DNA from: Prauserella halophila
GTDB lineage: Bacteria; Actinomycetota; Actinomycetes; Mycobacteriales; Pseudonocardiaceae
Reading direction: 5' to 3'
Assembly (NCBI RefSeq): GCF_024171895.1
Contig: NZ_JAMTCQ010000011.1
Coordinates: 124,001-188,000 of the forward strand
DNA length: 64,000 nt
Below, one piece after another: positions 1-64,000 of the stretch. The notes under the pieces are model-generated. The model saw only the letters and a program-made list of their open reading frames with translations. It made no database searches and was not told the DNA's origin. The translations under genes were made by a program, and so were the position numbers. Position 1 is the first letter of the stretch. The number at the start of each line of letters is the position of its first letter.

Positions 1-54
1 GCGGATGACGGCACCGACGGCGGTCGCCGCGGCGGCACCGACGACATCACGTGA
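1..54 (+). CDS. Partial CDS: C-terminal tail, probably TatC
   Basis: Only the last 17 codons are inside the window. They read as a polar Asp/Gly/Arg-rich tail ending at the TGA at 52-54. The stop overlaps the GTG start of the next gene (GTGA, 51-54), so the two genes are probably translationally coupled. Actinobacterial TatC proteins end in such charged low-complexity tails, and in M. tuberculosis tatC lies immediately upstream of helY. The assignment is therefore inferred from context only; no TatC domain sequence is visible here. Confidence 0.45.
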   Translation, partial: ADDGTDGGRRGGTDDIT

Positions 55-950
55 CCGGGGGGCCTCGCGTAGCCCTGGCGTTCCACCCCGGATCCGGCAG
101 GGGAGCGGCCGCGCGGCTGGCCGGGGCGGTCGCCACGCGGCTCCGGCCGCACGTCGCGCGCCTCGACATCGTCGAGGGGGCTCGGCAGCGACTGGACGCG
201 GCGCGGGATGCCGGGCTCGACGTGCTGGTCGTCGTCGGCGGTGACGGCTCGGCGCACCAGGCCGTGCAGTTCTGCGCCGACACGCCGGTGGCACTCGGGC
301 TGATTCCGTCCGGCACCGGCAACGACCTCGCTCGCGCCCTCGACGTGCCCACCGATCCCGCCGCGGCCGTGGACGCGCTGATCGACGCGTTCCGCACCGG
401 TCGGCGGCGTCGCTTCGACCTCGGCAAGGCCGGCGACACGTGGTTCGGCACCGTGCTGTGCAGCGGTTTCGACGCAGCGGTCAACGACAGGGCGAACCGG
501 CTGCGCTGGCCCCGCGGTCCGCGCCGCTACGACGTCGCGATCGCGGCGGAGCTGGCCTCGTTCCGGGCCCGTGAGGTGCGGATCGCCACCGACACCGACG
601 AGGTCACGCTGCCCGCGATGCTCGTCGCCGTCGGCAACACGTCCTGGTACGGCGCGGGCATCCCGGTCTGCCCCGGCGCCGATCCCGCCGACGGGCTGCT
701 CGAGGTGACCGTTGTCGGCCGGGCGGGCTCCCGCGAGCTCGTGCGGGTGCTGCCACGGCTGCGTACCGGTCGCCACGTCGAACATGCGGCCGTGACCACC
801 CTGCAGGCCCGTACCGTCGAGGTGGCCGAGGTCGGGTCGCGTGCCGGCGACGGCCGAGGTCCGTGGCCGGTGTTCGCCGACGGCGACCCGCTCGGCACGC
901 TGCCCGTGTCGATCAGCTGCGTGCCGCAGGCCCTGACGGTCCTGGCCTGA
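51..950 (+). CDS. Diacylglycerol/lipid kinase (DAGK catalytic domain)
   Basis: This 299-residue soluble protein phosphorylates a lipid alcohol such as diacylglycerol with ATP. The nucleotide-binding signature GGDGS sits near residue 65, followed by PSGTGNDLARAL near residue 86, which together define the DAGK/YegS/sphingosine kinase fold. The C-terminal half has the expected beta-rich domain with a late FADGDPLG motif. The GTG start is supported by the 4-bp GTGA overlap with the upstream stop. The 3' end runs 38 bp into the end of the convergent gene at 913-1326. The physiological lipid is not evident from sequence; members in actinobacteria act on diacylglycerol or phosphatidylinositol mannoside precursors. 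Confidence 0.9.
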   Translation: MTGGPRVALAFHPGSGRGAAARLAGAVATRLRPHVARLDIVEGARQRLDAARDAGLDVLVVVGGDGSAHQAVQFCADTPVALGLIPSGTGNDLARALDVPTDPAAAVDALIDAFRTGRRRRFDLGKAGDTWFGTVLCSGFDAAVNDRANRLRWPRGPRRYDVAIAAELASFRAREVRIATDTDEVTLPAMLVAVGNTSWYGAGIPVCPGADPADGLLEVTVVGRAGSRELVRVLPRLRTGRHVEHAAVTTLQARTVEVAEVGSRAGDGRGPWPVFADGDPLGTLPVSISCVPQALTVLA

Positions 951-1326
951 CCTGCTCCTCGGCCAGCGCCTTCCAGCCGAGTCGCTCGCGCGTCGCCCGG
1001 GGCAGGTTGGCGACGACCAGATCGTAGGAGTCCTCGACCAGATCGAGGATCAATTGCTCGGGGAGCGAGCCGTCGTCGAGCACGACCGTGTTCCAGTGCC
1101 GCTTGTTCATGTGCCAGCCCGGCGTCACGGCCGGATACGAGGCCCGCAGTTGCAGCGCGAGTTCCGGTTCACACTTGAGGTTCACGCTCAGCGGGGTGCG
1201 GCCGAGCGCCGACAGCGCGAAAATCTTCCCGCTCACCTTGAACACACTCACGTGCTCGTCGAACGGGAACTCCTCGCCGGCACCCGTGAATGCCAGGCAC
1301 GCCGCCTTCAGCCGCTCCGGGGTCAT
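913..1326 (-). CDS. MmcQ/YjbR family DNA-binding-like protein
   Basis: A 137-residue protein of the MmcQ/YjbR (PF04237) family, with a CyaY-like fold and unknown biochemical role. Visible family features are the FPFDEHVSVFKV segment near the start and the GWHMNKRHWNTV segment in the second half. I chose the ATG at 1324-1326 because family members start directly with a MTPERL-like helix; an in-frame start 39 bp further upstream would add a non-homologous leader. The gene is convergent with the lipid kinase and their 3' ends overlap by 38 bp. Confidence 0.8.
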   Translation of the reverse strand: MTPERLKAACLAFTGAGEEFPFDEHVSVFKVSGKIFALSALGRTPLSVNLKCEPELALQLRASYPAVTPGWHMNKRHWNTVVLDDGSLPEQLILDLVEDSYDLVVANLPRATRERLGWKALAEEQVRPGPSGPAARS

Positions 1327-1452
1327 GACCGGACGGTAGCGCCGCCCGCAGACATCAACCGGCACGCCCCTGCACGCTCCTGTGCACTCTCGCTCGGTAC
1401 GGCCACGGAGCGCCTCATGCGGGTACGACCGCCGATGTGAAACCCTGACCCC

Positions 1453-4236
1453 GTGGACTCATCCGCCTCTCCCAGCCCGGCCGAGGCGTACGCCGCAGCC
1501 CGCCGGCGCAGCGACCACCCGCAGCTGGCCCGGTTCGCGGCGGAGCTGGCCTTCGAGTTCGACGACTTCCAGACACGGGGGTGCGAGGCGCTCGAGGACG
1601 GGCACGGCGTGCTGGTGTGCGCGCCCACCGGTGCCGGCAAGACCGTCGTCGGCGAATTCGCCGTGCACCTCGCACTGGCCGAGGGCCGCAAGTGCTTCTA
1701 CACGACGCCGATCAAGGCGCTGTCGAACCAGAAGTACACCGACCTGGCCGAGCGCTACGGCGCGGACGCGGTCGGTCTCCTGACGGGCGACACCGCCATC
1801 AACGGCAACGCGCAGGTCGTCGTCATGACCACCGAGGTCCTGCGCAACATGCTGTACGCGGGGTCGGCCACGCTCGACGAGCTGGGCTACGTCGTCATGG
1901 ACGAGGTGCACTACCTCGCCGACCGGTTCCGCGGCGCGGTGTGGGAAGAGGTCATCCTGCACCTGCCCGAGTACGTCCGCGTGGTCGGACTGTCGGCGAC
2001 CGTCAGCAACGCCGAGGAGTTCGGCGAGTGGCTGGTCGCCGTCCGGGGCGACACGGCGGTCGTGGTCGACGAGCACCGGCCCGTGCCGCTGTGGCAGCAC
2101 ATGATGGTCGGGAACCGGCTCATGGACCTGTTCGTCGGCGAGGAGCACGGCGACGAACCGAAGATCAATCGGCAGCTGCTCCGCCGCGTCGAAGAGGTCG
2201 CTCGGATGCACGCACCCGCCGCGTTCGGCGGCGGGCGGGGCAAGCGCGGCCGTGACCGGGGCAAACCGCGTATGCCGCGGTTCCGGCCACCCTCGCGCGT
2301 CGACGTCATCGACCGGCTCGACCGTGCCGGGCTCCTGCCCGCGATCACGTTCATCTTCTCCCGGGCCGGCTGCGATGCGGCCGTCGGCCAGTGCGTGCAC
2401 TCCGGCCTGCGGCTCAACAACCCGGAGGAGATCGCCGAGGTCCGGCGCATCGTCGACGAGCGCACGGCCGACCTGCCCGAGTCCGACCTGGGCGTGCTGG
2501 GCTACTGGGAATGGCGGGACGGGCTCGAACACGGCGTGGCCGCGCACCACGCGGGCCTGTTGCCCGCGTTCAAGGAGACCGTCGAGGAGCTGTTCGTCCG
2601 CGGCCTGGTCAAGGTCGTGTTCGCCACTGAGACCCTGGCCCTGGGCATCAACATGCCCGCGCGCACGGTCGTGCTGGAACGGCTGGTCAAGTACAACGGC
2701 GAAGCGCACGTCGACCTCACGCCCGGCGAGTACACCCAGCTGACCGGGCGTGCCGGGCGCCGGGGAATCGACGTCGAGGGCCACGCCGTCGTGCTGTGGC
2801 AGCCCGGCGTCGATCCGCGCCACGTGGGCGGGCTGGCCTCGACGCGCACCTACCCGCTCAAGTCCTCGTTCCGGCCCGGCTACAACATGGCCATCAATCT
2901 GGTCGGCCAGTTCGGTGCCGAGGCGGCCAGGGAGCTGCTGGAGCAGTCGTTCGCGCAGTTCCAGGCCGACCGCGCCGTCGTCGGCACGGCCAAGCGGATC
3001 GAGCGCAACAAGGAGGCACTCACCGGCTACGTCGAAGCCGTCTCCGGCGACTTCGACGAGCTGCTTTCCTACGTCGAGCTGCGCAAGAAGGTCTCCGACC
3101 GGGAGAAGTACCTGGCCAAGCAGAACAGCCAGCACCGGCGGGCGGAGGCGGCGCAGTCGCTGGAGAAGCTGCGCAAGGGCGACGTCATCCTCGTACCGTC
3201 CGGCCGCCGTTCCGGCCTGGCCGTCGTGATCGACCCGGGTGTCGACACGGTGCACGAGCCGCGCCCCGTCGTCGTCACCGAGGACCGGTGGTCGGGCCCG
3301 CTCTCGGCGGCCGACTTCCCGTCGGCCGTCGAACCGCTGGGACGGGTCAAACTGCCCAAGCACGTCGAACTGCGCTCGCCCAAGGTGCGGCGGGACATCG
3401 CCTCGTCGCTGCGCAACACGGGGATCGAGAAGCCTGCCGCACAGCGTAAGCGGTCCGGGGCCAACGACGACGAGCAGCTCGCGGAGCTGCGGCAGCGGAT
3501 GCGCAGGCACCCCGCACACGGCCTCGCCGACCGCGAGGCCAGTCTGCGCTGGGTCGAGCGCTATCAACGGCTGCAGGCCGAAACACAACAGCTCGAACGC
3601 AAGGTCGCCGCGACCACGCACTCGCTGGCCCGTTCGTTCGACCGGATCTGTGCGCTGCTGACGGAACGGGGATACCTCGACCGGGACGAGTCCGGTGACA
3701 GCACCGGCACGGACCGGGTGACCGAGGACGGCATGCTGCTGGCCCGCATCTACAGCGAGTCCGACCTGCTGGCTGCCGAGTGCGTGCGCAGGCACGTCTG
3801 GCACGGCCTGTCGGCACCGGAACTGGCCGCGGTCGTGTCGTCGCTGGTCTACGAGGCGCGGCGGGACGCGATGGCCGAGCCGAAACTGCCGCAGGGCGCG
3901 GTGTCGAAGGCGTGGCAGGAGACCGTGACGCTCTGGAGCGAGCTGACCGAGGACGAGCGCAGGCACCGGCTCGATCGCACCAGGGAACCGGACGCCGGAT
4001 TCGCGTGGCCGGTGTACCGGTGGGCGCGCGGCGAGTCGCTCGAACGGGTGCTCACCACGTCGGAAGCCAACGGGCAGGAGCTCACGGCCGGCGATTTCGT
4101 CCGGTGGTCGCGGCAGGTGATCGATCTGCTCGATCAGCTGCGCGTCGTACTGGGCAAGGAGCACCCGGTGGGCGGGGCGGCGGCCAAGGCCGTCCGGGCC
4201 TTGCGCCGTGGTGTCGTCGCCGCGGGCGAGGTGTGA
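1453..4236 (+). CDS. helY: Ski2/Mtr4-like DEVH-box helicase HelY
   Basis: A 927-residue superfamily 2 RNA helicase of the Ski2/Mtr4 type. Motif I APTGAGKT lies at residues 57-64, the DEVH box at about 150-153, motif III SAT follows, and motif VI QLTGRAGRRG is present near residue 430. The C-terminal third contains the DSHCT domain typical of Mtr4/Ski2. The length and the context (after tatC, before a proline-rich DUF4333 membrane protein) match M. tuberculosis HelY (Rv2092c). It likely unwinds structured RNA in mRNA turnover or ribosome biogenesis, but no bacterial partner is encoded here. The start is GTG at 1453. Confidence 0.93.
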   Translation: MDSSASPSPAEAYAAARRRSDHPQLARFAAELAFEFDDFQTRGCEALEDGHGVLVCAPTGAGKTVVGEFAVHLALAEGRKCFYTTPIKALSNQKYTDLAERYGADAVGLLTGDTAINGNAQVVVMTTEVLRNMLYAGSATLDELGYVVMDEVHYLADRFRGAVWEEVILHLPEYVRVVGLSATVSNAEEFGEWLVAVRGDTAVVVDEHRPVPLWQHMMVGNRLMDLFVGEEHGDEPKINRQLLRRVEEVARMHAPAAFGGGRGKRGRDRGKPRMPRFRPPSRVDVIDRLDRAGLLPAITFIFSRAGCDAAVGQCVHSGLRLNNPEEIAEVRRIVDERTADLPESDLGVLGYWEWRDGLEHGVAAHHAGLLPAFKETVEELFVRGLVKVVFATETLALGINMPARTVVLERLVKYNGEAHVDLTPGEYTQLTGRAGRRGIDVEGHAVVLWQPGVDPRHVGGLASTRTYPLKSSFRPGYNMAINLVGQFGAEAARELLEQSFAQFQADRAVVGTAKRIERNKEALTGYVEAVSGDFDELLSYVELRKKVSDREKYLAKQNSQHRRAEAAQSLEKLRKGDVILVPSGRRSGLAVVIDPGVDTVHEPRPVVVTEDRWSGPLSAADFPSAVEPLGRVKLPKHVELRSPKVRRDIASSLRNTGIEKPAAQRKRSGANDDEQLAELRQRMRRHPAHGLADREASLRWVERYQRLQAETQQLERKVAATTHSLARSFDRICALLTERGYLDRDESGDSTGTDRVTEDGMLLARIYSESDLLAAECVRRHVWHGLSAPELAAVVSSLVYEARRDAMAEPKLPQGAVSKAWQETVTLWSELTEDERRHRLDRTREPDAGFAWPVYRWARGESLERVLTTSEANGQELTAGDFVRWSRQVIDLLDQLRVVLGKEHPVGGAAAKAVRALRRGVVAAGEV

Positions 4237-4381
4237 CGGGGGCGAGACGGCGCGCCCGGTGACCTTCACACACCCGCTACACGGCGTTGTGGTTGGATCG
4301 CACGCGATACACGGACGAGAATGCCCGACACGGCTGCGCAGGTGACGTGGTGGCCGGGTGATGATTGGCGGAGGCAGGACG

Positions 4382-5188
4382 ATGAGCACGCCGTACGGAG
4401 GCAACGACCCGCAGCAGTGGGGCCAGCAACCGCCTCCGGGTCCGCCGTCCGGTGGTTTCCCCGGGCAACCGGGTTACGGCCAGCAGCCACCCCCGCAGCC
4501 CGGTTACCCGCAACAGCCCGGCTATCCCCAGCAACCCGGTCAACCCGGTCAACCGCCGCCCGGCCAGCCGGGACCGCAGCCGGGATACGGGCAGCCCCAG
4601 CCCCAGGGATATCCGCCGGGCCAGGCTCCGCCGCCGGGACAGCCCGGTCAGACCCCGCCGCCGGGGCAGCCGATGCCGCAGCAGCCCGGCCAGTATCCGC
4701 AGGGGCCGCCGCAGGGCGGTGCCCCTGGCACCGCGCCGTACACCCAGCCGGGCGGCCAGCCCCCACCTCCGGGCTTCACGCAGCCCGGCCAGGCCCCGCC
4801 GCCGGGCCAGCCGTACGGCCCGCCGCCCGGCGCGGGTGCGCCCGGCCCGGCGCCGCAGAAGCCGAAGAACAAGTCCGGCAAGGGCATGTGGATAGGATTG
4901 GGCGCCGTGGTTCTCCTGGCGATCGCTGCGGCGGCAATACTGTTCTGGCCCATCGGTCTCGCCTCATCGACGGTCTTCGACGCGGAGGCGATGAACCAGG
5001 ACGTGCAGCGGGTCCTCACCGACAACTACGGCGTCGAAGGCGTGCAGAGCGTGTCGTGCCCGGAGGACCAGCCGGTCACCGTCGACGAGACGTTCACCTG
5101 TGACGTGAACGTCGAGGGTGAAACGCGGCAGGTCACGATCACGGTCAAGAGCGAGGACGCCCGGTACCAGGTCGGCAGGCTCCAGTAG
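4382..5188 (+). CDS. Proline-rich single-pass membrane protein with C-terminal DUF4333
   Basis: A 268-residue protein. Residues 1 to about 165 are a cytosolic Pro/Gly/Gln-rich region made of imperfect PGQPG and QQPGYP repeats. It is followed by a basic KKPKNKSGK-like stretch, one transmembrane helix (near [18 protein letters not shown]) and an extracytoplasmic DUF4333 domain with two cysteines (VSCPED, FTCDV) that may form a disulfide. The start at 4382 is set by GGAG at 4370-4373. It corresponds in position and architecture to mycobacterial Rv2091c. The function is unknown; a paralogous DUF4333 domain occurs two genes downstream. Confidence 0.85.
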
Positions 5189-5191
5189 CCG

Positions 5192-5243
5192 CCCGCCACG
5201 GATGTCGCCACCGGGGTTCGTCACAGTGGAATCCGGTGGCGGG
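5192..5243 (+). terminator. Imperfect inverted repeat after the DUF4333 gene
   Basis: The left arm CCGCCACGGAT pairs with ATCCGGTGGCGG through a 1-nt bulge across a loop of roughly 30 nt, just after the stop at 5188. There is no T tract. It could terminate transcription or be a chance G+C-rich repeat. Confidence 0.3.
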
Positions 5244-5273
5244 TAGCCCGTGCTGTCGGAAATGATCGGTGGC

Positions 5274-6476
5274 ATGACCGACCACGACGTCCGGACCCTG
5301 GCCGACGACGAGTTACGCACGGCGCAGGATCTGTTCCGGTCCACGCTGCACGTCAAGCCGATCACCGACGAAGAGTGGCCCCAGGTACGCGCCGCCGTGC
5401 AGGACGGGCCGACGCTCGGCGTCACCGACGGTGAGTCGGGGGCGCTCATCGGCACCGCCCGCTCGTTCGAATCCGCCATGACACTGCCCGGCGGGGCAGG
5501 TGTGCCGATCGGTGGCGTCACGCACGTGGGTGTGCGTGCCGACCGCACCCGCCGGGGTGTGCTCACCGAACTCATGCATGCCCAGCTGACCGACCTCGCC
5601 GAGCGTGGCATGGTCGCCGCGGGCCTCCACGCGTCCGAGACATCCATCTACGGTCGGTTCGGCTACGGTGTCGCCACCTGCGCGCGTGACTACACCGTCG
5701 ACCGGCGGTTCGCGCGATTCCGCTCCGATGCACCGGTGGGTGGCCGGGTGGAGATCCGCACCGTGGAGGCGGCGATCGAGCTGTTCGCCGACGCCTATCC
5801 GCGGACGGCGACCCGGCCGGGCATGCTGACGCGGCCTGCGGGCTGGTGGGCGCAGCTGCGCCGGACCCTCGAGAGGCAGGACGGTCCCGTCACCGCGATC
5901 ACCCACGAAGGTGCCGACGGTGTCGACGGGTACGCCGTCTACTCCGTCGACCGGCCCCAGCCGGGCCCGGCGACGCTGAGACTCGTCGACCTGCAGTGCG
6001 CCGGCCCCGAATCGTTCGCCGGGCTGTGGCGGTACCTGCTGTCGGTGGACCTCGTCCACGACATCACTGCGAGCGGACGGCCCCTCGACGAACCGCTCGA
6101 ACTGCTGCTCACCGACCCGCGCGCCGTGTCGACGATCGCGCAGTTCGACGACCTGTGGCTGCGGCTCATCGACGTGCCGACGGCACTGGCCATGCGCACG
6201 TACGCGGGAGAGTCCCTCGTGCTCGACGTGACCGACCCGGTGCTGCCCGGCAACGACGGGTGCTATCGCGTCGGCCCCGACGGCGCCGCGCGCACCGAGG
6301 ACCCGGCCGCGCTGCACCTCGACGTCGACGCCCTCGCGATGATCTACCTCGGTGCGTGGCGGCCGTCGCAGCTGGTCGACACGGGACGTGTCCGTGCGTC
6401 AACGCCCGGTGCTGCCCGGCAGGCGGACCGGTTGTTCGCGACATCTGCCCCGCCGTGGTGCGGTACCTTCTTCTAG
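5274..6476 (+). CDS. Eis-like GNAT N-acetyltransferase
   Basis: A 400-residue acetyltransferase of the Eis family, which transfers acetyl groups from acetyl-CoA to amines; M. tuberculosis Eis acetylates aminoglycosides and host proteins. The acetyl-CoA loop is visible as THVGVRADRTRRGVL near residues 86-100, and the family signature SIYGRFGYGVAT carries the expected general-acid tyrosine. A sterol-carrier-like C-terminal domain ends in PPWCGTFF, as in the family where the terminal carboxylate is catalytic. The ATG at 5274 fits family length; starts at 5250 (GTG) or 5262 (ATG) are also in frame. Substrate and any role in resistance are unproven. Confidence 0.85.
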   Translation: MTDHDVRTLADDELRTAQDLFRSTLHVKPITDEEWPQVRAAVQDGPTLGVTDGESGALIGTARSFESAMTLPGGAGVPIGGVTHVGVRADRTRRGVLTELMHAQLTDLAERGMVAAGLHASETSIYGRFGYGVATCARDYTVDRRFARFRSDAPVGGRVEIRTVEAAIELFADAYPRTATRPGMLTRPAGWWAQLRRTLERQDGPVTAITHEGADGVDGYAVYSVDRPQPGPATLRLVDLQCAGPESFAGLWRYLLSVDLVHDITASGRPLDEPLELLLTDPRAVSTIAQFDDLWLRLIDVPTALAMRTYAGESLVLDVTDPVLPGNDGCYRVGPDGAARTEDPAALHLDVDALAMIYLGAWRPSQLVDTGRVRASTPGAARQADRLFATSAPPWCGTFF

Positions 6477-6508
6477 CCCACAAGAGATCAACAGGGAGAT
6501 GAGGGGTC

Positions 6509-6943
6509 GTGGGGAGACGTCCGGTTGCGGTGGTCGCGGCCATCGCGTTCCTGGGCCTGCCGACGGCGTGCGCCGAGTCGACCGGTGACGAGGAGTCGGG
6601 GCCGGCGACCACGTCGGCGGCCCCGACCACGGCGCCGTCCACCACAGTGCCGTCCACCACGGCGAGCACGGGGGAGACGTCCGCCGGTGTGTCGTCGCCG
6701 GTACCGAGCCCGACCGAGACCGTGCGCCGTTTCGACGTCGAGGTGATGAACGCCGATGTGCGGCGTGTGGTGACCGAGGACTACGACGTGTCGGGCGTGC
6801 GTGACGTGTCGTGTCCGCGCAACGAGCCGGTCGAGGTGGGCGCCTCGTTCGTCTGCCATGTCGAACTGGCCGACGGCGAGCGCACGGTGACGATCACCGT
6901 GGAGACCGAGAAGGGCCGGTACCGGGTCGGTGTTCCGGAGTGA
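6509..6943 (+). CDS. Secreted (possibly lipo-) DUF4333 protein
   Basis: A 144-residue exported protein. A signal peptide with a short hydrophobic core ends in GLPTAC, with Cys21 in a position like a lipoprotein cysteine, although the -3 residue (Pro) is unusual for a lipobox. A Thr/Ser/Pro-rich linker leads to a DUF4333 domain with cysteines at DVSCPR and FVCHV. It aligns well with the DUF4333 domain of the gene at 4382-5188, sharing the VMNxDVxRVxTxxY pattern and cysteine spacing, so the two are paralogues separated by the Eis-like gene. The start is GTG at 6509 after GGGAGATGAGGGG. Function is unknown. Confidence 0.8.
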   Translation: MGRRPVAVVAAIAFLGLPTACAESTGDEESGPATTSAAPTTAPSTTVPSTTASTGETSAGVSSPVPSPTETVRRFDVEVMNADVRRVVTEDYDVSGVRDVSCPRNEPVEVGASFVCHVELADGERTVTITVETEKGRYRVGVPE

Positions 6944-6991
6944 CGTGCGCACCGGCCCGGGGCGACGTCCGGCCGAGCCGGTGCGCGGGCG

Positions 6992-7945
6992 TCAGGCGCG
7001 GTATGCGGCGAGTGCGTCGAGCAGCCGGGTCGCCGAGCCGCCGAGGTTCCAGCGTTCGGCCAGGTTCCGGACCCGGGGTTCGTCCACGGCCCCGGCCGGG
7101 ACGACGTCGGCACCGGAGAACGTGACCGGGGCGTCGGCGGCGACGCGCACCACGGTCGGCGCGGCCGCGAGATACTCGGCGGCCTCGTTGAGGCGAGTGC
7201 GTGTCTTCAGCGGCAGTTCCGGACTTTCCGCGCGGGCGGCCTCGATCACGGCTTCGAACGAGCCGAACCGGGTGATGAGCTTGGCGGCCGTCTTCTCGCC
7301 GATACCCGCGACGCCGGGCAGCCCGTCGGACGGGTCGCCGCGGAGCATCGCCATGTCCGCGTACGCGGCTCCGGCCCGCTCGGCGGGGACTCCGTACCGC
7401 TCGGCGAGGCTCTCGGGGTCGAGGATGTCGGCCTTGGCCCAGCCCTTGCCGACGTAGATCACCGAGGCGGCGGTCGGCGCGGTCCGCACGAGCTGGAACA
7501 GGTCCCGGTCGCCGGTGATGACCTCGACGGCATCGGTCGTCTCGCGCGCCGTCAGCGTGCCGATCACGTCGTCGGCCTCGAACCCGGACGCTTCGGCGAC
7601 GGCCAGTCCGGCCGCGTCGAGCAGCTCGAGGATGATCGGCACCTGGGGGCTCAGCGTGTCGGGTACTTCCTCGACGTCCGAGCCGGTGCCGGTCTCCTCG
7701 GCGACGCGGTGTGCCTTGTAGCTCGGCAGCGCATCGACCCGGAACTGCGGCCGCCAGTCCGCGTCGAGGCACGCCACGAGCCGGGTGGGCCCGCGGTCGG
7801 TGAGGATGCGGGCCACGGTGTCGGCGAACCCGCGGACCGCGTTCACGGGTGTGCCGTCGGGAGCCGTCATCGACTCGGGCAGGGCGAAGTACGAACGGAA
7901 ATACAGGCTCGCCGCGTCCAGCAGCGCCACGGAACCGGTGCTCAC
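6992..7945 (-). CDS. 5'-3' exonuclease (PIN-like FEN domain, Pol I-type)
   Basis: A stand-alone 5'-3' exonuclease of 317 residues, homologous to the N-terminal domain of DNA polymerase I and to M. tuberculosis Rv2090. Metal-binding acidic residues are seen at LLDAASLYFR, the DADWRPQFR strand, ASGFEADDVIG and TGDRDLFQL. A helix-3-turn-helix DNA-binding motif follows at LPGVAGIGEKTAAKL. It would remove RNA or DNA flaps during replication and repair. The GTG at 7945 places the start just before the first core strand; the ribosome-binding site there is weak. The gene is divergent from pepE. Confidence 0.88.
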   Translation of the reverse strand: MSTGSVALLDAASLYFRSYFALPESMTAPDGTPVNAVRGFADTVARILTDRGPTRLVACLDADWRPQFRVDALPSYKAHRVAEETGTGSDVEEVPDTLSPQVPIILELLDAAGLAVAEASGFEADDVIGTLTARETTDAVEVITGDRDLFQLVRTAPTAASVIYVGKGWAKADILDPESLAERYGVPAERAGAAYADMAMLRGDPSDGLPGVAGIGEKTAAKLITRFGSFEAVIEAARAESPELPLKTRTRLNEAAEYLAAAPTVVRVAADAPVTFSGADVVPAGAVDEPRVRNLAERWNLGGSATRLLDALAAYRA

Positions 7946-8015
7946 CGCTACAGCCTGCCATGCACCGCCCCGCGGTTCGCGCGCCACACGTGCGGGTGTC
8001 GCTCGAAACGGGGGA

Positions 8016-8053
8016 GGTGTGCGGGTGTGCGGGTGTGCGCTCGCCCGCACACC
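8016..8053. repeat. Triple GGTGTGCG repeat with inverted complement
   Basis: An 8-bp unit GGTGTGCG occurs three times in tandem from 8016 (8016, 8024, 8032) and is followed by CCCGCACACC at 8044-8053. That sequence can pair with either of the first two copies extended by GG. It lies in the divergent promoter region between the exonuclease and pepE. Its role is unknown. Confidence 0.5.
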
Positions 8054-8087
8054 ACCCCGCGCGGGGGCGCTCGGTATTGTCGGGATC

Positions 8088-9233
8088 ATGTCCCGCCGAT
8101 CGCTGCACACTCCCGCGCCCGATGCCGCCACACTGCGGTCCCGCCTCGACCGTGCCGGCACGGCCGCCGCCGATGCCGGCACCGACGCGCTGCTCATCGC
8201 GCCCGGTTCGGATCTGCGCTATCTCGTGGGCCAGGCCGGCGGTTCGTTCGAGCGGCTGACCACGCTGGTGGTGCCCGCAGGTGACGCCCCGCCCGCGCTG
8301 GTCGTGCCGAAGCTCGAACTGCCCGGCTATTCGGACGTGCCGACCGACGAGCTCGGCATCGACGTCATCACCTGGGTCGACGGCGACGACCCGTACCGCC
8401 TCGTCGCCGACCGGCTCGGTGCTCCGGGCCGCGTCGCCGTGAGCGACATGATGGCGGCACTGCACGTGCTGGGCGTACGCGGGGCCGTGCCGGGTGCCGA
8501 ACAGGTGCTGGCCGGTCAGGTGCTGCGCGAGCTGCGGATGCGTAAGGACGCCGCCGAGAGGGCCGCACTCGGCGAAGCGGGCGCCGCGATCGACCGCGTG
8601 CACGCGCGGATGGGTGAGTGGTTGCGTCCCGGCCGCACGGAGGCCGAGGTCGGCGCCGACATCACCGCGGCGATCCTCGAGGAGGGTCACACCTCGGCCG
8701 AATTCGTCATCGTCGGCTCGGGGCCCAACGGTGCGAGCCCGCACCACGACGTGTCGGACCGGGTCATCGAGCCGGGCGACGTCGTGGTCGTCGACATCGG
8801 AGGGCCGATCCCGGAGGGCTACAACTCCGACTCCACCCGCACCTACGCCGTCGGCGAGCCCCGGGACCCGGATGTCGCGGCGACCTACGCGGTCCTGCAG
8901 CGGGCCCAGCAGGCGGCCGTCGACGCGGTGCGCCCCGGGGTCAGCGCCGAGTCGGTGGACGCGGCGGCCCGCGACATCATCGCCGACGCCGGATTCGGCG
9001 ACCGGTTCATCCACCGCACGGGCCACGGCATCGGCCTGGACGTGCACGAGGAGCCGTACATCGTCGCGGGTAACGAGCTGCCGCTCGAAGAGGGCATGGC
9101 GTTCAGCATCGAACCCGGCATCTACACGGCCGGGCACTGGGGCGCGCGGATCGAGGACATCGTCGTCGTGACCGCCGACGGCGCCGAATCGCTCAACACC
9201 CGCCCCCACGAGCTGGTCGTGCTCGACCGATGA
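8088..9233 (+). CDS. pepE: M24B Xaa-Pro dipeptidase/aminopeptidase (PepE-like)
   Basis: A 381-residue metallopeptidase that cleaves Xaa-Pro bonds in dipeptides or peptide N-termini. The N-terminal creatinase-like domain covers residues 1-150 and the pita-bread catalytic domain the rest. The five dinuclear-metal ligands are all present: Asp236 (VVVDIGG), Asp248 (NSDSTRT), His313 (RTGHGIG), Glu342 (SIEPGIY) and Glu356 (RIEDIV). It corresponds in neighbourhood to M. tuberculosis PepE (Rv2089c). The ATG at 8088 gives the usual length. Its stop overlaps the start of the AsnC-type regulator (ATGA, 9230-9233), suggesting co-transcription. Confidence 0.92.
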   Translation: MSRRSLHTPAPDAATLRSRLDRAGTAAADAGTDALLIAPGSDLRYLVGQAGGSFERLTTLVVPAGDAPPALVVPKLELPGYSDVPTDELGIDVITWVDGDDPYRLVADRLGAPGRVAVSDMMAALHVLGVRGAVPGAEQVLAGQVLRELRMRKDAAERAALGEAGAAIDRVHARMGEWLRPGRTEAEVGADITAAILEEGHTSAEFVIVGSGPNGASPHHDVSDRVIEPGDVVVVDIGGPIPEGYNSDSTRTYAVGEPRDPDVAATYAVLQRAQQAAVDAVRPGVSAESVDAAARDIIADAGFGDRFIHRTGHGIGLDVHEEPYIVAGNELPLEEGMAFSIEPGIYTAGHWGARIEDIVVVTADGAESLNTRPHELVVLDR

Positions 9234-9709
9234 CGGCATCCGGGGCGAGCACACCGGCCTCCGGCGGGATGGAGCCGCTGGACAAGGCGATCGTGGCGGA
9301 GCTGTCGGCCGACGGGCGGCGGAGTTTCACCGACCTCGCCGAGCGGGTGGGCCTGTCGGTCTCGGCGGTCCATCAGCGGGTGCGCAGGCTCGAACAGCGT
9401 GGCGTCATCCGCGGCTACACGGCCAAGCTCGACGGTGAACAGATCGGCCTCCCGCTGACGGCGCTGATCTCGCTCACGCCCAACGACCCGGCCGCCCCCG
9501 ACGACTATCCACAGCGACTCGAGCACATCCCCGAGATCGAGTCCTGTTACTCGGTGGCGGGCGACGAGTCGTACATCCTGCTCGTGCGGGTGCCGTCACC
9601 GCTGGGGCTGGAAGACCTGCTGCGGCGGATTCGCGAGGTCGCGAAGGTCTCGACCCGCACGACGGTCGTGCTGTCCACGCCGTTCGAAGGGCGTTCGCCG
9701 ACCCTGTGA
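9230..9709 (+). CDS. Lrp/AsnC family transcriptional regulator
   Basis: A 159-residue regulator: an N-terminal AsnC-type winged helix-turn-helix (LDKAIVAELSADGRRSFTDL, then VSAVHQRVRRLEQRGVI) and a C-terminal RAM domain that binds amino acids and drives octamerisation. The short Ser/Thr/Gly leader before residue 14 is variable in the family. Its ATG overlaps the pepE stop by 4 bp, so it is probably translated from the same mRNA. Coupling with a dipeptidase suggests control by a free amino acid, but the ligand and targets are unknown. Confidence 0.88.
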   Translation: MTASGASTPASGGMEPLDKAIVAELSADGRRSFTDLAERVGLSVSAVHQRVRRLEQRGVIRGYTAKLDGEQIGLPLTALISLTPNDPAAPDDYPQRLEHIPEIESCYSVAGDESYILLVRVPSPLGLEDLLRRIREVAKVSTRTTVVLSTPFEGRSPTL

Positions 9710-9721
9710 CGGCCCGCGGGC

Positions 9722-10801
9722 TCAGCGGCCGTGTTCGGCGGTCACCGACGCTGCGGGGTGGAGGTCTCCGTCGTCACCTTCCAGGCATGCGGCGGCGTTG
9801 TCCGTGGTGGCCAGGAACTCGCTCAGGCAGCCTGCGAACTGGCGGTGCCCGCGGGCGTTCGGATGGAACGACTCCTGAATGGCGTGGCTCGCCCGATCGG
9901 CGTGTTCCAGATCGGACCAGCGGACGGTGAACCGCGTGAACCATTCCGAGCTCGTGTCGTCGCCGCCGCTGCACGCCTCGTGGCCGCGAGCCGCGCGGGA
10001 CATGTCGAGGAACCGGGCATCGGCTTTCGCGGCAGCGCGACGCAGGCCCGCAGCCAGGTCGACGGCCCCGGTGTCGCGGACCCAGCGCAGGTCGGGTTTG
10101 CGGAACGGGCAGCCGTCGAGGTTGCGCAGGCTTTCCGGCATGTCCGGCCCGATCGGCGAGGCATAGGACTGCAGCACGAGCTCGTAGTCCTCGTCGCGGT
10201 AACCGGCCTCGCGCAGGACGGTGTGGATGTCGTTCAGCGCCTCGGCGACCTTCGGGATCATCGCCTCGACGCGCGATTGCCAGTCGGACCGGATGTTCTC
10301 GTTGCACGGCGCCGCCTCGTCGGAGAACCAGGCGGTGAAGCACTGCGAGATCAGGCGGGAGAACTGCGGATCGTCATTCGCGCCGATCCCGACGACCACC
10401 GCTGCGACCCGGTGATCCTTGACGAGCTGTTCGAGCTGCTGTGCCTGCGAGGGCTCGGTCCACTGCTTCTTGTCGCCGAGGCGGATGTGCTTCGACGCGG
10501 CACCGGAACAGGCCAGGTTGACGTGCTCGGTGACGCCCCGCAGCTCGATGTCGTTGACCAGCGCGTTCGGAGAACGGTGACACCAGTTGCCGTCCTTGCC
10601 GTCGGTGGCGGCGGTGTAGTCGCCGGTGCCCTCGCCGGAGATCGTGCTGTCGCCGATCGACACGACGGTGAGCGGTCCGCGTCCGGGCGGGCCGGTGCGA
10701 TCGTCGGGTGCTTGATCGGCAGTCATCAGCACGAACATCGCGATCAGCAGGGACACCCCGGCCAGCGCGCATGCACCGAGCCACCAGCGAGATCTGGCCA
10801 T
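9722..10801 (-). CDS. Membrane-anchored or secreted SGNH/GDSL-type esterase
   Basis: A 359-residue protein with one N-terminal hydrophobic helix (residues 7-27) that serves as a signal anchor or uncleaved signal. Block I reads VVSIGDSTISGEG with nucleophile Ser52; block III is GIGANDDP; the late ESFHPNARGH supplies the His of the triad. Six or more cysteines outside these blocks suggest disulfides and extracytoplasmic location. The family hydrolyses ester bonds in lipids or polysaccharides; the substrate cannot be read from sequence. The gene is monocistronic as far as I can see. Confidence 0.82.
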   Translation of the reverse strand: MARSRWWLGACALAGVSLLIAMFVLMTADQAPDDRTGPPGRGPLTVVSIGDSTISGEGTGDYTAATDGKDGNWCHRSPNALVNDIELRGVTEHVNLACSGAASKHIRLGDKKQWTEPSQAQQLEQLVKDHRVAAVVVGIGANDDPQFSRLISQCFTAWFSDEAAPCNENIRSDWQSRVEAMIPKVAEALNDIHTVLREAGYRDEDYELVLQSYASPIGPDMPESLRNLDGCPFRKPDLRWVRDTGAVDLAAGLRRAAAKADARFLDMSRAARGHEACSGGDDTSSEWFTRFTVRWSDLEHADRASHAIQESFHPNARGHRQFAGCLSEFLATTDNAAACLEGDDGDLHPAASVTAEHGR

Positions 10802-10959
10802 CGCTGCGATTCTACGGTCGATGGCGTTGCGTCCGGATACGGCGTGATGCCGAAGCGGTCTCGGTCGCCTCGTCGCCGGTGAGCCCGGAACCGCCGGGGT
10901 GGCCGGACACGACGCAGCCCGCGAGGATCACCTCCGCGCGGAGCACCGGGTGCGGCGGG

Positions 10960-11892
10960 TCAGCGCACGGCCGAACGCGAGTCGCTGCTGTGGGTTTCGA
11001 GATCACGTACGAGCGCGCGGGTGTGCGGGTCGGCGGTGAGGTAGGCGTCCGCGAGGACGTTGACCACTCCACGGAGTAACGCCCAGGGGCGCCAGCTGCC
11101 GGGAGCCACATCGGCACCGGCTCGGCGAGCGATCGCGCGGTCCAGGACGGCCGCCGCCTGGTCCGGGCTGATGCGGGTGCGGAGCGGAGCGGGCAGCCGG
11201 TCCTGCAACGCCTGTCCGAACGGGTGGTCGTCGAGAGTTGCGCGCGCCAGCGCCGTGTCGACGAAGCCGAAGTACACGATCCCGGCGGTGGCGCCGTGTC
11301 CGGCGAGTTCGAGTCGCAGCGCGCGTCCGAGCTGTTCCACGGCGGCTTTGCTGACCATGTAGGCGGCACCACCCGGGCCGGGCGTGAACGCCGCGCACGA
11401 GGAGAGCACGACGATGTGCCCGCGGCGGGCGATGACCTCGCCCGCCGCGGCCTGGATCGTGTTGAGGGTCCCGGTGACGTTGACCTCGACGACGCGGTCG
11501 AACGCAGCGGGCTCGACCTGGCGCAGAGTGGCGGGCGGAGGAGTGATGCCGGCTCCTGCCACGACGACGTCGACGCCCCCGGTGCGCTGGGCGAGCTCCC
11601 GTACCGCGGCGTGGACCGCAGGCCGGTCACCGACGTCGGCCTGCGCGGTGACCACGCGTTGTCCGCCCAGGGCATCCACGGCTGCGGCGAGCCCGTCGGG
11701 GTTGACGTCGACGAGCGCTACCGTCGCGCCGCGAGCGTGCAGGCGCCGGGCCAACGCGAAACCGATGCCGTCGGCACCGCCGGTGATCAGCACGACTTTC
11801 CCTGCGACGTCGAGCGCCGCCCTGCGGACCGGTAGGGGCACACCGAGATCCCGGATCGCGGTGAGCAGTGTGGACGGTGTGCGTATGGGCAT
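10960..11892 (-). CDS. Short-chain dehydrogenase/reductase (end of oxidative operon)
   Basis: A 310-residue SDR. The NAD(P)-binding motif TGGADGIG lies near residues 37-44, with Asn-Ala replaced by VAGAG near residue 110. The catalytic Ser and YMVSK motif follow near residue 190. It is the last gene of the minus-strand operon starting at 16074, 99 bp downstream of the SRPBCC gene, with its own ribosome-binding site (GGAAGGATCG). In this context it most likely oxidises a secondary alcohol to the ketone used by the Baeyer-Villiger enzyme or the reverse; that role is inference. Confidence 0.85.
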   Translation of the reverse strand: MPIRTPSTLLTAIRDLGVPLPVRRAALDVAGKVVLITGGADGIGFALARRLHARGATVALVDVNPDGLAAAVDALGGQRVVTAQADVGDRPAVHAAVRELAQRTGGVDVVVAGAGITPPPATLRQVEPAAFDRVVEVNVTGTLNTIQAAAGEVIARRGHIVVLSSCAAFTPGPGGAAYMVSKAAVEQLGRALRLELAGHGATAGIVYFGFVDTALARATLDDHPFGQALQDRLPAPLRTRISPDQAAAVLDRAIARRAGADVAPGSWRPWALLRGVVNVLADAYLTADPHTRALVRDLETHSSDSRSAVR

Positions 11893-11991
11893 CGGCTCGA
11901 TCCTTCCGCGATGTGAGCCTCAACGAAGTGAAGGGGCCGGCATCCAGCCGGTTCTCCCGGACTCGGTGCCGGACAGTCGGGTGACGGGCGA

Positions 11992-12540
11992 TCACCGACG
12001 GGGCCGGCCCGGGCCACGCGCCGGAGCGTGCTTGCCCACCTCCCGAGTCCACTCGCCGGTCACCCACAGCAGCACGGGACGGATCGGTGCGAGCAGGGGC
12101 ATCAGCATGCGCCGCGGCTCCAGTGCGAACGTCCAGACGAGCCGAGTGCCGTCCGAGTGCGGGCACAGCGTGATGTCCTCGGCGAAGCGGTGCAGGCCGG
12201 GACGGTTCGCGGCCTCGGCACTGAAACTCATCCGCACGCCCTCGTCCCACCGGTAGAAGCGCTCCCGCAACGCGGCTGCGCCGTGGGCGACGGTGACAGT
12301 GCGGGTCGTGCCCACGCCGAACGGACGTGGTGAGGTCCATACCGCACCGGTGATCCCGCGTGCCCAGGTCGCCGGTGCGTTGTCCGCTGTCAACACGCGC
12401 CACACCTGTTCGGTGTCTGCGCGCAGATCCACGGTGTGTCTGAACCGGAATCGCGCTGTCGAGAGGAACGTGTCGTCGCTCGGTGCGAGGGAGTGCCATC
12501 GTGGCATGTCCGCTGCCTTTCGCCGTTCCGTCGTGTTCAC
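11992..12540 (-). CDS. SRPBCC/START-like lipid-binding family protein
   Basis: A 182-residue protein with the polyketide-cyclase/SRPBCC fold, which forms a hydrophobic ligand-binding cavity. It begins the domain with RHTVDLRADTEQVWRVLTAD and continues through a curved sheet to a long C-terminal helix (LLAPIRPVLLWVTGEWTREV). The GTG at 12540 overlaps the stop of the reductase gene by 4 bp (GTGA), which supports this start over the internal ATG at 12507. In the operon it may bind or present a hydrophobic substrate to the oxygenases. Confidence 0.75.
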   Translation of the reverse strand: MNTTERRKAADMPRWHSLAPSDDTFLSTARFRFRHTVDLRADTEQVWRVLTADNAPATWARGITGAVWTSPRPFGVGTTRTVTVAHGAAALRERFYRWDEGVRMSFSAEAANRPGLHRFAEDITLCPHSDGTRLVWTFALEPRRMLMPLLAPIRPVLLWVTGEWTREVGKHAPARGPGRPRR

Positions 12541-13610
12541 AGATCGAGGACGAGCCGGTCGTGGGCCGCACGCGATACGCAGATCAGCATGGTGTCGGCC
12601 CGTTCGTCGTCGGACAGGATCCGGTCACGGTGATCCACGCTCCCGGCCAGTACCCGGGTCCGGCAGGTGCCACAGAAGCCTTGCCGGCAGGAGTAGGGGA
12701 CACCGGGCACCTCACGGCGGATCGCGGCGAGCGCGGACTCGTCGTCGGCCACGTCGACGCTGGTGCCGCTGCGTTCCAGCCGGGCCTCGAACGGACGGCC
12801 GTCTATGACGGGCGGAGGCGCGAAACGTTCCATGTGGACGGACGCGCTCGGATTGATCTCACCGAGCCCGCGGCGGGCGCTGTCCATCAGGCCGGGCGGT
12901 CCGCACAGGTAGGCGGCCGCTCCGGCGTCGGCGGAGGCGAGGACGGATTCGAGGGATGCCGTGCCGTGTTCGTCGTCGGCGTGCACCTCTACGGTGCCGG
13001 TGTCGAGACCGGCGAGGTCGTCGAGGAAGGGCATGGTGGTACGTGACCGCCCGAGGTACAGCAGTCGCCAGGGGACTCCCCGTCGGTGACACGTTTTCAC
13101 CATCGGCAGGATCGGTGTGATGCCGATGCCGCCCGCGACGAACAGGTACGACGGTGCGGACACGAGGCGCAACGCGTTCCGCGGGCCGCGGACGGTGATC
13201 TCGTCTCCCACAGCCAGTGTCTCGTGGATCTCGCGCGACCCGCCACCGCCGTCGTCGATACGGCGTACCGCGATGCGGTAGGTGTGGCGGTCGTGCGGAT
13301 CGCCGCACAGCGAGTACTGCCGTTGCCGACCGGAGGCGAGTGTCACGTCGATGTGTGCTCCGGGCTGCCATCGGGCGAGTTCTTCGCCGTCGGCCGCGGC
13401 GAGGGTCACGTGCACGACATCCGCTGCCACCGGTTGCAGTTCCGTTACGGCGCACCGGCGCTCGAAGCCGGTGCGGCGTACCGGGTCGGGCCGGGACAAC
13501 AACGGTGCGACACGACTGCCGGCGAAGAGGTACCGGTAGGCGCCGGTGAGTGTGCCCAATACCCGCAGCGACGGGGAGGGGATGAACGAGGCCCTGCCGG
13601 CGGTGGTCAT
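12537..13610 (-). CDS. FNR-type flavin reductase with C-terminal 2Fe-2S ferredoxin
   Basis: A 357-residue electron-transfer protein: an FAD-binding beta-barrel (RQYSLCGDP), an NAD(P)H-binding domain (VAGGIGITPILPM) and a plant-type 2Fe-2S ferredoxin domain with CRQGFCGTC near residue 308 and the fourth cysteine in MLICVSRA. Such proteins pass electrons from NAD(P)H to Rieske or di-iron oxygenases. Its ATG overlaps the stop of the PF10118 gene by 4 bp and its stop overlaps the SRPBCC start by 4 bp, so it is tightly coupled to both. I infer that it reduces the neighbouring di-iron-like protein. Confidence 0.88.
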   Translation of the reverse strand: MTTAGRASFIPSPSLRVLGTLTGAYRYLFAGSRVAPLLSRPDPVRRTGFERRCAVTELQPVAADVVHVTLAAADGEELARWQPGAHIDVTLASGRQRQYSLCGDPHDRHTYRIAVRRIDDGGGGSREIHETLAVGDEITVRGPRNALRLVSAPSYLFVAGGIGITPILPMVKTCHRRGVPWRLLYLGRSRTTMPFLDDLAGLDTGTVEVHADDEHGTASLESVLASADAGAAAYLCGPPGLMDSARRGLGEINPSASVHMERFAPPPVIDGRPFEARLERSGTSVDVADDESALAAIRREVPGVPYSCRQGFCGTCRTRVLAGSVDHRDRILSDDERADTMLICVSRAAHDRLVLDL

Positions 13611-14542
13611 CGGCGCGAACCCTTCGCCCGATCGGCGTTGGCGGCAGGCGACCTGGTGAGGTAGCGAATCGCCGTGTCCATGCTGCCGAGCTGGGACGGG
13701 TGGAACTTCGGGTTGAGATACTTGGGGATCTCCGTGATCCACACCGTGGCGCTGGGGATGACCTTGCGGCGCATCGCCCCGATCAGTTGCCGGAACCAGA
13801 AGCGACCCTTGTCCTCGGACGGGTCGGCCCGGAAGAGGTAACGCACCGAGTACGTGAACAGCGCCAGCAGAGTCAGGCTCGCGAGCACCGCGGTGCGGAC
13901 ACGCCGTGCGTAGCTGCCATCGACGTACATGAACGCGTCGAACGCGACATTGCGGTGTTCGACCTCCTCGGCACCGTGCCAGCGGATCAGATCGAGCATG
14001 GTGGGATGCATGCCCATGCGTTCCAGGTGGTCCGCGTTCAGCAGCCATTCGCCGATCACGGCCGTGTAGTGCTCCATCGCGGCGAACAGTCCGAGCCGTT
14101 CGCAGAGCCAGGCTTGTTTGGCGTGCCCGGTGAGGTTGTGCTTGTCGAGGATCTGATCGACGAGCCATTCCATTCGCCGCGTCATCGGTTCGACATCGAG
14201 CCCGATCCGCGCCAGGTGTTCCCGCGCGCCTTCGTGTGACGAGGCATGCGTCGCTTCCTGCCCGATGAACCCGACCACCTCTTCGTGGAGACGTGGATCG
14301 TCGATCAGTGGCAACGCCTCACTGAGTGCCTTCGCCATCGCACGTTCGCCCTCGGGAAGCACGAGATGCATGAAGTTGATGACGTGCGTGGCGATGGGTT
14401 CGCCGGGAATGTAGTGCATCGGTACGCCGTCCCAGTCGAACTCGACGTCGCGGGCGGCGATGACGTGCTCATCGTCGTCGTAGCGGCGCGCGCCGCCCGG
14501 ATCGACGACCGGACGGCCGATGATGCGTTCACGGAGCTTCAC
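13607..14542 (-). CDS. PF10118 'metal-dependent hydrolase' with di-iron oxygenase motif
   Basis: A 311-residue, mostly helical protein of the PF10118 family, annotated as predicted metal-dependent hydrolase. The sequence shows a ferritin-like di-iron pattern: Glu66, Glu96-x-x-His99 (GQEATH), Glu157 and Glu193-x-x-His196 (EEVEH). That spacing is typical of di-iron oxygenases and less expected for a hydrolase. A hydrophobic helix follows at about 216-234. The GTG at 14542 has a strong GGGAGG five bases upstream and overlaps the monooxygenase stop (GTGA). The gene directly precedes a 2Fe-2S reductase, consistent with an oxygenase. Function as an oxygenase is inference. Confidence 0.8.
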   Translation of the reverse strand: MKLRERIIGRPVVDPGGARRYDDDEHVIAARDVEFDWDGVPMHYIPGEPIATHVINFMHLVLPEGERAMAKALSEALPLIDDPRLHEEVVGFIGQEATHASSHEGAREHLARIGLDVEPMTRRMEWLVDQILDKHNLTGHAKQAWLCERLGLFAAMEHYTAVIGEWLLNADHLERMGMHPTMLDLIRWHGAEEVEHRNVAFDAFMYVDGSYARRVRTAVLASLTLLALFTYSVRYLFRADPSEDKGRFWFRQLIGAMRRKVIPSATVWITEIPKYLNPKFHPSQLGSMDTAIRYLTRSPAANADRAKGSRR

Positions 14543-16074
14543 GATGACCTCCCGGTCGGTGGGAATGATCGGTGCCTGTGGTCGGCCGCGCGATGGGCAT
14601 GGAAGTCGTCCAGGTCGACAGCCTTGGTGCGGGCCAGGAACTGGCGGCTGAAGCCGGGAAAGAAAACGAAGTTGCGACCGGTGCGGCTCAGGTAGTAGCT
14701 GCTGCATCCGCCGCTGTTCCACACTGATCGGCGCAGCCCGCGGTCCATCTGCTGGACGAAGGTTCGCTGTGCCTCGGGTCGGACATCGAGACTCGACAGG
14801 TCCCGCCGATCCATCGCGCGCAGGCAGCTGAGGATGTACTCGACCTGCGCCTCGATCGTGACGACCTGCGAGGTGTACGTCACCGAGTTCGGGCCGAGGA
14901 TGAAGAAGAAGTTGGGGAACCCGCTGATGGTCGTGCCCAGGTGGGCCTGCGGATCACCGGCCCAGACCTCACTGAGCGTCCGTTCGTCGGAGCCGCGTAC
15001 GCGGTCGAACATGGGGTGATCCGTCATTCGGAAACCGGTGGCCAGCACGATCGCGTCGAACTCGTGGTGGCTGCCGTCGCCGGTGGTGATCCCACGTTCG
15101 TCCACGCCGGTTATGCCACTGGTGACCACGTCGGCGTTCGGCGCGCCCAACGCCGGGTAGTAGGTGTTGGAGAAGGTCGGGCGCTTGCAGCCGAACGAAT
15201 AGTGCGGCTGGAGTTTGGCACGCAGTCGTGGCTCGTTTACCTGCCTGCGTAAATGTGCGCGGCCGAGCGCCTCCATGCCTTTCAGCAGGGCCGGCTGGTG
15301 GACCAGACCCGGCACGAGGACCTCCTGGAGCAGGTCGAAACCGAGCCGAACCGCGCGCTGTGCCAGCGGCACCCGTGCGAACAGTTGCTGCGGCCAGCCG
15401 TCCATCGGCCGGTCCGGATGCGGCAGAATCCAGGTCGGCGTGCGTTGGAACACCGTCAGAGTCTCGGCCTGTGGCTGCAACTGCGGAACGATCTGGACTG
15501 CCGAGGCGCCGGTGCCGATCACTGCGACCCGCTTGCCGGACAGGTCGCGTTCGTGATCCCAGGCCGCCGAATGGAAGACCGCACCGGAGAATCGGTCCAG
15601 GCCGGGCAACTCGGGTTCGGCCGGTTCGCTGAACGGGCCCATCGCACCGATCAGCACCTGCGCATGCCAACTGCCGTGCCGAGTTGTCACGTGCCACCGC
15701 TGTGTCGCCTCGTGCCAGCGCGCATCGATGACTTCGTGCCGCAGCCGCACATGTGAGGTGATCTCGTAGTGTTCCACGCACGTGGCCAGATACTGCTGGA
15801 TCTCCGGCTGGAGTGGGTAGAGGCGGCTCCAGTCCGATTTGGGCGCGAACGAGAACGAGTACAGGATCGACGGGATGTCGCACTGCGCTCCGGGATACGT
15901 GTTCGCCTGCCAGGTCCCGCCCACCTGATCGGCACGGTCCAGTACCACGAAGTCGTCGAACCCTGCGAGTTTGAGGCGGATCGCCGCCGCGATCCCGCCG
16001 AAGCCCGCTCCGATGATCACGATCCGGGCTTGCTCCGCCGCGCTCCCCGTCGACGGGGTCGCCTGTCCGGTCAT
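14539..16074 (-). CDS. Baeyer-Villiger-type flavin monooxygenase
   Basis: A 511-residue FAD- and NADPH-dependent monooxygenase. The first Rossmann motif is GAGFGG near residue 25 and the second is GTGASA near residue 190. Between them lies FSGAVFHSAAWD, which fits the type I Baeyer-Villiger fingerprint FxGxxxHxxxW. Such enzymes insert oxygen next to a ketone to give an ester or lactone. The ATG at 16074 follows AAAGAGGTG; an upstream in-frame ATG at 16125 lies inside the promoter/operator and is unlikely. It is the first gene of a five-gene operon and the probable target of the TetR protein encoded upstream. Confidence 0.9.
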   Translation of the reverse strand: MTGQATPSTGSAAEQARIVIIGAGFGGIAAAIRLKLAGFDDFVVLDRADQVGGTWQANTYPGAQCDIPSILYSFSFAPKSDWSRLYPLQPEIQQYLATCVEHYEITSHVRLRHEVIDARWHEATQRWHVTTRHGSWHAQVLIGAMGPFSEPAEPELPGLDRFSGAVFHSAAWDHERDLSGKRVAVIGTGASAVQIVPQLQPQAETLTVFQRTPTWILPHPDRPMDGWPQQLFARVPLAQRAVRLGFDLLQEVLVPGLVHQPALLKGMEALGRAHLRRQVNEPRLRAKLQPHYSFGCKRPTFSNTYYPALGAPNADVVTSGITGVDERGITTGDGSHHEFDAIVLATGFRMTDHPMFDRVRGSDERTLSEVWAGDPQAHLGTTISGFPNFFFILGPNSVTYTSQVVTIEAQVEYILSCLRAMDRRDLSSLDVRPEAQRTFVQQMDRGLRRSVWNSGGCSSYYLSRTGRNFVFFPGFSRQFLARTKAVDLDDFHAHRAADHRHRSFPPTGRSS

Positions 16075-16109
16075 CGGTGCACCTCTTTCCCGCTCGTGCT
16101 GTGGAGGCG

Positions 16110-16138
16110 ACAGTAAAGATGACATCAGCCAATGTCAA
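16110..16138 (-). promoter_or_regulatory. SigA-like promoter of the monooxygenase operon
   Basis: On the minus strand there is a perfect -35 TTGACA (complement of 16133-16138), a 17-bp spacer and a -10 TACTGT (complement of 16110-16115). The promoter reads towards the monooxygenase start at 16074 and overlaps the inverted repeats at 16120-16160. Confidence 0.7.
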
Positions 16139-16160
16139 CATCGTGTGATGTCAAGTTGAC
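16120..16160. promoter_or_regulatory. Putative TetR operator region
   Basis: Two dyads lie side by side. TGACAT (16120-16125) and ATGTCA (16132-16137) are perfect inverted repeats around 6 bp, and GTCAAGTTGAC (16150-16160) is a perfect 11-bp palindrome. The segment ATGTCAA occurs twice. They cover the -35 and spacer of the operon promoter, as expected for repression by the TetR protein encoded at 16315-16968. Confidence 0.6.
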
Positions 16161-16314
16161 GGCGAGGCGAGGTGCGGTGAGACGAGGTGCGACGAGGGGT
16201 GTTCCGTGAGAACTGTGCGCCGGACAACTCCGTGGGGCCGAGGTGTGGGCGCGGCGAGAGGTGCGGACGTGCGGAAGCGCCCTGCGGCGATCCAGCGACG
16301 TGGAGCGTGGATGC

Positions 16315-16968
16315 TCAGCCGTCGGCGTCGACCGACGTGGCACGCGCGAGGCTCTCGATGACCCTCGTGACGTGTTCGATGAACCGGTCCCGGCCGATCG
16401 GCAACCGATCGCCGAGCCACAGTTGGTACAGGTATGCCAGCGCGCCGAAAACGGCTTCGGAATTCAGTTCGGCATCCTGTTCGTCGACGTCCCCGCCGAA
16501 GTCGAGGTCTCGCAATGCCTGGGCGATCGTCGACGTGAACTCCTCCACCAGCACCAGGCCACGGGTGGCGAGTTCCGGAGCGGCCAGTGACTCCACGAAG
16601 AGGATCCGGCCACGCCGCGGATCGGCCGTCACGTGAGCCGTGAAGGCATCGACGACATGCCTGAGTAACGCAATCGTGTCGGCGGGTCCGTTCTCCAGGG
16701 CAGCCACCAGGACCTGCCGGGCATCGCGGGCCGTCGCCTCCAGCACGGCCACCAAGAGCGCCTCGCGGCCGGTGAAGCTCTCGTAGAAGTACCGTTCCGT
16801 CAGACGTGCGGCCCGGCACACGCCCCGCATGGTCACCGCGGCGGCGCCGTCGGTGCCCATGATCGTGAAACCCGCCTCGACCAGCTGCTCCTGGCGGCGG
16901 GCACGTCGGTCCTCGGCGTCCACGCCGCGCCACGGGCGGCGCGGCGTGGAGCTCGAGTCGGCGGTCAC
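16315..16968 (-). CDS. TetR family transcriptional regulator
   Basis: A 217-residue repressor with an N-terminal TetR helix-turn-helix (RQEQLVEAGFTIMG, then MRGVCRAARLTERYFYESF) and a helical ligand-binding domain. It lies on the same strand, 240 bp upstream of the Baeyer-Villiger monooxygenase, and the intervening DNA holds paired inverted repeats over a promoter. It probably represses the oxidative operon until a hydrophobic substrate or product binds. The ligand is unknown. The GTG at 16968 is used. Confidence 0.85.
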   Translation of the reverse strand: MTADSSSTPRRPWRGVDAEDRRARRQEQLVEAGFTIMGTDGAAAVTMRGVCRAARLTERYFYESFTGREALLVAVLEATARDARQVLVAALENGPADTIALLRHVVDAFTAHVTADPRRGRILFVESLAAPELATRGLVLVEEFTSTIAQALRDLDFGGDVDEQDAELNSEAVFGALAYLYQLWLGDRLPIGRDRFIEHVTRVIESLARATSVDADG

Positions 16969-17077
16969 CGGCTTATTCTGTCACGTCGGGCCGTCCGTTC
17001 CGGATGTGCGGGCGAGTGGGCGAGTGGGTGTTGCCCCCGGAAGTGGGACGAAGCCACTCAGCCGACCGGCGCGCACG

Positions 17078-18496
17078 TCAGCCGTGCTCGGCCCACCAGG
17101 TCCGGCCGGACTCGGGCAGGGTCGAGATCGGGTCGTAGTAGGGATAGCGCCGTTCGAGTGCCTCGGGGTCGTCCAGCTCGATGCCCGTGCGGTAGTTCTT
17201 CGTCCAGTACGAGATGCCGTGCTCCCGGTCGTACTCGGCGAGCTGGTGCACCCACCGCTTGCCGACGTAGGGCACGTCGCACACGATGCGCGGCGTCGCA
17301 TAGCCCGGCAGGTAGCCCATGATCGCGTGCTGCAGGTGCTGCGCCTCGGCGACCGACAGTCGCCAGTGCTCGGCGTTCGGGATCATGTCGCACATGTAGA
17401 AGTAGTACGGCAGGATGCCGGCCTCGCCCTGGAGCGCGAAGCACAGGTCGAGCAGCGCGGTGGAGGTGTCGTTCACGCCGCGCATGAGCACGCCCTGGTT
17501 GCGCACGTCCCGCACGCCCACCTCGAGGGCGGTCCGCGTGGCTTCCGCGACGAGCGGGGTCACCGATTGCGCGTGGTTGACGTGCGTGTGGATCGCCAGG
17601 TTGACGCCGCGCCGCCGCGCGGTGCCGGCGACGCGCTCGAGCCCCTCGACGATCTTGGGTTGCAGCCAGTGCTGCGGCAAGCCGGCGAGTGCCTTCGTGG
17701 CGAGGCGGATGTCGCGCACGGTCTCGATCTCCAGCAGCCGCATGAGGAACGCCTCGAGCTGGTGCCACGGCACGTTCGCCACGTCGCCGCCGGAGACCAC
17801 GACGTCGCGCACGCCCGGGGTGCGCTTGAGGTAGTCGACGATCGCATCCTGCCGGTCGACCGGTTTGAGCTCGAGCTTGTGCTTGTCGATCTGCTCGGTC
17901 GAGTTTCCGACGAGGTCCATGCGGGTGCAGTGGCCGCAGTACTGCGGGCAGGTGGACAGCAGCTCGGCGAGCACCTTGGTGGGGTAGCGGTGGGTCAGTC
18001 CTTCGACGACCCACATCTCCGCCTCGTGCAGCGAATCGCGTTCCGAGTGCGGATGGCTCGGCCACTCCGGATCGCGGTCGCTGCGCACCGGAAGCATGTA
18101 GCGCCGGATCGGATCGGCGTAGAGCGCGTCGGTGAACTCGCGCGGGTCGGTGCCGGCCTGCGTCGCCATCGTGTTGAGCATCTGCGGCGGGAGCAGCATC
18201 GACATGGTCGCCATGTCGCGCTGGTCGGCGGCCAGGTCCTCGAAGAACCGGTCCTCGACCAGATCGCCCACCAGGTTGCGGAGTTGCTTGATGTTGCGGA
18301 CGCAGTGGACCCGCTGCCACTGGGCGTCGCGCCATTGCGCCTCGGTCACATCGCGCCAGCCGGGGAAGCGGCGCCAGTCGGGTTCGGCCAGTTCGGCGCG
18401 CCGGTACTCGTAGGGCTGTTCGACGCCGTGCCGGCCCGCCTGGTCGGCGGACGCGGACGGGTGTGCGCCGGCAGCAGACTCCTGGGTCGCAGTCAC
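17078..18496 (-). CDS. KamA family radical SAM aminomutase (lysine 2,3-aminomutase-like)
   Basis: A 472-residue radical SAM enzyme that uses a 4Fe-4S cluster, S-adenosylmethionine and PLP to shift an amino group between C2 and C3. The cluster cysteines are Cys183, Cys187 and Cys190 (CPQYCGHC), followed by SGGD. Both acidic residues that bind the substrate side chain in clostridial lysine 2,3-aminomutase have counterparts (YMCDM and VCDVP), as does the PLP lysine (VPYVGK). That supports lysine or a similar diamino acid as substrate. No acetyltransferase, second beta-lysine gene or efp-like gene is adjacent, so its product's fate is open. GTG start at 18496 after AGGAG; divergent from the amidohydrolase. 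Confidence 0.85.
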   Translation of the reverse strand: MTATQESAAGAHPSASADQAGRHGVEQPYEYRRAELAEPDWRRFPGWRDVTEAQWRDAQWQRVHCVRNIKQLRNLVGDLVEDRFFEDLAADQRDMATMSMLLPPQMLNTMATQAGTDPREFTDALYADPIRRYMLPVRSDRDPEWPSHPHSERDSLHEAEMWVVEGLTHRYPTKVLAELLSTCPQYCGHCTRMDLVGNSTEQIDKHKLELKPVDRQDAIVDYLKRTPGVRDVVVSGGDVANVPWHQLEAFLMRLLEIETVRDIRLATKALAGLPQHWLQPKIVEGLERVAGTARRRGVNLAIHTHVNHAQSVTPLVAEATRTALEVGVRDVRNQGVLMRGVNDTSTALLDLCFALQGEAGILPYYFYMCDMIPNAEHWRLSVAEAQHLQHAIMGYLPGYATPRIVCDVPYVGKRWVHQLAEYDREHGISYWTKNYRTGIELDDPEALERRYPYYDPISTLPESGRTWWAEHG

Positions 18497-18594
18497 ATCT
18501 GCTCCTAAACTCGCGGATACGTTGAAATTATCCTGTCATATCGAGAATTGGATGCAAACATTATCGCCACCTTCGTCGTGGCACACTGCCGGGC
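18497..18594. promoter_or_regulatory. A+T-rich divergent promoter region
   Basis: These 98 bp between the divergent aminomutase and amidohydrolase genes are markedly A+T-rich compared with their surroundings (for example TTGAAATTATCC and ATTGGATGCAAACATTATC). They probably hold both promoters. I could not place -35 and -10 hexamers with standard spacing with certainty, nor a clear dyad operator. Confidence 0.45.
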
Positions 18595-20232
18595 GTGACG
18601 AGTTCTTCCCCTGACACCACTGGTTCCCGCGCCGAAGCTGCCCGCACGACCCTGCTGCTCGGCGGGCACATCCACACGCCCGCTTCGAGCGACGCCACCG
18701 CGATGGCCGTCACCGACGGCACGGTCGTGTGGGTCGGGCAGGACGGCCCCGGCCGCGCGCTCCACCCGGACGCCGAGGTGCTCGACCTCGACGGCGCGTT
18801 CGTCACGCCCGGGTTCGTCGATGCCCACGTGCACGCCACCAACGCCGGACTCCACCTGGCCGGTGTCGACCTGGCCCGCGTACGCGACGCGGGTGAGCTG
18901 CTCGCAGCGGTGCGCGGTGCGGCCACGCCCGGCGAGGTGCTGATCGCCCACGGCTGGGACGAGACGCAGTGGACGGCCCCGCGGCTGCCGAGCCGCGCCG
19001 AGCTCGACGAGGCGGCCGCCGGCGCACCCGTGTACCTGAGCCGGGTGGACGTGCACTCGGCACTCGTGTCCAGTGCGCTCGTCGACCTCGCTCCGGGCAT
19101 CCGCGACCTGCCCGGCTGGTCCGACGACGGCCCCGTGACCAGGGAGGCACACTGTGCGGCGCTCACCGCCTCCCGCGCCGCGCTCACCCCGGCACATCGC
19201 CGCCGCGTTCAGGAGACCTTCCTGCGGGAGGCCGCCGCCCGCGGCATCGTCTCCGTGCACGAGAACGCCGCACCCGGCATCTCCAGCGAGGACGACCTCC
19301 GCGGCCTGCTCGACCTCGCCGCCACGCAGGCGCTGCCCGAGGTCGTCGGCTACTGGGGCGCCCGCGGCCAGGACGCCGTCGACACGGCCCGCGGGCTCGG
19401 CGCCCGCGGCCTGGCCGGTGACCTGCTCGTCGACGGCTCGCTCGGCTCGCGCACCGCGGCACTGCACGCGCCGTACGCCGACGCCGACACCACCGGCAAC
19501 CGCTACCTCGACGCCGACGAGATCGCCGACCACATCGCCCTGTGCACCGACGCCGGGCTCCAGGCAGGCTTCCACGTCATCGGCGACGCCGGCGTCGCCG
19601 AGGCCGTCGAAGGGTTCCGCCGGGCCGAGAAGCAGGTCGGCAGGCGAGCCCTCGTGGGCGCCAAGCATCGGCTCGAACACGTCGAGATGATCGCTGCGCA
19701 GCAGGCCGACGTCCTCGCCGGCTACAACGTCGCCGCATCGATGCAGCCGCTGTTCGACGGAAACTGGGGCGGCCGCGAGGGCATGTACGCCGCCCGGCTG
19801 GGCGCCGACCGCGCCGCCGGGCTGAACCCGTTCGCCGCGCTGGCGGCCGCCGGGGTGCCACTCGCCTTCGGCTCGGACGCACCCGTCACGCCACTCGCAC
19901 CGTGGGACAGCGTGCGCGCCGCCGTGCACCACCGCACCCTGGGCTCCGGGATCTCCCCGCGCGCCGCGTTCAACGCCCACACCCGGGGCGGACACCGCGC
20001 CGCAGGGGTGCAGGACGGCGTCACCGGGGCACTCGTGCCCGGCGCGCCCGCCCACTACGCGATCTGGGAACCGGTCGACCTGGTCGTCGCCGCTCCGGAC
20101 AGCCGGGTGCAGCGGTGGTCGACCGACCCGCGCGCCCAGATCCCCGGCCTGCCGCCGCTCGATCCCGACGCACCGCTGCCGACGTGCCTGCGCACCGTCC
20201 GCGCCGGTGAGGTCATCCACTCCCGTGACTGA
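18595..20232 (+). CDS. YtcJ-like metal-dependent amidohydrolase
   Basis: A 545-residue amidohydrolase_3 family protein with a TIM-barrel. Metal-site motifs are VDAHVHATN (HxH) near residue 80, HGWDETQW near residue 118, HVIGDAG and the HRLEHVEM segment, and a late FGSDAPVTP supplies the catalytic Asp. Related proteins hydrolyse N-acyl or cyclic amide bonds, but substrates differ widely and none can be assigned here. The GTG start at 18595 is near the divergent promoter. Its stop overlaps the beginning of lnt by 8 bp, so it is the first gene of a unit reaching at least ppm1. Confidence 0.82.
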   Translation: MTSSSPDTTGSRAEAARTTLLLGGHIHTPASSDATAMAVTDGTVVWVGQDGPGRALHPDAEVLDLDGAFVTPGFVDAHVHATNAGLHLAGVDLARVRDAGELLAAVRGAATPGEVLIAHGWDETQWTAPRLPSRAELDEAAAGAPVYLSRVDVHSALVSSALVDLAPGIRDLPGWSDDGPVTREAHCAALTASRAALTPAHRRRVQETFLREAAARGIVSVHENAAPGISSEDDLRGLLDLAATQALPEVVGYWGARGQDAVDTARGLGARGLAGDLLVDGSLGSRTAALHAPYADADTTGNRYLDADEIADHIALCTDAGLQAGFHVIGDAGVAEAVEGFRRAEKQVGRRALVGAKHRLEHVEMIAAQQADVLAGYNVAASMQPLFDGNWGGREGMYAARLGADRAAGLNPFAALAAAGVPLAFGSDAPVTPLAPWDSVRAAVHHRTLGSGISPRAAFNAHTRGGHRAAGVQDGVTGALVPGAPAHYAIWEPVDLVVAAPDSRVQRWSTDPRAQIPGLPPLDPDAPLPTCLRTVRAGEVIHSRD

Positions 20233-21898
20233 GTCGGGGGAGCAGCAGGCCACCGCGCCCGCCGACACCGCAGGCGCGGACACACCGGCGGCCGGTGCCG
20301 ACCCGGACGACGGCGGCCGGGACCCGAGCGTGACCGGCACCCGGTGGGAACGGCTGCGGCCCGCCGTTGGCCGGTTCGCCCTCGCCGCCACCTCGGGAAT
20401 CGTGCTGTTCCTGGCGTTCGCGCCACGACAGCTGTGGTGGCTGGCCCCGATCGCCTTCGCCGGGTTCGGCCTCGCCCTGCACGGCAGACGGCTGTGGGGC
20501 GCGGCGGGCTACGGCCTCGTGTTCGGCCTGGCGTTCAACCTGCTGCACCTGCTGTGGATCGACGACTTCCTCGGCGCCGAGTTCGGCCCCGGCCCGTGGC
20601 TGGCGCTGTCCGGGGTGATGGCGCTGTACGTCGCCGTCGCCGCCGGGCTGATGTCGTTCGCGGGACGGCTCCCCGGCGCGCCGGTCTGGCTCGCACTCGT
20701 GTTCCTGCTGCAGGAGTACGCCCGGTCCCGCTGGCCCGCGAACGGCTTCCCCTGGGGCCGGATCGGGTTCAGTCAGCCCGAGGGCGCCTACACCCCGCTC
20801 GCCGCGATCGGCGGCGCGCCGCTGGTCGGCTTCGCGGTCGTCACGTCGGGATTCGGGCTCGCCTGGCTCGTCGTGCACCTGCGCGGCCTGCCGGGCCTGC
20901 GCACGCGCGGCCCGCAATGGACCGGCCTCGCGCGCACCGCGGCCTACGCACTCGTGCCGCTGCTGGCGGGCCTGGTGCTCTGGCCCGCCGTCGGCACCGG
21001 CGCCGAGACCGGCCACCGCACCGTCGCCGTCGTTCAGGGCAACGCGCCGAACGCGGGCATCGGCCTGCTCGGCCGGCGCGACACCATCCGGGCGGGCGCG
21101 CTCGCCGAGCACGACCGGCTGACCACCCGGATCGACCGGGGCGAGGTCGCCCGGCCGGACCTCGTCGTGTGGCCCGAAACCACCGTCGACGTCGTCGGCG
21201 GCCGCGATTCCGAGGTCACCGCCGCGGTCGACGAGCTCGGCGTGCCCGCGCTCGTCGGCTCGCTGTACCGGACCGCAGACGGAAGGACCGACAACGCCGT
21301 CGTCGCCTGGCGCCCCGGCGACGGTCCGGGCCAGCGGTACGCGAAACAGGAGCTCGTACCGTTCTCGGAGTACGTGCCCATGCGGGAGATCGCCGCATGG
21401 TTCACCCCGTTCGTCGGCAACACGCAGGACATGCGCTGGGGCGACGAACCCGGCGTTTTCGACATCGCAGGCACGCGGGTGGGTACCGCGATCTGCTACG
21501 AGGCCGCCTACGACTACCCGTCCCGCGACGCGGTGCACGCGGGCGCCCGCATGCTCGTGCTGCCGACGAACAACGCGTGGTTCGGCGACGGGGAGATGAC
21601 CTACCAGCAGCTCGCGATGGCCCGCCTGCGCGCCGTCGAGCACGGACGCGCCGTCGTCGTCGCGGCGACCAGTGGCGTGAGCGCCGTCGTCCGGCCGGAC
21701 GGTACGGTCTCGCGGCAGACGGAGATGTACACGGCCGATTCCCTGGTTGCCGACGTGCCGCTGCGGGAAACGACTACGCTGGCGGACCGGTTCGGACCGT
21801 GGACCGAACGAGTGATGCTCGGCGCGGCTGTCTGCGCGGTGCTCGCCGGATTCGCCCTGCGGCGCCGTCCGGTGCACACGACCGGCCGGGACGGCTGA
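20225..21898 (+). CDS. lnt: Apolipoprotein N-acyltransferase
   Basis: A 557-residue membrane enzyme that transfers a fatty acyl chain to the N-terminus of lipoproteins. A hydrophilic N-terminal tail of about 50 residues precedes several membrane helices (about 52-250) and a nitrilase-type periplasmic domain. The catalytic triad is intact: Glu318 (VWPETTVD), Lys374 (YAKQELVPF) and Cys424 (GTAICYEAAYD). A final transmembrane helix closes the protein. In M. tuberculosis this domain is fused to polyprenol-phosphate-mannose synthase in Ppm1; here the two are separate adjacent genes. GTG at 20225 is used; an in-frame ATG at 20207 is possible. Confidence 0.92.
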   Translation: MTESGEQQATAPADTAGADTPAAGADPDDGGRDPSVTGTRWERLRPAVGRFALAATSGIVLFLAFAPRQLWWLAPIAFAGFGLALHGRRLWGAAGYGLVFGLAFNLLHLLWIDDFLGAEFGPGPWLALSGVMALYVAVAAGLMSFAGRLPGAPVWLALVFLLQEYARSRWPANGFPWGRIGFSQPEGAYTPLAAIGGAPLVGFAVVTSGFGLAWLVVHLRGLPGLRTRGPQWTGLARTAAYALVPLLAGLVLWPAVGTGAETGHRTVAVVQGNAPNAGIGLLGRRDTIRAGALAEHDRLTTRIDRGEVARPDLVVWPETTVDVVGGRDSEVTAAVDELGVPALVGSLYRTADGRTDNAVVAWRPGDGPGQRYAKQELVPFSEYVPMREIAAWFTPFVGNTQDMRWGDEPGVFDIAGTRVGTAICYEAAYDYPSRDAVHAGARMLVLPTNNAWFGDGEMTYQQLAMARLRAVEHGRAVVVAATSGVSAVVRPDGTVSRQTEMYTADSLVADVPLRETTTLADRFGPWTERVMLGAAVCAVLAGFALRRRPVHTTGRDG

Positions 21899-22011
21899 CG
21901 CCGCCGGACCGCACACACGTCACGGCGGCAGAACCGGGCGAGAAACCCGGCGCGGCCACGACGTGGTGGCCGGTGAACCACGGCGCACCGCACGGCGGTG
22001 ACGCCGCAACC

Positions 22012-22038
22012 GACAGGGGAGACAGGGGAGACAGGGGA
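22012..22038 (+). repeat. Three tandem GACAGGGGA units before ppm1
   Basis: GACAGGGGA is repeated exactly three times (22012-22020, 22021-22029, 22030-22038). The last copy supplies the Shine-Dalgarno AGGGGAG five to six bases before the ATG at 22044. Copy number could alter ribosome access. Confidence 0.7.
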
Positions 22039-22043
22039 GCGAC

Positions 22044-22808
22044 ATGGCGGAGGGCTCACACGCCGGCACGACCGAACCCGTGCTGGTGATCATCCCGACC
22101 TACAACGAGCGGGAGAACCTCACGCCGCTCCTGCAGCGCCTCCACGACGCGCTGCCCGACGTGCACGTACTCGTCGTCGACGACGGCAGCCCGGACGGCA
22201 CCGGCGAGCTCGCCGACAAGGTCGCCGCCTCCGACGACCGCGTCCACGTGCTGCACCGCACCGAGAAGGCCGGTCTCGGCGCCGCCTACATCGCGGGCTT
22301 CCACTGGGGCCTCGCCCGTGACTACCGCACCCTCGTGGAGATGGACGCCGACGGATCCCACGCGCCGGAGGACCTGCCGCGGCTGCTCGCCGCGCTCGAC
22401 GAGTCCGACCTCGTCATCGGTTCGCGCTACGTACCGGGCGGTGCCCTCGTGAACTGGCCGAAACGCCGGGAGATGCTGTCCCGCGGCGCCAACATCTACT
22501 CGCGACTCGCACTCGGCGTGCCGGTCAACGACATGACAGCCGGATTCCGTGCCTACCGCGCGCAGGTCCTGTCCGCACTGCCGCTCGACGAGATCGCCTC
22601 GGCGGGCTACTGCTTCCAGATCGACCTGACGCTGCGCACCGCGGAGGCCGGGTTCGACATCGTCGAGGTGCCGATCACGTTCACCGAACGGGAAGTCGGC
22701 ACCTCGAAGATGAACGGGTCGATCGTCGGCGAGGCGATGCTCCGAGTCGCCCAATGGGGTCTGCACCGGCGCCTCGGGCAGGTGCGCAGGCTCGTGACGC
22801 GGCGTTGA
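22044..22808 (+). CDS. ppm1: Polyprenol monophosphomannose synthase
   Basis: A 254-residue family 2 glycosyltransferase that moves mannose from GDP-mannose to polyprenyl phosphate, supplying the mannosyl donor for lipomannan/lipoarabinomannan and protein O-mannosylation. Motifs: [11 protein letters not shown] at the start of the fold, [10 protein letters not shown], and the DxD-type [13 protein letters not shown]. The conserved TAGFRAYR follows. There are no transmembrane segments, so it resembles the soluble D2 domain of mycobacterial Ppm1. It lies about 145 bp downstream of lnt, which in mycobacteria supplies the membrane domain that stimulates this enzyme. Confidence 0.93.
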
Positions 22809-22810
22809 TC

Positions 22811-23755
22811 GTGCTCACGGCAGCCGACGTCGCCGCAGCCCGGGAGCGGATCCGCGGCCACATCCGCACGACCCCGCTGGTGCAGGCCGACCCGGCCGAG
22901 TGCCGCGCCGATCCCGCGGCGACCGTGTGGTTCAAACTGGAACACCTGCAGCACACCGGTTCGTTCAAGGCCCGCGGCGCATACAACCGCATCCTCACCG
23001 CGGCCGCCGACGGACATCTGACCGACGCGGGCGTCGTGGCCGCCTCGGGCGGCAACGCGGGCCTGGCCGTCGCCCACGCCGCCGCCCGGCAGGGCGTGCC
23101 CGCGCGGGTGCACGTGCCGGAGACGGCACCGGCGGTGAAGCAGGCCAAGCTCGCCGAACTCGGCGCCACCGTCGTCGCCACCGGGACGAAGTACGCCGAT
23201 GCCTACGACGCGGCGACGACCGACATCGCCGAAACCGGCGCGCTGTTCTGCCACGCCTACGACCAGCCCGAGATCTGCGCAGGCCAGGGCACACTCGGTG
23301 CGGAACTGCTGGACCAGACCGGCGGCGTCGACACGATCCTCGTCGCCGTGGGCGGCGGCGGGCTCCTCGCCGGCATCGCCGCGGCGGCCGAGGGCCGGGC
23401 CCACGTCGTCGGTGTCGAACCCGCGACGATCCCGACGCTGCACACCGCGCTCGCCGAGGGCGGCCCGGTGGCCGTCGACGTCTCGGGCGTCGCGGCCGAC
23501 GCGCTCGGCGCCACCCGCATCGGCGAGATCGCCCACGCGGTCGCCACGCGCACCGGCGTGACCTCGGTCCTGGTCGACGACGCCGACATCGTCGCGGCAC
23601 GGACGCTGCTGTGGCAGAAGTTCCGCCTCGTCGTCGAACACGGCACCGCGGCCGCGCTCGCCGCTCTGCTCTCCGGCGCCTACCGGCCCGCCGCGGGCGA
23701 GCGAGTCGCCGTCGTGCTGTGCGGTGCCAACACCGACCCGTCCGATCTCGCCTGA
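22811..23755 (+). CDS. Threonine/serine dehydratase-like PLP enzyme
   Basis: A 314-residue fold type II PLP enzyme. The Schiff-base lysine is Lys53 in HTGSFKARGA; SGGNAG near residue 80 binds the PLP ring region and GGGGLLAG near residue 180 binds phosphate. It lacks the C-terminal ACT regulatory domain of biosynthetic IlvA, so it is more like catabolic threonine/serine dehydratases or a racemase. Reaction: L-threonine or L-serine to 2-oxo acid plus ammonia. The start is GTG at 22811, or TTG at 22805 overlapping the ppm1 stop; either way it is tightly linked to ppm1. Confidence 0.85.
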   Translation: MLTAADVAAARERIRGHIRTTPLVQADPAECRADPAATVWFKLEHLQHTGSFKARGAYNRILTAAADGHLTDAGVVAASGGNAGLAVAHAAARQGVPARVHVPETAPAVKQAKLAELGATVVATGTKYADAYDAATTDIAETGALFCHAYDQPEICAGQGTLGAELLDQTGGVDTILVAVGGGGLLAGIAAAAEGRAHVVGVEPATIPTLHTALAEGGPVAVDVSGVAADALGATRIGEIAHAVATRTGVTSVLVDDADIVAARTLLWQKFRLVVEHGTAAALAALLSGAYRPAAGERVAVVLCGANTDPSDLA

Positions 23756-23785
23756 CGATTCCGCGCAACCGGGAGGGTACGAACG

Positions 23786-24175
23786 ATGACGTTCCTCGCA
23801 CTCGGAGTCGCACTCGCCGTCCTGATCGGACTTGCGGTGATGCAGCTCCTCTTCATCGGAGGCCGGCAGGTCGGGGAGTACGTGTGGGGAGGGCAGCATC
23901 GCGTCGCGACACCCCGCCTGCGACGCGCGGCCGTGGTCGCCATCGTGCTGTACGCCGAGTTCGCCCTCTTGTTGCTGAGCCGAGCCGGTGTCCTGCCCGG
24001 TGGCGACACCACGGCGATCACGGCGGCCACCTGGGTGCTGCTGGCCTACTGTGCGAGCAGCATCGCGCTGAGCGCGGTCTCGCGCAGCCGGCGCGAACGC
24101 ATCGTCCAGACGCCCGTCAGCATTCTGCTCGCCCTCGGCGCGCTGGTCGTCGCGATCAACGGCACCGGCGCCTGA
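23786..24175 (+). CDS. Small four-helix membrane protein, unknown
   Basis: A 129-residue protein with four predicted membrane helices: residues 2-24, about 46-66, 75-98 and 109-126. A short basic loop (SRSRRER) precedes the last helix. It follows the dehydratase by 30 bp on the same strand, with GGGAGG upstream of the ATG. I do not recognise a family or catalytic motif. It could be a small accessory membrane protein of the same transcript. Confidence 0.7.
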   Translation: MTFLALGVALAVLIGLAVMQLLFIGGRQVGEYVWGGQHRVATPRLRRAAVVAIVLYAEFALLLLSRAGVLPGGDTTAITAATWVLLAYCASSIALSAVSRSRRERIVQTPVSILLALGALVVAINGTGA

Positions 24176-24254
24176 CACCGCAACCCGCACCGGCAGGGAG
24201 TAACGAACGGATCCGCACCATGTGGTTCGACGTGGTGTTCCGCAGCCCCGGCCG

Positions 24255-24409
24255 GTGACTCGTCCACGACGGAGCTCCGGCACCTGGAGTCCCGCGTCGG
24301 CGCCCAGGCGATCGCGTGCCAGCTCCACCATCCTCACGCTGGCGTTGATGAGGCTGTCCTCGTTCGCCGCCGTGTACGCCTCGGCGAAGTCGTTGTAGTC
24401 GTTCACCAC
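24255..24409 (-). pseudogene. Remnant of a class I SAM-dependent methyltransferase
   Basis: The translated minus strand from GTG 24406 begins DYNDFAEAYTAANEDSLINA, which resembles the N-terminus of a common actinobacterial methyltransferase family. It then jumps to MVELARDRLGADAGLQV, which resembles the post-motif-I region of the same family. The segment between, which should carry the SAM-binding glycine loop, is missing in frame, and the homology stops near 24272. No complete enzyme can be made. It looks like a decayed gene with internal and C-terminal deletions. Family assignment is from memory of the motif order. Confidence 0.55.
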
Positions 24410-24468
24410 GGAGTCACGGTGCACAGCCACGGGAGCCGATCCTGCCAGGTCTCGTGGCCGCGCACCGG

Positions 24469-24822
24469 TCAGGTTCGGTGGGCGAGCACGTTCACGACCG
24501 TGCCGCTGGGGTCCGCCACGAAGAAGCGGCGCACGCCCCACGGTTCGTCGGTCAGCGGATACACGACGCGGAGACCGCGGCGTACGACCTCGGCGTGCGC
24601 GGCGTCGACCGCGGCCGGCTCACCCACGTCGATTCCGAAGCGCGGCGAAGGGCTCTCCATCCCGCGCGGTGGAATGAGGACCTGGTCGGAGGGATCGACG
24701 GGCGACGTCAAACCGAGCACCGGCTCTTCCATGGCGACCTCGAACCCGAACACTGCGACGTAGAACTCCCGGGACGCGGCGAGGTCATCTCCGTCGGCGT
24801 AGGGAATGATTCTCTTGATCAT
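24469..24822 (-). CDS. VOC/glyoxalase superfamily protein
   Basis: A 117-residue single-domain protein with the vicinal-oxygen-chelate fold, as in bleomycin-resistance and glyoxalase-like proteins. It starts RIIPYADGDDLAASREFYVAVFGF and ends with FFVADPSGTVVNVL, the usual metal-binding strand. Substrate unknown. The ATG at 24822 is chosen as the family start; an upstream in-frame extension would be non-homologous. Confidence 0.75.
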   Translation of the reverse strand: MIKRIIPYADGDDLAASREFYVAVFGFEVAMEEPVLGLTSPVDPSDQVLIPPRGMESPSPRFGIDVGEPAAVDAAHAEVVRRGLRVVYPLTDEPWGVRRFFVADPSGTVVNVLAHRT

Positions 24823-24959
24823 GAACGCACGATCGCAGGTCCGCTGCCCGGTTGGCTTGGAAAAACGGGACCGCTCGTACGTCGAAGGCGACTGAGGCGG
24901 CGACTCGGCAGCATTCGACGACATGCACCGACCCGCGTCGTGACCGCCGAGCGAACGGC

Positions 24960-25022
24960 CCCGCCACAGACGTTGGCGCCCGCACCTCGGGGTGAGGTGC
25001 GGGCGCCAACGTCTGTGGTGGG
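24960..25022 (-). terminator. Long near-perfect hairpin downstream of rbpA
   Basis: A 25-bp perfect stem (24964-24988 with 24994-25018) extends to 29 bp through one G-T pair and three C-G pairs, around a 5-nt GGGGT loop. There is no T tract. It lies 87 bp past the rbpA stop and before the VOC gene on the same strand, so it is a likely intrinsic or processing terminator for rbpA. Confidence 0.7.
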
Positions 25023-25108
25023 AGCGAAATCTCCGGCTGACGGCCCCTGCGAGCCTGTCTCGGCGAGGTCGTCAGTGAGATCGCGATCTCACGTGAGGAG
25101 CCGAAGCG

Positions 25109-25450
25109 TCACACGCGACCGCGGCGGGCCTTCAGCTCCTCGAGTCGCTCGTTGAGCAGTTCCTCGAGTTCCGGCACCGACCGGCGTTCCAGGAGCATGT
25201 CCCAGTGCGTGCGCGGCGGCTTGGCCTCCTTCGGCGCCGTCTGTCCACCCTCGATGATGTCCGACTCACTGCCGTGCAGCCGGCATTCCCACGTCGGGGG
25301 GATCTCGGCGTCGTCGGAGAACGGAACCTCGAACTCGTGACCCTTGGGGCAGGCGTAGCGCACGCTACGTCGCGGAGCGAGGTCGTGGTTGCGGTCGGTC
25401 TCGTAGCTAACCGCTCCCATCCTGCTGCCACGGAGAACACGGTCGGCCAT
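25109..25450 (-). CDS. rbpA: RNA polymerase-binding protein RbpA
   Basis: A 113-residue actinobacterium-specific transcription factor that binds RNA polymerase and group 1/2 sigma factors and stabilises open promoter complexes. The N-terminal tail begins MADRVLRGSRMGAVSYETDR, then a compact core with cysteines at YACPKGHEF and WECRLHG, a basic linker (KPPRTHWDMLLERRS) and the C-terminal sigma-interaction helix (ELEELLNERLEEL). The start at 25450 follows AAAGGA. In mycobacteria rbpA is adjacent to ppm1, as it nearly is here. A SigR-type promoter lies upstream. Confidence 0.95.
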   Translation of the reverse strand: MADRVLRGSRMGAVSYETDRNHDLAPRRSVRYACPKGHEFEVPFSDDAEIPPTWECRLHGSESDIIEGGQTAPKEAKPPRTHWDMLLERRSVPELEELLNERLEELKARRGRV

Positions 25451-25504
25451 GATGAGTCCTTTCGGTCGGCTCCCGGTGGAGCCCGGGGTCGTGCTCACCG
25501 AGTG

Positions 25505-25532
25505 CAACGAACGTCGCCGCCGGGTCATTCCC
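25505..25532 (-). promoter_or_regulatory. SigR/SigH-type promoter of rbpA
   Basis: On the minus strand GGGAAT (complement of 25527-25532) is followed by exactly 18 bp and then GTTG (complement of 25505-25508). This matches the thiol-oxidative-stress sigma SigR (SigH in mycobacteria) consensus GGAAT-N18-GTT. Transcription would start roughly 50 bp before the rbpA ATG. Streptomyces rbpA is known to be under SigR. Confidence 0.75.
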
Positions 25533-25712
25533 CGTACGCCGGATCGTTACCCACGGCACTCGGTACACCCGCCGCGACGAATCGCGCCGGAACAACAGTC
25601 TTCTCCCCAGTGGGAGACGGCAGCCGCGCTCGTATGACGCTCCGACGGAGCGCGTCTCGGGTGCATCCCCCGGAGAGGGGATCCGGCATCGCGGAGTGTG
25701 CCGGTCCGGTCG

Positions 25713-26678
25713 TCAGGTCAACCGCAGCTGACCGTGGCCGGAACCGGCCGGTCCGAGATCTCCGAGTCGGTAATGCCGTCGACACAGTACTTGGTAACGC
25801 ACGGTAGTGCCGTCGGTCTGCGACCGTGGTGTCGCCTGATTCACCTCCGCGAAGGACACCGCGCGCCCGCCGTCCGTGGTGTGCGCCGCCGCGGGAGACA
25901 CGGCCGGGGGAGCGCCCGGTGTGTCCGGTACGGCAGATTCCGATACGGCGACGTCCGGGGCGACGGCGTCCGAATCGGCAACGGACCGGCCGAGGCCGTC
26001 CGGATCGGCGACGTCGTACGGGTGCTCGGCACCGGCGACAGTGTCGGCCGTGTCGGCCGGGTCAGTCGTATCGGCCACGACGACCGTGTCTCCGGTGCGT
26101 TGTACCTCGTCGCCGAACACGCGCGCGTTGAACCGGCCCGGCAGCCCGCACCAGCAGAGCACCTCGACCTGCACCGGCTGCAACTCGTCGGCCAGCTCGA
26201 ACAACCGGCGCGCGCCGGGGAACAACCGGCTGCGGAAATCGGTGGCGATACCGAAGCAGTACACGTCGATCGTGGCTTCGTCGGCGAGTTCACCGAGCTG
26301 CTCGACCTGCACGGGGGAGAGGAACTGCGCCTCGTCGACGATCAGGTAGTCGACGTGCGTGCCCTGTTCCCACGCCTGCCGCACCACACTGCGCAGATCC
26401 GTGCCGGCGTCCAGCTCCAGCGCCTCCCGCGTGATCCCGATCCGGCTCGTGATCTGACCGGGTCCGGCACGGTCGTTACTCACCAGCAGCAGTCCCTGCC
26501 TGCCCTGGCGCGCCAGATTGTGATCGATCTGCAGCGCGAGCGTCGACTTGCCGCAGTCCATCGGACCGTAGGAGAACTTGATCTTCCCGACGTTCGGCAC
26601 CTCACGGCGCGAACCCCAGGCGGGGACCGGGGAAAGAGCATCGGTCGGGTCGGCTCCGGGACTCTCGAGCGCTGTCAC
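25713..26678 (-). CDS. tdk: Thymidine kinase with large insertion in the lasso domain
   Basis: A 321-residue type II thymidine kinase (salvage of thymidine to dTMP). P-loop GPMDCGKST at residues 38-46, Walker B VDEAQF near 114-119, and zinc ligands Cys175 and Cys177 (CWCG), Cys299 and His302 (CRRHY). Family members are usually near 190-220 residues. Here about 85 extra residues (roughly 204-290), rich in Asp, Ala, Ser and Pro, separate the two zinc-ligand pairs, and a 30-residue N-terminal extension is also present. All core motifs are intact, so activity is expected. GTG start at 26678. Confidence 0.9.
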   Translation of the reverse strand: MTALESPGADPTDALSPVPAWGSRREVPNVGKIKFSYGPMDCGKSTLALQIDHNLARQGRQGLLLVSNDRAGPGQITSRIGITREALELDAGTDLRSVVRQAWEQGTHVDYLIVDEAQFLSPVQVEQLGELADEATIDVYCFGIATDFRSRLFPGARRLFELADELQPVQVEVLCWCGLPGRFNARVFGDEVQRTGDTVVVADTTDPADTADTVAGAEHPYDVADPDGLGRSVADSDAVAPDVAVSESAVPDTPGAPPAVSPAAAHTTDGGRAVSFAEVNQATPRSQTDGTTVRYQVLCRRHYRLGDLGPAGSGHGQLRLT

Positions 26679-26705
26679 GCCGGAGAACCCTAACGGCCGC
26701 CGCCG

Positions 26706-28130
26706 CTACAACACCGACGGCTCCTCGTTCCCGGCCGCCGCGATGGCCCTTCTCACAGGCACCAGCGCGACGAGCACGAACCCGACGACGAAGAAGATCA
26801 CCAGCGCGATGATCGCGTACCGGAACGAACCCGTCGCCTGGCCCACGCCGGCGAACACGAGCGGGCCCAGCCACGACGTGCCACGTTCCCCGACCTCGTA
26901 CAGCGAGTAGAACTGCGCCTCCTTGCCGGGCGGGATCAGCTGGCTGTACAGCGAGCGCGACAGCGCATTGGTGCCGCCGAGCACCAGGCCGATGCCGACG
27001 GCGAGCGCGTAGAACTGCAGCGCCTGGCCTTCTTCGACGAAGTAGGCGTACACCAGCACCAGGACCCACACGCCCAGACTCACCAGGATCACCTTCTTCG
27101 CGCCGAATCTGCGGGCCGCGAAACCGTGCAGCATGCCGCCGATGTAGGCCACGAACTGGATCACCAGCACCGTCGCGATCAGCACCTGGTCGGTGAACCC
27201 GAGCTCCTCCGTGCCGTACTGCGCCGACACGCTGACCACCGTGTTGATGCCGTCGGTGTAGATCAGATACGCGCCGAGGAACCCGAGCGTCAGCGGCAGG
27301 GCCTTCGCGGCCTTGAACGTCTGCTTCAGCTCGACGAATCCCGCGGTGAGCACCCGCATGCCCGTTTCCCCGCCGTGCGGGTTCTGGTGTTCGCGCAACC
27401 TGCGGAGCGGGATCAGCGTGAACAGTGCCCACCACAGCCCGGAAGCCAGATAGCAGATCCGCACGGCGGTCGACTCGCTGACGCCCACCATGTCGCGGCC
27501 GAGGTAGAACGCCAGCTGCAACGCCAGTGCGACACCGCCGCCGAGATAGCCGAACGCCCAGCCCTTGGCCGAGACGTCGTCGCGCTCGTCGGGCGTCGCG
27601 ATGCCGGGCAGGAACGCGTAGTAGGTGACGATCGAGGCGCCGTAGCCGATGTTGGCGACGATGTAGAGCACCGCTCCCAGTTCCCACCGGCCGTCGTCGA
27701 CGAAGAACAGCAACGCCGACGCCGTGGCACCCAGGAACGCGAACCCGGCGAGAATCGCCTTCTTGCGCTGGCTGCGGTCGGCGATCGCACCGGCGATCGG
27801 CAGGATCAGGACCTGCACCATCGTCGCGACCGCCAGCAGGTAGCCCCACAGCGACCCGGCGGGGAAGGCGAGCCCGAACACCGAGATGTCGCAGTCGACG
27901 AGCCGGTTCTCCCCGCCGTCGGGACCGGTGCACGCGGCCGGGCCGTTGCGTGCGACATCGGCACGCGCCGCGTCGGCGGCCACCGCGCTCATGTACAGCG
28001 CGCCGAAGACGGTGATCACCGACGTGTAGAACGCCGAGTTCGCCCAATCGTAGAAGTACCAGCCGCGCTGTTCCCGTTTGCGCTGTGCGGGATCGGCGGG
28101 CGGCTGCGGGCCGGGCAACGTGCTCGTCAT
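26706..28130 (-). CDS. UMF1/Atg22-like MFS transporter
   Basis: A 474-residue membrane protein with about 12 helices. The N-terminal GWYFYDWANSAFYTSVI motif is diagnostic of the UMF1 (Atg22-like) branch of the major facilitator superfamily. A conserved MFS loop is seen near GAIADRSQRKKA. Eukaryotic Atg22 exports amino acids from the vacuole; bacterial substrates are largely unknown. It lies 27 bp upstream of tdk on the same strand and may be co-transcribed. Confidence 0.87.
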   Translation of the reverse strand: MTSTLPGPQPPADPAQRKREQRGWYFYDWANSAFYTSVITVFGALYMSAVAADAARADVARNGPAACTGPDGGENRLVDCDISVFGLAFPAGSLWGYLLAVATMVQVLILPIAGAIADRSQRKKAILAGFAFLGATASALLFFVDDGRWELGAVLYIVANIGYGASIVTYYAFLPGIATPDERDDVSAKGWAFGYLGGGVALALQLAFYLGRDMVGVSESTAVRICYLASGLWWALFTLIPLRRLREHQNPHGGETGMRVLTAGFVELKQTFKAAKALPLTLGFLGAYLIYTDGINTVVSVSAQYGTEELGFTDQVLIATVLVIQFVAYIGGMLHGFAARRFGAKKVILVSLGVWVLVLVYAYFVEEGQALQFYALAVGIGLVLGGTNALSRSLYSQLIPPGKEAQFYSLYEVGERGTSWLGPLVFAGVGQATGSFRYAIIALVIFFVVGFVLVALVPVRRAIAAAGNEEPSVL

Positions 28131-28369
28131 GCGGGGTCGGTGTCCTTCGGTGCGGTCGTGCTCGTTCGCGCGGGCTCGGATCGGCCGCGCCTGTCGCCGT
28201 CGGTGTGACGATCCGGGTGGGCTCGGCGTGCCATGGGCCCGACTTTCGGCGGTGCCGTGCGTCCGGGTGATCCCGGGTGTCGCAGCAGTATCCCCCGCCT
28301 GTGGTAGGTGAGACTGCCGTTTCCAGTGTGACTGTTGTGGCGGTTGTCCGGTTTGCTTACCGTGCCGTT

Positions 28370-29050
28370 ATGACCAGCAGCCGACTCCGTGGCCCGGCAC
28401 GGGGACTCACCAGGCTCCTCCTCGTCGTCCTGGCCGCGCTCGGCGTGCAGTTCGCGCTCGCGGTGCCGACCTCCGCCGACCCCAGCCGCGCCGACTGGGC
28501 GAAGCTGCGCATGTGCGAGTCGACCGAGCGCTACCACGTGAACACCGGCAACGGATACTACGGTGCCTATCAGTTCGACCTGCCGACGTGGCGCAGCGTC
28601 GGCGGCACCGGCAGGCCCGACCTGGCCACCCCGGCCGAACAGGATTACCGCGCGCTGCGGCTGTACCGCATGCGCGGCTGGCAACCGTGGGAGTGCGCGG
28701 GAATGGTCGGGCTGGTCGACGACGCCGACGCACGGAGCAAGGTGGTGCCGAGCCGCGCCGAATCGGCCTACATCGGCGGTGGGGAGCCCGCAGCACCGGC
28801 ACCGCCGGGCAGTCCGTCGATGCCCGACTGGCCGGGTGTGGTCTACGCCTATGGCGACTGCGCCCCGCAGCTGCGCACGTTCCAGTTGCGCATGAACGCC
28901 TTCGGCTACGACTTCCAGGGCACCGGCTGCTACTACGACGAGACGAAGGAAGCGGTGCTGGATCTGCAACGGGCCAACGACATCCGCGATTCGGGCCGCC
29001 TCGGCCCCAAGACCTGGAAGGCCGCGTGGGAGGGAACCGCGCCGCGCTGA
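28370..29050 (+). CDS. Rpf-like transglycosylase with peptidoglycan-binding domain
   Basis: A 226-residue secreted protein. A signal peptide (LLLVVLAALGVQFALA) is cleaved near residue 36 (TSADPS). A resuscitation-promoting-factor/transglycosylase-like domain follows: WAKLRMCESTERYHVNTGN carries the catalytic Glu beside the conserved Cys, and YYGAYQFDLPTWRSVGG is the family core; a second cysteine lies in WECAG. The C-terminus is a PG_binding_1-like domain (QLRTFQLRMNAFGYDF to GPKTWKAAW). It should cut peptidoglycan glycan strands. The gene is divergent from the UMF1 transporter. Confidence 0.9.
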   Translation: MTSSRLRGPARGLTRLLLVVLAALGVQFALAVPTSADPSRADWAKLRMCESTERYHVNTGNGYYGAYQFDLPTWRSVGGTGRPDLATPAEQDYRALRLYRMRGWQPWECAGMVGLVDDADARSKVVPSRAESAYIGGGEPAAPAPPGSPSMPDWPGVVYAYGDCAPQLRTFQLRMNAFGYDFQGTGCYYDETKEAVLDLQRANDIRDSGRLGPKTWKAAWEGTAPR

Positions 29051-29086
29051 CGACCCACCACGGCGGTGCGGTCCCCGTCATCGGCC

Positions 29087-29935
29087 TCATCCGTCCGCGG
29101 AGTCGCCGCTCCCGGCCGGGTCGGGAGCGGCGGGCGGCCGTTCGGCAGTCCACTCGCCCCGCTCCTGCAGCACGTCGCGCAGCACGTCGGGACGGTCGGT
29201 GACGATGCCGTGCACGCCCTGGTCCAGCAGTGCGCGCATCTCGTCGGCGTCGTCGACGGTCCAGACGTGCACCTCCACGCCGGCCCTGCTCGCCGCACGC
29301 ACGAACGCGCGGTCCACGAGCGTCATGCGGCCCTGCCGCCGCGGCACCTGAGCCATCGCCCCGTGGGAGAGACCACCGAGCCGCAGGAACGGGACCCAGC
29401 CGTTGGCCCACAGCACGGCCACCGAACGCGGGCCGCACGCCGTGAGGAGGCGATCACCGCCCAGCGCGCGTAGTCGTGCCAGCCGGGAGTCGGAGAACGC
29501 GGCGGCGCCGACCCGGTCGAAGGCGTCGGTCCGCTCCAGCGCCCGCACGAACGGCTCGACCGCGTCGTCGGCCTTGACGTCGATGTTGAACCGCACGTCC
29601 GGCAGTTCCTCGAGGAGGTCCTCGAGCCGCGACACCGAGACGCGGCCGTCGATCTTCGCGCGGCGAACCGCGTCCCACGGCTGCTCGGAGATCGGGCCGG
29701 TGCCGTCGGTCGTGCGGTCGAGCAGCGCGTCGTGATGCACCACGACGACGCCGTCGGAGGTGGTGTGCACGTCCGTCTCGACGTACCGGTAGCCCTCCTC
29801 GGCCGCGCGCCGGAAGGCGGGCAGCGAGTTTTCGAGCCCGTCGAGTTCGCCCACGTGCCAGCCGCGGTGGGCCAGCGCACGGGGGAGCGTGTCGTCGAGG
29901 TAGGGATGCGGATGTCGATGCCAGATATGCGCCAC
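29087..29935 (-). CDS. Glycerophosphodiester phosphodiesterase
   Basis: A 282-residue GDPD TIM-barrel enzyme that hydrolyses glycerophosphodiesters to glycerol 3-phosphate and an alcohol. Motifs: LAHRGW near the N-terminus, ETDVHTTSDGVVVVHHD (metal-binding Glu, Asp and catalytic His), and the late VHVWTVDDADEMRALLD with GIVTDRPDVL. No signal peptide is evident. The start is uncertain: GTG at 29935 gives the family-like N-terminus, ATG at 29971 adds 12 residues. Divergent from the zinc-finger protein at 30003. Confidence 0.85.
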   Translation of the reverse strand: MAHIWHRHPHPYLDDTLPRALAHRGWHVGELDGLENSLPAFRRAAEEGYRYVETDVHTTSDGVVVVHHDALLDRTTDGTGPISEQPWDAVRRAKIDGRVSVSRLEDLLEELPDVRFNIDVKADDAVEPFVRALERTDAFDRVGAAAFSDSRLARLRALGGDRLLTACGPRSVAVLWANGWVPFLRLGGLSHGAMAQVPRRQGRMTLVDRAFVRAASRAGVEVHVWTVDDADEMRALLDQGVHGIVTDRPDVLRDVLQERGEWTAERPPAAPDPAGSGDSADG

Positions 29936-30002
29936 GTCGTCCAGTCTGCCGGACCGGCGTGGCTGCGGCATGGACTTCGAGTGGCCGACTAAGGTCGGAG
30001 TG

Positions 30003-30368
30003 GTGAGTGAGGCGCCGACCCGCGAGGAACTGCAGGCTCTGCGCACGCCCGTGCCGCAGCACTGCGGCTGGTGCGGCCGCGCCGTGGAACAGCCCGCTGC
30101 GGCGGGACGCCGGCGCCGGTACTGCGGCCGCTCGTGCCGGCAACGTGCCTACGAACGTCGGACGGCCGTGCAGCGCACCGGGCTGCCTGAGGACGCGGTG
30201 GTGTTGTCGGCCGCTGAGGTCGCCTCGCTCCAGGACCGGTTGTTCCAGCTTCGGTGCGCCGCCGAGGACGTGGCCACCGCGGCCGCGGACGGTGCCGAGT
30301 CCGGCGAGCTCGAAAAGCTGTCCGTCGACGTGGCCCGCGTCGCACGTGACATCGAAGCGCTCCGCTGA
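30003..30368 (+). CDS. Small protein with C4-type zinc-ribbon motif and coiled coil
   Basis: A 121-residue protein. An N-terminal treble-clef-like zinc site is formed by CGWCGRAV, YCGRSC and a following RQRAYERR helix. The second half is helical and likely coiled-coil (AEVASLQDRLFQLRCAAEDV and further). Similar Cys-x2-Cys/Cys-x3-Cys modules occur in actinobacterial hypothetical proteins, sometimes with DNA- or RNA-binding roles. GTG at 30003 fits the AAGG/GGAG upstream; GTG at 30000 is the alternative. Its 3' end forms part of two competing hairpins. Confidence 0.7.
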   Translation: MSEAPTREELQALRTPVPQHCGWCGRAVEQPAAAGRRRRYCGRSCRQRAYERRTAVQRTGLPEDAVVLSAAEVASLQDRLFQLRCAAEDVATAAADGAESGELEKLSVDVARVARDIEALR

Positions 30369-30405
30369 CACCGGAGCGCTGCGCTGATAGCGAAGCGCTT
30401 CGATG
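30350..30405 (+). terminator. Two mutually exclusive hairpins sharing one arm
   Basis: AGCGCTCCG (30356-30364) pairs with CGGAGCGCT (30372-30380). CATCGAAGCGCT (30350-30361) pairs perfectly with AGCGCTTCGATG (30394-30405). The two stems share AGCGCT and cannot form together. The structure begins inside the last codons of the upstream gene. It may be a terminator or a switch between termination and read-through. Confidence 0.5.
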
Positions 30406-30532
30406 ACCCCGCCGCACAGCTCACCCCGTCCTCATGATCACCCAGCGTCATCTCGACACTTTGCTTATTTCGACACCGTGACAAAACAAGGCTGGGTGAT
30501 CGGACGATCGATCACGAGGGGAGAGGCGCCGA

Positions 30533-31228
30533 TCAGCCGCGATAGAGCTTCTCGCGGTAGCGCTCGCCGTAGTGCTCGTCCAGTTGGCCGAGTGTCATGC
30601 CGGTGTTCTCGACCCGGTCGGCGATCACGGCACGCCGTGGCAGGTCGCCGGGATGCCAGGACTCGGGCTGCCACAGGCCGGACCGCAGAAACGCCTTCGA
30701 ACAGTGAAAGAAGATCTGTTCGATGTGGACGACGACGGCCAGCACGGGACGATGGCCTTTGACGACCATGTCGGCGAAGAACGGTGCGTCGCGGACGAGT
30801 CGTGCGCGGCCGTTGATTCGCAGTGTGTCGCCGCGGCCCGGGACGATGAAGTTCAGTCCGACGTGCGGGTTCGTCAGGATGTTGCGGTATCCGTCGGCGC
30901 GGCGGTTTCCCGGCCGTTCCGCGAGGGCGATCGTCCGGTCGTCGAGGACGTGCACGAGGCGGCCCGCCGGGTCGCCTTTCGGTGAGACGTCGCAGCGGCC
31001 GTCGGAGTCGGCTGTCGCCAGGAAGCAGAACGGCGACGCGGCGAGCCAGTCCCGGTCGATGCCGGTGAGTTCGGTGCGTTCTTTGGTCCAGGCGCGCGGC
31101 TGGGCGTCGCCGAGGACCTCCGTGAGTGCCGCGACGTCGGTGATCTCCGTGTACGCCGACGTGTCCGGGTGGAGTGTGTCCGAGTCGGCGGTCGTCGGGT
31201 GCGCGGCGTTGCGATCATCGGTGGTCAC
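30533..31228 (-). CDS. Pyridoxamine 5'-phosphate oxidase-like FMN-binding protein
   Basis: A 231-residue split-barrel flavoprotein of the PPOX/MSMEG_1061-like family. The core begins FCFLATADSDGRCDVSPKGD, a pattern typical of this FMN/F420-binding fold, and continues with RRADGYRNILTNPHVGLNF and a C-terminal FFHCSKAFLRSGLW segment, also family-typical. The N-terminal 50 residues are variable. It probably reduces or oxidises a small molecule; the natural reaction is unknown. GTG at 31228. Confidence 0.8.
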   Translation of the reverse strand: MTTDDRNAAHPTTADSDTLHPDTSAYTEITDVAALTEVLGDAQPRAWTKERTELTGIDRDWLAASPFCFLATADSDGRCDVSPKGDPAGRLVHVLDDRTIALAERPGNRRADGYRNILTNPHVGLNFIVPGRGDTLRINGRARLVRDAPFFADMVVKGHRPVLAVVVHIEQIFFHCSKAFLRSGLWQPESWHPGDLPRRAVIADRVENTGMTLGQLDEHYGERYREKLYRG

Positions 31229-31523
31229 AGGGTGATCCTACGGATGCAGGCGTCGGCGGGACAACGGCCGCTCTCCGGCTCCGGTGGCCGTTATTCGAGT
31301 GCCGATAATGCACATTATGTTAAGTAGTGGGTGTGGAGGTGTTCCGGTCCGCTCTCCGACCGAACCGTGCCAGGCAGTGCCACACCTGTTGATCCACTGA
31401 CGCGGATGCTGTCCGTGTCGTGCGGTGTCACCGATGACCTTTGGGGTCAGCTCGGGTCCCGGTCGGCGTGCGAGCGCGACGGCGAGCTGGTTATTCTCGC
31501 TAGATTCGAGATGAGGATGACAC
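31229..31523. other. Intergenic region of reduced G+C
   Basis: The 295 bp between the divergent genes contain A+T-rich stretches near 31308-31325. I see no convincing coding sequence, RNA gene or dyad operator here. A promoter for the orphan gene at 31524 probably lies in the second half. Confidence 0.4.
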
Positions 31524-32378
31524 ATGCCTGACGACGTTGAGGCCTTCCTGCGTGGCCCCTTGGCGTGCGCAGCTCTGCTCGCCGCGCAAGACTGGGGTCT
31601 TAGCGCGAAAGAGGTGACCAAGCCTGGTGTGTCGTTTGCACTGGCGGTTGCAGCCCGCCAGGCGATCGACCCATGGGATGAACACTATTCTGCGACACTT
31701 GATTGTGCCCTTCAGCGACGGGAAGAAGTCCGTGCCTTCGCCGATGCCGTGCTGAGAGAGCCCGGCGTGGCTTGGTGGTCATCGCCGGTCGCGGATCACT
31801 GGCAGGTCCATGTGGCTGGGCATCCCAGTGACTCGGCGAACCTGGTTAGCAGCAGCTACGCGCAATTGCCGATCCCCGCGCTCGTAACATCGAGCTACAT
31901 CGACGGGGATACATGCTGGGATGCTCTCGCCAGCGCGCATGTTGGTGACGCCGAACCGAACTCCTCGCCTACGCGAACACTGCTGCATTCCGACAGCAGC
32001 TCCCGCGTGTTCGAAATCGACAGTGCCGACTCTTGGCATGAATTGGTGACGCGCTACCCGTTGAGGGCTGCAGCTGCGGAACGGGGCGGGCTCGCCCCCG
32101 ACTGGCAATCCGTCGCGCAGGATTGGGACGGTGTACATCTATCGTTGATGGGTTTTCTAGCTGGGACGCACGTCCCGGTCGGTATGGGCGCAGACCGGAC
32201 GGTCCTGTGGACGTGGGACAGCGAGCAGACGTATTGGCTGCGTGATGTGTTTACCGCCACCAGCACCGTGTCTGCAGCTGCTCATGCAGCACGACCGCAG
32301 CATGACCGCCGCCCTTTGCGGCTTCTCGATCACCAGAGGGATTCGCACTCGCGCGGCCCTCTGGAGCCAGGTCTCTGA
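31524..32378 (+). CDS. Orphan hypothetical protein in a lower-G+C patch
   Basis: A 284-residue soluble protein that I do not recognise. It is Trp- and Ser-rich in the middle (VAWWSSPVADHWQVHVAGHP) with no signal peptide, membrane helix or catalytic motif I can name. Third-codon positions are much less G+C-biased than in neighbours: the 60 bases 31681-31740 are 53% G+C by count. The last 35 residues are Arg/His-rich and look like out-of-frame sequence, so the original C-terminus may be frameshifted. Likely recently acquired DNA. Confidence 0.55.
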   Translation: MPDDVEAFLRGPLACAALLAAQDWGLSAKEVTKPGVSFALAVAARQAIDPWDEHYSATLDCALQRREEVRAFADAVLREPGVAWWSSPVADHWQVHVAGHPSDSANLVSSSYAQLPIPALVTSSYIDGDTCWDALASAHVGDAEPNSSPTRTLLHSDSSSRVFEIDSADSWHELVTRYPLRAAAAERGGLAPDWQSVAQDWDGVHLSLMGFLAGTHVPVGMGADRTVLWTWDSEQTYWLRDVFTATSTVSAAAHAARPQHDRRPLRLLDHQRDSHSRGPLEPGL

Positions 32379-32390
32379 ACCTGGGGTCCG

Positions 32391-32492
32391 GTCAGCTCGC
32401 TGGCGCTGGGCACGATGAATTTCGGAAAGATCGGCGGCATCGGTCAGACCTACCCGCCCGCCCTGCTCGACTCGTCCCTGCGCCGCCGATGA
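32391..32492 (+). pseudogene. Possible aldo/keto reductase N-terminal fragment
   Basis: In frame from 32391 the sequence reads VSSLALGTMNFGK, resembling the first strand of aldo/keto reductases (LGLGTMNFG). It then loses similarity and stops at TGA 32490-32492. No start codon or ribosome-binding site is evident. The rest of 32379-32720 has no gene that I can support up to the AAGGAGG at 32711. It is probably a gene remnant. Confidence 0.3.
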
Positions 32493-32720
32493 CATCGCCG
32501 GCGAGCGCACGGCAGGGCCCGAGTTCCAGGACCGCTCCCCTGTCCACGACCTGAATCGTGGGGCCGACGGAACGTTGAACCCCGGTCCGAACCTTTGGCG
32601 TCGAGCGCGACTGTTTCCGCCTCGCCCGACCACCGCTCACGATCACGTCGCGAAGGGCGTCGCCGACGGCAGGACCGTAGACTGAAAGCGACGGCCGCCG
32701 GCGGGGATGTAAGGAGGCAC

Positions 32721-33149
32721 ATGGGCCACCGCAACCCGCTGACGCGCGGCGTGCTTGCCGTGGTGGGCAGCGTGGTGCTGCTCGTCGGACTGGCGTTGCT
32801 GGTTCTGCCCGGCCCGGGGTTGCTGCTGGTGCTCGCCGGGCTCATCGCGCTCGCTGCGGCGTTTCCCACGCTGCAGCGCCACATCGAGCCGGTCAGAGAG
32901 CGGGCGATGCAAGCGGCCGAGAGCAGCGTGGCGAGTCCACTGCGGATCGCCGGGTCGGTGCTGGCCGGGCTGGGGCTGATCGGCGCCGGAGTCGTGTGGG
33001 GAATCGTGCCGTGGGTGCCGCTGGCGGGCTGGACCACCGGCGTGAGCTTGATCCTTTCCGGGATCGTCCTGCTCGCCTTGCTCTACTACAGCCACCGGCA
33101 CGTGAAGGCAGGTGCGGCAGACACCAACGGACGCGGCGAACCCCGCTAG
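32721..33149 (+). CDS. PGPGW-type transmembrane protein (TIGR02611-like)
   Basis: A 142-residue membrane protein. Two closely spaced N-terminal helices enclose the VLPGPGLLLVLAGL motif of the PGPGW family (PF09656), followed by an amphipathic segment (LQRHIEPVRERAMQAAES) and two more helices (about 76-98 and 104-122). A strong AAGGAGG at 32711-32717 sets the ATG. The function of the family is unknown. Confidence 0.82.
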   Translation: MGHRNPLTRGVLAVVGSVVLLVGLALLVLPGPGLLLVLAGLIALAAAFPTLQRHIEPVRERAMQAAESSVASPLRIAGSVLAGLGLIGAGVVWGIVPWVPLAGWTTGVSLILSGIVLLALLYYSHRHVKAGAADTNGRGEPR

Positions 33150-33166
33150 TCGACGTCCGTCCTCGG

Positions 33167-35068
33167 TCAAGACTGAAGCCAGCGGTCGAACCACGCACGG
33201 GTTCGGCGGAGGACGTCGAGTTGGTGATTGCGTTCCCGGATCGAGTGCCCCTCCCTCGGATAGATGACGAACTCGTGCTCGACACCGAAATGTCGCAGCG
33301 CCCGATGGAAGTACACGGACTGGCCGAGGGGCACATTGGTGTCCTCGGCCCCATGCAGGAGGAGCACCGGCGTGCGTACTCGACCTGCGAAGGAGATCGG
33401 GCTGACCGCGTCGTGCGGGTGCGGGCCGATGCCCGACCATCCGGTGCTGCCACCGAGCGCAGCTTCGAACAGGCCGTACTCCCCGGTCGCGGTGAGCATG
33501 CCCCAGTCGATGACGCCGGCGACGACCAGTGCGGCGCGGAACCGATCGGTCTGGCCGACGGCCCATGCGGACATGAACCCGCCGTGGCTCCCACCGGCGA
33601 TACCCAGCCGATCCGGATCAGCGACGCCTTCGGCGATGAGCAGGTCGATGCCGGTCTGGATGTCGGTCCACTCCTCCTGTCCGATCCGGCCGGCCACGCT
33701 GGCAGCGAACTGGTGGCCGTGACCCTTGCCGCCGCGCGGGTTGGGCAGGAACACCGCATACCCGGCCGCGGCCAGCCATTGCGCGCTGGGGACCCAGGAG
33801 AGTTGGAAGCGATCGGCGTAGCGGTCGTAGGGGCCGCCGTGCACGATGGTGACGAGCGGGAACGGACCGTCCGCCGCGGAGCTTCCGACCGGCAGTACCA
33901 GCAAACCGTCCAGGTCGAGGCCGTCAGCGGCACGGTGATTCAACGGTTGCTGTGCTCCGAGAGCGATGGCGTCCAGCTCTGGGCGGGTGTTGGTGAGCCT
34001 TCGCAGTGGTCCGGTCGCCGGTCCGATGTGAACGTTCGCGGGCTGATAACGGGTACTGGTCAGCGCCGCGATCGTGTCCCCGGCAGGGGTGGTGCTGAGG
34101 TCGTCGAGACATCCGGTGTGCTGCGACAAGGTCGTCGGGCCCGTGGGATCGAGTCGGGCCAAGGTCGTGTTCAGCCCGTCGGCGAACACAACCAGCGGGT
34201 CGGCGTCGGTCTGGTGCAGTTCGGTCGGGCACATCGGGAGGTCGGACGTCCGGTTACGCACGGTGCGACTGTCCACGGCCAGGTCGAATACCGCCGTGCC
34301 GGCTTGCAGAACGGGTGGGGTGAGCGCGAGATGGGCAAGATGCCAACCGTCCTCCCCTGGCCACCAGGCCAGGGAGTGTGCTTCTGCCTCGACCGCTCCG
34401 AAATCCGTCGCGGTCCCAGTCCTGAGGTCGAACAGGTGGAGCTGGCCGGTGCGGGGGCCGTAATCCTTGTCGCTGCTGGCCCGGGTCAGCACGGCGAGCG
34501 GCCCGCCGTCGGGACGTTGTCGCAGTTCCACGACGTGCCGATCACCGAACACGTCCGGGGTGGTGACCAGTCCGGTGCGTAGATCGAGGAGGCGCAACCG
34601 GGCGCGCGGTTCACGCTCGCCCACGACGATGGCGTCGTCACGGTCTCGGATGCGATGGGCGTCCTGTTCGGTGAGTTCGTCTTCGGCCAACAGTGCGACC
34701 ATGGTGAGGTCGGCGAGCGGCAGGTGGTCGATGATGCCGGCGCCCCAGTTGGTCACCGGGTCTGCCGTGCCGTCGGCGAGGGCGAGCCGATGTACCTGCG
34801 AGGTGCTCCGGTCGGCGCAGTCGGACAGGAAGAACAGCGTGCCCGAGTCCGCGGACCAACGTGGTCGGGACTCCGTCGCGGTGTCGGTGGTCGCCCGGTG
34901 CGACGTGGTGACGTCGTCGGTGTTGACGAGCCAGATTTCGGTGTCGAGATGGTTACCGGTGCGACTGATGGGAGCAAGGACGTAGCAGAGCATTTGCCCG
35001 TTCGGGGCGAGGGCTGGGGTGTGCGGTGCGCGACCGTCAACCACGAGTTCGGCGGTCAGACCTGTCAC
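33167..35068 (-). CDS. S9 family prolyl oligopeptidase/acylaminoacyl peptidase
   Basis: A 633-residue serine peptidase. Residues 1 to about 370 form a beta-propeller; the C-terminal alpha/beta-hydrolase domain carries the nucleophile in GGSHGGF, the Asp in HGAEDTNVP and the His in REGHSIRERNH. The propeller restricts substrates to short peptides. No signal peptide is visible, so it probably acts in the cytoplasm on peptides or N-acylated peptides. GTG start at 35068. Confidence 0.9.
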   Translation of the reverse strand: MTGLTAELVVDGRAPHTPALAPNGQMLCYVLAPISRTGNHLDTEIWLVNTDDVTTSHRATTDTATESRPRWSADSGTLFFLSDCADRSTSQVHRLALADGTADPVTNWGAGIIDHLPLADLTMVALLAEDELTEQDAHRIRDRDDAIVVGEREPRARLRLLDLRTGLVTTPDVFGDRHVVELRQRPDGGPLAVLTRASSDKDYGPRTGQLHLFDLRTGTATDFGAVEAEAHSLAWWPGEDGWHLAHLALTPPVLQAGTAVFDLAVDSRTVRNRTSDLPMCPTELHQTDADPLVVFADGLNTTLARLDPTGPTTLSQHTGCLDDLSTTPAGDTIAALTSTRYQPANVHIGPATGPLRRLTNTRPELDAIALGAQQPLNHRAADGLDLDGLLVLPVGSSAADGPFPLVTIVHGGPYDRYADRFQLSWVPSAQWLAAAGYAVFLPNPRGGKGHGHQFAASVAGRIGQEEWTDIQTGIDLLIAEGVADPDRLGIAGGSHGGFMSAWAVGQTDRFRAALVVAGVIDWGMLTATGEYGLFEAALGGSTGWSGIGPHPHDAVSPISFAGRVRTPVLLLHGAEDTNVPLGQSVYFHRALRHFGVEHEFVIYPREGHSIRERNHQLDVLRRTRAWFDRWLQS

Positions 35069-35185
35069 GTGATCAGTCTGCCAACGCCGACAGCGTGGTG
35101 GTGATGACTCCGGGTGGAAATCCTCACCGCCTCTCCCCCTGTTTCGTGCGGCGCGGTGAGTGACACTCGGTCGCCGGTGGGCGCT

Positions 35186-35929
35186 TCAGTCGCGGTCCCG
35201 GCCTCTGGCGTCGAGTGCGGCTGCTTCCTCCGGGGTCGGCGCGGTGCCGCCGAGGTGCGCGGGCAGCCACCAGCGGTCGTCGTCGCCCGCGGGCTGGTCC
35301 GGGTAGTCGGCCTGCAGCGTGTCCAGGATCGACTGCAGCCGCGTACGGAGGTCACCGCTGAGCGCGTCCGGATCGTCGTCCGGTGCCGGGTGCAACGGCT
35401 CCCCTGCATGGATGTGGATCGGCACGTGCCGTTTCGTGAGCTCCTTCGGACGCCCTTTCGTCCAGAGCCGCTGAGTGCCCCACAGCGCCATCGGCACGAC
35501 CGGCACCCCCGCATCGGCGGCCATGCGGATCGCGCCGGATTTGAGCGGTTTGATCGTGAACGAGCGGCTGATCGTCGCTTCCGGGAACACCCCGACGACC
35601 TCGCCCGAGCACAGCCGGTCGACCGCCTCGTCGTAGGACGCCTTCCCCGCCCCGCGGTCCACGGAGATGTGGTGCATTCCGCGCATGAGCGGACCGGCGA
35701 TCCGGTTGTCGAAGATCTCCTTCTTGGCCATGAACCGCACCAGCCGCTTCGCAGGCTGCGCGCCGAGGCCGCAGAAGATGAAGTCCAGGTAGCCGATGTG
35801 ATTGCAGGCGATCACCGCACCGCCGGTGGGCGGGACGTGTTCGGTGCCCGTCACCCGCAGCCGGTTGTCGAGCACGCGGAACATGGTCTTGGCCGCCAGT
35901 ACGACGGGCGGGTACACGATCTCTGCCAC
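35186..35929 (-). CDS. 1-acyl-sn-glycerol-3-phosphate acyltransferase (PlsC-like)
   Basis: A 247-residue lysophospholipid acyltransferase. Motif I is NHIGYLD (variant of HX4D with the His in CNHIGYLDF), motif III is GVFPEATIS and motif IV VPVVPMALWG. It transfers an acyl chain to lysophosphatidate or a related acceptor at the membrane. An N-terminal hydrophobic segment is short. The C-terminal 40 residues are hydrophilic and variable. It lies on the same strand downstream of the sugar kinase at 35981 but is functionally unrelated. Confidence 0.85.
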   Translation of the reverse strand: MAEIVYPPVVLAAKTMFRVLDNRLRVTGTEHVPPTGGAVIACNHIGYLDFIFCGLGAQPAKRLVRFMAKKEIFDNRIAGPLMRGMHHISVDRGAGKASYDEAVDRLCSGEVVGVFPEATISRSFTIKPLKSGAIRMAADAGVPVVPMALWGTQRLWTKGRPKELTKRHVPIHIHAGEPLHPAPDDDPDALSGDLRTRLQSILDTLQADYPDQPAGDDDRWWLPAHLGGTAPTPEEAAALDARGRDRD

Positions 35930-35980
35930 ACGGCCAGGCTACGCACCCGTAGGTTGCCTGGCTCGTGGCTGGGTCCCCGG

Positions 35981-37435
35981 TCACAGCCGCCAGAGCTGCC
36001 GCGCCGACGCCAGTGACGCCTGGTAGTCGGCGTAGCCGTCCTTGTAGAACTCGGCCGCCGACGGGTCGAACTGCACGGTGCGGGAACTGGCGGCCCAGCG
36101 TTCCGCGTCGTACGGCTCGCCCAGCGCTTCGGCCGCCACGAGGACGGCTCCGCGCGCGCCCACTCCCGGGTCGCTCGGAATCACGATCGGCCTGCCCAGC
36201 ACGTCGGCGAAGATCTGCGTCCACTCCGCGGAGCGAACGCCGCCTCCACACGCGTACAACGTCCCGGACAGGCCTGCGGCGTCGAAGCAGTGCCGGGCGG
36301 CGTAGGCGATCGACTCGCACAGCGCGCGCACGACGTCGGCCGGTCCGTGTTCGAGGCTCAGCCCGGAGAACTGGGCGCGCGCCGCCGCGTCCACGAACGG
36401 TGCCCGCTCCCCCGACGCCGACAGGAACGGTAGCGCACGGACCCCGCCCGCGCCGGGACCGCTCTCGGTGAGCAGTTCGCCGATCTTCCCGACCTCGATG
36501 CCGAACATCCGGCACGCCCAGTCGATGCTCGCGGTGCCGACCATGGCCGGCATGGCTCGCAGGTACTCCCCCTCGTCGGGCGTCGACAGGAACATGCCCG
36601 CCGGTTCGCCGTCCGGGTCGAACGCGGCGTCGCCGGTGAGCACCTGGCACGCGAGCGTCGTGCCGGCCGTGAGGATGCCGTCTCCCGGTTTGCGCACGCC
36701 CGCGCCGATGGCGCTGGCCGGCAGGTCGAACGGTCCGGCCGTCACCGGCAGCCCGGCGGGGAGTCCGAGCAGTTCGGCGCCGTGGGCGTCGAGGGCGAAG
36801 ACGGTTCTCGGGGCCGCCGGTTCGGCGAGCAGGTCCCGGCGGTGGGTGAGGCCGCACGCGGCGAGGGCGGCGTCGTCGTAGCGGCGGGTCGCCGGGTCGA
36901 GGAACGGCAGCGACGCGTCGGACACGTCGACGGTGATCTCGCCGGTCAGTCGTTGCAGCACGGCGTCGACGCAGTAGCCGGCGACGGCCGCACGGTCGAG
37001 CGTCTCGGGTTCGTGAGTGTCCAGATACGACAGGACGGGGCCTGCGCAGCCGGGGAACATGCCCGACCCGGTGCGGCGGAACACTTCCGAGGCCACGCCG
37101 CCGGCCTGCCAGTCGGCCAGCAGGGCGTTGGCCCTGCCGTCCAACCAGGACACGGCAGGACGTACGCCGCGGCCGTGTTCGTCGCGCAGCCACACGCCGT
37201 CGCCCTGCCCGGTGAGCGCCACGGCGTCGACCGGCCCGTCCAGCGCGGCCGTGACCTCACGTACCACTGTCGCGACGGTGCCGACGACCTGATCGAGGTC
37301 CTGTTCGACGTGGCCGCCGGGCCGTTGGTCGAGTTCGGACGGGGTGGACGCCTCGGCGACGGCCAGCCCGTCGTCGTCGAACACGACGGCCTTGGTCAGC
37401 GACGTTCCGATGTCGACGCCGATGATGCGGGTCAT
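35981..37435 (-). CDS. FGGY family carbohydrate kinase 1
   Basis: A 484-residue two-domain sugar kinase. The phosphate-binding motif GVDIGTSLTKAVVFD is at the N-terminus; the catalytic Asp lies in TAGPFDLPASAIG, and ACGGGVRS binds adenosine in domain II. FGGY kinases act on xylulose, ribulose, glycerol, erythritol, autoinducer-2 and others; the substrate cannot be decided by eye. Its ATG overlaps the stop of the 2-hydroxyacid dehydrogenase by 4 bp. It is the last gene of the five-gene minus arm of the carbohydrate regulon. Confidence 0.9.
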   Translation of the reverse strand: MTRIIGVDIGTSLTKAVVFDDDGLAVAEASTPSELDQRPGGHVEQDLDQVVGTVATVVREVTAALDGPVDAVALTGQGDGVWLRDEHGRGVRPAVSWLDGRANALLADWQAGGVASEVFRRTGSGMFPGCAGPVLSYLDTHEPETLDRAAVAGYCVDAVLQRLTGEITVDVSDASLPFLDPATRRYDDAALAACGLTHRRDLLAEPAAPRTVFALDAHGAELLGLPAGLPVTAGPFDLPASAIGAGVRKPGDGILTAGTTLACQVLTGDAAFDPDGEPAGMFLSTPDEGEYLRAMPAMVGTASIDWACRMFGIEVGKIGELLTESGPGAGGVRALPFLSASGERAPFVDAAARAQFSGLSLEHGPADVVRALCESIAYAARHCFDAAGLSGTLYACGGGVRSAEWTQIFADVLGRPIVIPSDPGVGARGAVLVAAEALGEPYDAERWAASSRTVQFDPSAAEFYKDGYADYQASLASARQLWRL

Positions 37436-38466
37436 CGCAGTACTGCCGGGTTGGCGACGTTGAGCAGCTGCTCGCCGCGCACGTAGCGGCCCACCTCCGC
37501 CGCGACGATCTCGGCGGCCCGCTCGGCGGTCTGTTTGCTGCATCCGGCCAGGTGCGGGGTCGCGATCACGTTCGGCAGGTTCCGCAGTTCCCAGTCGGCG
37601 GGCGGCGGTTCCTCGTCGTAGACGTCGAGTGCGAGCGCGCCGAGTTTGCCGCTGCGCAGCAGCCCGGGCAGCGGGGCGTAGTCCAGCAGGCCGCCGCGGG
37701 CGGAGTTGACCAGCACCGCCCCGTCGGGCAGCAGCGCGAGCTTCTCGGCGTCGATCAGGTGCCGGGTGTCCTCGGTGAGGCGGGCATGGAGGCTCACGAC
37801 CGGGCTGCGCCGGAGCAGATCGTCGAGGTCGACGAGCTCGGCGCCGTCGGCGGCGATCCGGTCGGGATCGGCGAACGGATCGGCGACCAGCACGCGGGAA
37901 CCGAAGGCCGCGAGTACCTTGGCCACCCGTGCGCCGATCGCGCCGTAGCCGACCAGGCCGACCGTCGTGCCGTCGAGTTCGAGGCCCGCGTTGGGATAGG
38001 CGTAGTAGTCCCCGCGCCACTGCCCGCCGAGCAGTTCCGCGGATGCCGTCGGAATGCGGCGCATGGCGGCCAGGATGAGCCCGAGCGCGAACTCGGCCGC
38101 GGCCGCCGCGTTGCGGCCCGGTGCGAACGTGACCGCGACCCCGGCTTCGGTGGCCGCGTCCAGGTCCACGTTCACCGGTCCGCCGCGCGAGACGGACACC
38201 AGCTTCAGCTGGGGTGCCGCGGCGAACACCTGTTTCGTGAACGGGGCCATCTGTGTGACCGCGACGTCGGCGTCGCCGAGCGCGTCGATCACCTGTTGCT
38301 CGGTGCCGCTGGCTTCCTGCACCCCGCCGACCGGGCCGAACGGTTCGACCGGCCAGGGCAGCGACAACCGCGACAGCTCGGCGTCGGGGGCCTGGCCGCG
38401 CACCGCGTCGGCGAGCAGCTCGGTCCTGACGAACTCGTCTCCTGCAGCGAGTATCCGCAACGTCAT
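37432..38466 (-). CDS. D-isomer-specific 2-hydroxyacid dehydrogenase
   Basis: A 344-residue NAD(P)-dependent oxidoreductase of the phosphoglycerate dehydrogenase type. The Rossmann motif is GLVGYGAIG near residue 172; the catalytic Arg is in NSARGG, the Glu in DVYDEEP and the His in TPHLAG. There is no ACT domain, so it is not a typical biosynthetic SerA. It could oxidise or reduce a sugar acid or 2-oxo acid formed in the pathway. It follows the RpiB-type gene by 37 bp and overlaps the kinase start by 4 bp. ATG after AGAGGA. Confidence 0.88.
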   Translation of the reverse strand: MTLRILAAGDEFVRTELLADAVRGQAPDAELSRLSLPWPVEPFGPVGGVQEASGTEQQVIDALGDADVAVTQMAPFTKQVFAAAPQLKLVSVSRGGPVNVDLDAATEAGVAVTFAPGRNAAAAAEFALGLILAAMRRIPTASAELLGGQWRGDYYAYPNAGLELDGTTVGLVGYGAIGARVAKVLAAFGSRVLVADPFADPDRIAADGAELVDLDDLLRRSPVVSLHARLTEDTRHLIDAEKLALLPDGAVLVNSARGGLLDYAPLPGLLRSGKLGALALDVYDEEPPPADWELRNLPNVIATPHLAGCSKQTAERAAEIVAAEVGRYVRGEQLLNVANPAVLR

Positions 38467-38503
38467 TGTTCCTCTCGGTGCTGGGTTCCCGGTGCCGCCG
38501 GAC

Positions 38504-38968
38504 TCAGGTCGCGGCGCCCGCTTGTTCGTAGTCGGTGATGTGGGCGACCTTGGCGGCGCTGGCCGAGGCCGGGTCGAAGGCGTAGCCGAGCCATTCGCCG
38601 ACGATCCGTTTGGCGAGTTCGGGGCCGATCACGCGGGCGCCGAACGTGATGACCTGGCAGTTGTTGGACTTGACGGATCGTTCGGCGGAGTAGGAGTCGT
38701 GGGCCACGGTGGCACGGACTCCGGGGACCTTGTTCGCCGAGATGGCCACGCCGATCCCGGTGCCGCAGACCAGTACGCCGCGGTCGGCCTCGCCTGCGGC
38801 GATCTTCTCGGCGGCGGCCAGTCCGAGCACGGGATAGGCGCGGTGGTCGTCGGGTCCGTCCACCCCGACGTCGATCACCTCGGTCACCCGCTCGTCGGCG
38901 GACAGCAGGTTCCGCACCTCGTTCTTCAGTCCCACGCCGGCGTCATCGGCCGCGACGACGACTCGCAT
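38504..38968 (-). CDS. RpiB/LacAB-type sugar-phosphate isomerase
   Basis: A 154-residue isomerase of the RpiB family, which interconverts aldose and ketose phosphates; members include ribose-5-P isomerase B and erythrulose-phosphate isomerases (EryI/DerI). The catalytic Cys lies in VLVCGTGIGVAISANK and the ring-opening region has SNNCQVITFGARV. Its start shares one base with the stop of the DhaKL gene (TGATG), so the kinase and isomerase are translationally coupled. RpiB paired with a DhaK-type kinase is the arrangement known for D-erythrulose catabolism in M. smegmatis. Confidence 0.88.
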   Translation of the reverse strand: MRVVVAADDAGVGLKNEVRNLLSADERVTEVIDVGVDGPDDHRAYPVLGLAAAEKIAAGEADRGVLVCGTGIGVAISANKVPGVRATVAHDSYSAERSVKSNNCQVITFGARVIGPELAKRIVGEWLGYAFDPASASAAKVAHITDYEQAGAAT

Positions 38969-40665
38969 CAGTTCTGCCCTCCCAGTACGTCGCCGACGGC
39001 GGTGACGAGGAGCGCGAACGACGTCGCTCCCGGGTCGGCGTGTCCTTTGCTGCGTTCTGCCAAGCGTGCTGCGCGCCCTTTGCCGGGCACCAGGTCCGCG
39101 GTCTCCTGTGCCGCGACGGTGGCTGCCTGGGCGGCCTTGCGCCAGGCGTCGGCGATGTCGGCGCCGGTGTCGGAGCGTCCTGCCGATCCGTGTACCGCAG
39201 CTCGCAGGGTGGTGCGGAACGGTTCGATCGCATCGAGCATGGTCTTGTCCCCCGGCCGGGCCTTGCCCAGCGTGGTGAACGCCGCCGCGGCGTTGTCGAC
39301 GGCGTCGGCCAGGGTCTCGGCGGTGATCTCGCCGCGCAGCCCCGCGCCGGTTTCGGCCAGCAGTACCCCGTACAGCGCGCCCGAGGCCCCGCCCGCCGCG
39401 TCGGCGAACGCCGTCCCCGCGGCGAGCAGTTGCTCGGCCGGGCCGGTGCAGCGGCGTGCCGCCGTGACGGCGGCACGCATGCCGCGGGTCATGCCGAGTC
39501 CGTGATCGCCGTCGGCGGCCACGGCGTCGAGCCTGCCGAGTTCGTCCTCGTTCGCTTCGATCAGCCGGAGCGCGGCGGTGAGGGCTCGGTCGACGGTGCT
39601 CTCCCCGGCGTGCTGTGGCGTGGCCAGCGTGTCGTCGACCGTGACCGAGGGCCGCACCGGCGCGGCGGGCCGGCCGTCGCTGCGGTATCCGGGTGACGAG
39701 CACGGCGCCGCGTACAGCGCGGCCAGTTCGTCGTCGAGGACCATGGCCGACAGTGACACGCCCGCCATGTCGAGGGAGGTGACGAACTCGCCGACCTCGA
39801 TGTGCACCGGGTCCAGACCTGCTGCCGTGAGGCGTTCGTGGATGCGCTTGTAGGCCACGAACATCTCCTCGTACTTGGTGCGGCCGAGTCCGTTGAGCAG
39901 GACGGCGACGCGGCCGTCCCCGCTCGGCAGCTCCGGAAGGAGACCGTCGACGAGTTCGTCGGCCAGCTCGGTGGCGGCGAGTCTGCCGACGGTGCGCACC
40001 CCGGGCTCGCCGTGGATGCCCAGGCCGAGTTCCATGTCCGTGTCGGAGACGGTGAACAGCGGCTCGGCGGCGCCGGGCAGCGTGCACCCGCCGAAGGCGG
40101 CGCCGAACGTGCGGGTGCGGGCGTTGGCCTTCACGGCTGCGGCGTGCACCCCGTCGAGGTCGTCACCGCGTTCGGCTGCGGCGCCTGCCACCTTGAAGAC
40201 GAAGAAGTCGCCTGCCACGCCGCGGCGGCTCGCGGGGTCCTCGGAGGGGCCGCTGGCGACGTCGTCGGTGACGAGGATGGTGCGGCTGTCGATGCCTTCG
40301 GCGGCCAGCCGTCGTGCCGCGAGTCCGAAGTGGAGCACGTCGCCCTGGTAGTTGCCGTAGCCGAACAGGACGCCCGCGCCGCCGTCGGCTTCCCGTGCGG
40401 TGCGGTGGACCTGCTCGGCGCTGGGGCTCGTGAATACGTCGCCCACGACGGCACCGTCGGCGAGTCCGTGACCGACCAGGCCGGCGAACGCAGGGTAATG
40501 GCCGCAGCCGCCGCCGATCACCACGGCGACCTTGCCCCGTTTCGGGACGTCGGTGGCGACGACGCCGTAGGCGTCCGGAACCTTGCGCACCTCACGTCCG
40601 TACGCGGTGACGAAGCCGTCGACCCAGTCGCGCTTGAAGGTCTCGGCGGTTCCCAGCACGGTCAC
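38968..40665 (-). CDS. Single-chain ATP-dependent dihydroxyacetone/ketose kinase (DhaK-DhaL)
   Basis: A 565-residue fused kinase. The DhaK domain (1 to about 330) has VIGGGCGHYPAFAGLVG and the His that binds the ketone covalently, His218 in GLGIHGEPG. The DhaL nucleotide domain (about 375-565) has AADGDHGLGMTRGM. This architecture serves dihydroxyacetone kinases and also the D- and L-erythrulose kinases of actinobacteria. Coupled with an RpiB-type isomerase, a four-carbon ketose is a plausible substrate, but this is inference. GTG at 40665 overlaps the HAD stop by 4 bp. Confidence 0.9.
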   Translation of the reverse strand: MTVLGTAETFKRDWVDGFVTAYGREVRKVPDAYGVVATDVPKRGKVAVVIGGGCGHYPAFAGLVGHGLADGAVVGDVFTSPSAEQVHRTAREADGGAGVLFGYGNYQGDVLHFGLAARRLAAEGIDSRTILVTDDVASGPSEDPASRRGVAGDFFVFKVAGAAAERGDDLDGVHAAAVKANARTRTFGAAFGGCTLPGAAEPLFTVSDTDMELGLGIHGEPGVRTVGRLAATELADELVDGLLPELPSGDGRVAVLLNGLGRTKYEEMFVAYKRIHERLTAAGLDPVHIEVGEFVTSLDMAGVSLSAMVLDDELAALYAAPCSSPGYRSDGRPAAPVRPSVTVDDTLATPQHAGESTVDRALTAALRLIEANEDELGRLDAVAADGDHGLGMTRGMRAAVTAARRCTGPAEQLLAAGTAFADAAGGASGALYGVLLAETGAGLRGEITAETLADAVDNAAAAFTTLGKARPGDKTMLDAIEPFRTTLRAAVHGSAGRSDTGADIADAWRKAAQAATVAAQETADLVPGKGRAARLAERSKGHADPGATSFALLVTAVGDVLGGQN

Positions 40666-41339
40666 GATCGCACCAACTCTCCGGTGAGGTAGGCGAGCAG
40701 GGTTCGGCGGACGTCGTCGTTGTCGGCCGCGACGGCGGCGGCCAGGTCGAGTGCGTCCGGCTTCGGTGGGTAGGTCGGGTTGGGCAGTGCGACGACGGTG
40801 AGTCCCGCGGCCGCGGCCGCCCGGATCCCGTTGCTCGAGTCCTCCACGCCGAGGCAGGCCGCGGGCGGTACGTCCAGCCGGGCGGCGGCCTCGGTGTAGA
40901 CGTCGGGGCTCGGTTTACCCCTCGGTACCTCGGCGCTCGACACGGTGGCGCTGAACTCGCCGGTCAGGCCGTGGGTGGCCAGGACGGCGTCGATCACCCG
41001 GCGCGCCGCCGAGGAGGCCAGGGCGATGGGCGCACGGGCGCCGACACCGCGCACCATGGTGTCCGCGCCGCCCAACAGCGGCGCCTCGCCCGCCTCGATC
41101 GAGGCGATCATGCCGTCCACGACCGCGTCCTCGACCTGCTGCACCGTCTCGGCCGTACCGCTGCGGTCGGCGAGATACGCGGCCCATTCGGGTGCGCTCA
41201 TCCCCTGCACCGTCGCGGTGTCCTCGGCAGTCCATGTCACACCGTGTCGCGCGGCGTAGGCGACCCAGTTCTCTTCCCAGAGGTGTTCACTCTCGACCAG
41301 TACTCCGTCGAGGTCGAACACGACTGCGGCGAACGTCAT
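40662..41339 (-). CDS. HAD superfamily phosphatase/phosphomutase-like
   Basis: A 225-residue haloacid-dehalogenase family protein. Motif I is VFDLDGVLVESE, motif II LASSAARR, motif III the Lys of RGKPSPDVY and motif IV GVEDSSNG. The helical cap inserted after motif I places it with beta-phosphoglucomutase-like and sugar-phosphate phosphatases. It is the first gene of the minus arm and may remove toxic dead-end sugar phosphates. GAAAGGGG precedes the ATG; a palindromic operator lies 25 bp upstream. Confidence 0.87.
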   Translation of the reverse strand: MTFAAVVFDLDGVLVESEHLWEENWVAYAARHGVTWTAEDTATVQGMSAPEWAAYLADRSGTAETVQQVEDAVVDGMIASIEAGEAPLLGGADTMVRGVGARAPIALASSAARRVIDAVLATHGLTGEFSATVSSAEVPRGKPSPDVYTEAAARLDVPPAACLGVEDSSNGIRAAAAAGLTVVALPNPTYPPKPDALDLAAAVAADNDDVRRTLLAYLTGELVRS

Positions 41340-41363
41340 TCACAGCCCCTTTCACGTCCTGGA

Positions 41364-41376
41364 TGTTAAATTAACA
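41364..41376. promoter_or_regulatory. 13-bp palindrome, putative DeoR-family operator O1
   Basis: TGTTAAATTAACA is a perfect palindrome about its central A. It covers the -10 of the minus-strand promoter and lies 33 bp before the histidine phosphatase start on the plus strand. A second site of the same design, TGTGAAGTTCACA, is at 42890-42902; together they give TGTKAANTTMACA. The DeoR-type gene is the obvious candidate ligand. Confidence 0.65.
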
Positions 41377-41396
41377 CCAGAGTCGCGATTTGTCAC
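41368..41396 (-). promoter_or_regulatory. SigA-like promoter of the minus arm
   Basis: On the minus strand GTGACA (complement of 41391-41396, five of six matches to TTGACA), a 17-bp spacer and TAATTT (complement of 41368-41373) read towards the HAD gene. The operator O1 covers the -10, so bound repressor would block polymerase. Confidence 0.65.
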
Positions 41397-41408
41397 CGGA
41401 GGTGCTGC

Positions 41409-42020
41409 ATGGGAACTCGACTCCTACTGGTCCGGCACGGGGAAACCACGTGGCACGCCGAGAACCGGTACGCGGGCAGCAGCGACGTGGCACTGACCGA
41501 ACGCGGCGCCGCGCAGGCCGAAACGCTCGCCCGGCGCATCGCCGGCGCAGCCGAACCTCCCGTGGCGATCCATTCCTCCCCACTGAGCAGGGCGATGGCG
41601 ACGGCCGAACCGGTCGGCTCCGCCCTGGGTCTGCCGGTCGAGGTCGAACCGGAGCTGCGGGAGGCGCACTTCGGCCTGGCCGAAGGGCGCACCCTCGCCG
41701 AACTGCCCGCCTCCGTGGTGGAGCGGTTCCGCGCCGATCCGATCGCCGGTTCCTTCCCGGACGCCGAGCCGCCCGCGTCGGTCGCCGACCGCGCGGTGGC
41801 CGCTCTGGTCGGTATCGCGGAACGAGCCGAGGACACAGGAGGCCGTGCCCTGGTGGTCGCACACAACACCCTGCTGCGGCTGGCGCTGTGCCGGCTGCTC
41901 GGCATTCCACTGTCGACCTACCGCCGCGTGCTGCCGAAGCTGGCGAACGGCGCGATCACCGAGGTCGGCATCGAGGCAGGACACGCCAGCCTGTACCGGC
42001 TCAACGCGCCCGCGGAATGA
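41409..42020 (+). CDS. Histidine phosphatase (phosphoglycerate mutase-like)
   Basis: A 203-residue histidine phosphatase family enzyme. The catalytic motif LLLVRHGETTWHAENR is at the start; the second His is in VVAHNTLLRL. The SPLSRAMATAEP segment is family-typical. It dephosphorylates small phosphate esters through a phosphohistidine. GGAGG at 41398-41402 precedes the ATG. It is one base upstream of the DeoR gene and probably co-transcribed, so it may be a housekeeping phosphatase for pathway intermediates. Confidence 0.88.
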   Translation: MGTRLLLVRHGETTWHAENRYAGSSDVALTERGAAQAETLARRIAGAAEPPVAIHSSPLSRAMATAEPVGSALGLPVEVEPELREAHFGLAEGRTLAELPASVVERFRADPIAGSFPDAEPPASVADRAVAALVGIAERAEDTGGRALVVAHNTLLRLALCRLLGIPLSTYRRVLPKLANGAITEVGIEAGHASLYRLNAPAE

Positions 42021-42021
42021 G

Positions 42022-42822
42022 ATGCTGGCCCGCGTGACCGAGAAGAGCGACAAGAGTGCGGGGCAGCGCGCCGGCAGACAGCAGCGCATCACCGACTACG
42101 TGGTGAACAACGGTTCGGCATCGGCGGCGGAACTGGCCGAACTGACCGGCGTGAGCGTGATGACGGTCCACCGTGACCTCGACGAGCTCGCGCGCCGCGG
42201 TCTGCTGCGCAAGTTCCGCGGCGGCGTGTCCGCCCAGCCGTCGACGGTGTTCGAGAGCAACTCCGAGTACCGCCTCAACGCCAACGTCGAGGCCAAGGCC
42301 GCGATCGCCCGGCAGGCACTGACCTGTGTGGAACCGGGGATGTCGATCCTGCTGGACGACTCCACGAGCGCCCTCGCACTGGCCAAGCTGCTCGGCGAGG
42401 TCACCCCGCTGACCGTCGCGACCAACTACCTCCGGGCGATCGACGTGCTCAAGGACGTCGAGGACGTGCGCCTGATCGCGATCGGCGGCGACTACTCGCC
42501 CACGCACGACGCCTTCCTCGGCATGCCGTGCCTGGAGGCGATCGAACGGCTCACCGTGGACACGACGTTCGTGTCCACGTCGGCGATGAACACCGAGCTG
42601 ACGTTCCACCAGGAGCCCGAGATCGTCATGGTCAAGCGGGCCATGCTGCAGAGCGCGCAGAACGGCGTGCTGCTGATGGACTCCAGCAAGATGTCGCGCA
42701 CCGCGCTGCACCGGCTCGCTCCCGTCGCCGACTATCACCGGCTGATCGTCGATGCGGGCACGCCGGAGGCGACGGTGGAGGAGCTGCGCAACCGCACAGA
42801 GGTGGACGTGGCGCCGCTCTGA
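42022..42822 (+). CDS. DeoR family transcriptional regulator of the sugar regulon
   Basis: A 266-residue repressor. The N-terminal DeoR helix-turn-helix is RQQRITDYVVNNGSASAAEL followed by VSVMTVHRDLDELARRG. The C-terminal DeoRC domain binds phosphorylated sugars (LLDDSTSALALAKLL and the MDSSKMSR segment are family-typical). The family usually represses sugar catabolic genes and is relieved by a pathway sugar phosphate. It lies between the two arms it probably controls. ATG at 42022 is used; GTG at 42034 is possible. Confidence 0.9.
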   Translation: MLARVTEKSDKSAGQRAGRQQRITDYVVNNGSASAAELAELTGVSVMTVHRDLDELARRGLLRKFRGGVSAQPSTVFESNSEYRLNANVEAKAAIARQALTCVEPGMSILLDDSTSALALAKLLGEVTPLTVATNYLRAIDVLKDVEDVRLIAIGGDYSPTHDAFLGMPCLEAIERLTVDTTFVSTSAMNTELTFHQEPEIVMVKRAMLQSAQNGVLLMDSSKMSRTALHRLAPVADYHRLIVDAGTPEATVEELRNRTEVDVAPL

Positions 42823-42889
42823 CGGCACCGCGCAACTGACAGCACCGCGGGTCCGATGGTTTCGCGGAAACCTAAAATCACATCTTGTT

Positions 42890-42902
42890 TGTGAAGTTCA
42901 CA
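42890..42902. promoter_or_regulatory. 13-bp palindrome, putative DeoR-family operator O2
   Basis: TGTGAAGTTCACA is a perfect palindrome about its central G, 38 bp before the transporter ATG. A -10-like TAAAAT is at 42873-42878, just upstream, so binding here would lie at the start of the transcript. It shares the half-site design of O1 (41364-41376). An extra TCACA at 42879-42883 forms a second, looser dyad with it. Confidence 0.65.
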
Positions 42903-42940
42903 TGGGTGATGATGCTGCGAGCGACACCCATGGAGGCAAG

Positions 42941-44317
42941 ATGACTGCGCAGACAACACCGACGTTGTCCGGAGCCGGCGGAGGGTTCCGCGGGTTACTC
43001 GAGAAGTGGGGCCTTCCCGCGCCGTTGCTGTTCGGCTACGTGGGCCTGCTCCTGTTCATGATCGGCGACGGCGTCGAATCCGGGTTCATCGCGCCGTTCA
43101 TGGCCGATCACGGCGCCGGCACCGACATCCGCGCGTCGTACGTGATCACCGTGTACGGCGTCGCCGTGATGCTCGCGTCGTGGCTTTCCGGCGCCCTGTC
43201 CGAACTGTGGGGCCCGCGCCGGGTCATGATGCTCGGCCTCGCCATCTGGCTGGTGTTCGACGTCCTGTTCCTCGCCATCGCCGTGAGTGGTGAGAGCTAC
43301 GCACTGATGATGGTGTTCTACGGCATTCGCGGGCTCGGCTACCCGATGTTCGCGTTCGGGTTCCTGGTGTGGATCACGGCGGTCGCGCCGATCGCACGCC
43401 TGGGAGCCGCCGTCGGGTGGTTCTACTTCGCCTTCACCGGCGGCCTGCCGACCCTGGGCTCGCTCGTCGCGAGCTTCACCAACCCGATCTTCGGCCACTA
43501 CGGCACGCTGTGGCTCTCCATCGGCATCCTCGGACTCGGCGGCCTGGTCTGCCTGCTCGGGGTGCGGGAGCGCACGGGCTTCCAGCGACTGGCTCCGCCC
43601 GACGTGAAACCCGTGCAGAGTCTCGTCTCGAGCGTGTCGATCGCCTGGAAGAAACCGCAGGTCGGACTCGGCATGATCGCGCGCGTCATCAACACCGCGC
43701 CCGAGTTCGGCATGCTCGTGTTCTTCCCGACGATCTTCGCCCACCAGATCGGCTTCGGCGAGGCGCGCTGGCTGCTGCTCGTGTCGGTCATCTACGGCAC
43801 CAACATCGTGTTCAACCTGATCTTCGGCGTCGTCTCCGACAAGATCGGCTGGCGCACGACGATCTTCTGGTTCGGTGCCGTCGGCTGCGCGGTCTCGATC
43901 CTCCTGCTCTACTTCGTGCCGCTCGCCCTCGGTGCCGACTACTACTGGGTCGCGCTGCTCGTCGGTGCGCTGTACGGGGCCACGCTGGCCGGGTTCGTGC
44001 CGATCTCGGCGCTGCTGCCGTCGCTGGCACCCGAGAACAAGGGCGGTGCCATGGCGCTGCTGAACCTCGGCGCCGGCGCCGCGACCTTCGTCGGCCCGGC
44101 GATCGTGAGCCTGTTCCTCGGGCCGGCCGGAGCCGCGGGCGTGGTGATCATCTTCTCGGCGCTGTACGTGGTCGCGGCGGTCATCGTGCGGTTCCTCGAA
44201 CTCCCGGAGGCCACGGAGGAAGCGCTCGCGAAGGACGCGAACCTGCAAACCGTCACCGAGGAGACAGCGCAGGAGACTGACCAGGAAGCTGACCAGGAAG
44301 TCAGGGCGCCGCGGTGA
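42941..44317 (+). CDS. MFS transporter resembling the polyol permease family
   Basis: A 458-residue protein with about 12 membrane helices. The first helix region LFGYVGLLLFMIGDGVESGF resembles the ribitol/D-arabinitol permeases RbtT and DalT (TIGR00897-like polyol permeases). Other MFS signs are SGALSELWGPRRVMML and GVVSDKIGWRT loops. GGAGG at 42932-42936 sets the ATG. The last 30 residues are acidic and Gln/Glu-rich. It should import the substrate of the regulon. Its stop overlaps the second FGGY kinase start by 4 bp. Confidence 0.85.
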   Translation: MTAQTTPTLSGAGGGFRGLLEKWGLPAPLLFGYVGLLLFMIGDGVESGFIAPFMADHGAGTDIRASYVITVYGVAVMLASWLSGALSELWGPRRVMMLGLAIWLVFDVLFLAIAVSGESYALMMVFYGIRGLGYPMFAFGFLVWITAVAPIARLGAAVGWFYFAFTGGLPTLGSLVASFTNPIFGHYGTLWLSIGILGLGGLVCLLGVRERTGFQRLAPPDVKPVQSLVSSVSIAWKKPQVGLGMIARVINTAPEFGMLVFFPTIFAHQIGFGEARWLLLVSVIYGTNIVFNLIFGVVSDKIGWRTTIFWFGAVGCAVSILLLYFVPLALGADYYWVALLVGALYGATLAGFVPISALLPSLAPENKGGAMALLNLGAGAATFVGPAIVSLFLGPAGAAGVVIIFSALYVVAAVIVRFLELPEATEEALAKDANLQTVTEETAQETDQEADQEVRAPR

Positions 44318-45744
44318 CGGTCGTCGGCATCGACGTGGCGACCGCGGGGGTCCGTGCCTTCGCGGTCGCCGCCGACGGCACCGTTCTCGCCCGCGCCGCC
44401 ACGGACCTGCCCCACCCTGTCCGTTCGCCCGACGGGCACAGCGAGCAGGACGCCTGTAGCTGGTGGCCCGCGGTGGAGTCGGCCGTCCGGCGGGTGTGTG
44501 AGCGCCCCGAGGTGGGGCCGGTCGAGGCGGTCGCGGTGTCGGCGACGTCGGGCACGATCGTGGCGGTCGACCGCCATGGCGAACCGGCCTCGCCCGCGCT
44601 CATGTATGACGACCGGCGGGCCGCGCAGGAGAACGTCGTGGCCGCGGAGGCCGGTGCGCAGCGCTGGGCCGCGCTCGGGACGACGGTCTCCCCGACCGCC
44701 GCGCTCGGCCGGATCGCCTGGCTGCATGCGGCGTATCCCGACGCGGCGGGCGTGGTGCACACGCCCGAGTTCATCGGCGCAGCGCTCACGGGCCGGCCGG
44801 TCGCCGCGGACTGGTCGCACACGCTCAAGAGCGGTTACGACCCGGTCCGCGGCGAGTGGGCGTGGGAGGTGTTCGACGCGCTGGGCGTGCCGACGTCGTG
44901 GCTTCCCGACGTCGTGGCCCCGGCCCGCGTGCTCGGCGAGACGCCGCGGCCCGTGGCGGGACTGCCGAGGGGCTGCCCGGTGGTGGCCGGCATGACCGAC
45001 GGCTGCGCGGCACAGCTCGCCACCGGAGCGGCCGAGCCGGGCCGGTTCGTGGGCATCCTCGGGACGACGTACGTACTCAAAGGCGCTACCGAACGGCTCG
45101 TCGCCGACCCGTGGGGCGCGCTGTACAGCCATCGGCATCCGGACGGCTGGTGGCTCGCGGGCGGCGCGTCCAACACCGGAGGCGAGGGCGTGACCGGTGA
45201 TCTCGCGCGGCTCGACGCCGAGGCGGCTGCACGCGGGCCCGCCCGGGCGCTGGCCTACCCCCTGGCGCGCTCCGGCGAGCGGTTCCCGTTCCCGGCGCCG
45301 GAGGCGAGGGGATTCGTCATCGGGGATCCGGCCGACGACGTCGAACTCCACCGGGCGCGGCTCGAAGGTGTCGCGTTCCTCGAACGTCTCGCCCTCGAGC
45401 ACGTCTGCGACCTCGGTGTGGACGTGCGCGGGCCGCTGCTCGCCGCGGGCGGCGGCAGCGCCAGCACGCTGTGGACCACGATCCGCGCGACCGTGACGGG
45501 CCGGAGCATGCAGGTGCCGGCGCACGCCGAGACCGCCTATGGCGCGGCGCTGCTGGCCGCCGCCGGAACCGTGCCGGGCGGACTGTCCGAGGTGTCCGCG
45601 CGGATCGGTGCGGGTGGCACGGTCGTCGAACCCGACCCGGCGCAGCGCGACCGGCTCGAGGAGTCCTACCGGCGGTTCACCGCCGAACTGGGTGACCGGG
45701 GCTGGCTTCCGGAGGTGCCCGGCCGCGCAGGCGTTGAACGGTGA
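44314..45744 (+). CDS. FGGY family carbohydrate kinase 2 (ribulo/xylulokinase-like)
   Basis: A 476-residue sugar kinase with GIDVATAGVRAFAV at the phosphate loop, the catalytic Asp in VAGMTDGCAAQLATG, FVGILGTTYVLKG, and AAGGGSAS near residue 375. The ILGTTYVLK segment recalls the D-ribulose kinase branch that includes cyanobacterial SePSK. It is not a close copy of the FGGY kinase in the minus arm. GTG at 44314 overlaps the transporter stop (GTGA), so uptake and phosphorylation are coupled. Confidence 0.88.
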   Translation: MTVVGIDVATAGVRAFAVAADGTVLARAATDLPHPVRSPDGHSEQDACSWWPAVESAVRRVCERPEVGPVEAVAVSATSGTIVAVDRHGEPASPALMYDDRRAAQENVVAAEAGAQRWAALGTTVSPTAALGRIAWLHAAYPDAAGVVHTPEFIGAALTGRPVAADWSHTLKSGYDPVRGEWAWEVFDALGVPTSWLPDVVAPARVLGETPRPVAGLPRGCPVVAGMTDGCAAQLATGAAEPGRFVGILGTTYVLKGATERLVADPWGALYSHRHPDGWWLAGGASNTGGEGVTGDLARLDAEAAARGPARALAYPLARSGERFPFPAPEARGFVIGDPADDVELHRARLEGVAFLERLALEHVCDLGVDVRGPLLAAGGGSASTLWTTIRATVTGRSMQVPAHAETAYGAALLAAAGTVPGGLSEVSARIGAGGTVVEPDPAQRDRLEESYRRFTAELGDRGWLPEVPGRAGVER

Positions 45745-45863
45745 TCATCGTCCGGTCTGGAATGCCGGCCATGCTTGCTGTGCGGAGCGCCGACGCCGAA
45801 CGCATCCGCCGGCTCGGGCTCACCGCCCGCTTCGGCCGGTCACCCCGGGGATAGCCTGATGCG

Positions 45864-46625
45864 ATGCTGCAGTCGTCGATCGTGTCGTCCCTCCGCGGCG
45901 CCGGATGTGTGTTCGCTGAGGACGAGGCCGCACTGCTGCGCGACGAGGCCGCCGATCCGGCCGACCTCGAGCGGCTCGTCGCACGCCGGGTCGGCGGCGA
46001 ACCCCTCGAGTACGTGCTCGGCTGGGCCGAGTTCCGTGGGTTGCGTGTGGCGGTCGAGCCGGGCGTGTTCGTGCCGCGGCAGCGCACCGGTTTCCTGGTC
46101 GAGCAGGCGCTCGAGGTGTTGCCCGCCGGTGGTGTGGTCGTCGACCTGTGCTGCGGGTCGGGCGCGCTCGGCGCGGCGATCGCGGCGGAACGCCCCGATG
46201 CGGTGGTCCATGCCGCCGACGTCGATCCGGCGGCGGTGCGGTGCGCCCGCCGCAATCTGTCCGCGCGGGTCCACGCGGGCGACCTGTTCTCCGCGTTGCC
46301 GCCGGAGCTACGCGGCGCCGTGGACGTCGTCGTCGCCAACGTGCCGTACGTGCCGTCGGAGGCGATCGCCTCGATGCCGCCCGAGGCCCGTGACCACGAA
46401 CCGCCGATCGCGCTGGACGGCGGCGCCGACGGGCTGGACGCCTTACGCGCCGTGGCTCGCCAGGCGCCGTCGTGGCTCGTCGCGGGCGGCCACGTGCTGA
46501 GCGAGACCAGTGACCGGCAGGCCGACTCCGCGGCCGCAGCGTTCACCGATGCGGGCCTCGCACCGCGTGTGGAGCGGTGCGAAGACCTCGGCGCCACCGT
46601 GATCGCCGGCCGCAGCGCGCGGTAG
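45864..46625 (+). CDS. PrmC-related protein-glutamine methyltransferase-like protein
   Basis: A 253-residue SAM-dependent methyltransferase related to PrmC/HemK. The N-terminal helical domain is shorter than in PrmC. FVPRQRTGFLVE, the SAM loop VVDLCCGSGALGAAIA and the substrate motif VVANVPYVPSEA are present. The catalytic NPPY of PrmC is NVPY here, as in the PrmC-related actinobacterial family (TIGR03704-like). It may methylate a glutamine of a protein other than the release factors, or another nitrogen. Confidence 0.82.
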   Translation: MLQSSIVSSLRGAGCVFAEDEAALLRDEAADPADLERLVARRVGGEPLEYVLGWAEFRGLRVAVEPGVFVPRQRTGFLVEQALEVLPAGGVVVDLCCGSGALGAAIAAERPDAVVHAADVDPAAVRCARRNLSARVHAGDLFSALPPELRGAVDVVVANVPYVPSEAIASMPPEARDHEPPIALDGGADGLDALRAVARQAPSWLVAGGHVLSETSDRQADSAAAAFTDAGLAPRVERCEDLGATVIAGRSAR

Positions 46626-46697
46626 GCCCTGCGCCGCACGGCTCAGTGCTCGCACGGTCGTGCCGGCGGTGGCGCGAACCACGTGGGCCAGGTTCGT

Positions 46698-47147
46698 TCA
46701 GCTGGTGACGGTGGCGAGGTGGGCGTCGATGAGTCGTTGGACCTCGTCGCTGACGGGGTGGTCGCGGGTGGTGGCCACCCAGGCGGAGTCGTCGTGTTCG
46801 CTGAGCCGCACCTCATCGGGGTTGGTCACGACCACGGCCCAGGTGTGCTGGCGGGTGTGTTTGCCGGAGCCCGAGGTGTAGTCGAACGCGCCGAGGTAGC
46901 CGGTGACCTCGGAGATGGTCAGGCCGGTTTCTTCGGTGACTTCGCGGTGCAGTGCCGCGAACAGGTCGGTGTCCGTGGCTTCGACTTTGCCGCTGGGCAG
47001 TTCCCAGGTGCCGCCGCGGAAGTCGTCGGCGGGGCGTTTGAGTAGCAGGATCGTTCCGGCTGCTTCGATGACAGCACCGACGACCTGCTGGGCGATGCCG
47101 TCGGTGATGTCCTGGCGAGCAATGTCGGTCAGCTCGGGTGTGCTCAT
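46698..47147 (-). CDS. Nudix hydrolase with unusual Nudix box
   Basis: A 149-residue Nudix-fold protein (LLLKRPADDFRGGTWELPSG, then the box). The box reads GKVEATDTDLFAALHREVTEETG: the REVTEETG core that binds Mg is intact, but the preceding loop has one extra residue and Asp replaces the first Glu of the GX5EX7REUXEEXGU consensus. It probably still hydrolyses a nucleoside diphosphate derivative. Its ATG overlaps the stop of a truncated aminotransferase gene by 4 bp. The ATG at 47147 is chosen on this basis. Confidence 0.78.
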   Translation of the reverse strand: MSTPELTDIARQDITDGIAQQVVGAVIEAAGTILLLKRPADDFRGGTWELPSGKVEATDTDLFAALHREVTEETGLTISEVTGYLGAFDYTSGSGKHTRQHTWAVVVTNPDEVRLSEHDDSAWVATTRDHPVSDEVQRLIDAHLATVTS

Positions 47148-47400
47148 GCGTGGGCACCATCTTTCAGTTCGTGGCGGTGGGTCCAGATCTTGTCGAATGC
47201 GGCCAGGTAGCCCTCGGCGAGGCCGTCGTCCTCGTGGGGCACGGGCAGTTTGAGGGTGTGCCGGGACAGCGTTTCGGTGGTGGGGAACTGTCCGGGACGG
47301 TAGCGCGGCCACCCGTCAGGCAGGATCGGAAACATCGCGTTCGGAGCGTCGAACAGCGGGTGGTCGTTGACCGGCCGAGTAGCGGTCGGACACGTCCCCG
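47144..47400 (-). pseudogene. C-terminal remnant of a DegT/DnrJ-type aminotransferase
   Basis: The minus strand carries an open reading frame ending at 47144 whose translation includes PRYRPGQFPTTETLSRHTLK and LPVPHEDDGLAEGYLAAFDK, matching the C-terminal end of DegT/DnrJ/EryC1 PLP aminotransferases. The frame is interrupted by an in-frame TGA near 47410, and the whole catalytic part is missing. The ATG at 47335 would give a 63-residue product. The stop overlaps the Nudix start by 4 bp, so both came from one operon. Confidence 0.6.
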
Positions 47401-47421
47401 GTCGCCTTCATCGGGTCGCTT

Positions 47422-48594
47422 TCACCGGCCGGTGGCCAGGACCGCCGCGAGGCCGTTCCGCAGGTCGTCGACGAAATGCCCGGGAACCTCCAATGCCGGG
47501 AAATGGCCTCCGGTGCCGGGCGATCGCCATCGGACGAGCTGCCGGTACCGCTGCTCTGCCCAGGGGCGCGGGCACTTCTCGATGTTGCGGGGGTACATGG
47601 TGATCGCCGACGGGACGTCCACCCGGAGTTCCGGGTCGAGCGAGTTGTGGCTCTCGTAGTAGATGCGGGCCGCCGATGCGCCGGTTCGCGTCAGCCAGTA
47701 GAGGGTGACGGTGTCCAGAACGCGATCTCGGGAGATCGTCTCGAACGGGCTGTCGTCGGTGTCCGACCACTCGGCGAATTTGTCGAGAATCCAGGCGAGC
47801 AGCCCCACCGGTGAGTCGACGAGCGAGTAGCCGATGGTCTGCGGCCGGGTCTCCTGTTGCTTGGCATACGCCGCGCGGTGGCGCCAGAAATGGCGGGTTT
47901 CCTCGACCCAGCCGCGCTCGGCCGCGGTCAGTCCGTCCGTGCTCAACCCGGGCGGCGCCGTCGCGAATGCGGTGTGGATACCGAGAACGTGCTCGGGGAA
48001 TCTACCGCCGAGGATCGTGGTGATGGGGCCTCCCCAGTCGCCGCCGTGGGCTGCGAACGTGTCGTAGCCGAGCCGTCTCATCAGCTCCACCCACGCGGAC
48101 GCGATCTTCTCGGTTCCCCACCCGGTGGTGGCCGGCTTGTCGCTGTAACCGAATCCCGGCAGTGACGGGACCACGACGTGGAACGCCGGGGCGCCGGCGT
48201 CGCCGGGGTCTGCCAGTTCGTCCACGACGTCGACGAACTCGGCGACGCTGCTCGGCCAGCCGTGCGTCACGATCAGCGGTGTGGCGTCCGCGCGCGCCGA
48301 CCGGCGGTGCAGGAAATGGATCCCCACGTCATCGATGGTCGTGCGGAACTGGCCGATCCGGTCGAGGCGCTCCTCGAACGATCGCCAGTCGTAGTCGGTG
48401 CGCCAGTGGTCCACGACAGCGACGAGGTCGGCGAGCGGAACGCCCTGGTCCCATCGGCGAGGGCCGGGCGCGGTGCGCTGAACCGTCTCCGGTTCCGGCA
48501 GGCGCGCCGCAGCCAACCGTGTGCGCAGATCGTCGAGGTCGGCGTCGGTCGTGTGGGCTCGAAAGGTGTGCACATCGTCGGTGGGGCGGGACAT
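47422..48594 (-). CDS. Epoxide hydrolase (EHN domain plus alpha/beta hydrolase)
   Basis: A 390-residue epoxide hydrolase of the microsomal type. An N-terminal EHN domain (FRAHTTDADLDDLRTRLAAA) is followed by HGWPSSVAEF (oxyanion hole), the nucleophilic Asp in AAHGGDWGGP near residue 186, and the late catalytic His in GTGGHFPALEVP. It converts epoxides to diols. AGGAGG precedes the ATG at 48594. It is divergent from a CGNR regulator; two copies of a 19-bp dyad lie between them and probably control both. Confidence 0.88.
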   Translation of the reverse strand: MSRPTDDVHTFRAHTTDADLDDLRTRLAAARLPEPETVQRTAPGPRRWDQGVPLADLVAVVDHWRTDYDWRSFEERLDRIGQFRTTIDDVGIHFLHRRSARADATPLIVTHGWPSSVAEFVDVVDELADPGDAGAPAFHVVVPSLPGFGYSDKPATTGWGTEKIASAWVELMRRLGYDTFAAHGGDWGGPITTILGGRFPEHVLGIHTAFATAPPGLSTDGLTAAERGWVEETRHFWRHRAAYAKQQETRPQTIGYSLVDSPVGLLAWILDKFAEWSDTDDSPFETISRDRVLDTVTLYWLTRTGASAARIYYESHNSLDPELRVDVPSAITMYPRNIEKCPRPWAEQRYRQLVRWRSPGTGGHFPALEVPGHFVDDLRNGLAAVLATGR

Positions 48595-48612
48595 GAGGCC
48601 TCCTGACCAGGA

Positions 48613-48635
48613 TAGAACCAGCTATGCCGGTTCTA
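48613..48635. promoter_or_regulatory. Putative CGNR operator, copy 1
   Basis: TAGAACCAGCTATGCCGGTTCTA is an inverted repeat with a single mismatch in each 9-bp arm (AGAACCAGC versus GCCGGTTCT). It lies 19 bp upstream of the epoxide hydrolase start. A near-copy in opposite orientation is at 48656-48675. Confidence 0.55.
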
Positions 48636-48655
48636 GCACGGCGTGAGGTCGGCGA

Positions 48656-48675
48656 CAACCGGCTAAGCTGGTTCC
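48656..48675. promoter_or_regulatory. Putative CGNR operator, copy 2, abutting a start codon
   Basis: The sequence is CAACCGGCTAAGCTGGTTCC; its complement GGAACCAGCTTAGCCGGTTG matches copy 1 in the opposite orientation. It directly touches the ATG at 48676 and contains TAAGCT (48664-48669), a possible -10. There is no room for a Shine-Dalgarno, so the downstream gene may be leaderless and autoregulated. Confidence 0.55.
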
Positions 48676-49263
48676 ATGCGTGCTGGGTATCCCGACTTCC
48701 GTCTCGGCAACATGCTGGCGACGAGCTTCACGGCGACGTTGACCGAACGGTGCGGCGACGCCGTGGAACGCATTCCCACGCCGCAACGGCTCGTCGACTG
48801 GTTCGAGGTGCACGGCCTGGCCGTGGAGTCCTGCAGCGCCGCCGAGCTCGAACTCGCGCGGGAACTGCGGGAAGCGATTCACACCACCGCGACGGCGGCC
48901 GCGATCGGTGACGTACTGCCGGCGCAGGCACTCCGGATCATCAACGACTGCAGCATTCGCGGCCGGGCAGCGGCCGTCCTGACCCCCGAGCGGAACCGGG
49001 AATGGCAGCTCGGCTCGACGGCGAGTGTGGACGACGCCCTCAGCGTGATCGCTGCCGACGCGATCGGCATCATCGCGGGCGAACGTGACGGGAAACTGGC
49101 CCTGTGCGCATCGTCGACCTGCCGCGCGGCCTTCTTTGACACCAGTCAGAGTCGCACCCGCAAATGGTGCGACATGAACACGTGCGGGAACCGCCAGAAG
49201 AAGGCACGGTTCCAGGCCAACCAGCGCAGGAGAACGCCCTCGACACAGACGGCCGCACGCTGA
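48676..49263 (+). CDS. CGNR zinc-finger transcriptional regulator
   Basis: A 195-residue ABATE/CGNR-type regulator. The N-terminal ABATE domain (MLATSFTATLTERCGD, then RLVDWFEVHGL) probably binds a small ligand. The C-terminal zinc finger has CASSTCRAAFFD and the signature WCDMNTCGNRQKKARF. Such genes usually sit next to the enzyme they regulate, here the divergent epoxide hydrolase. The ATG at 48676 has no ribosome-binding site and would need leaderless translation; the ATG at 48712 is an alternative. Confidence 0.85.
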   Translation: MRAGYPDFRLGNMLATSFTATLTERCGDAVERIPTPQRLVDWFEVHGLAVESCSAAELELARELREAIHTTATAAAIGDVLPAQALRIINDCSIRGRAAAVLTPERNREWQLGSTASVDDALSVIAADAIGIIAGERDGKLALCASSTCRAAFFDTSQSRTRKWCDMNTCGNRQKKARFQANQRRRTPSTQTAAR

Positions 49264-49331
49264 TCCGGGTTCCGGCGGTGGCAGGCCGGCCCGGCGGGGC
49301 GCATCCGCCGCCGGGCCGGGTCCGCGGCCGG

Positions 49332-49730
49332 TTACCCGGCGGTGTCCGGGCGGGCGTCCGGGTTGCGGATGACACCGACGATGTTGCCGAACGGATCGCG
49401 GACCGACGCCGTGACGAACCCGGCTTCCCTGTCGATCGGCGCCTGGTGTTCGGTTGCACCCCGCGCGAGCAGGTCGTCGTAGGCTGCGTGGGCGTCGTCG
49501 ACGTGCCAGTAGAGGACGATGCCGCCGTCCCCGAGTCGGTGCGGCGCGTAGCGCGCGTCGATGATGCCCAGTTCGTGGTCGTCAGGCCCGATCCGGAACT
49601 CGATGTAGGCGGGCGGGCCGTCGACGGGGCGTACGAAGTACGGCTGGATGCCGAGCAGGTCGGCGTACCAGTCGCTCGCCGCCGGCACGTCGTCGGCGAA
49701 CAGGCTGACGGTGCTCATGCCATGGAACAC
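49332..49730 (-). CDS. VOC/glyoxalase superfamily protein
   Basis: A 132-residue single-domain VOC protein. It begins VSLFADDVPAASDWYADLLG and ends with ASVRDPFGNIVGVIRNP, typical of glyoxalase/bleomycin-resistance-like proteins. Potential metal ligands are the Glu of YIEFRIG and the His of YWHVDDAHAAYDD. I place the start at GTG 49730 because GAGGAG lies five bases upstream; the ATG at 49718 is the alternative. Substrate unknown. Confidence 0.75.
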   Translation of the reverse strand: MFHGMSTVSLFADDVPAASDWYADLLGIQPYFVRPVDGPPAYIEFRIGPDDHELGIIDARYAPHRLGDGGIVLYWHVDDAHAAYDDLLARGATEHQAPIDREAGFVTASVRDPFGNIVGVIRNPDARPDTAG

Positions 49731-49919
49731 GGTGACTCCTCTGGTCGAGTTCGTGCGTGCGGGCTCTTCAGGCCGACCGGGTTCGCCGTGGACGACCGCC
49801 GCTGTTGCGAATCGTTGTCTCACGTACCCCCGACGAAACGCGTGAGCTGAGCCACGGGCCTCGCGACGACGCGCCCACGAACGCGAGAATGAGCGGACGC
49901 TTACCCCAAGGAGTCCGTT

Positions 49920-50912
49920 GTGACAGAGCCATCGACGTCGCAGGCCACGCCGCAGCCGTCCGGGCAGGAGTCGGTGTTCGCCTCGGTCGACGAAGTCGTC
50001 GAACGCCTGGCAGGGGCCGGATACCTCGCGTCGAACGCCGTGGCGACCACGGTGTTCCTCGCCGACCGACTCGGCAAGCCACTGCTGGTCGAAGGCCCTG
50101 CCGGGGTCGGCAAGACCGAGCTGGCCCGCGCCATGGCGGCCGCGACCGACAGCGAGCTGATCCGGCTGCAGTGCTACGAGGGCATCGACGAATCCCGTGC
50201 GCTGTACGAGTGGAACCACGCCAGTCAGCTGCTGCGCATCACGGCGGCCAAGGACGAGAACTGGGACGCCACCCGCGAGCACGTGTTCAGCGAGGAGTTC
50301 CTGCTCTCGCGCCCGTTGCTGACGGCGATCCGCAACGAGCACCCGACCGTGCTGCTCATCGACGAGATCGACAAGGCGGACGTCGAGGTCGAAGGCCTGC
50401 TACTGGAGGTGCTGGGCGACTTCCAGGTCACGGTCCCCGAACTGGGCACGATCACGGCGACGCGGCGGCCGCTGGTGGTGCTCACGTCCAACGCCACTCG
50501 AGAGCTGTCCGAGGCGCTGAAACGCCGGTGCCTGTTCCTGCACCTGGACTTTCCGCCCGCCGAGCTGGAGCGCGACATCGTCACACTGCGCGTGCCGGAG
50601 CTCGATCGCGAACTGGCCGCCTCCCTGGTGCGGGTGGTCGGAGCGCTGCGGGAGCTGGAGCTGCGCAAGTCGCCGTCGATCGCCGAGTCGGTGGACTGGG
50701 CGCGGACGCTGCTGGCGCTCGGCGCCGAGACGCTCGACGAGGAGGTCGTGCGCGCGACCCTCGGCGTGATCCTCAAGTACGAGACCGACCAGCGGAAGGC
50801 GCTGTCCGAGCTGCGGCTCGACCGGGTGCTCTCCCCCACCGACGGCGCCGCGACGGTCGCCGCAGGAACGGCGTCACCCGGACACGTGTCGCCCGGAAGC
50901 ACCGTGTCATGA
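49920..50912 (+). CDS. MoxR-type AAA+ ATPase
   Basis: A 330-residue AAA+ ATPase. Walker A GPAGVGKT at 59-66, Walker B LLIDEID at 145-151, sensor 1 LTSNATRELSEALKRR and a C-terminal lid. MoxR ATPases work with von Willebrand A proteins to insert cofactors or mature target proteins, as in CO dehydrogenase assembly by CoxD/CoxE. AAGGAG precedes the GTG at 49920. The next gene, a VWA protein, starts inside its stop codon (ATGA), so the pair forms one unit. The client protein is not nearby. Confidence 0.9.
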   Translation: MTEPSTSQATPQPSGQESVFASVDEVVERLAGAGYLASNAVATTVFLADRLGKPLLVEGPAGVGKTELARAMAAATDSELIRLQCYEGIDESRALYEWNHASQLLRITAAKDENWDATREHVFSEEFLLSRPLLTAIRNEHPTVLLIDEIDKADVEVEGLLLEVLGDFQVTVPELGTITATRRPLVVLTSNATRELSEALKRRCLFLHLDFPPAELERDIVTLRVPELDRELAASLVRVVGALRELELRKSPSIAESVDWARTLLALGAETLDEEVVRATLGVILKYETDQRKALSELRLDRVLSPTDGAATVAAGTASPGHVSPGSTVS

Positions 50913-52390
50913 CGGCGCACGCCGTGGCCGGCAGGCTCGTCACGTTCGCGCACGCGCTGCGCGAACACGGCATCGCCGTCGGAACCGGCGAGACGGTCGA
51001 TGCCGCGGCGGCGGCCGAGGCCGTCGGGTTCGCCGACCGGGAGCGGCTCCGCGAAGCCCTCTCCGCGAGTGTGCTGCGGGGCGCAGCCCAGCGGCCCGTG
51101 TTCGACGGTGTCTTCGACCTCTACTTCCCCGCTGCACACGGCACGTCGGAAACCACGGTCGACGAGCCCGCCACTCCCGCACAGCTGCGTGATCAGCTCC
51201 TCGACGCGCTCGTGTCCGGCGACGACGCGCGCGTGCGTGCGCTGGCCGCCACGGGGATCGACCTGTTCGGCGGCTACGGCGCGGCCGGGCAGAGCGGGCA
51301 AGGCGGCCAGGGAGCACCGGGCGGCGAGGGCGGACAAGGTGGCGAGGGAGCGCAGGGCAACGCCGGCGCGGCAGGCGGGAGCGGAAGCGCGGCGCCACGG
51401 TTGAGCGGCTGGTCGGCGTATCAGGCGTTGTCCGAGGTGCGCCCCCAGGCATTACGGGCGCGGTTGCGGGACGCGATCCGCGAGGCCAGGGACGACGGCC
51501 TGGACGGCGCGTCGGCGGAGGCGCTCGCCGACCGTGAGGCGACCGCGGGGATCGCGGCGTTCACCGACCACGTGCGCGCGGAGGCACGGAGGCGGACCGC
51601 CGAGCTGCGCGGTCGTGACCGGGTCGCGCAGTACGCGGTGGCGCCGCAGACCGACCTCGTGTCGTTCACGAGTGCGACGGCGGAGCAGTTCGCCGACATG
51701 CGCCGCGCGGCGGCGCCGCTGTCGCGCAAGCTGGCCACACGGTTGGCGGCGCGGCGCAGGCGGGCGACTCGCGGCCGCATCGACCTGCGCCGCACCGTGC
51801 GGCGATCGCTCGGCACCGGCGGCGTGCCGATGCGGCCGGTCATGCGACGGCGCCGTCCCGGACGTCCCGAACTCGTCCTGCTGTGTGACCTGTCCGGTTC
51901 GGTCGCGGGCTTCGCCCAGTTCACCCTGCTGCTGACGCAGGCGCTGAGCGACCAGTTCTCGAAGGTCCGCAGTTTCGCGTTCGTCTCGCGCACCGACGAG
52001 ATCACCGAACTGGTGCGGGCGGGACGCGACGAGCCCGAACACCTCGCCGAGCGCATCGTCTCCGAGGCGGCCCTGACGAAGGTCGGCATGAGCAGTGATT
52101 ACGACGGGGCGCTGCAGACGTTCGCCGACGGCTGGGGCGACGTGCTCGGTCCCCGCACCAGCGTGCTCGTTCTCGGTGACGGCCGCACCAACGGTGCTCC
52201 CCCGAACCTCACCGCGCTGCGGGAGATCGCCGGGCGCGCCCGGCACGTCTACTGGCTCAACCCCGAGCGCGAGTCGTCGTGGGGCACCGGCGATTCGGAG
52301 GCGTACCGGTACGCGCGGGAGGTGCCGATGTTCGAATGTCGCACGATCCGGCAACTGTCCCGGCTGGTGACGCGACTGCTGCCCGAGTGA
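50909..52390 (+). CDS. CoxE-like von Willebrand factor A domain protein
   Basis: A 493-residue protein. The N-terminal part is helical (residues 1-115), then comes a low-complexity Gly/Gln/Glu linker of about 40 residues (about 119-160, repeats of GGQGGEG type). A basic region follows, then the VWA domain with MIDAS motif CDLSGS (Asp327) and later acidic residues at VLGDGRTNG. It should partner with the MoxR ATPase to which it is coupled by a 4-bp overlap. Related pairs are encoded beside molybdenum or other metalloenzymes, which are absent here. Confidence 0.87.
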   Translation: MTAHAVAGRLVTFAHALREHGIAVGTGETVDAAAAAEAVGFADRERLREALSASVLRGAAQRPVFDGVFDLYFPAAHGTSETTVDEPATPAQLRDQLLDALVSGDDARVRALAATGIDLFGGYGAAGQSGQGGQGAPGGEGGQGGEGAQGNAGAAGGSGSAAPRLSGWSAYQALSEVRPQALRARLRDAIREARDDGLDGASAEALADREATAGIAAFTDHVRAEARRRTAELRGRDRVAQYAVAPQTDLVSFTSATAEQFADMRRAAAPLSRKLATRLAARRRRATRGRIDLRRTVRRSLGTGGVPMRPVMRRRRPGRPELVLLCDLSGSVAGFAQFTLLLTQALSDQFSKVRSFAFVSRTDEITELVRAGRDEPEHLAERIVSEAALTKVGMSSDYDGALQTFADGWGDVLGPRTSVLVLGDGRTNGAPPNLTALREIAGRARHVYWLNPERESSWGTGDSEAYRYAREVPMFECRTIRQLSRLVTRLLPE

Positions 52391-52414
52391 TCCGGCCCGG
52401 ATGGGCGGGCCGGA

Positions 52415-53272
52415 TCACTCGGTGGCCTTCATCGCCTCGATCAGCGTGGCCGCCTCGTCGTCGGTGAGCACGACGTCCAGCGCCCGCAGTTCGCCGATGA
52501 TCTCGTCGTGGTCCAGCAGTGTCTCGTCCTTGCTCCCGTCGGGGCGCTCGACGACGCGCTTGCGTCCGAGGAGTTTCCTGCTGACTCCGGGCTCGAGGCG
52601 CATCACGATGAGCCCGCCGGCGAACGGTGACTTCGGGTGGGTGGCGACGTAGTGGTTGAACACCTCGTAGTCGATGGGGCGCTGGGGCGTCTCGTCGAAC
52701 GCGTGCAGCGGTTCCCACCCGTCGGCGGTCCGCTTCTCGAGGGTCCACACACCGTCGCGGTGCGAGATCCGGTTCGTCCACCCCGCCTGATCGACGACGG
52801 TCCCGTCCGCGAGCGGCATGGGGTGCAGGACACCGGCGCCGAAACCGACGTCGGCGAGATACGACGCGCCGTCGACGGTGACCAGGAGGTTCATGTGGGA
52901 CTTCGGCCCGTTGCGGTGCGGCTGCACTCGGGCCGTCAGCCGGGTGACGCCGTAGCCGAGACGTTCGAGTGCGGCGGCGAACAGCAGGCTGTGCTCGTAG
53001 CAGTAGCCGCCGCGGTGGCGGGTGACCAGTTTCGCCTGGATCGTCTCGAGGTCGAGTGCCGGGGACCTGCCGGAGAGTGAGTCGACGTTCTCGAACGGGA
53101 TGGTCCGCACGTGCGCCTCGTGCAATGCGGTGAGGGCTTCGGGCGACGGCGGTTCCGCGGGGCGGCCGATCCGTGCGAGGTAGGCGTCGAGGTCGAGGAC
53201 GTCGACGCCCCACGGGTCGGCCGGTTCGGCGTGGGCCTGGGAGCCGTCGGGTGCGGTGGTCTGCGCTGCCAT
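52415..53272 (-). CDS. nat: Arylamine N-acetyltransferase
   Basis: A 285-residue enzyme that acetylates arylamines and hydrazines from acetyl-CoA (M. tuberculosis NAT acetylates isoniazid). The Cys-His-Asp triad is complete: Cys in RGGYCYEHS, His in SHMNLLVTVDG and Asp in LADVGFG. The C-terminal domain ends in a basic/acidic stretch. In mycobacteria nat lies with the hsa steroid genes; no such genes are seen here. ATG at 53272. Confidence 0.92.
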   Translation of the reverse strand: MAAQTTAPDGSQAHAEPADPWGVDVLDLDAYLARIGRPAEPPSPEALTALHEAHVRTIPFENVDSLSGRSPALDLETIQAKLVTRHRGGYCYEHSLLFAAALERLGYGVTRLTARVQPHRNGPKSHMNLLVTVDGASYLADVGFGAGVLHPMPLADGTVVDQAGWTNRISHRDGVWTLEKRTADGWEPLHAFDETPQRPIDYEVFNHYVATHPKSPFAGGLIVMRLEPGVSRKLLGRKRVVERPDGSKDETLLDHDEIIGELRALDVVLTDDEAATLIEAMKATE

Positions 53273-53375
53273 GGATCCAGCTTCACACCTCGAGCGCAGT
53301 AGAGGTCAACCGGCGACGTCGATGCCCGGGTCGACTGTCCGACGGGCGCGGAGCCGGCGACGTCCGACGCGGTCG

Positions 53376-53897
53376 TCACCGGGATGCGTCGTGCGGTGAC
53401 GGAATGCCGAAGTCTTGTTCGAGCTCGGCGAGGACGTCCGCGAGAGCCGAATTCAGCGCCGCGAGTCCGGTCTGCCCGATGGCGGCGAAGTAGTCGTGCT
53501 CGACGGCGACGCGGCGTTCCGTGGCTTGGCGCCATACCCGTTCGCCGTGCGGTGTGAGTTCGATCGGACGGCTTCGTGCGTCGCCGTCCGCCTGTTTCGG
53601 CCGCTGGGTGAGCAGGCCTGCGGCGACCATCCGCCGCAGTCGGACGCTGACGGTGCCGGACGTCAGCGACAGGCGTTCGGCGATGAACGTCGGGGTCGCC
53701 GAGCCGCCTGCGCGTTTCACCGCGGACAACGTCTCCCAGTCGCCGACCGTGATGCCCTGTTCGGCCGCGACCCGGTCGAGGACGCGGGCTAACAGTCGTG
53801 ACACCCGTCCGATCCGTTGCCGGGCCGCTTCGACCTCGGGGGCGACCGGGGGCATCACCGCCAGCCATTGCTCCCGCTCGTCGCCGAACGAGTCCAT
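53376..53897 (-). CDS. MarR family transcriptional regulator
   Basis: A 173-residue winged-helix regulator. The recognition region is TPTFIAERLSLTSGTVSVRL and the wing is LTQRPKQADGDARSRPIELT. Dimerisation helices flank it. It is divergent from an SDR gene, with two perfect 13-bp palindromes in the 75-bp spacer, which probably bind this protein and control both genes. GGAGG precedes the ATG at 53897. Confidence 0.88.
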   Translation of the reverse strand: MDSFGDEREQWLAVMPPVAPEVEAARQRIGRVSRLLARVLDRVAAEQGITVGDWETLSAVKRAGGSATPTFIAERLSLTSGTVSVRLRRMVAAGLLTQRPKQADGDARSRPIELTPHGERVWRQATERRVAVEHDYFAAIGQTGLAALNSALADVLAELEQDFGIPSPHDASR

Positions 53898-53918
53898 CGG
53901 GCTCACCTCCGTAAAAAC

Positions 53919-53931
53919 CTTGATAGTCAAG
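53919..53931. promoter_or_regulatory. Putative MarR operator, copy 1
   Basis: CTTGATAGTCAAG: a 5-bp inverted repeat CTTGA/TCAAG about TAG. It lies 22 bp from the MarR start. It fits the TTGA-N3-TCAA core used by many MarR proteins. The second copy is centred 23 bp away. Confidence 0.6.
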
Positions 53932-53941
53932 CTATCATTGC

Positions 53942-53954
53942 CTTGATTATCAAG
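53942..53954. promoter_or_regulatory. Putative MarR operator, copy 2
   Basis: CTTGATTATCAAG is a perfect 13-bp palindrome (CTTGAT/ATCAAG about T), 19 bp before the SDR start. Centre-to-centre distance to copy 1 is 23 bp, about two helical turns, allowing two dimers on the same DNA face. Confidence 0.65.
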
Positions 53955-53972
53955 ACATCTCTGGAGGAAGAC

Positions 53973-54791
53973 ATGACGAAGGTATGGCTGATCACCGGCG
54001 CGAGTCGCGGCCTGGGACGCGCGATCGCCCAGCGGGCGGCTCGGGCCGGTGAGACCGTCGTGGCGACCGCTCGCGATCCGCGGACGATCGCCGATCTGCC
54101 GCACCCGTTGCGGCTCGACGTGACCGACCAGGCGTCGGTGCACGATGCGGTGGCGACCGCGATCGACCTGCACGGTCACATCGACGTCCTCGTCAACAAC
54201 GCGGGACACGGGTTGGTCGGAGCCGTGGAGGAACTCGCCGACGACGAGCTGCGCGCCGTGTGGGAAACCAACGTCCTCGGCGTTCACCGGGTCACCCGCG
54301 CCGTACTCCCCCACATGCGAACCCGCGGCCGGGGGCACATCGTGCAGATGTCCTCCGTGGGCGGAGTGGTCGGCAATCCCGGACACGCGGCCTACGCGTC
54401 GTCGAAGTTCGCGCTCGAAGGCCTTTCCGAGGCGTTGGCTGGCGAAGTCGCCCCGTTCGGGATCGGTGTCACGATCGTCGAGCCAGGACCGTTCCGCACC
54501 GAGTTCGCGGGTTCGTCGATGCGCTACGCGGCCCCGATCGACGCATACGAGGCAACTCCCGCCGGAACACTGCGCGCACGATTCGCCGACCAGGACGGCC
54601 GTCAGCCCAACGACCCGGCCCGGGCGGCGGACATCCTGCTCGACGCCGTCGACTCCGCCGAACCTCCGCTCCGGCTGCCCCTGGGGCCCGAAGCCGTCGA
54701 ACGGATCGGGCAGAAGCTCGCGCGCCAGCGCGAGCAGCTGGACGTCTGGGCACCGGCCGCGCGGGACACGGCATTCGAGGCGGCCGGCTGA
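53973..54791 (+). CDS. Short-chain dehydrogenase/reductase under MarR control
   Basis: A 272-residue SDR of the classical type. The cofactor motif is TGASRGLG at residues 8-15, then NNAGHG, and the catalytic SSVGGVVG and YASSK (Tyr/Lys). The later part (IVEPGPFRTEFAGSS) resembles the SDR subfamily annotated as oxidoreductase/retinol dehydrogenase-like. GGAGG at 53963-53967 sets the ATG. Expression is probably inducible through the divergent MarR repressor; the substrate is unknown. Confidence 0.87.
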   Translation: MTKVWLITGASRGLGRAIAQRAARAGETVVATARDPRTIADLPHPLRLDVTDQASVHDAVATAIDLHGHIDVLVNNAGHGLVGAVEELADDELRAVWETNVLGVHRVTRAVLPHMRTRGRGHIVQMSSVGGVVGNPGHAAYASSKFALEGLSEALAGEVAPFGIGVTIVEPGPFRTEFAGSSMRYAAPIDAYEATPAGTLRARFADQDGRQPNDPARAADILLDAVDSAEPPLRLPLGPEAVERIGQKLARQREQLDVWAPAARDTAFEAAG

Positions 54792-54944
54792 CCGAACCCA
54801 CGGCGGGTGCGGGTCCTTCGGGTGTGCGGCCCCTCCGGTGTGCAGGCGTGAGGTGCCGCACGCCCGCGGCCCCGATTTCGACACGAACCGTGCAAATCGC
54901 GTCCCCTGACCGGGCTAGCGGACGCCCCGGACGGGAATACATAG

Positions 54945-54972
54945 TTGCATCAATCAAGTTATTTGCTATGTT
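54945..54972 (+). promoter_or_regulatory. Possible promoter of the MFS exporter gene
   Basis: TTGCAT (54945-54950), a 16-bp spacer and TATGTT (54967-54972) lie in an A+T-rich stretch about 100 bp before the exporter gene. The rest of 54792-55073 holds no gene that I can support. Transcript start is not established. Confidence 0.4.
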
Positions 54973-55073
54973 GAATCAACCGACTTACGACGCTCGTCGT
55001 CACAACTCTGTCCGTACTCAGGGGGTTCACCACGTCCGCGCACGCCCAGACCGTCGAGGATGCCGACGCCACG

Positions 55074-57650
55074 ATGTCCAAGCGCGAGATCATGCAGGCC
55101 TTCACCGGCCTGCTGCTCGCGCTGCTCGTCGCGATCCTCTCGTCGACGATCGTCTCCAACGCCCTGCCCCGCATCATCGCCGATCTCGAGGGCACCCAGA
55201 GCCAGTACACCTGGGTGATCACCGCGATGCTGCTGACCTCGACGGCCACCACGCCGATCTGGGGAAAACTGGCTGATCTGTTCAGCAAGAAGCTGCTGTA
55301 CCAGCTCGCGATCGTGATCTTCACGGTCGGCTCGGTCCTCGGCGGTTTCGCCGAGTCCATGCCGGAACTGATCACCTACCGTGCCGTCCAGGGCATCGGC
55401 ATGGGCGGCCTGCAGGCACTGATCCAGGCCGTCATCGCGGCGATGATCTCGCCGCGGGAGCGCGGCCGTTACTCCGGCTACATCGGCGCGACGTTCGCCG
55501 TCGCCACGGTGTCGGGCCCGCTGCTCGGCGGCATCATCGTCGACTCGCCACTCGGTTGGCGCTGGTGCTTCTGGGTCACCGTGCCCGTCGCCGTGATCGC
55601 GCTGATCGTGCTCGGCAAGACACTCAAGCTGCCCGTGATCAAGCGGGACGTGAAGATCGACTGGCTCGGCGCGACGCTGATCGTCGGCGGTGTCGCCCTG
55701 GTGCTGATCTGGGTCTCGCTCGCGGGCAAGGAGTTCGACTGGTGGTCGCCCACGACCGCCGCATTCCTCGGCGGAGCCGCCGTCGCGCTGATCCTCGCCG
55801 TGTTCGTGGAGTCGAGGGTCGCCGAACCGGTCGTGCCGCTGAGGCTGTTCCGCAACCGGTCCTTCTCGCTCACGGTGATCGGCACACTCGCGGTCGGCAC
55901 GGCGATGTTCGGCGGCGCGGTGTTCCTGGCGCAGTACTACCAGATCGCGCGCGGCTACTCGCCCACCGAAGCCGGCTTGATGACCATGCCGATGGTGCTC
56001 GGCATGTTCCTGTCGACGACGATCTCCGGCCAGGTCGTGTCCCGCATCGGCAGGACGAAGCCGTTCCTGGTGGGCGGTGCGTTGATCCTCGTCGTCGCGC
56101 TGAGCCTGCTCGGCACGATCGACAGCGAGATCAACCTGGCCCAGATGGGCGTCTACCTGGCGCTGATGGGCATCGGCACCGGCTGCCTCATGCAGAACCT
56201 GGTGCTGGTCGCGCAGAACACGGTCGGCATGCGCGACGTCGGCTCCAGCACCGCCGTGGTGACGTTCTTCCGCACCCTCGGCGGCTCAGCGGGCGTGTCC
56301 GCGCTCGGCGCGGTGCTCGCGCACAACGTGTCGGACTACATCGCCGAGGCGGCGGCCGCACGCGGCATGCCGATGAGCGGCGGCGCCACCGGCGGCTCGG
56401 GCGGGACCACCCTCGACGTCGAGGCGATGCCCGCACCCGTGCAGGCGATCGTGCGGTCGGCCTACGGCGACGCCATCGGCGACGTGTTCCTCATCGGTGC
56501 CGCCGTCGCGGTCGTCACGTTCCTCGCCGTGGTGTTCATCAAGGAGACACCGCTACGCAGCACACTGGACCTGGACGAGCCACAGCCGACCGAATCACAG
56601 GACGGCACCGCAACCGGCGAGGCGGAGAGTCCGGCCCACGACGCGGTTCCGGTCGCCGCGACGGGAGCCGCCGGTGCGGACGACTCCCCCACAACGCGCC
56701 CGGCACCGGAACCGCTCACGTCGCCGCTCGCGGCCGCCGGGCGCAACGGGTCCACCGCCGACCGGCCCGCTGCGGTGCACGGTGTCGTCACCGTCGCGGG
56801 CACACCGGCAGCCGGGGCCACGCTCACGCTCACCGACGTCTCGGGCACGCAGGTGGACCTGTCCCGGAGCGGACAGGACGGCACGTTCCGGGTCGGTGCG
56901 CGCGAACCGGGGCGCTACATCCTCATCGCGGCCGCCGAGCAGCTGCAGCCCTCGGCACAGTCGGTCGAACTCGGTGCGACCCCGCTGCAGCGCGACATCG
57001 CGCTGGCCGGTTCCGGCCAGGTCAGCGGCCGGGTGCGCACCCCGCAGGCCCGGCCCGTGGGCGGAGCGACGGTCGTGCTGACCGACGTCGGCGGTGACGT
57101 GCTCGACGCGAGCCTCACCGGCGGCGACGGCTGGTACCGCTTCCCCGACGTGACGGGCGGGACCTACACGCTGGCCGTGACGGCGCAGGGCTACCGGCCG
57201 CAGGCCGCCCCGGTGCGCCTGGCCACCGGCGAGCGCGTCACCCAGGATGTGGAACTCAGCGCCGCGGGCCGGCTCGACGGCACCGTGCGCTCGGAGCTCA
57301 GCGGGGCGACGGTCGCCGAGGCCCGCGTGGTCCTGCTCGACGAGCTCGGCGAGGTCGCCGCGGTGACGATGACCGCCTCCGACGGCACCTACCGGTTCGA
57401 CGACGTGGAACACGGCCACTACACGGTCATCGCCAGTGGCTACGGCCCCGCCACGGCAACGGTCCGCGTGGGCGCCGACGAGGGCAGGCAGGACTTCGAC
57501 CTCGGTTACTCCACCGACGGCGGTCCCGCGTCAGGGCACGGTCCCGGGAACCGCCGGTCCCGGGACATCACGGTCCCCGGCGATACGGCCCCCGGCGAAG
57601 CAGGCTCGGGTGATGGTGTTGCCGGTGACTCGGACGCGCCGCGGGCCTGA
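55074..57650 (+). CDS. DHA2-type MFS exporter with three C-terminal carboxypeptidase-regulatory-like repeats
   Basis: An 858-residue protein. Residues 1 to about 505 are a 14-helix drug:H+ antiporter (DHA2) with LPRIIADLEGTQSQYTWVI, WGKLADLFSKK and QGIGMGGLQ motifs. A hydrophilic linker (about 505-565) leads to three tandem beta-sandwich repeats resembling the CarboxypepD_reg family (about 565-645, 646-730, 731-812), each with a GRVRTPQARPVGGATVVLTD-like start and a YRFPDV-type turn. A low-complexity acidic tail follows. The start may lie upstream: AGGGGG stands before an in-frame ACG at 55032, but no standard codon is there. Substrate unknown. Confidence 0.87.
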   Translation: MSKREIMQAFTGLLLALLVAILSSTIVSNALPRIIADLEGTQSQYTWVITAMLLTSTATTPIWGKLADLFSKKLLYQLAIVIFTVGSVLGGFAESMPELITYRAVQGIGMGGLQALIQAVIAAMISPRERGRYSGYIGATFAVATVSGPLLGGIIVDSPLGWRWCFWVTVPVAVIALIVLGKTLKLPVIKRDVKIDWLGATLIVGGVALVLIWVSLAGKEFDWWSPTTAAFLGGAAVALILAVFVESRVAEPVVPLRLFRNRSFSLTVIGTLAVGTAMFGGAVFLAQYYQIARGYSPTEAGLMTMPMVLGMFLSTTISGQVVSRIGRTKPFLVGGALILVVALSLLGTIDSEINLAQMGVYLALMGIGTGCLMQNLVLVAQNTVGMRDVGSSTAVVTFFRTLGGSAGVSALGAVLAHNVSDYIAEAAAARGMPMSGGATGGSGGTTLDVEAMPAPVQAIVRSAYGDAIGDVFLIGAAVAVVTFLAVVFIKETPLRSTLDLDEPQPTESQDGTATGEAESPAHDAVPVAATGAAGADDSPTTRPAPEPLTSPLAAAGRNGSTADRPAAVHGVVTVAGTPAAGATLTLTDVSGTQVDLSRSGQDGTFRVGAREPGRYILIAAAEQLQPSAQSVELGATPLQRDIALAGSGQVSGRVRTPQARPVGGATVVLTDVGGDVLDASLTGGDGWYRFPDVTGGTYTLAVTAQGYRPQAAPVRLATGERVTQDVELSAAGRLDGTVRSELSGATVAEARVVLLDELGEVAAVTMTASDGTYRFDDVEHGHYTVIASGYGPATATVRVGADEGRQDFDLGYSTDGGPASGHGPGNRRSRDITVPGDTAPGEAGSGDGVAGDSDAPRA

Positions 57651-57673
57651 TCGAAGCCAGCGGCACGGCTGCC

Positions 57674-57720
57674 ACCCCGAGGGGCGGGACGGCTCTCGCA
57701 GCCGTCCCGCCCCTCGGGGT
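57674..57720 (+). terminator. Strong hairpin terminator after the MFS gene
   Basis: A 21-bp perfect stem (57674-57694 with 57700-57720) closes a 5-nt CTCGC loop, 24 bp after the exporter stop and 21 bp before the cupin gene. There is no T tract, as often in actinobacteria. The same CTCGC loop occurs in the hairpin at 63860-63892. Confidence 0.8.
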
Positions 57721-57740
57721 ACGGACTAGACTCCGCGGCC

Positions 57741-58187
57741 ATGTCGACTCCGCAACGACCGCCGCTCGCCGCGGCCCTCGACCTCGAACCCCACCCCGAA
57801 GGCGGCTGGTACCGGCAGACCTGGGTCGCCGGACACACGTTCCGCCCGGAGGGCTATCCCGGCGACCGCGCCGCGGCCACCGGCATCCACTACCTGCTCG
57901 CCCCGGGAGAGGAATCGGCGTGGCACAGGGTCCGCAGCGACGAGCTGTGGCTCTGGCACCGCGGCGGGCCGCTCACCGTGGAGCTCGGCGGTGCCGGCGA
58001 CGCACCCGGCTCCGCGCCGCAGACCTACACACTGGGACCGGCCGTCGAGGACGGCCAGCACCTGCAGGTGCTCGTGCCCGCGGGCGTGTGGCAGACCGCC
58101 AGGCCCGCCGGTGACACCGAGGCGCTGGTGTCGTGCATCGTCTCCCCCGGCTTCGACTTCGGCGACTTCGAGCTGTTGCCGGTCTGA
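57741..58187 (+). CDS. Cupin_5 (DUF985) family protein
   Basis: A 148-residue cupin. Typical features are LEPHPEGGWYRQTW at the start, IHYLLAPGEESAWHRVRSDE, and ending in the VSPGFDFGDFELL signature of the DUF985 family. It could bind a metal or sugar in a beta-barrel; no activity is known for most members. It lies between two hairpins, so it is probably transcribed alone. Confidence 0.85.
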   Translation: MSTPQRPPLAAALDLEPHPEGGWYRQTWVAGHTFRPEGYPGDRAAATGIHYLLAPGEESAWHRVRSDELWLWHRGGPLTVELGGAGDAPGSAPQTYTLGPAVEDGQHLQVLVPAGVWQTARPAGDTEALVSCIVSPGFDFGDFELLPV

Positions 58188-58214
58188 CCCGGTTCGGCCG
58201 TGACCACACGAGAG

Positions 58215-58244
58215 GGTGCCGGGCTCGCCCGTGAGCCCGGCACC
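58215..58244 (+). terminator. Hairpin after the cupin gene
   Basis: GGTGCCGGGCTC (58215-58226) and GAGCCCGGCACC (58233-58244) form a perfect 12-bp stem with a 6-nt loop, 27 bp after the cupin stop. Confidence 0.7.
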
Positions 58245-58430
58245 CGGCATCGGTGCGACGACGGTGTTACAGCCGGACGCGCATCGGGATGCGTCCGCTT
58301 GTAGCCCGAGGCGAGCTTCTTGAACCGGTGGTTGCGCCACGAGAACGGTGACGGCGGCCGCGGAAGGAACCTCCGCCGGTAGGGTCGGTGGGTGTCCGGT
58401 CACAGGCGCCCGCTGAGTACAGTCGGCGCC

Positions 58431-59195
58431 ATGTTCGAACGGTTCGTCGCAGTCGGAGATTCGTTTACCGAAGGGGTCGGCGACGACGACCCCGCCTACC
58501 CGAACGGGGTCCGCGGCTGGGCGGACCGCGTGGCCGAATCCCTCGCCGCGGCGACCCCGGCCCTCGGTTACGCGAATCTGGCTGTGCGGGGCCGGCTGCT
58601 CGAGCAGGTGCTCGCCGAACAGCTCGACCCCGTGCTGGCGCTGCGCCCGGACCTGGTGACGCTCTATGCGGGCGGCAACGACCTGATGCGGCCACGACCG
58701 GACGTCGACCGCCTGGCCGAGGCCTACGACGAAGCCGTCGGCAAACTCGCCGCCTCGGGGGCGACGGTCGTGCTGTTCACCGGTGTGGACGGGGTCGAGG
58801 ACCCGGTGTTCCGGAAGATGCGGGGCCGCACCGCGGTCTACAACGAACACGTCCGGCTCATCGCCGCGCAGCACGGCGCACTCGTCGTGGACATGTGGGC
58901 GATGCGGGAGCTGCGGGACCGCCGGATGTGGTCCGACGACCGCATCCACCTCGGCCCGCACGGCCACCGGGCCGTGGCCACGGCCGTGCTCGACGTCCTC
59001 GGCGCCCGGGACCTGCCGCGACCGGCCGAGCTGCCGCCCGTCCCTGCCGCGGCCCCTGCCCAGCGGCGGCGCGAGGACCTGCGGTGGATCCGCAGCCACG
59101 TCGTGCCCTGGATCCACCGCAGGCTGACCGGCACCTCCTCCGGCGACGGCATCACCCCGAAGCGGCCCACCCCGGAGCCGGTCACACCCCGCTGA
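58431..59195 (+). CDS. SGNH/GDSL-family hydrolase (cytoplasmic)
   Basis: A 254-residue GDSL-like esterase. Block I is VGDSFTEGVGDDD with Ser11, block III YAGGNDLM and the C-terminal DDRIHLGPHGHRAVA has the Asp-x-x-His pair. No signal peptide is visible, so unlike the SGNH protein at 9722-10801 it acts inside the cell. Substrate unknown. ATG at 58431 is chosen because family members begin just before block I. Confidence 0.87.
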   Translation: MFERFVAVGDSFTEGVGDDDPAYPNGVRGWADRVAESLAAATPALGYANLAVRGRLLEQVLAEQLDPVLALRPDLVTLYAGGNDLMRPRPDVDRLAEAYDEAVGKLAASGATVVLFTGVDGVEDPVFRKMRGRTAVYNEHVRLIAAQHGALVVDMWAMRELRDRRMWSDDRIHLGPHGHRAVATAVLDVLGARDLPRPAELPPVPAAAPAQRRREDLRWIRSHVVPWIHRRLTGTSSGDGITPKRPTPEPVTPR

Positions 59196-59287
59196 GGTCC
59201 GATCCACTGCCCGCGCGCCGCCGACGGCGCCGCTCGTTCGCCGCGGAAGTGCCACCGCGAGCAGTGCCGCGCCGTTACCCTGCGCCT

Positions 59288-59842
59288 ATGGCGAGCGCCG
59301 AGATCCCGGTCCGTCGAGCACCGGGCGGTGCTCGGTGGCGTGCTTCGCTGTGGGACTACGCCGCCATCGTGGGATGGCTGGCCGGCTTGACGGTGCTGGG
59401 ATTCCTCGTGCGGTCGGTGTCCGGACCGGCGCTCGTGTCGCCGTCCCCTCCGCTCGGGGCGGTCGATGCCGCGGCGCTGCTGCTGACCGTGTTCCCCGTG
59501 TGGTTGTACTTCACCATCGGTGAGGGCGGTCGTGCCGGAGCCGGCTGGGGCAAACGGCGCGCGCGGCTCCGCGTGGTGGACGCGGGTGGCGGCCGTGCCT
59601 CCTACGGCCGGGTCGCGGTGCGGAACGCGGTGAAGCTGCTTCCGTGGCAACTCGCGCACCTCGCTGTCGCCAGGCTCATCCTGGCCGTGGATGCACCTGT
59701 CACAGTCGGCGTCACGTATACGTTGGCGCTGGTGATCCCACTGGTGAGCATCGTGATGGCCTGGCGCGACCCGCTGCGCCGGGCCCTGCACGACCGCGCC
59801 GCGGGAACCCGGGTGGTCCAGGCGCCCGGGGCAGAATCGTGA
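59288..59842 (+). CDS. RDD family membrane protein
   Basis: A 184-residue membrane protein. It has the RDD-like RWRASLWDYAAI start and helices near residues 22-42, 55-77, 125-143 and 146-166; the WGKRRARLRVVDAGG loop is typical of the family. RDD proteins are thought to act in ion or solute transport, but specific roles are uncertain. It precedes the proline iminopeptidase gene by 12 bp. Confidence 0.78.
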   Translation: MASAEIPVRRAPGGARWRASLWDYAAIVGWLAGLTVLGFLVRSVSGPALVSPSPPLGAVDAAALLLTVFPVWLYFTIGEGGRAGAGWGKRRARLRVVDAGGGRASYGRVAVRNAVKLLPWQLAHLAVARLILAVDAPVTVGVTYTLALVIPLVSIVMAWRDPLRRALHDRAAGTRVVQAPGAES

Positions 59843-59854
59843 ATGGGAGATGTG

Positions 59855-60814
59855 ATGCGTGAGTTGTATCCGCACCTCGAGCCGCACACCACGGGAATGC
59901 TCCCCGTCGGTGGAGGCCACGAGCTCTACTGGGAAGAGTGCGGTGACCCCGCGGGTAAGCCCGTCGTGTTCCTCCACGGTGGCCCGGGATCAGGGTGCAG
60001 GCCCGGCCATCGACGTCTGTTCGACCCCGAGCGATACCGGATCGTGCTGTTCGACCAACGCGGCGCGGGCAACAGCACGCCCAACGCCGGGCGGATCGAC
60101 GCCGACCTGACCGGGAACACGACCTGGCACCTCGTCGCCGACATGGAACGCCTGCGCGAGCACCTCGGCGTCGATCGATGGCAGGTGTTCGGCGGTTCGT
60201 GGGGCAGCACACTGGCGCTGGCCTACGCGGAAAGGCACCCCGACCGCGTCACCGAACTGGTGTTGCGCGGTGTGTTCACAGCACGCCGCAAGGAACTCGA
60301 CTGGGGCTACCGCGGCAGCTCCGCATTCCTGTTTCCCGACCGGTTCGAGAAGCTCCTGGAGCCCGTCCCCCACGACGAACGCGACGATCTGATCGAGGCC
60401 TACCACCGGATGCTGTCGGACCCGGACGAATCGGTCCGCACATCGGCGGCCATCGCCTGGGCACAGTGGGAAGCCGACACGGCCTACCTGCAACCGAACC
60501 GGGAGTTCATCACCGGCTTCACCGACCCCGACCACGCGGCCGCGCTCGCGCGGATCGAGGTGCACTACTTCCGCCACCGCTGCTTCTTGGAGGACGGCCA
60601 GTTACTGCGCGACGCACACCGATTGGCCGGCATTCCCGGCGTCATCGCGCAGGGCCGCTACGACGTGGTCACACCGCCCATCAGCGCGTGGGACCTGCAC
60701 CGGGCCTGGCCCGACTCGGAACTGGTCATCGTGCCCGACGCCGGCCACGCCTTCGACGAACCGGGCACGCTCGACGTCCTGCTGGAGGCCACCGACAAAT
60801 TCGCACCCGCCTGA
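59855..60814 (+). CDS. pip: Proline iminopeptidase
   Basis: A 319-residue S33 alpha/beta-hydrolase that removes N-terminal proline from peptides. HGGPGSGC forms the oxyanion hole region, the nucleophile is Ser115 in GGSWGSTL, the Asp lies in GRYDVVTP and the His in DAGHAFDEPG; DQRGAGNSTPNA is a family signature. I prefer ATG 59855, which has GGGAG five bases before it, over the ATG at 59843. It follows the RDD gene closely and is probably co-transcribed. Confidence 0.92.
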   Translation: MRELYPHLEPHTTGMLPVGGGHELYWEECGDPAGKPVVFLHGGPGSGCRPGHRRLFDPERYRIVLFDQRGAGNSTPNAGRIDADLTGNTTWHLVADMERLREHLGVDRWQVFGGSWGSTLALAYAERHPDRVTELVLRGVFTARRKELDWGYRGSSAFLFPDRFEKLLEPVPHDERDDLIEAYHRMLSDPDESVRTSAAIAWAQWEADTAYLQPNREFITGFTDPDHAAALARIEVHYFRHRCFLEDGQLLRDAHRLAGIPGVIAQGRYDVVTPPISAWDLHRAWPDSELVIVPDAGHAFDEPGTLDVLLEATDKFAPA

Positions 60815-60858
60815 CCCCGCCGCACAGGATCCGTGCCGACGGTGGGCCTCGGTTGCCG

Positions 60859-62133
60859 TCATGTACCGGCCGCCTCCGACTCCAGTAGTTCGACGGCTCG
60901 GGCGAGCCCGCGTTCGGCCCGGATCTGCCGTGCCACTTCCTCCGCACGTTGCGTCCGAGCGTCGTCGGTGACAGCGCGCCGGATGGCTTCCGACAGTGCG
61001 TCGACGTCGAGATCTCGCACCGGGACGGGCTCCGGGGCGAGACCGATGGCGTGCAGACGTTGCGCCCAGAACCGTTGCTCCACGTGGAAGGGACAACCGA
61101 CCTGAGGACGACCGGCGGCAGCCGCCGCGCCGGTGGTGCCGGCACCACCGGCATGGATGACAGCGGCGACGCGGGGGAAGATCCAGTCGTGCGGCACCTG
61201 GTCGACGACCAGCACGTCGTCGGCCTGCTCCTCCAGTCGTAGGCCGCCCCCGCCGGAGGCGAGGATCGCACGCACCCCGGCCCGGCGTACGGCCTCGGTG
61301 ACCAGTCGTCCCACCTGAGCCGGATCGGTGTTGGGCATACTGCCGAAGCCGATGAACACGGGTGGTGTCCCTGCCGCGAGGAACCGGGTCAACTCGGGCG
61401 AGGGATCCCAGTCTTCGCCCGCGTCCAGGAACCAGAACCCCGTGGTGTGCACCCAGGACGGATAGTCGGCGGGCGGTGGCACGACGTGCCGGCTGAAGGC
61501 CTGCAACAGGGTGGCCGGCGTGCCGTCCGGGCGCCGCAGGGAGTCGTGGCGACAGCGGCGCCGGGACAGCCCCAAGGTGTCGCGCCGCCACCTGTCGATC
61601 GCACCGGCGAACGAGCGCAACGCCAGCGCGGTGAGCCGGTAGGACATGCGGTTGCACACCGCGGGAACCCGCATCGGCAGCATCAGGTTCGGAAACGCAC
61701 GCGTGGGCGCCCAGACAGGCTGCAGACCGACCGGAACCGCGGGCACGCCCAGGTACTCGGCGATGTGATGGGCGGGACTGTTGGCCTGATGGACCACGAG
61801 ATCGGCACCACCATCGGCCGCGGAAGCCATGTCCGTGAGCACGCGAGCCATGGCCGGCTTGGCCTCCCGCATGACACGCAGCATCGTCGCGACCCGTCGC
61901 CCGTTCCCGCCCTTGCCTGTGAGCACCGGCTCCAGGCGCCCGGGCTCGTCCAACATCCGGTTCGGACCGTCGTCCAACGCCGCGAAGCGCACTCCATGCC
62001 GTTCGACGAAGGGTCCGAACGCCGCAGGCGCTGCCAGTACCGGTTCATGCCCCGCGGCGAGCAAACCTGTCGCCAACGCGACGAAGGGCTGGACATCGCC
62101 CCGAGTGCCATGCGTGAAGAGAAGGACTCGCAC
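60859..62133 (-). CDS. GT1 (UGT-like) glycosyltransferase
   Basis: A 424-residue GT-B glycosyltransferase, similar to those that glycosylate sterols, macrolides or glycopeptidolipids. It begins VLLFTHGTRGDVQPFVALA and has FIGFGSMPNTDP, then the donor-binding VIHAGGAGTTGAAAAAGRP and CPFHVEQRFWAQRLH. The acceptor is probably a lipid or natural product. GTG at 62133. It lies downstream of a nitroreductase-like gene and a TetR gene on the same strand and may belong to one unit of uncertain function. Confidence 0.88.
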   Translation of the reverse strand: MRVLLFTHGTRGDVQPFVALATGLLAAGHEPVLAAPAAFGPFVERHGVRFAALDDGPNRMLDEPGRLEPVLTGKGGNGRRVATMLRVMREAKPAMARVLTDMASAADGGADLVVHQANSPAHHIAEYLGVPAVPVGLQPVWAPTRAFPNLMLPMRVPAVCNRMSYRLTALALRSFAGAIDRWRRDTLGLSRRRCRHDSLRRPDGTPATLLQAFSRHVVPPPADYPSWVHTTGFWFLDAGEDWDPSPELTRFLAAGTPPVFIGFGSMPNTDPAQVGRLVTEAVRRAGVRAILASGGGGLRLEEQADDVLVVDQVPHDWIFPRVAAVIHAGGAGTTGAAAAAGRPQVGCPFHVEQRFWAQRLHAIGLAPEPVPVRDLDVDALSEAIRRAVTDDARTQRAEEVARQIRAERGLARAVELLESEAAGT

Positions 62134-62244
62134 CCCGGCCTCCTATCTCGATCCCCTGTGTACCTGTGCGGCAGGCTTTCCGCGAGGCCCGAGTCGTTCG
62201 GTCCGCACCAGTTCCTCTGCCGATGGCCGATACAGGAGGCGCGC

Positions 62245-62727
62245 TCAGGCCCGCGGGACGAACCGGACGAACGGCATGTGCTGCCCGACGGCCCGGAAAT
62301 CGGCTTCGGAACCGTCGACCCTGAAGCCCATCAGGCGAGGAAGCAGGTGTTTCGCCGCCACGCGGTGCCGGGACGCGTAGTGCGCCATGATGTCCGCTCC
62401 TTCGTCCCTGGCCAGCGGCACGCTCGTCACCGGGATCGTGTGCCTGCCGACCTGGATGGTGACGTCCGGCGTGTGGAGAAGGTTGCGGTACCAGGCCGCC
62501 GCCGGTCCCCACCCGGACGCGACCACATAGCTGCCGTCGTTCACATTGCGGGCGATCACCTCGAGGACGACCTGCCGTCGCTTGCCGGTGACCCGGCCGA
62601 CGTGGTTGACCACCATGAGGCGGCCGCCGAACAGCCACCCGAGGCCCACCCGGTAGAGCTGCAGCGGTAGGCGGAACAGGATCCGCGCCAGCCCTTTCGG
62701 GGGCTGAACCTTCTTGACGATCTCCAC
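62245..62727 (-). CDS. Deazaflavin (F420)-dependent nitroreductase family protein
   Basis: A 160-residue protein of the Ddn/PF04075 family, which bind F420 and reduce diverse substrates. Family features: GGRLMVVNHVGRVTGKRRQV near residues 35-55, VASGWGPAAAWYRNLL and the later MAHYASRHR region. It lies 30 bp downstream of the TetR gene on the same strand and upstream of the GT1 gene. GTG at 62727. The natural substrate is unknown. Confidence 0.85.
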   Translation of the reverse strand: MEIVKKVQPPKGLARILFRLPLQLYRVGLGWLFGGRLMVVNHVGRVTGKRRQVVLEVIARNVNDGSYVVASGWGPAAAWYRNLLHTPDVTIQVGRHTIPVTSVPLARDEGADIMAHYASRHRVAAKHLLPRLMGFRVDGSEADFRAVGQHMPFVRFVPRA

Positions 62728-62756
62728 GCCGGCTCCTTTGCCTGGTTGACGAGTGC

Positions 62757-63317
62757 CTAGCTGACGAGCCTGCGCAGCACCGGCGCCACGGGCCCGGCGT
62801 CCGGGCCGGCACCCGATCCGCGATGCAGCAACAGGCCGTCGACCGCGGCCAGCAGGACAGCGGCGGTCTCGTCGGGTGCGGACACCCCCTGCTCACCCAG
62901 CCGACGGCCCAACCGCTGCCGGAATCCTTCGACCACGCCGACGAGCTGTTCGCGCAGACTCTCGTCCCGGCCTGCGGCCAGGTAGGCCTCGACAGCCAGT
63001 CGCGACATCGAATCGGCCCCGGTGTATGCGTCGGCCGACGCGAGCATCGCGTCAACCGCTTCGGCGGGAGTGCTCGCCGTGTCCAGCCGTGTTTCCACCT
63101 CGGTCAGTACCTGCCGCAGGAGACCGACCGAAGCCTCGTTCAGCAACGCCGGCAGGGACGGGAAGTGGTAGTGCACCACGCTGGGCGTCACCCCCGCCCG
63201 TTCGGCCAGGACCCGGGTGCTCACTGCCGCCCAGCCACGCTCGGGAATGAGCTCGGCAGCCGCGGCCAGCAGTCGCTGCCGCACCTCGTGCCCGCGCTCC
63301 GCCGCCGGAGAGGCCAT
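62757..63317 (-). CDS. TetR family transcriptional regulator
   Basis: A 186-residue repressor with helix-turn-helix in VSTRVLAERAGVTPSVVHYH and a helical ligand domain. It is the first gene of a minus-strand group (TetR, nitroreductase, glycosyltransferase) and probably regulates it and itself. Upstream DNA contains the 10-bp palindrome GAACCGGTTC (63360-63369), a weak candidate operator. Ligand unknown. Confidence 0.83.
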   Translation of the reverse strand: MASPAAERGHEVRQRLLAAAAELIPERGWAAVSTRVLAERAGVTPSVVHYHFPSLPALLNEASVGLLRQVLTEVETRLDTASTPAEAVDAMLASADAYTGADSMSRLAVEAYLAAGRDESLREQLVGVVEGFRQRLGRRLGEQGVSAPDETAAVLLAAVDGLLLHRGSGAGPDAGPVAPVLRRLVS

Positions 63318-63639
63318 CGTTCACCCACTTCCCCACAATGACTGCACAGTACGATGACTGAACCGGTTCCTGAGCAGTCGCCCTGTACGACTGTCCTGAT
63401 CGTAGGTCGCGAGACTCCTCGGGCACAAGCAGGGGTGCTGACGGCACGCGAGTCGTGTAGTGTGAACGGCGGTCGTTGTTTTTCTGGGTTCGTGTTCTGT
63501 GCATGCTCGCAGGATGTTGATGCGGGCGAGTTTCTTTCTTTGGTTGTAGCTGGAGTAAGCCGCCGTCTGAGATCCACGGCCCGGGCCTCCACACAGTGTG
63601 GTTGCTCCGTCATACCCCCAGCTCCCGAAGGAGACAGTC
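63318..63639. other. Intergenic region, long leader of the cold-shock gene
   Basis: The 322 bp between divergent tetR and csp genes contain repeated ATGACTG (63337 and 63353 areas) and GAACCGGTTC near the tetR side. On the csp side there is a T-rich stretch (63474-63545) consistent with a long 5' untranslated region typical of cold-shock mRNAs. TAGTGT near 63458 could be a -10. I could not place a -35 at standard spacing. No gene or known riboswitch is evident. Confidence 0.4.
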
Positions 63640-63843
63640 ATGGCAAACGGAACTGTGAAGTGGTTCAACTCGGAAAAGGGCTTCGGCTTCATCGCCCCGA
63701 ACGAGGGCGGCCCGGACGTGTTCGTGCACTACTCGGCCATCGATGCGGCCGGCTTCCGGACCCTCGAGGAAAACCAGCAGGTGACCTACGACGTCAGCCA
63801 GGGCCCCAAGGGCCCGCAGGCCGACGTCGTGCGCGTGGCCTGA
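63640..63843 (+). CDS. cspA: Cold-shock domain protein (CspA family)
   Basis: A 67-residue single-stranded nucleic-acid-binding protein. The cold-shock domain starts [15 protein letters not shown] (RNP1 KGFGFI) and has RNP2 VFVHY. It acts as an RNA chaperone during cold or growth transitions. GAAGGAGAC precedes the ATG at 63640. A terminator hairpin follows its stop. Confidence 0.95.
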
Positions 63844-63859
63844 TACTCCGCTGAGTGTC

Positions 63860-63892
63860 TTCCCGGCCCGTACCTCGCGTACGGGCCGGGAA
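63860..63892 (+). terminator. Hairpin terminator of the cold-shock gene
   Basis: A 14-bp perfect stem (63860-63873 with 63879-63892) closes a CTCGC loop, 16 bp after the csp stop; a short TT follows. The next gene, on the minus strand, ends 36 bp further on, so the hairpin may serve both directions. Confidence 0.75.
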
Positions 63893-63928
63893 TTGCGGTG
63901 TCACCGGACACAACTCCCGCGCTCGCCA

Positions 63929-64000
63929 CTATGCGGTGCGGTTGAGACGGGCCGAATCGATCTGGTCCGGCAGCACGCTCGCCGACATGACCACGCTGCC
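63929..64000 (-). CDS. Partial CDS: C-terminal 23 residues, unknown
   Basis: The minus strand is open from the window edge to TAG at 63929-63931, ending in SVLPDQIDSARLNRTA. Codon usage and position, convergent with csp behind a hairpin, support a real gene end. I cannot name the family from this piece. Confidence 0.45.
   Translation of the reverse strand, partial: GSVVMSASVLPDQIDSARLNRTA

Follow-up and report, generated by a model that had tools for sequence, protein, structure and literature searches.

In Mycobacterium smegmatis, a fused DhaKL kinase and an RpiB-type isomerase serve D-erythrulose, and the D-threitol/erythrulose route of this organism has DerK and DerI. The enterobacterial ribitol and D-arabinitol operons (rbt, dal) have an RbtT/DalT-family permease and a D-ribulokinase-like enzyme, while the oxidative D-apiose cluster of R. 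etli combines RpiB with DhaK and DhaL. The Sinorhizobium ery-rbt-lal-mpt locus for erythritol, adonitol and L-arabitol was published with 17 genes in S. meliloti; fucA1 was stated to be missing from NGR234, and lalA, rbtB and rbtC to form a suboperon. S. meliloti EryA is also active on adonitol and L-arabitol, and lalA-rbtABC serves these two substrates, not erythritol (PMC3599248).

The window analysed here is a 64,000-nucleotide stretch from Prauserella halophila, a soil actinobacterium with a genome of 5.05 Mb. A Pfam scan of the ten proteins encoded between positions 35186 and 45744 recovered all nine families that the first-pass annotation had placed in two divergent arms, with the same coordinates and each above its cut-off (Table 1; the permease start was set from its ribosome-binding site). 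The further remark that most junctions overlap is just true, with four of the seven same-strand junctions overlapping by 1–4 bp and three being gaps of 37, 1 and about 118 bp.

Table 1. Features of the polyol regulon, in window coordinates.
Feature	Position	Strand	Basis
FGGY1, proposed EryA-type polyol kinase	35981..37435	-	Pfam FGGY_N/C, tree, motif TGQGDG.W
HADH, RbtA-type D-2-hydroxyacid dehydrogenase family protein, proposed polyol-phosphate dehydrogenase	37432..38466	-	Pfam 2-Hacid_dh, tree, shared Arg
RpiB, proposed erythrulose-4-phosphate isomerase	38504..38968	-	Pfam, tree
DhaK-DhaL fusion (DhaKL), proposed tetrulose (erythrulose) kinase	38968..40665	-	Pfam Dak1+Dak2, NF011049
HAD phosphatase, beta-PGM-like subfamily, DhaKL partner	40662..41339	-	Pfam, co-occurrence
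Operator TGTTAAATTAACA, in 69-bp divergent promoter	41364..41376	.	palindrome match
Histidine phosphatase (HPM), FGGY2 partner	41409..42020	+	Pfam His_Phos_1, co-occurrence
DeoR-family regulator, EryR-like	42022..42822	+	Pfam DeoRC/HTH_DeoR, identity to EryR
Second operator TGTGAAGTTCACA, upstream of permease	42890..42902	.	palindrome match
RbtT/DalT/CsbX-family MFS permease, proposed polyol importer	about 42941-44317	+	TIGR00897
FGGY2, RbtB/SePSK-type kinase, proposed D-ribulokinase	44314..45744	+	tree, SePSK residues

Because phylogenetic trees place FGGY1 with EryA, FGGY2 with RbtB, HADH with RbtA and RpiB with the RpiBs of erythritol loci, the regulon is, judged by homology, related to the Sinorhizobium locus for erythritol, adonitol and L-arabitol; this actinobacterial version has no EryB, EryC, TpiB, LalA or RbtC. 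Both have an EryA-type kinase beside an RbtA-type dehydrogenase, an RbtB-type kinase, RpiB and an EryR-like DeoR regulator, with modest identities to the rhizobial proteins (34–53%); a FucA1-like aldolase is also shared, but only by sister genera. Where the rhizobial locus has the Mpt ABC transporter and the enzymes absent here, the cluster carries an MFS permease, DhaKL, HAD and HPM, and this wiring without EryB, EryC and TpiB is, as read from gene content, unlike that of the described loci. Distinct from the M. smegmatis route, with which it shares DhaKL beside RpiB, the cluster lacks a threitol dehydrogenase, a TPI-like isomerase and an ABC transporter and adds FGGY1 and HADH; it likewise lacks the ribitol or arabinitol dehydrogenase of the enterobacterial operons, and the OiaX, four-carbon acid sugar kinase and ABC transporter of the apiose cluster. 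The first-pass annotation had recognised no pathway with this combination and had considered a new substrate. Neither point is supported: both FGGY kinases, the dehydrogenase, RpiB and the regulator have homologues in loci of the S. meliloti type, and a new substrate is not required.

To place these genes in context, we compared 64 untruncated homologous loci, found with HADH as query. The gene order recurs across many named genera and is, therefore, far beyond chance. FGGY1 adjoins HADH in 62 of the 64 loci, and two modules are present or absent as blocks. Specifically, HAD, DhaKL and RpiB occur all together in 49 loci and are all missing from 15, with HAD present in 49 of 49 loci that have DhaKL; FGGY2 occurs in 47 loci, 41 with HPM and the other six with a different HAD beside it. 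Some Streptomyces strains carry the FGGY2 module alone, and some Saccharopolyspora strains the DhaKL module alone. EryB, EryC, TpiB, LalA and RbtC were each found in 0 of 64 loci. The ten Pfam-scanned proteins include neither EryB nor a class II aldolase, and no polyol dehydrogenase beside the permease; genome-wide, an EryB query found two homologues (identities of 35 and 36%, with E up to 1e-20), and a sister-genus aldolase query found one (34% identical), all outside the window. The reported absence of EryB, polyol dehydrogenase and class II aldolase thus holds at this locus, but not for the aldolase in sister genera: by Pfam family, a class II aldolase directly follows FGGY1 in the Amycolatopsis and Saccharomonospora loci and lies elsewhere in the cluster in Saccharopolyspora, while it is absent from the five Prauserella genomes searched. 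The best models of one copy (L038) are L-fuculose-phosphate and haloarchaeal ribulose-1-phosphate aldolase, both below cut-off. A search of viral contigs led nowhere.

The palindrome TGTKAANTTMACA occurs at two places, in the divergent promoter and ahead of the permease, and these are its only strict matches in the 5.05-Mb genome. The nine genes are one local regulon, as the first-pass annotation had supposed in describing two arms of polyol/ketose genes under DeoR control. DeoR, which shares 44% identity with EryR from the Sinorhizobium locus L182, would repress both arms via the two palindromes. The operator is conserved: the 64 loci hold 45 strict matches, all intergenic at cluster promoters, against 0 for a reversed control pattern; strict operators are present in 40 loci and none was found in the remaining 24. 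When one mismatch was allowed, one further site appeared in genome G000 (C3:94703), three in G037, three in G239 and two in G027, with one of the G239 sites inside the cluster between DeoR and the permease; the reversed pattern gave one such match in G037 and none in G000, G239 and G027. A missing dehydrogenase encoded elsewhere under the same operator was considered and rejected, as no strict site lies outside the cluster in eight genomes, and no relatives of cluster genes were found in three 20-kb stretches around sites in G000, G037 and G239.

FGGY1 falls in a clade sister to rhizobial EryA (support 96/82) and apart from E. coli XylB, LyxK, GlpK, LsrK and FucK; it is 35% identical to R. johnstonii EryA and shares with it the motif TGQGDG.W. 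On the basis of the tree, we rejected xylulose kinase and glycerol kinase as identities of FGGY1 and FGGY2. It also sets LsrK apart from both, which dismisses an AI-2 kinase, and the LsrK model, whose cut-off is 528 bits, scores them at 88.5 and 79. It is harder to dismiss the idea that FGGY1 resembles L-xylulose kinase, because among the E. coli kinases LyxK stands closest to the group of EryA and FGGY1. The rhizobial kinase regarded as RbtB shares a clade with FGGY2 (100/100), and the nearest solved structures of FGGY2 are AtXK-1 and SePSK. In an alignment read by motif context, FGGY2 keeps the SePSK residues D8, T11, S72, K163 and D221 and has Gly instead of S222; FGGY2 is thus proposed as a putative D-ribulokinase of SePSK type. 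With the FGGY pentulose kinase model TIGR01315, whose cut-off is 409 bits, it reaches 52. The first-pass annotation had asked whether the kinases belong to a xylitol, ribitol or AI-2 pathway already known; they are of ribitol type in part, because the kinases, dehydrogenase, RpiB and regulator are homologous to the erythritol/adonitol/L-arabitol locus, and not of AI-2 type.

The permease matches TIGR00897 with 528 bits (cut-off 375, E 1e-158), and the DhaK-DhaL fusion matches NF011049 with 645 bits (cut-off 492). RpiB groups with RpiBs of rhizobial erythritol and apiose loci (97/96) and not with the other RpiB of the genome, which is in line with the tetrulose role claimed earlier for DhaKL and RpiB. 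The model scores count against that role, as RpiB passes the ribose-5-phosphate isomerase model TIGR02133 (181.3 bits, cut-off 168.2) and stays below the cut-off of the D-erythrulose-4-phosphate isomerase model NF051858 (160.7 bits, cut-off 240). Neither HPM nor HAD has clear homology to RbtC, with a match to HAD of only 45 residues (E 0.012).

HADH forms a clade with rhizobial RbtA (99/96), apart from SerA, GhrB and PdxB. RbtA and RbtB were assigned from gene content and order, the rhizobial HADH being RbtA by elimination, because 16 genes make up the NGR234 locus against 17 in S. meliloti, the gap is accounted for by fucA1, and lalA, rbtB and rbtC form a suboperon. The 512-aa protein of L182, a GlpD by family match, is instead EryB-like (66% identical) by comparison with the R. 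johnstonii locus. HADH has the predicted structure of an ordinary D-2-hydroxyacid dehydrogenase and retains the Arg-Glu-His of this family, which we take to be catalytic; Asp196, invariant after the second strand and presumably pointing to NAD, suggests that NAD is its cofactor. The residues R94, R118 and R229 are common to RbtA and missing from SerA and GhrB. Although phosphoglycerate dehydrogenases are its nearest solved structures by sequence, HADH has Val92 at the position of R75 of human PGDH, presumably a substrate Arg, and this together with the RbtA clade and the RbtA-shared Arg argues against a plain phosphoglycerate dehydrogenase. We found no described reaction for RbtA in the accessible papers. 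To our knowledge, no member of the family oxidises polyol phosphates, which makes turnover of an acid the default expectation for HADH. RbtA need not replace EryB, because both coexist in rhizobia.

For the regulon as a whole, we infer a phosphorylate-first pathway of tetritol and pentitol catabolism, a reading to which we give about even chances. The permease would import a polyol (ribitol, an arabitol, erythritol or a threitol), FGGY1 would phosphorylate its end carbon, and HADH with NAD would oxidise the polyol phosphate to a ketose-1-phosphate. A dedicated phosphatase may then release the ketose, HPM a pentulose and HAD a tetrulose, and a ketose kinase would phosphorylate the far end, FGGY2 yielding D-ribulose-5-phosphate and DhaKL erythrulose-4-phosphate, which RpiB would convert to erythrose-4-phosphate. 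D-ribulose-5-phosphate and erythrose-4-phosphate would enter the pentose phosphate pathway, and in sister genera the fuculose/ribulose-1-phosphate-aldolase-like enzyme may provide a second exit by cleaving the ketose-1-phosphate. In favour of this pathway are the tree placements of FGGY1, FGGY2, HADH and RpiB, the substrates of S. meliloti EryA and lalA-rbtABC, the linkage of the modules and the positions of the operators. Removal and replacement of the phosphate would cost one extra ATP, which counts against this pathway, as do the ordinary catalytic residues and fold of HADH, the coexistence of RbtA with EryB in rhizobia, the nearness of LyxK to FGGY1, the modest identities to rhizobial proteins, the RpiB model scores, the lack of clear RbtC homology in HPM and HAD, and the 24 loci in which no strict operator was found. 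More tentatively, and with the balance leaning against it, HADH and RbtA may represent an activity new to the D-2-hydroxyacid dehydrogenase superfamily, that of an NAD-dependent polyol-phosphate dehydrogenase with R94 and R229 as its hallmark residues. The regulon would then relocate a phosphate: a polyol phosphorylated at one end would be oxidised, lose its phosphate and regain one at the opposite end, with plug-in tetritol and pentitol modules.

The complete catalytic triad, the invariant Asp196 and the phosphoglycerate dehydrogenases as nearest solved structures would also fit a sugar-acid pathway, in which FGGY1 is an aldonate kinase (or HADH begins by forming an aldonate from a 2-keto acid), HADH acts at C2 like PdxB, SerA and ketoaldonate reductases, and FGGY2 and DhaKL take side products. 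We consider this unlikely, as HADH falls with RbtA, a polyol-locus protein, and not with SerA, GhrB or PdxB and has Val92 in place of the presumed substrate Arg, FGGY1 stands beside EryA, and the permease belongs to the ribitol/arabinitol family. Still less probable is the uptake of a tetrulose, pentulose or branched ketose favoured by the first-pass annotation, with the kinases phosphorylating it and HADH in a side role. This would account for the lack of a polyol dehydrogenase in the nine-gene cluster and accords with the D-erythrulose role of DhaKL and RpiB in M. smegmatis and with RpiB, DhaK and DhaL in the R. etli apiose cluster; FGGY1 could also act on a ketose, because its nearest E. 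coli relative, LyxK, is a ketose kinase. However, it explains neither the HADH–FGGY1 core, given that DhaKL and RpiB are missing from 15 of 64 loci, nor the EryA placement of FGGY1.

The coming and going of kinase–phosphatase blocks as units, and the replacement of the phosphatase beside FGGY2 by an unrelated one, could instead reflect separate small pathways under one regulator and permease, for D-erythrulose (DhaKL and RpiB), D-ribulose (FGGY2) and one polyol (FGGY1 and HADH), with the phosphatases as safety valves against dead-end phosphates. We regard this as the least probable of the alternatives, because the linkage of each ketose kinase to a phosphatase (DhaKL with HAD in 49/49; FGGY2 with HPM in 41/47 and another HAD in 6/47) suggests an obligatory step.

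Our literature searches found nothing on FGGY kinases with apiose and erythrulose; judged by the search listings, they found nothing useful on a ribulose-1-phosphate polyol pathway and led nowhere for this gene combination in actinobacteria, apart from one FGGY family survey, which places EryA and D-ribulokinase exclusively in Alphaproteobacteria (PMC3245297). All 21 strains of the actinobacterium Propionibacterium freudenreichii used erythritol and adonitol, yet the pathways resisted reconstruction; the same source names S. meliloti as the sole bacterium with a described L-arabitol pathway (PMC4437456). Taken together, the regulon probably serves the use of four- and five-carbon sugar alcohols, with phosphorylation first. 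It is a source of candidate genes for erythritol-, adonitol- and L-arabitol-type pathways in Actinobacteria, where the genes behind this trait have proved elusive, gives a testable reaction for RbtA, and is a clear example of interchangeable kinase–phosphatase modules.

All nine genes that the first-pass annotation had assigned to one polyol/ketose cluster are present in this 5.05-Mb genome as open reading frames, and the 1-4 bp overlaps claimed for most junctions occur at four of seven same-strand junctions. A 69-bp gap separates the two divergent arms. Gene identity places Prauserella species among its close relatives (90-97% identity for HADH, the 2-hydroxyacid dehydrogenase family protein). 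FGGY1, the proposed EryA-type polyol kinase, is followed by a 1-acylglycerol-3-phosphate acyltransferase-like gene, and four Prauserella loci (L033-L036) have a gene of matching size at that place.

Scanning the HADH alignment against genome contigs gave 200 relatives, and the best 80 loci were kept; their genera include Prauserella, Amycolatopsis, Saccharomonospora, Nocardiopsis, Saccharopolyspora, Actinopolyspora, Streptomyces and Subtercola, among others. Only loci 20 kb or longer, 64 in all, entered the counts, with 16 shorter loci left out, and gene presence was scored by tblastn with set identity and coverage thresholds. The most frequent genes are HADH (64 loci, as the query), FGGY1 (63), DeoR (59) and the RbtT/DalT-type permease MFS (54). 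They are followed by the HAD phosphatase, the DhaK-DhaL fusion kinase DhaKL and RpiB (49 each), the RbtB/SePSK-type kinase FGGY2 (47), the histidine phosphatase HPM (42) and a class II aldolase (32), while EryB, EryC, TpiB, LalA and RbtC each gave 0/64 by tblastn. HAD, DhaKL and RpiB move as a block, with all three in 49 loci and none in 15; FGGY2 and HPM are both in 41 and both missing from 16, with FGGY2 alone in six and HPM alone in one, and these module counts are non-independent events because many loci share genera. Co-occurrence of the nine families, for which the first-pass annotation had suggested a search, recurs across genera, but the modules are optional. Streptomyces contains both FGGY2-only and DhaKL-only forms, and at least one module is found in every locus except L075, from Saccharomonospora sp. 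NB11. In the six loci with FGGY2 and no HPM (Actinopolyspora and relatives), another HAD-family protein directly adjoins FGGY2. The extra SDR of L045 resembles gluconate-5-dehydrogenase and GolD/DthD, with scores below cut-offs. A cluster found in the same order, L052, holds DhaKL, RpiB and triose-phosphate-isomerase-like and L-threonate-dehydrogenase-like genes, the latter two below model cut-offs; because of this gene content, it looks like a candidate pathway for another four-carbon sugar or acid.

HADH occurs at E 1e-85 or better in 8 of 396 sampled genomes of the phylum, the window's genome included. In three loci from another class of the phylum (L171-L173), it lies with DeoR, FGGY2, HPM, FGGY1, a further FGGY kinase and, as judged by eye, sugar ABC transporter genes, and two of the three have class II aldolase homologues. 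Judged by this grouping, FGGY2, HPM, HADH, FGGY1 and DeoR appear to form an ancient set.

The strict operator pattern, TGTKAANTTMACA, was searched in eight whole genomes, where all matches fall inside the cluster (two sites in the window's genome); its reversed form, used as a control, had no match. In the named loci of at least 20 kb, 40 of 64 contain a total of 45 strict matches, all intergenic and adjoining DeoR, MFS, FGGY2, HPM, HAD or HADH, and the control gave none over the 1.35 Mb of these loci; the remaining 24 have no strict match, with near matches in some. Since strict matches are confined to the cluster, the regulon includes no distant gene of this genome under the strict pattern, and the nine genes, judged by that pattern, are predicted to be one local regulon. 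In two other Prauserella species, an identical one-mismatch operator-like sequence precedes a gene whose start is near-identical in both; a one-mismatch search of the window's genome listed no such site.

Coordinates of operators and neighbouring or related features
Feature	Position	Context
Operator 1, perfect palindrome TGTTAAATTAACA	window 41364-41376	inside 69-bp divergent gap
Operator 2, second copy TGTGAAGTTCACA	window 42890-42902	upstream of permease
1-acylglycerol-3-phosphate acyltransferase-like gene	window 35186-35929	after FGGY1; score below model cut-off
ORF, start resembling short-chain dehydrogenase	window 53943-54791	about 8 kb from cluster
Operator-like sequence, one mismatch	L177:9919 (G037 C2:396918)	directly upstream of 652-aa gene
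Operator-like sequence, one mismatch	L178:9656 (G239 C2:590655)	directly upstream of 652-aa gene
DeoR and HADH only, at thresholds used	L075:8912-11035	perfect operator between them
Extra SDR and second HAD	L045:13297-14887	optional addition in Actinopolyspora-type loci; adjoining FGGY2
RbtC (HAD) gene, S. meliloti Ak57	L182:14599-15443	split over two reading frames
Second, paralogous set	L226 (G000:C1:245000-264000), cluster at locus 6858-12843	same genome as window

HADH homologues, 41.7-45.9% identical, also lie on plasmid records of Sinorhizobium, Shinella, Gemmobacter and Paracoccus, with an FGGY kinase as direct neighbour in two of the three records whose annotation was examined and one gene away in the third. 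S. meliloti strain Ak57 (L182) and S. fredii NGR234 (L204) each carry the HADH gene after eryA within a polyol locus. We recognised these loci by comparing them with the ery locus of R. johnstonii, whose gene names were assigned here from gene order, as its sequence record names no genes (L182 identities: EryA 55%, EryB 66%, EryC 68%, TpiB 73%). The NGR234 locus has 16 genes, of which 14 match L182 proteins; the two leftover proteins (285 and 481 aa) are among the transporter genes. Following the published description of the S. meliloti locus (PMC3599248), we equated lalA-rbtB-rbtC with the aldolase, FGGY and HAD genes that lie side by side, with internal order inferred from the order of names. 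The rhizobial HADH homologue, the only gene left once these are placed, is by elimination the putative RbtA. The NGR234 RbtC gene is a single open frame.

In the FGGY tree (46 rows, with a long-branch warning shared by the HADH and RpiB trees), the FGGY1 clade, made up of actinobacterial rows and a single Shinella row, is joined to the EryA clade with support 96/82, separate from XylB, LyxK, GlpK, LsrK and FucK, of which LyxK is nearest; FGGY2 joins RbtB at 100/100. TGQGDGVW of FGGY1 aligns with GQMHG of E. coli XylB and corresponds to TGQGDGTW in R. johnstonii EryA. GQGDG is kept in 88 of 98 FGGY1 sequences (L033-L132, some genomes present twice), the others being AQLDG (6), GQLDG (1), GQLEG (1) and no match (2). 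FGGY2 retains the D-ribulose-binding residues of SePSK, as given in PMC4880283. In Shinella sp. WSC3-e (L183), an FGGY1 relative (49% identical), without HADH, lies near GlpD, class II fructose-bisphosphate aldolase and 2-oxo acid dehydrogenase subunits, and this is a putative different use of the FGGY1 kinase clade.

HADH and RbtA join at 99/96 in the HADH tree (28 rows), separate from SerA, PdxB, GhrB and eight other 2-hydroxyacid dehydrogenases of the window's genome. In the alignment, HADH and RbtA share Arg94 and Arg229, which SerA and GhrB lack and which could bind a phosphate; Arg94 is present too in the 2-hydroxyacid dehydrogenase of the paralogous set. That set also comprises a class II aldolase, an EryD-like regulator, an RbtT/DalT-family MFS (38% identical to the window MFS) and an FGGY kinase that is the outgroup of EryA plus FGGY1; its dehydrogenase is 37% identical to RbtA. 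In the RpiB tree (18 rows), the window RpiB groups with RpiBs of erythritol and apiose loci at 97/96, far from the other RpiB of the genome, but curated models class it as an actinobacterial ribose-5-phosphate isomerase, which counts against this placement.

In the ery pathway, a kinase and a dehydrogenase convert erythritol to a ketose-1-phosphate, and FGGY1 and HADH would likewise yield a ketose-1-phosphate if they act as for erythritol. Oxidation of the polyol phosphate is assigned to HADH because it is the only oxidoreductase identified among the recurring genes, a few loci adding an SDR or alcohol dehydrogenase. This is the weakest step of the scheme, because the active-site Arg257, Glu286 and His305 of HADH match those of 2-hydroxyacid dehydrogenases. 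The ketose-1-phosphate would enter the pentose phosphate pathway poorly and would have two exits, namely cleavage by a ketose-1-phosphate aldolase or movement of the phosphate. Both are encoded among the loci, with an aldolase in half of the 64 and each ketose kinase flanked by a phosphatase. Against the models for L-fuculose-phosphate aldolase (cut-off 264) and for ribulose-1-phosphate aldolase (cut-off 300), the L038 aldolase reaches 205 bits in each case. The proposed two-exit scheme accounts for every gene, the two interchangeable modules and the swap of one phosphatase for another.

We found no description of this gene combination in the open-access literature searched. The parts of the cluster are homologous to the Sinorhizobium ery/rbt locus, but EryB, EryC, TpiB and LalA, core steps of that locus, were sought in the 64 loci and not found, and for this reason the cluster is not classed with the Sinorhizobium-type locus. 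Rather than being a member of it, the cluster probably works like that locus with different wiring.
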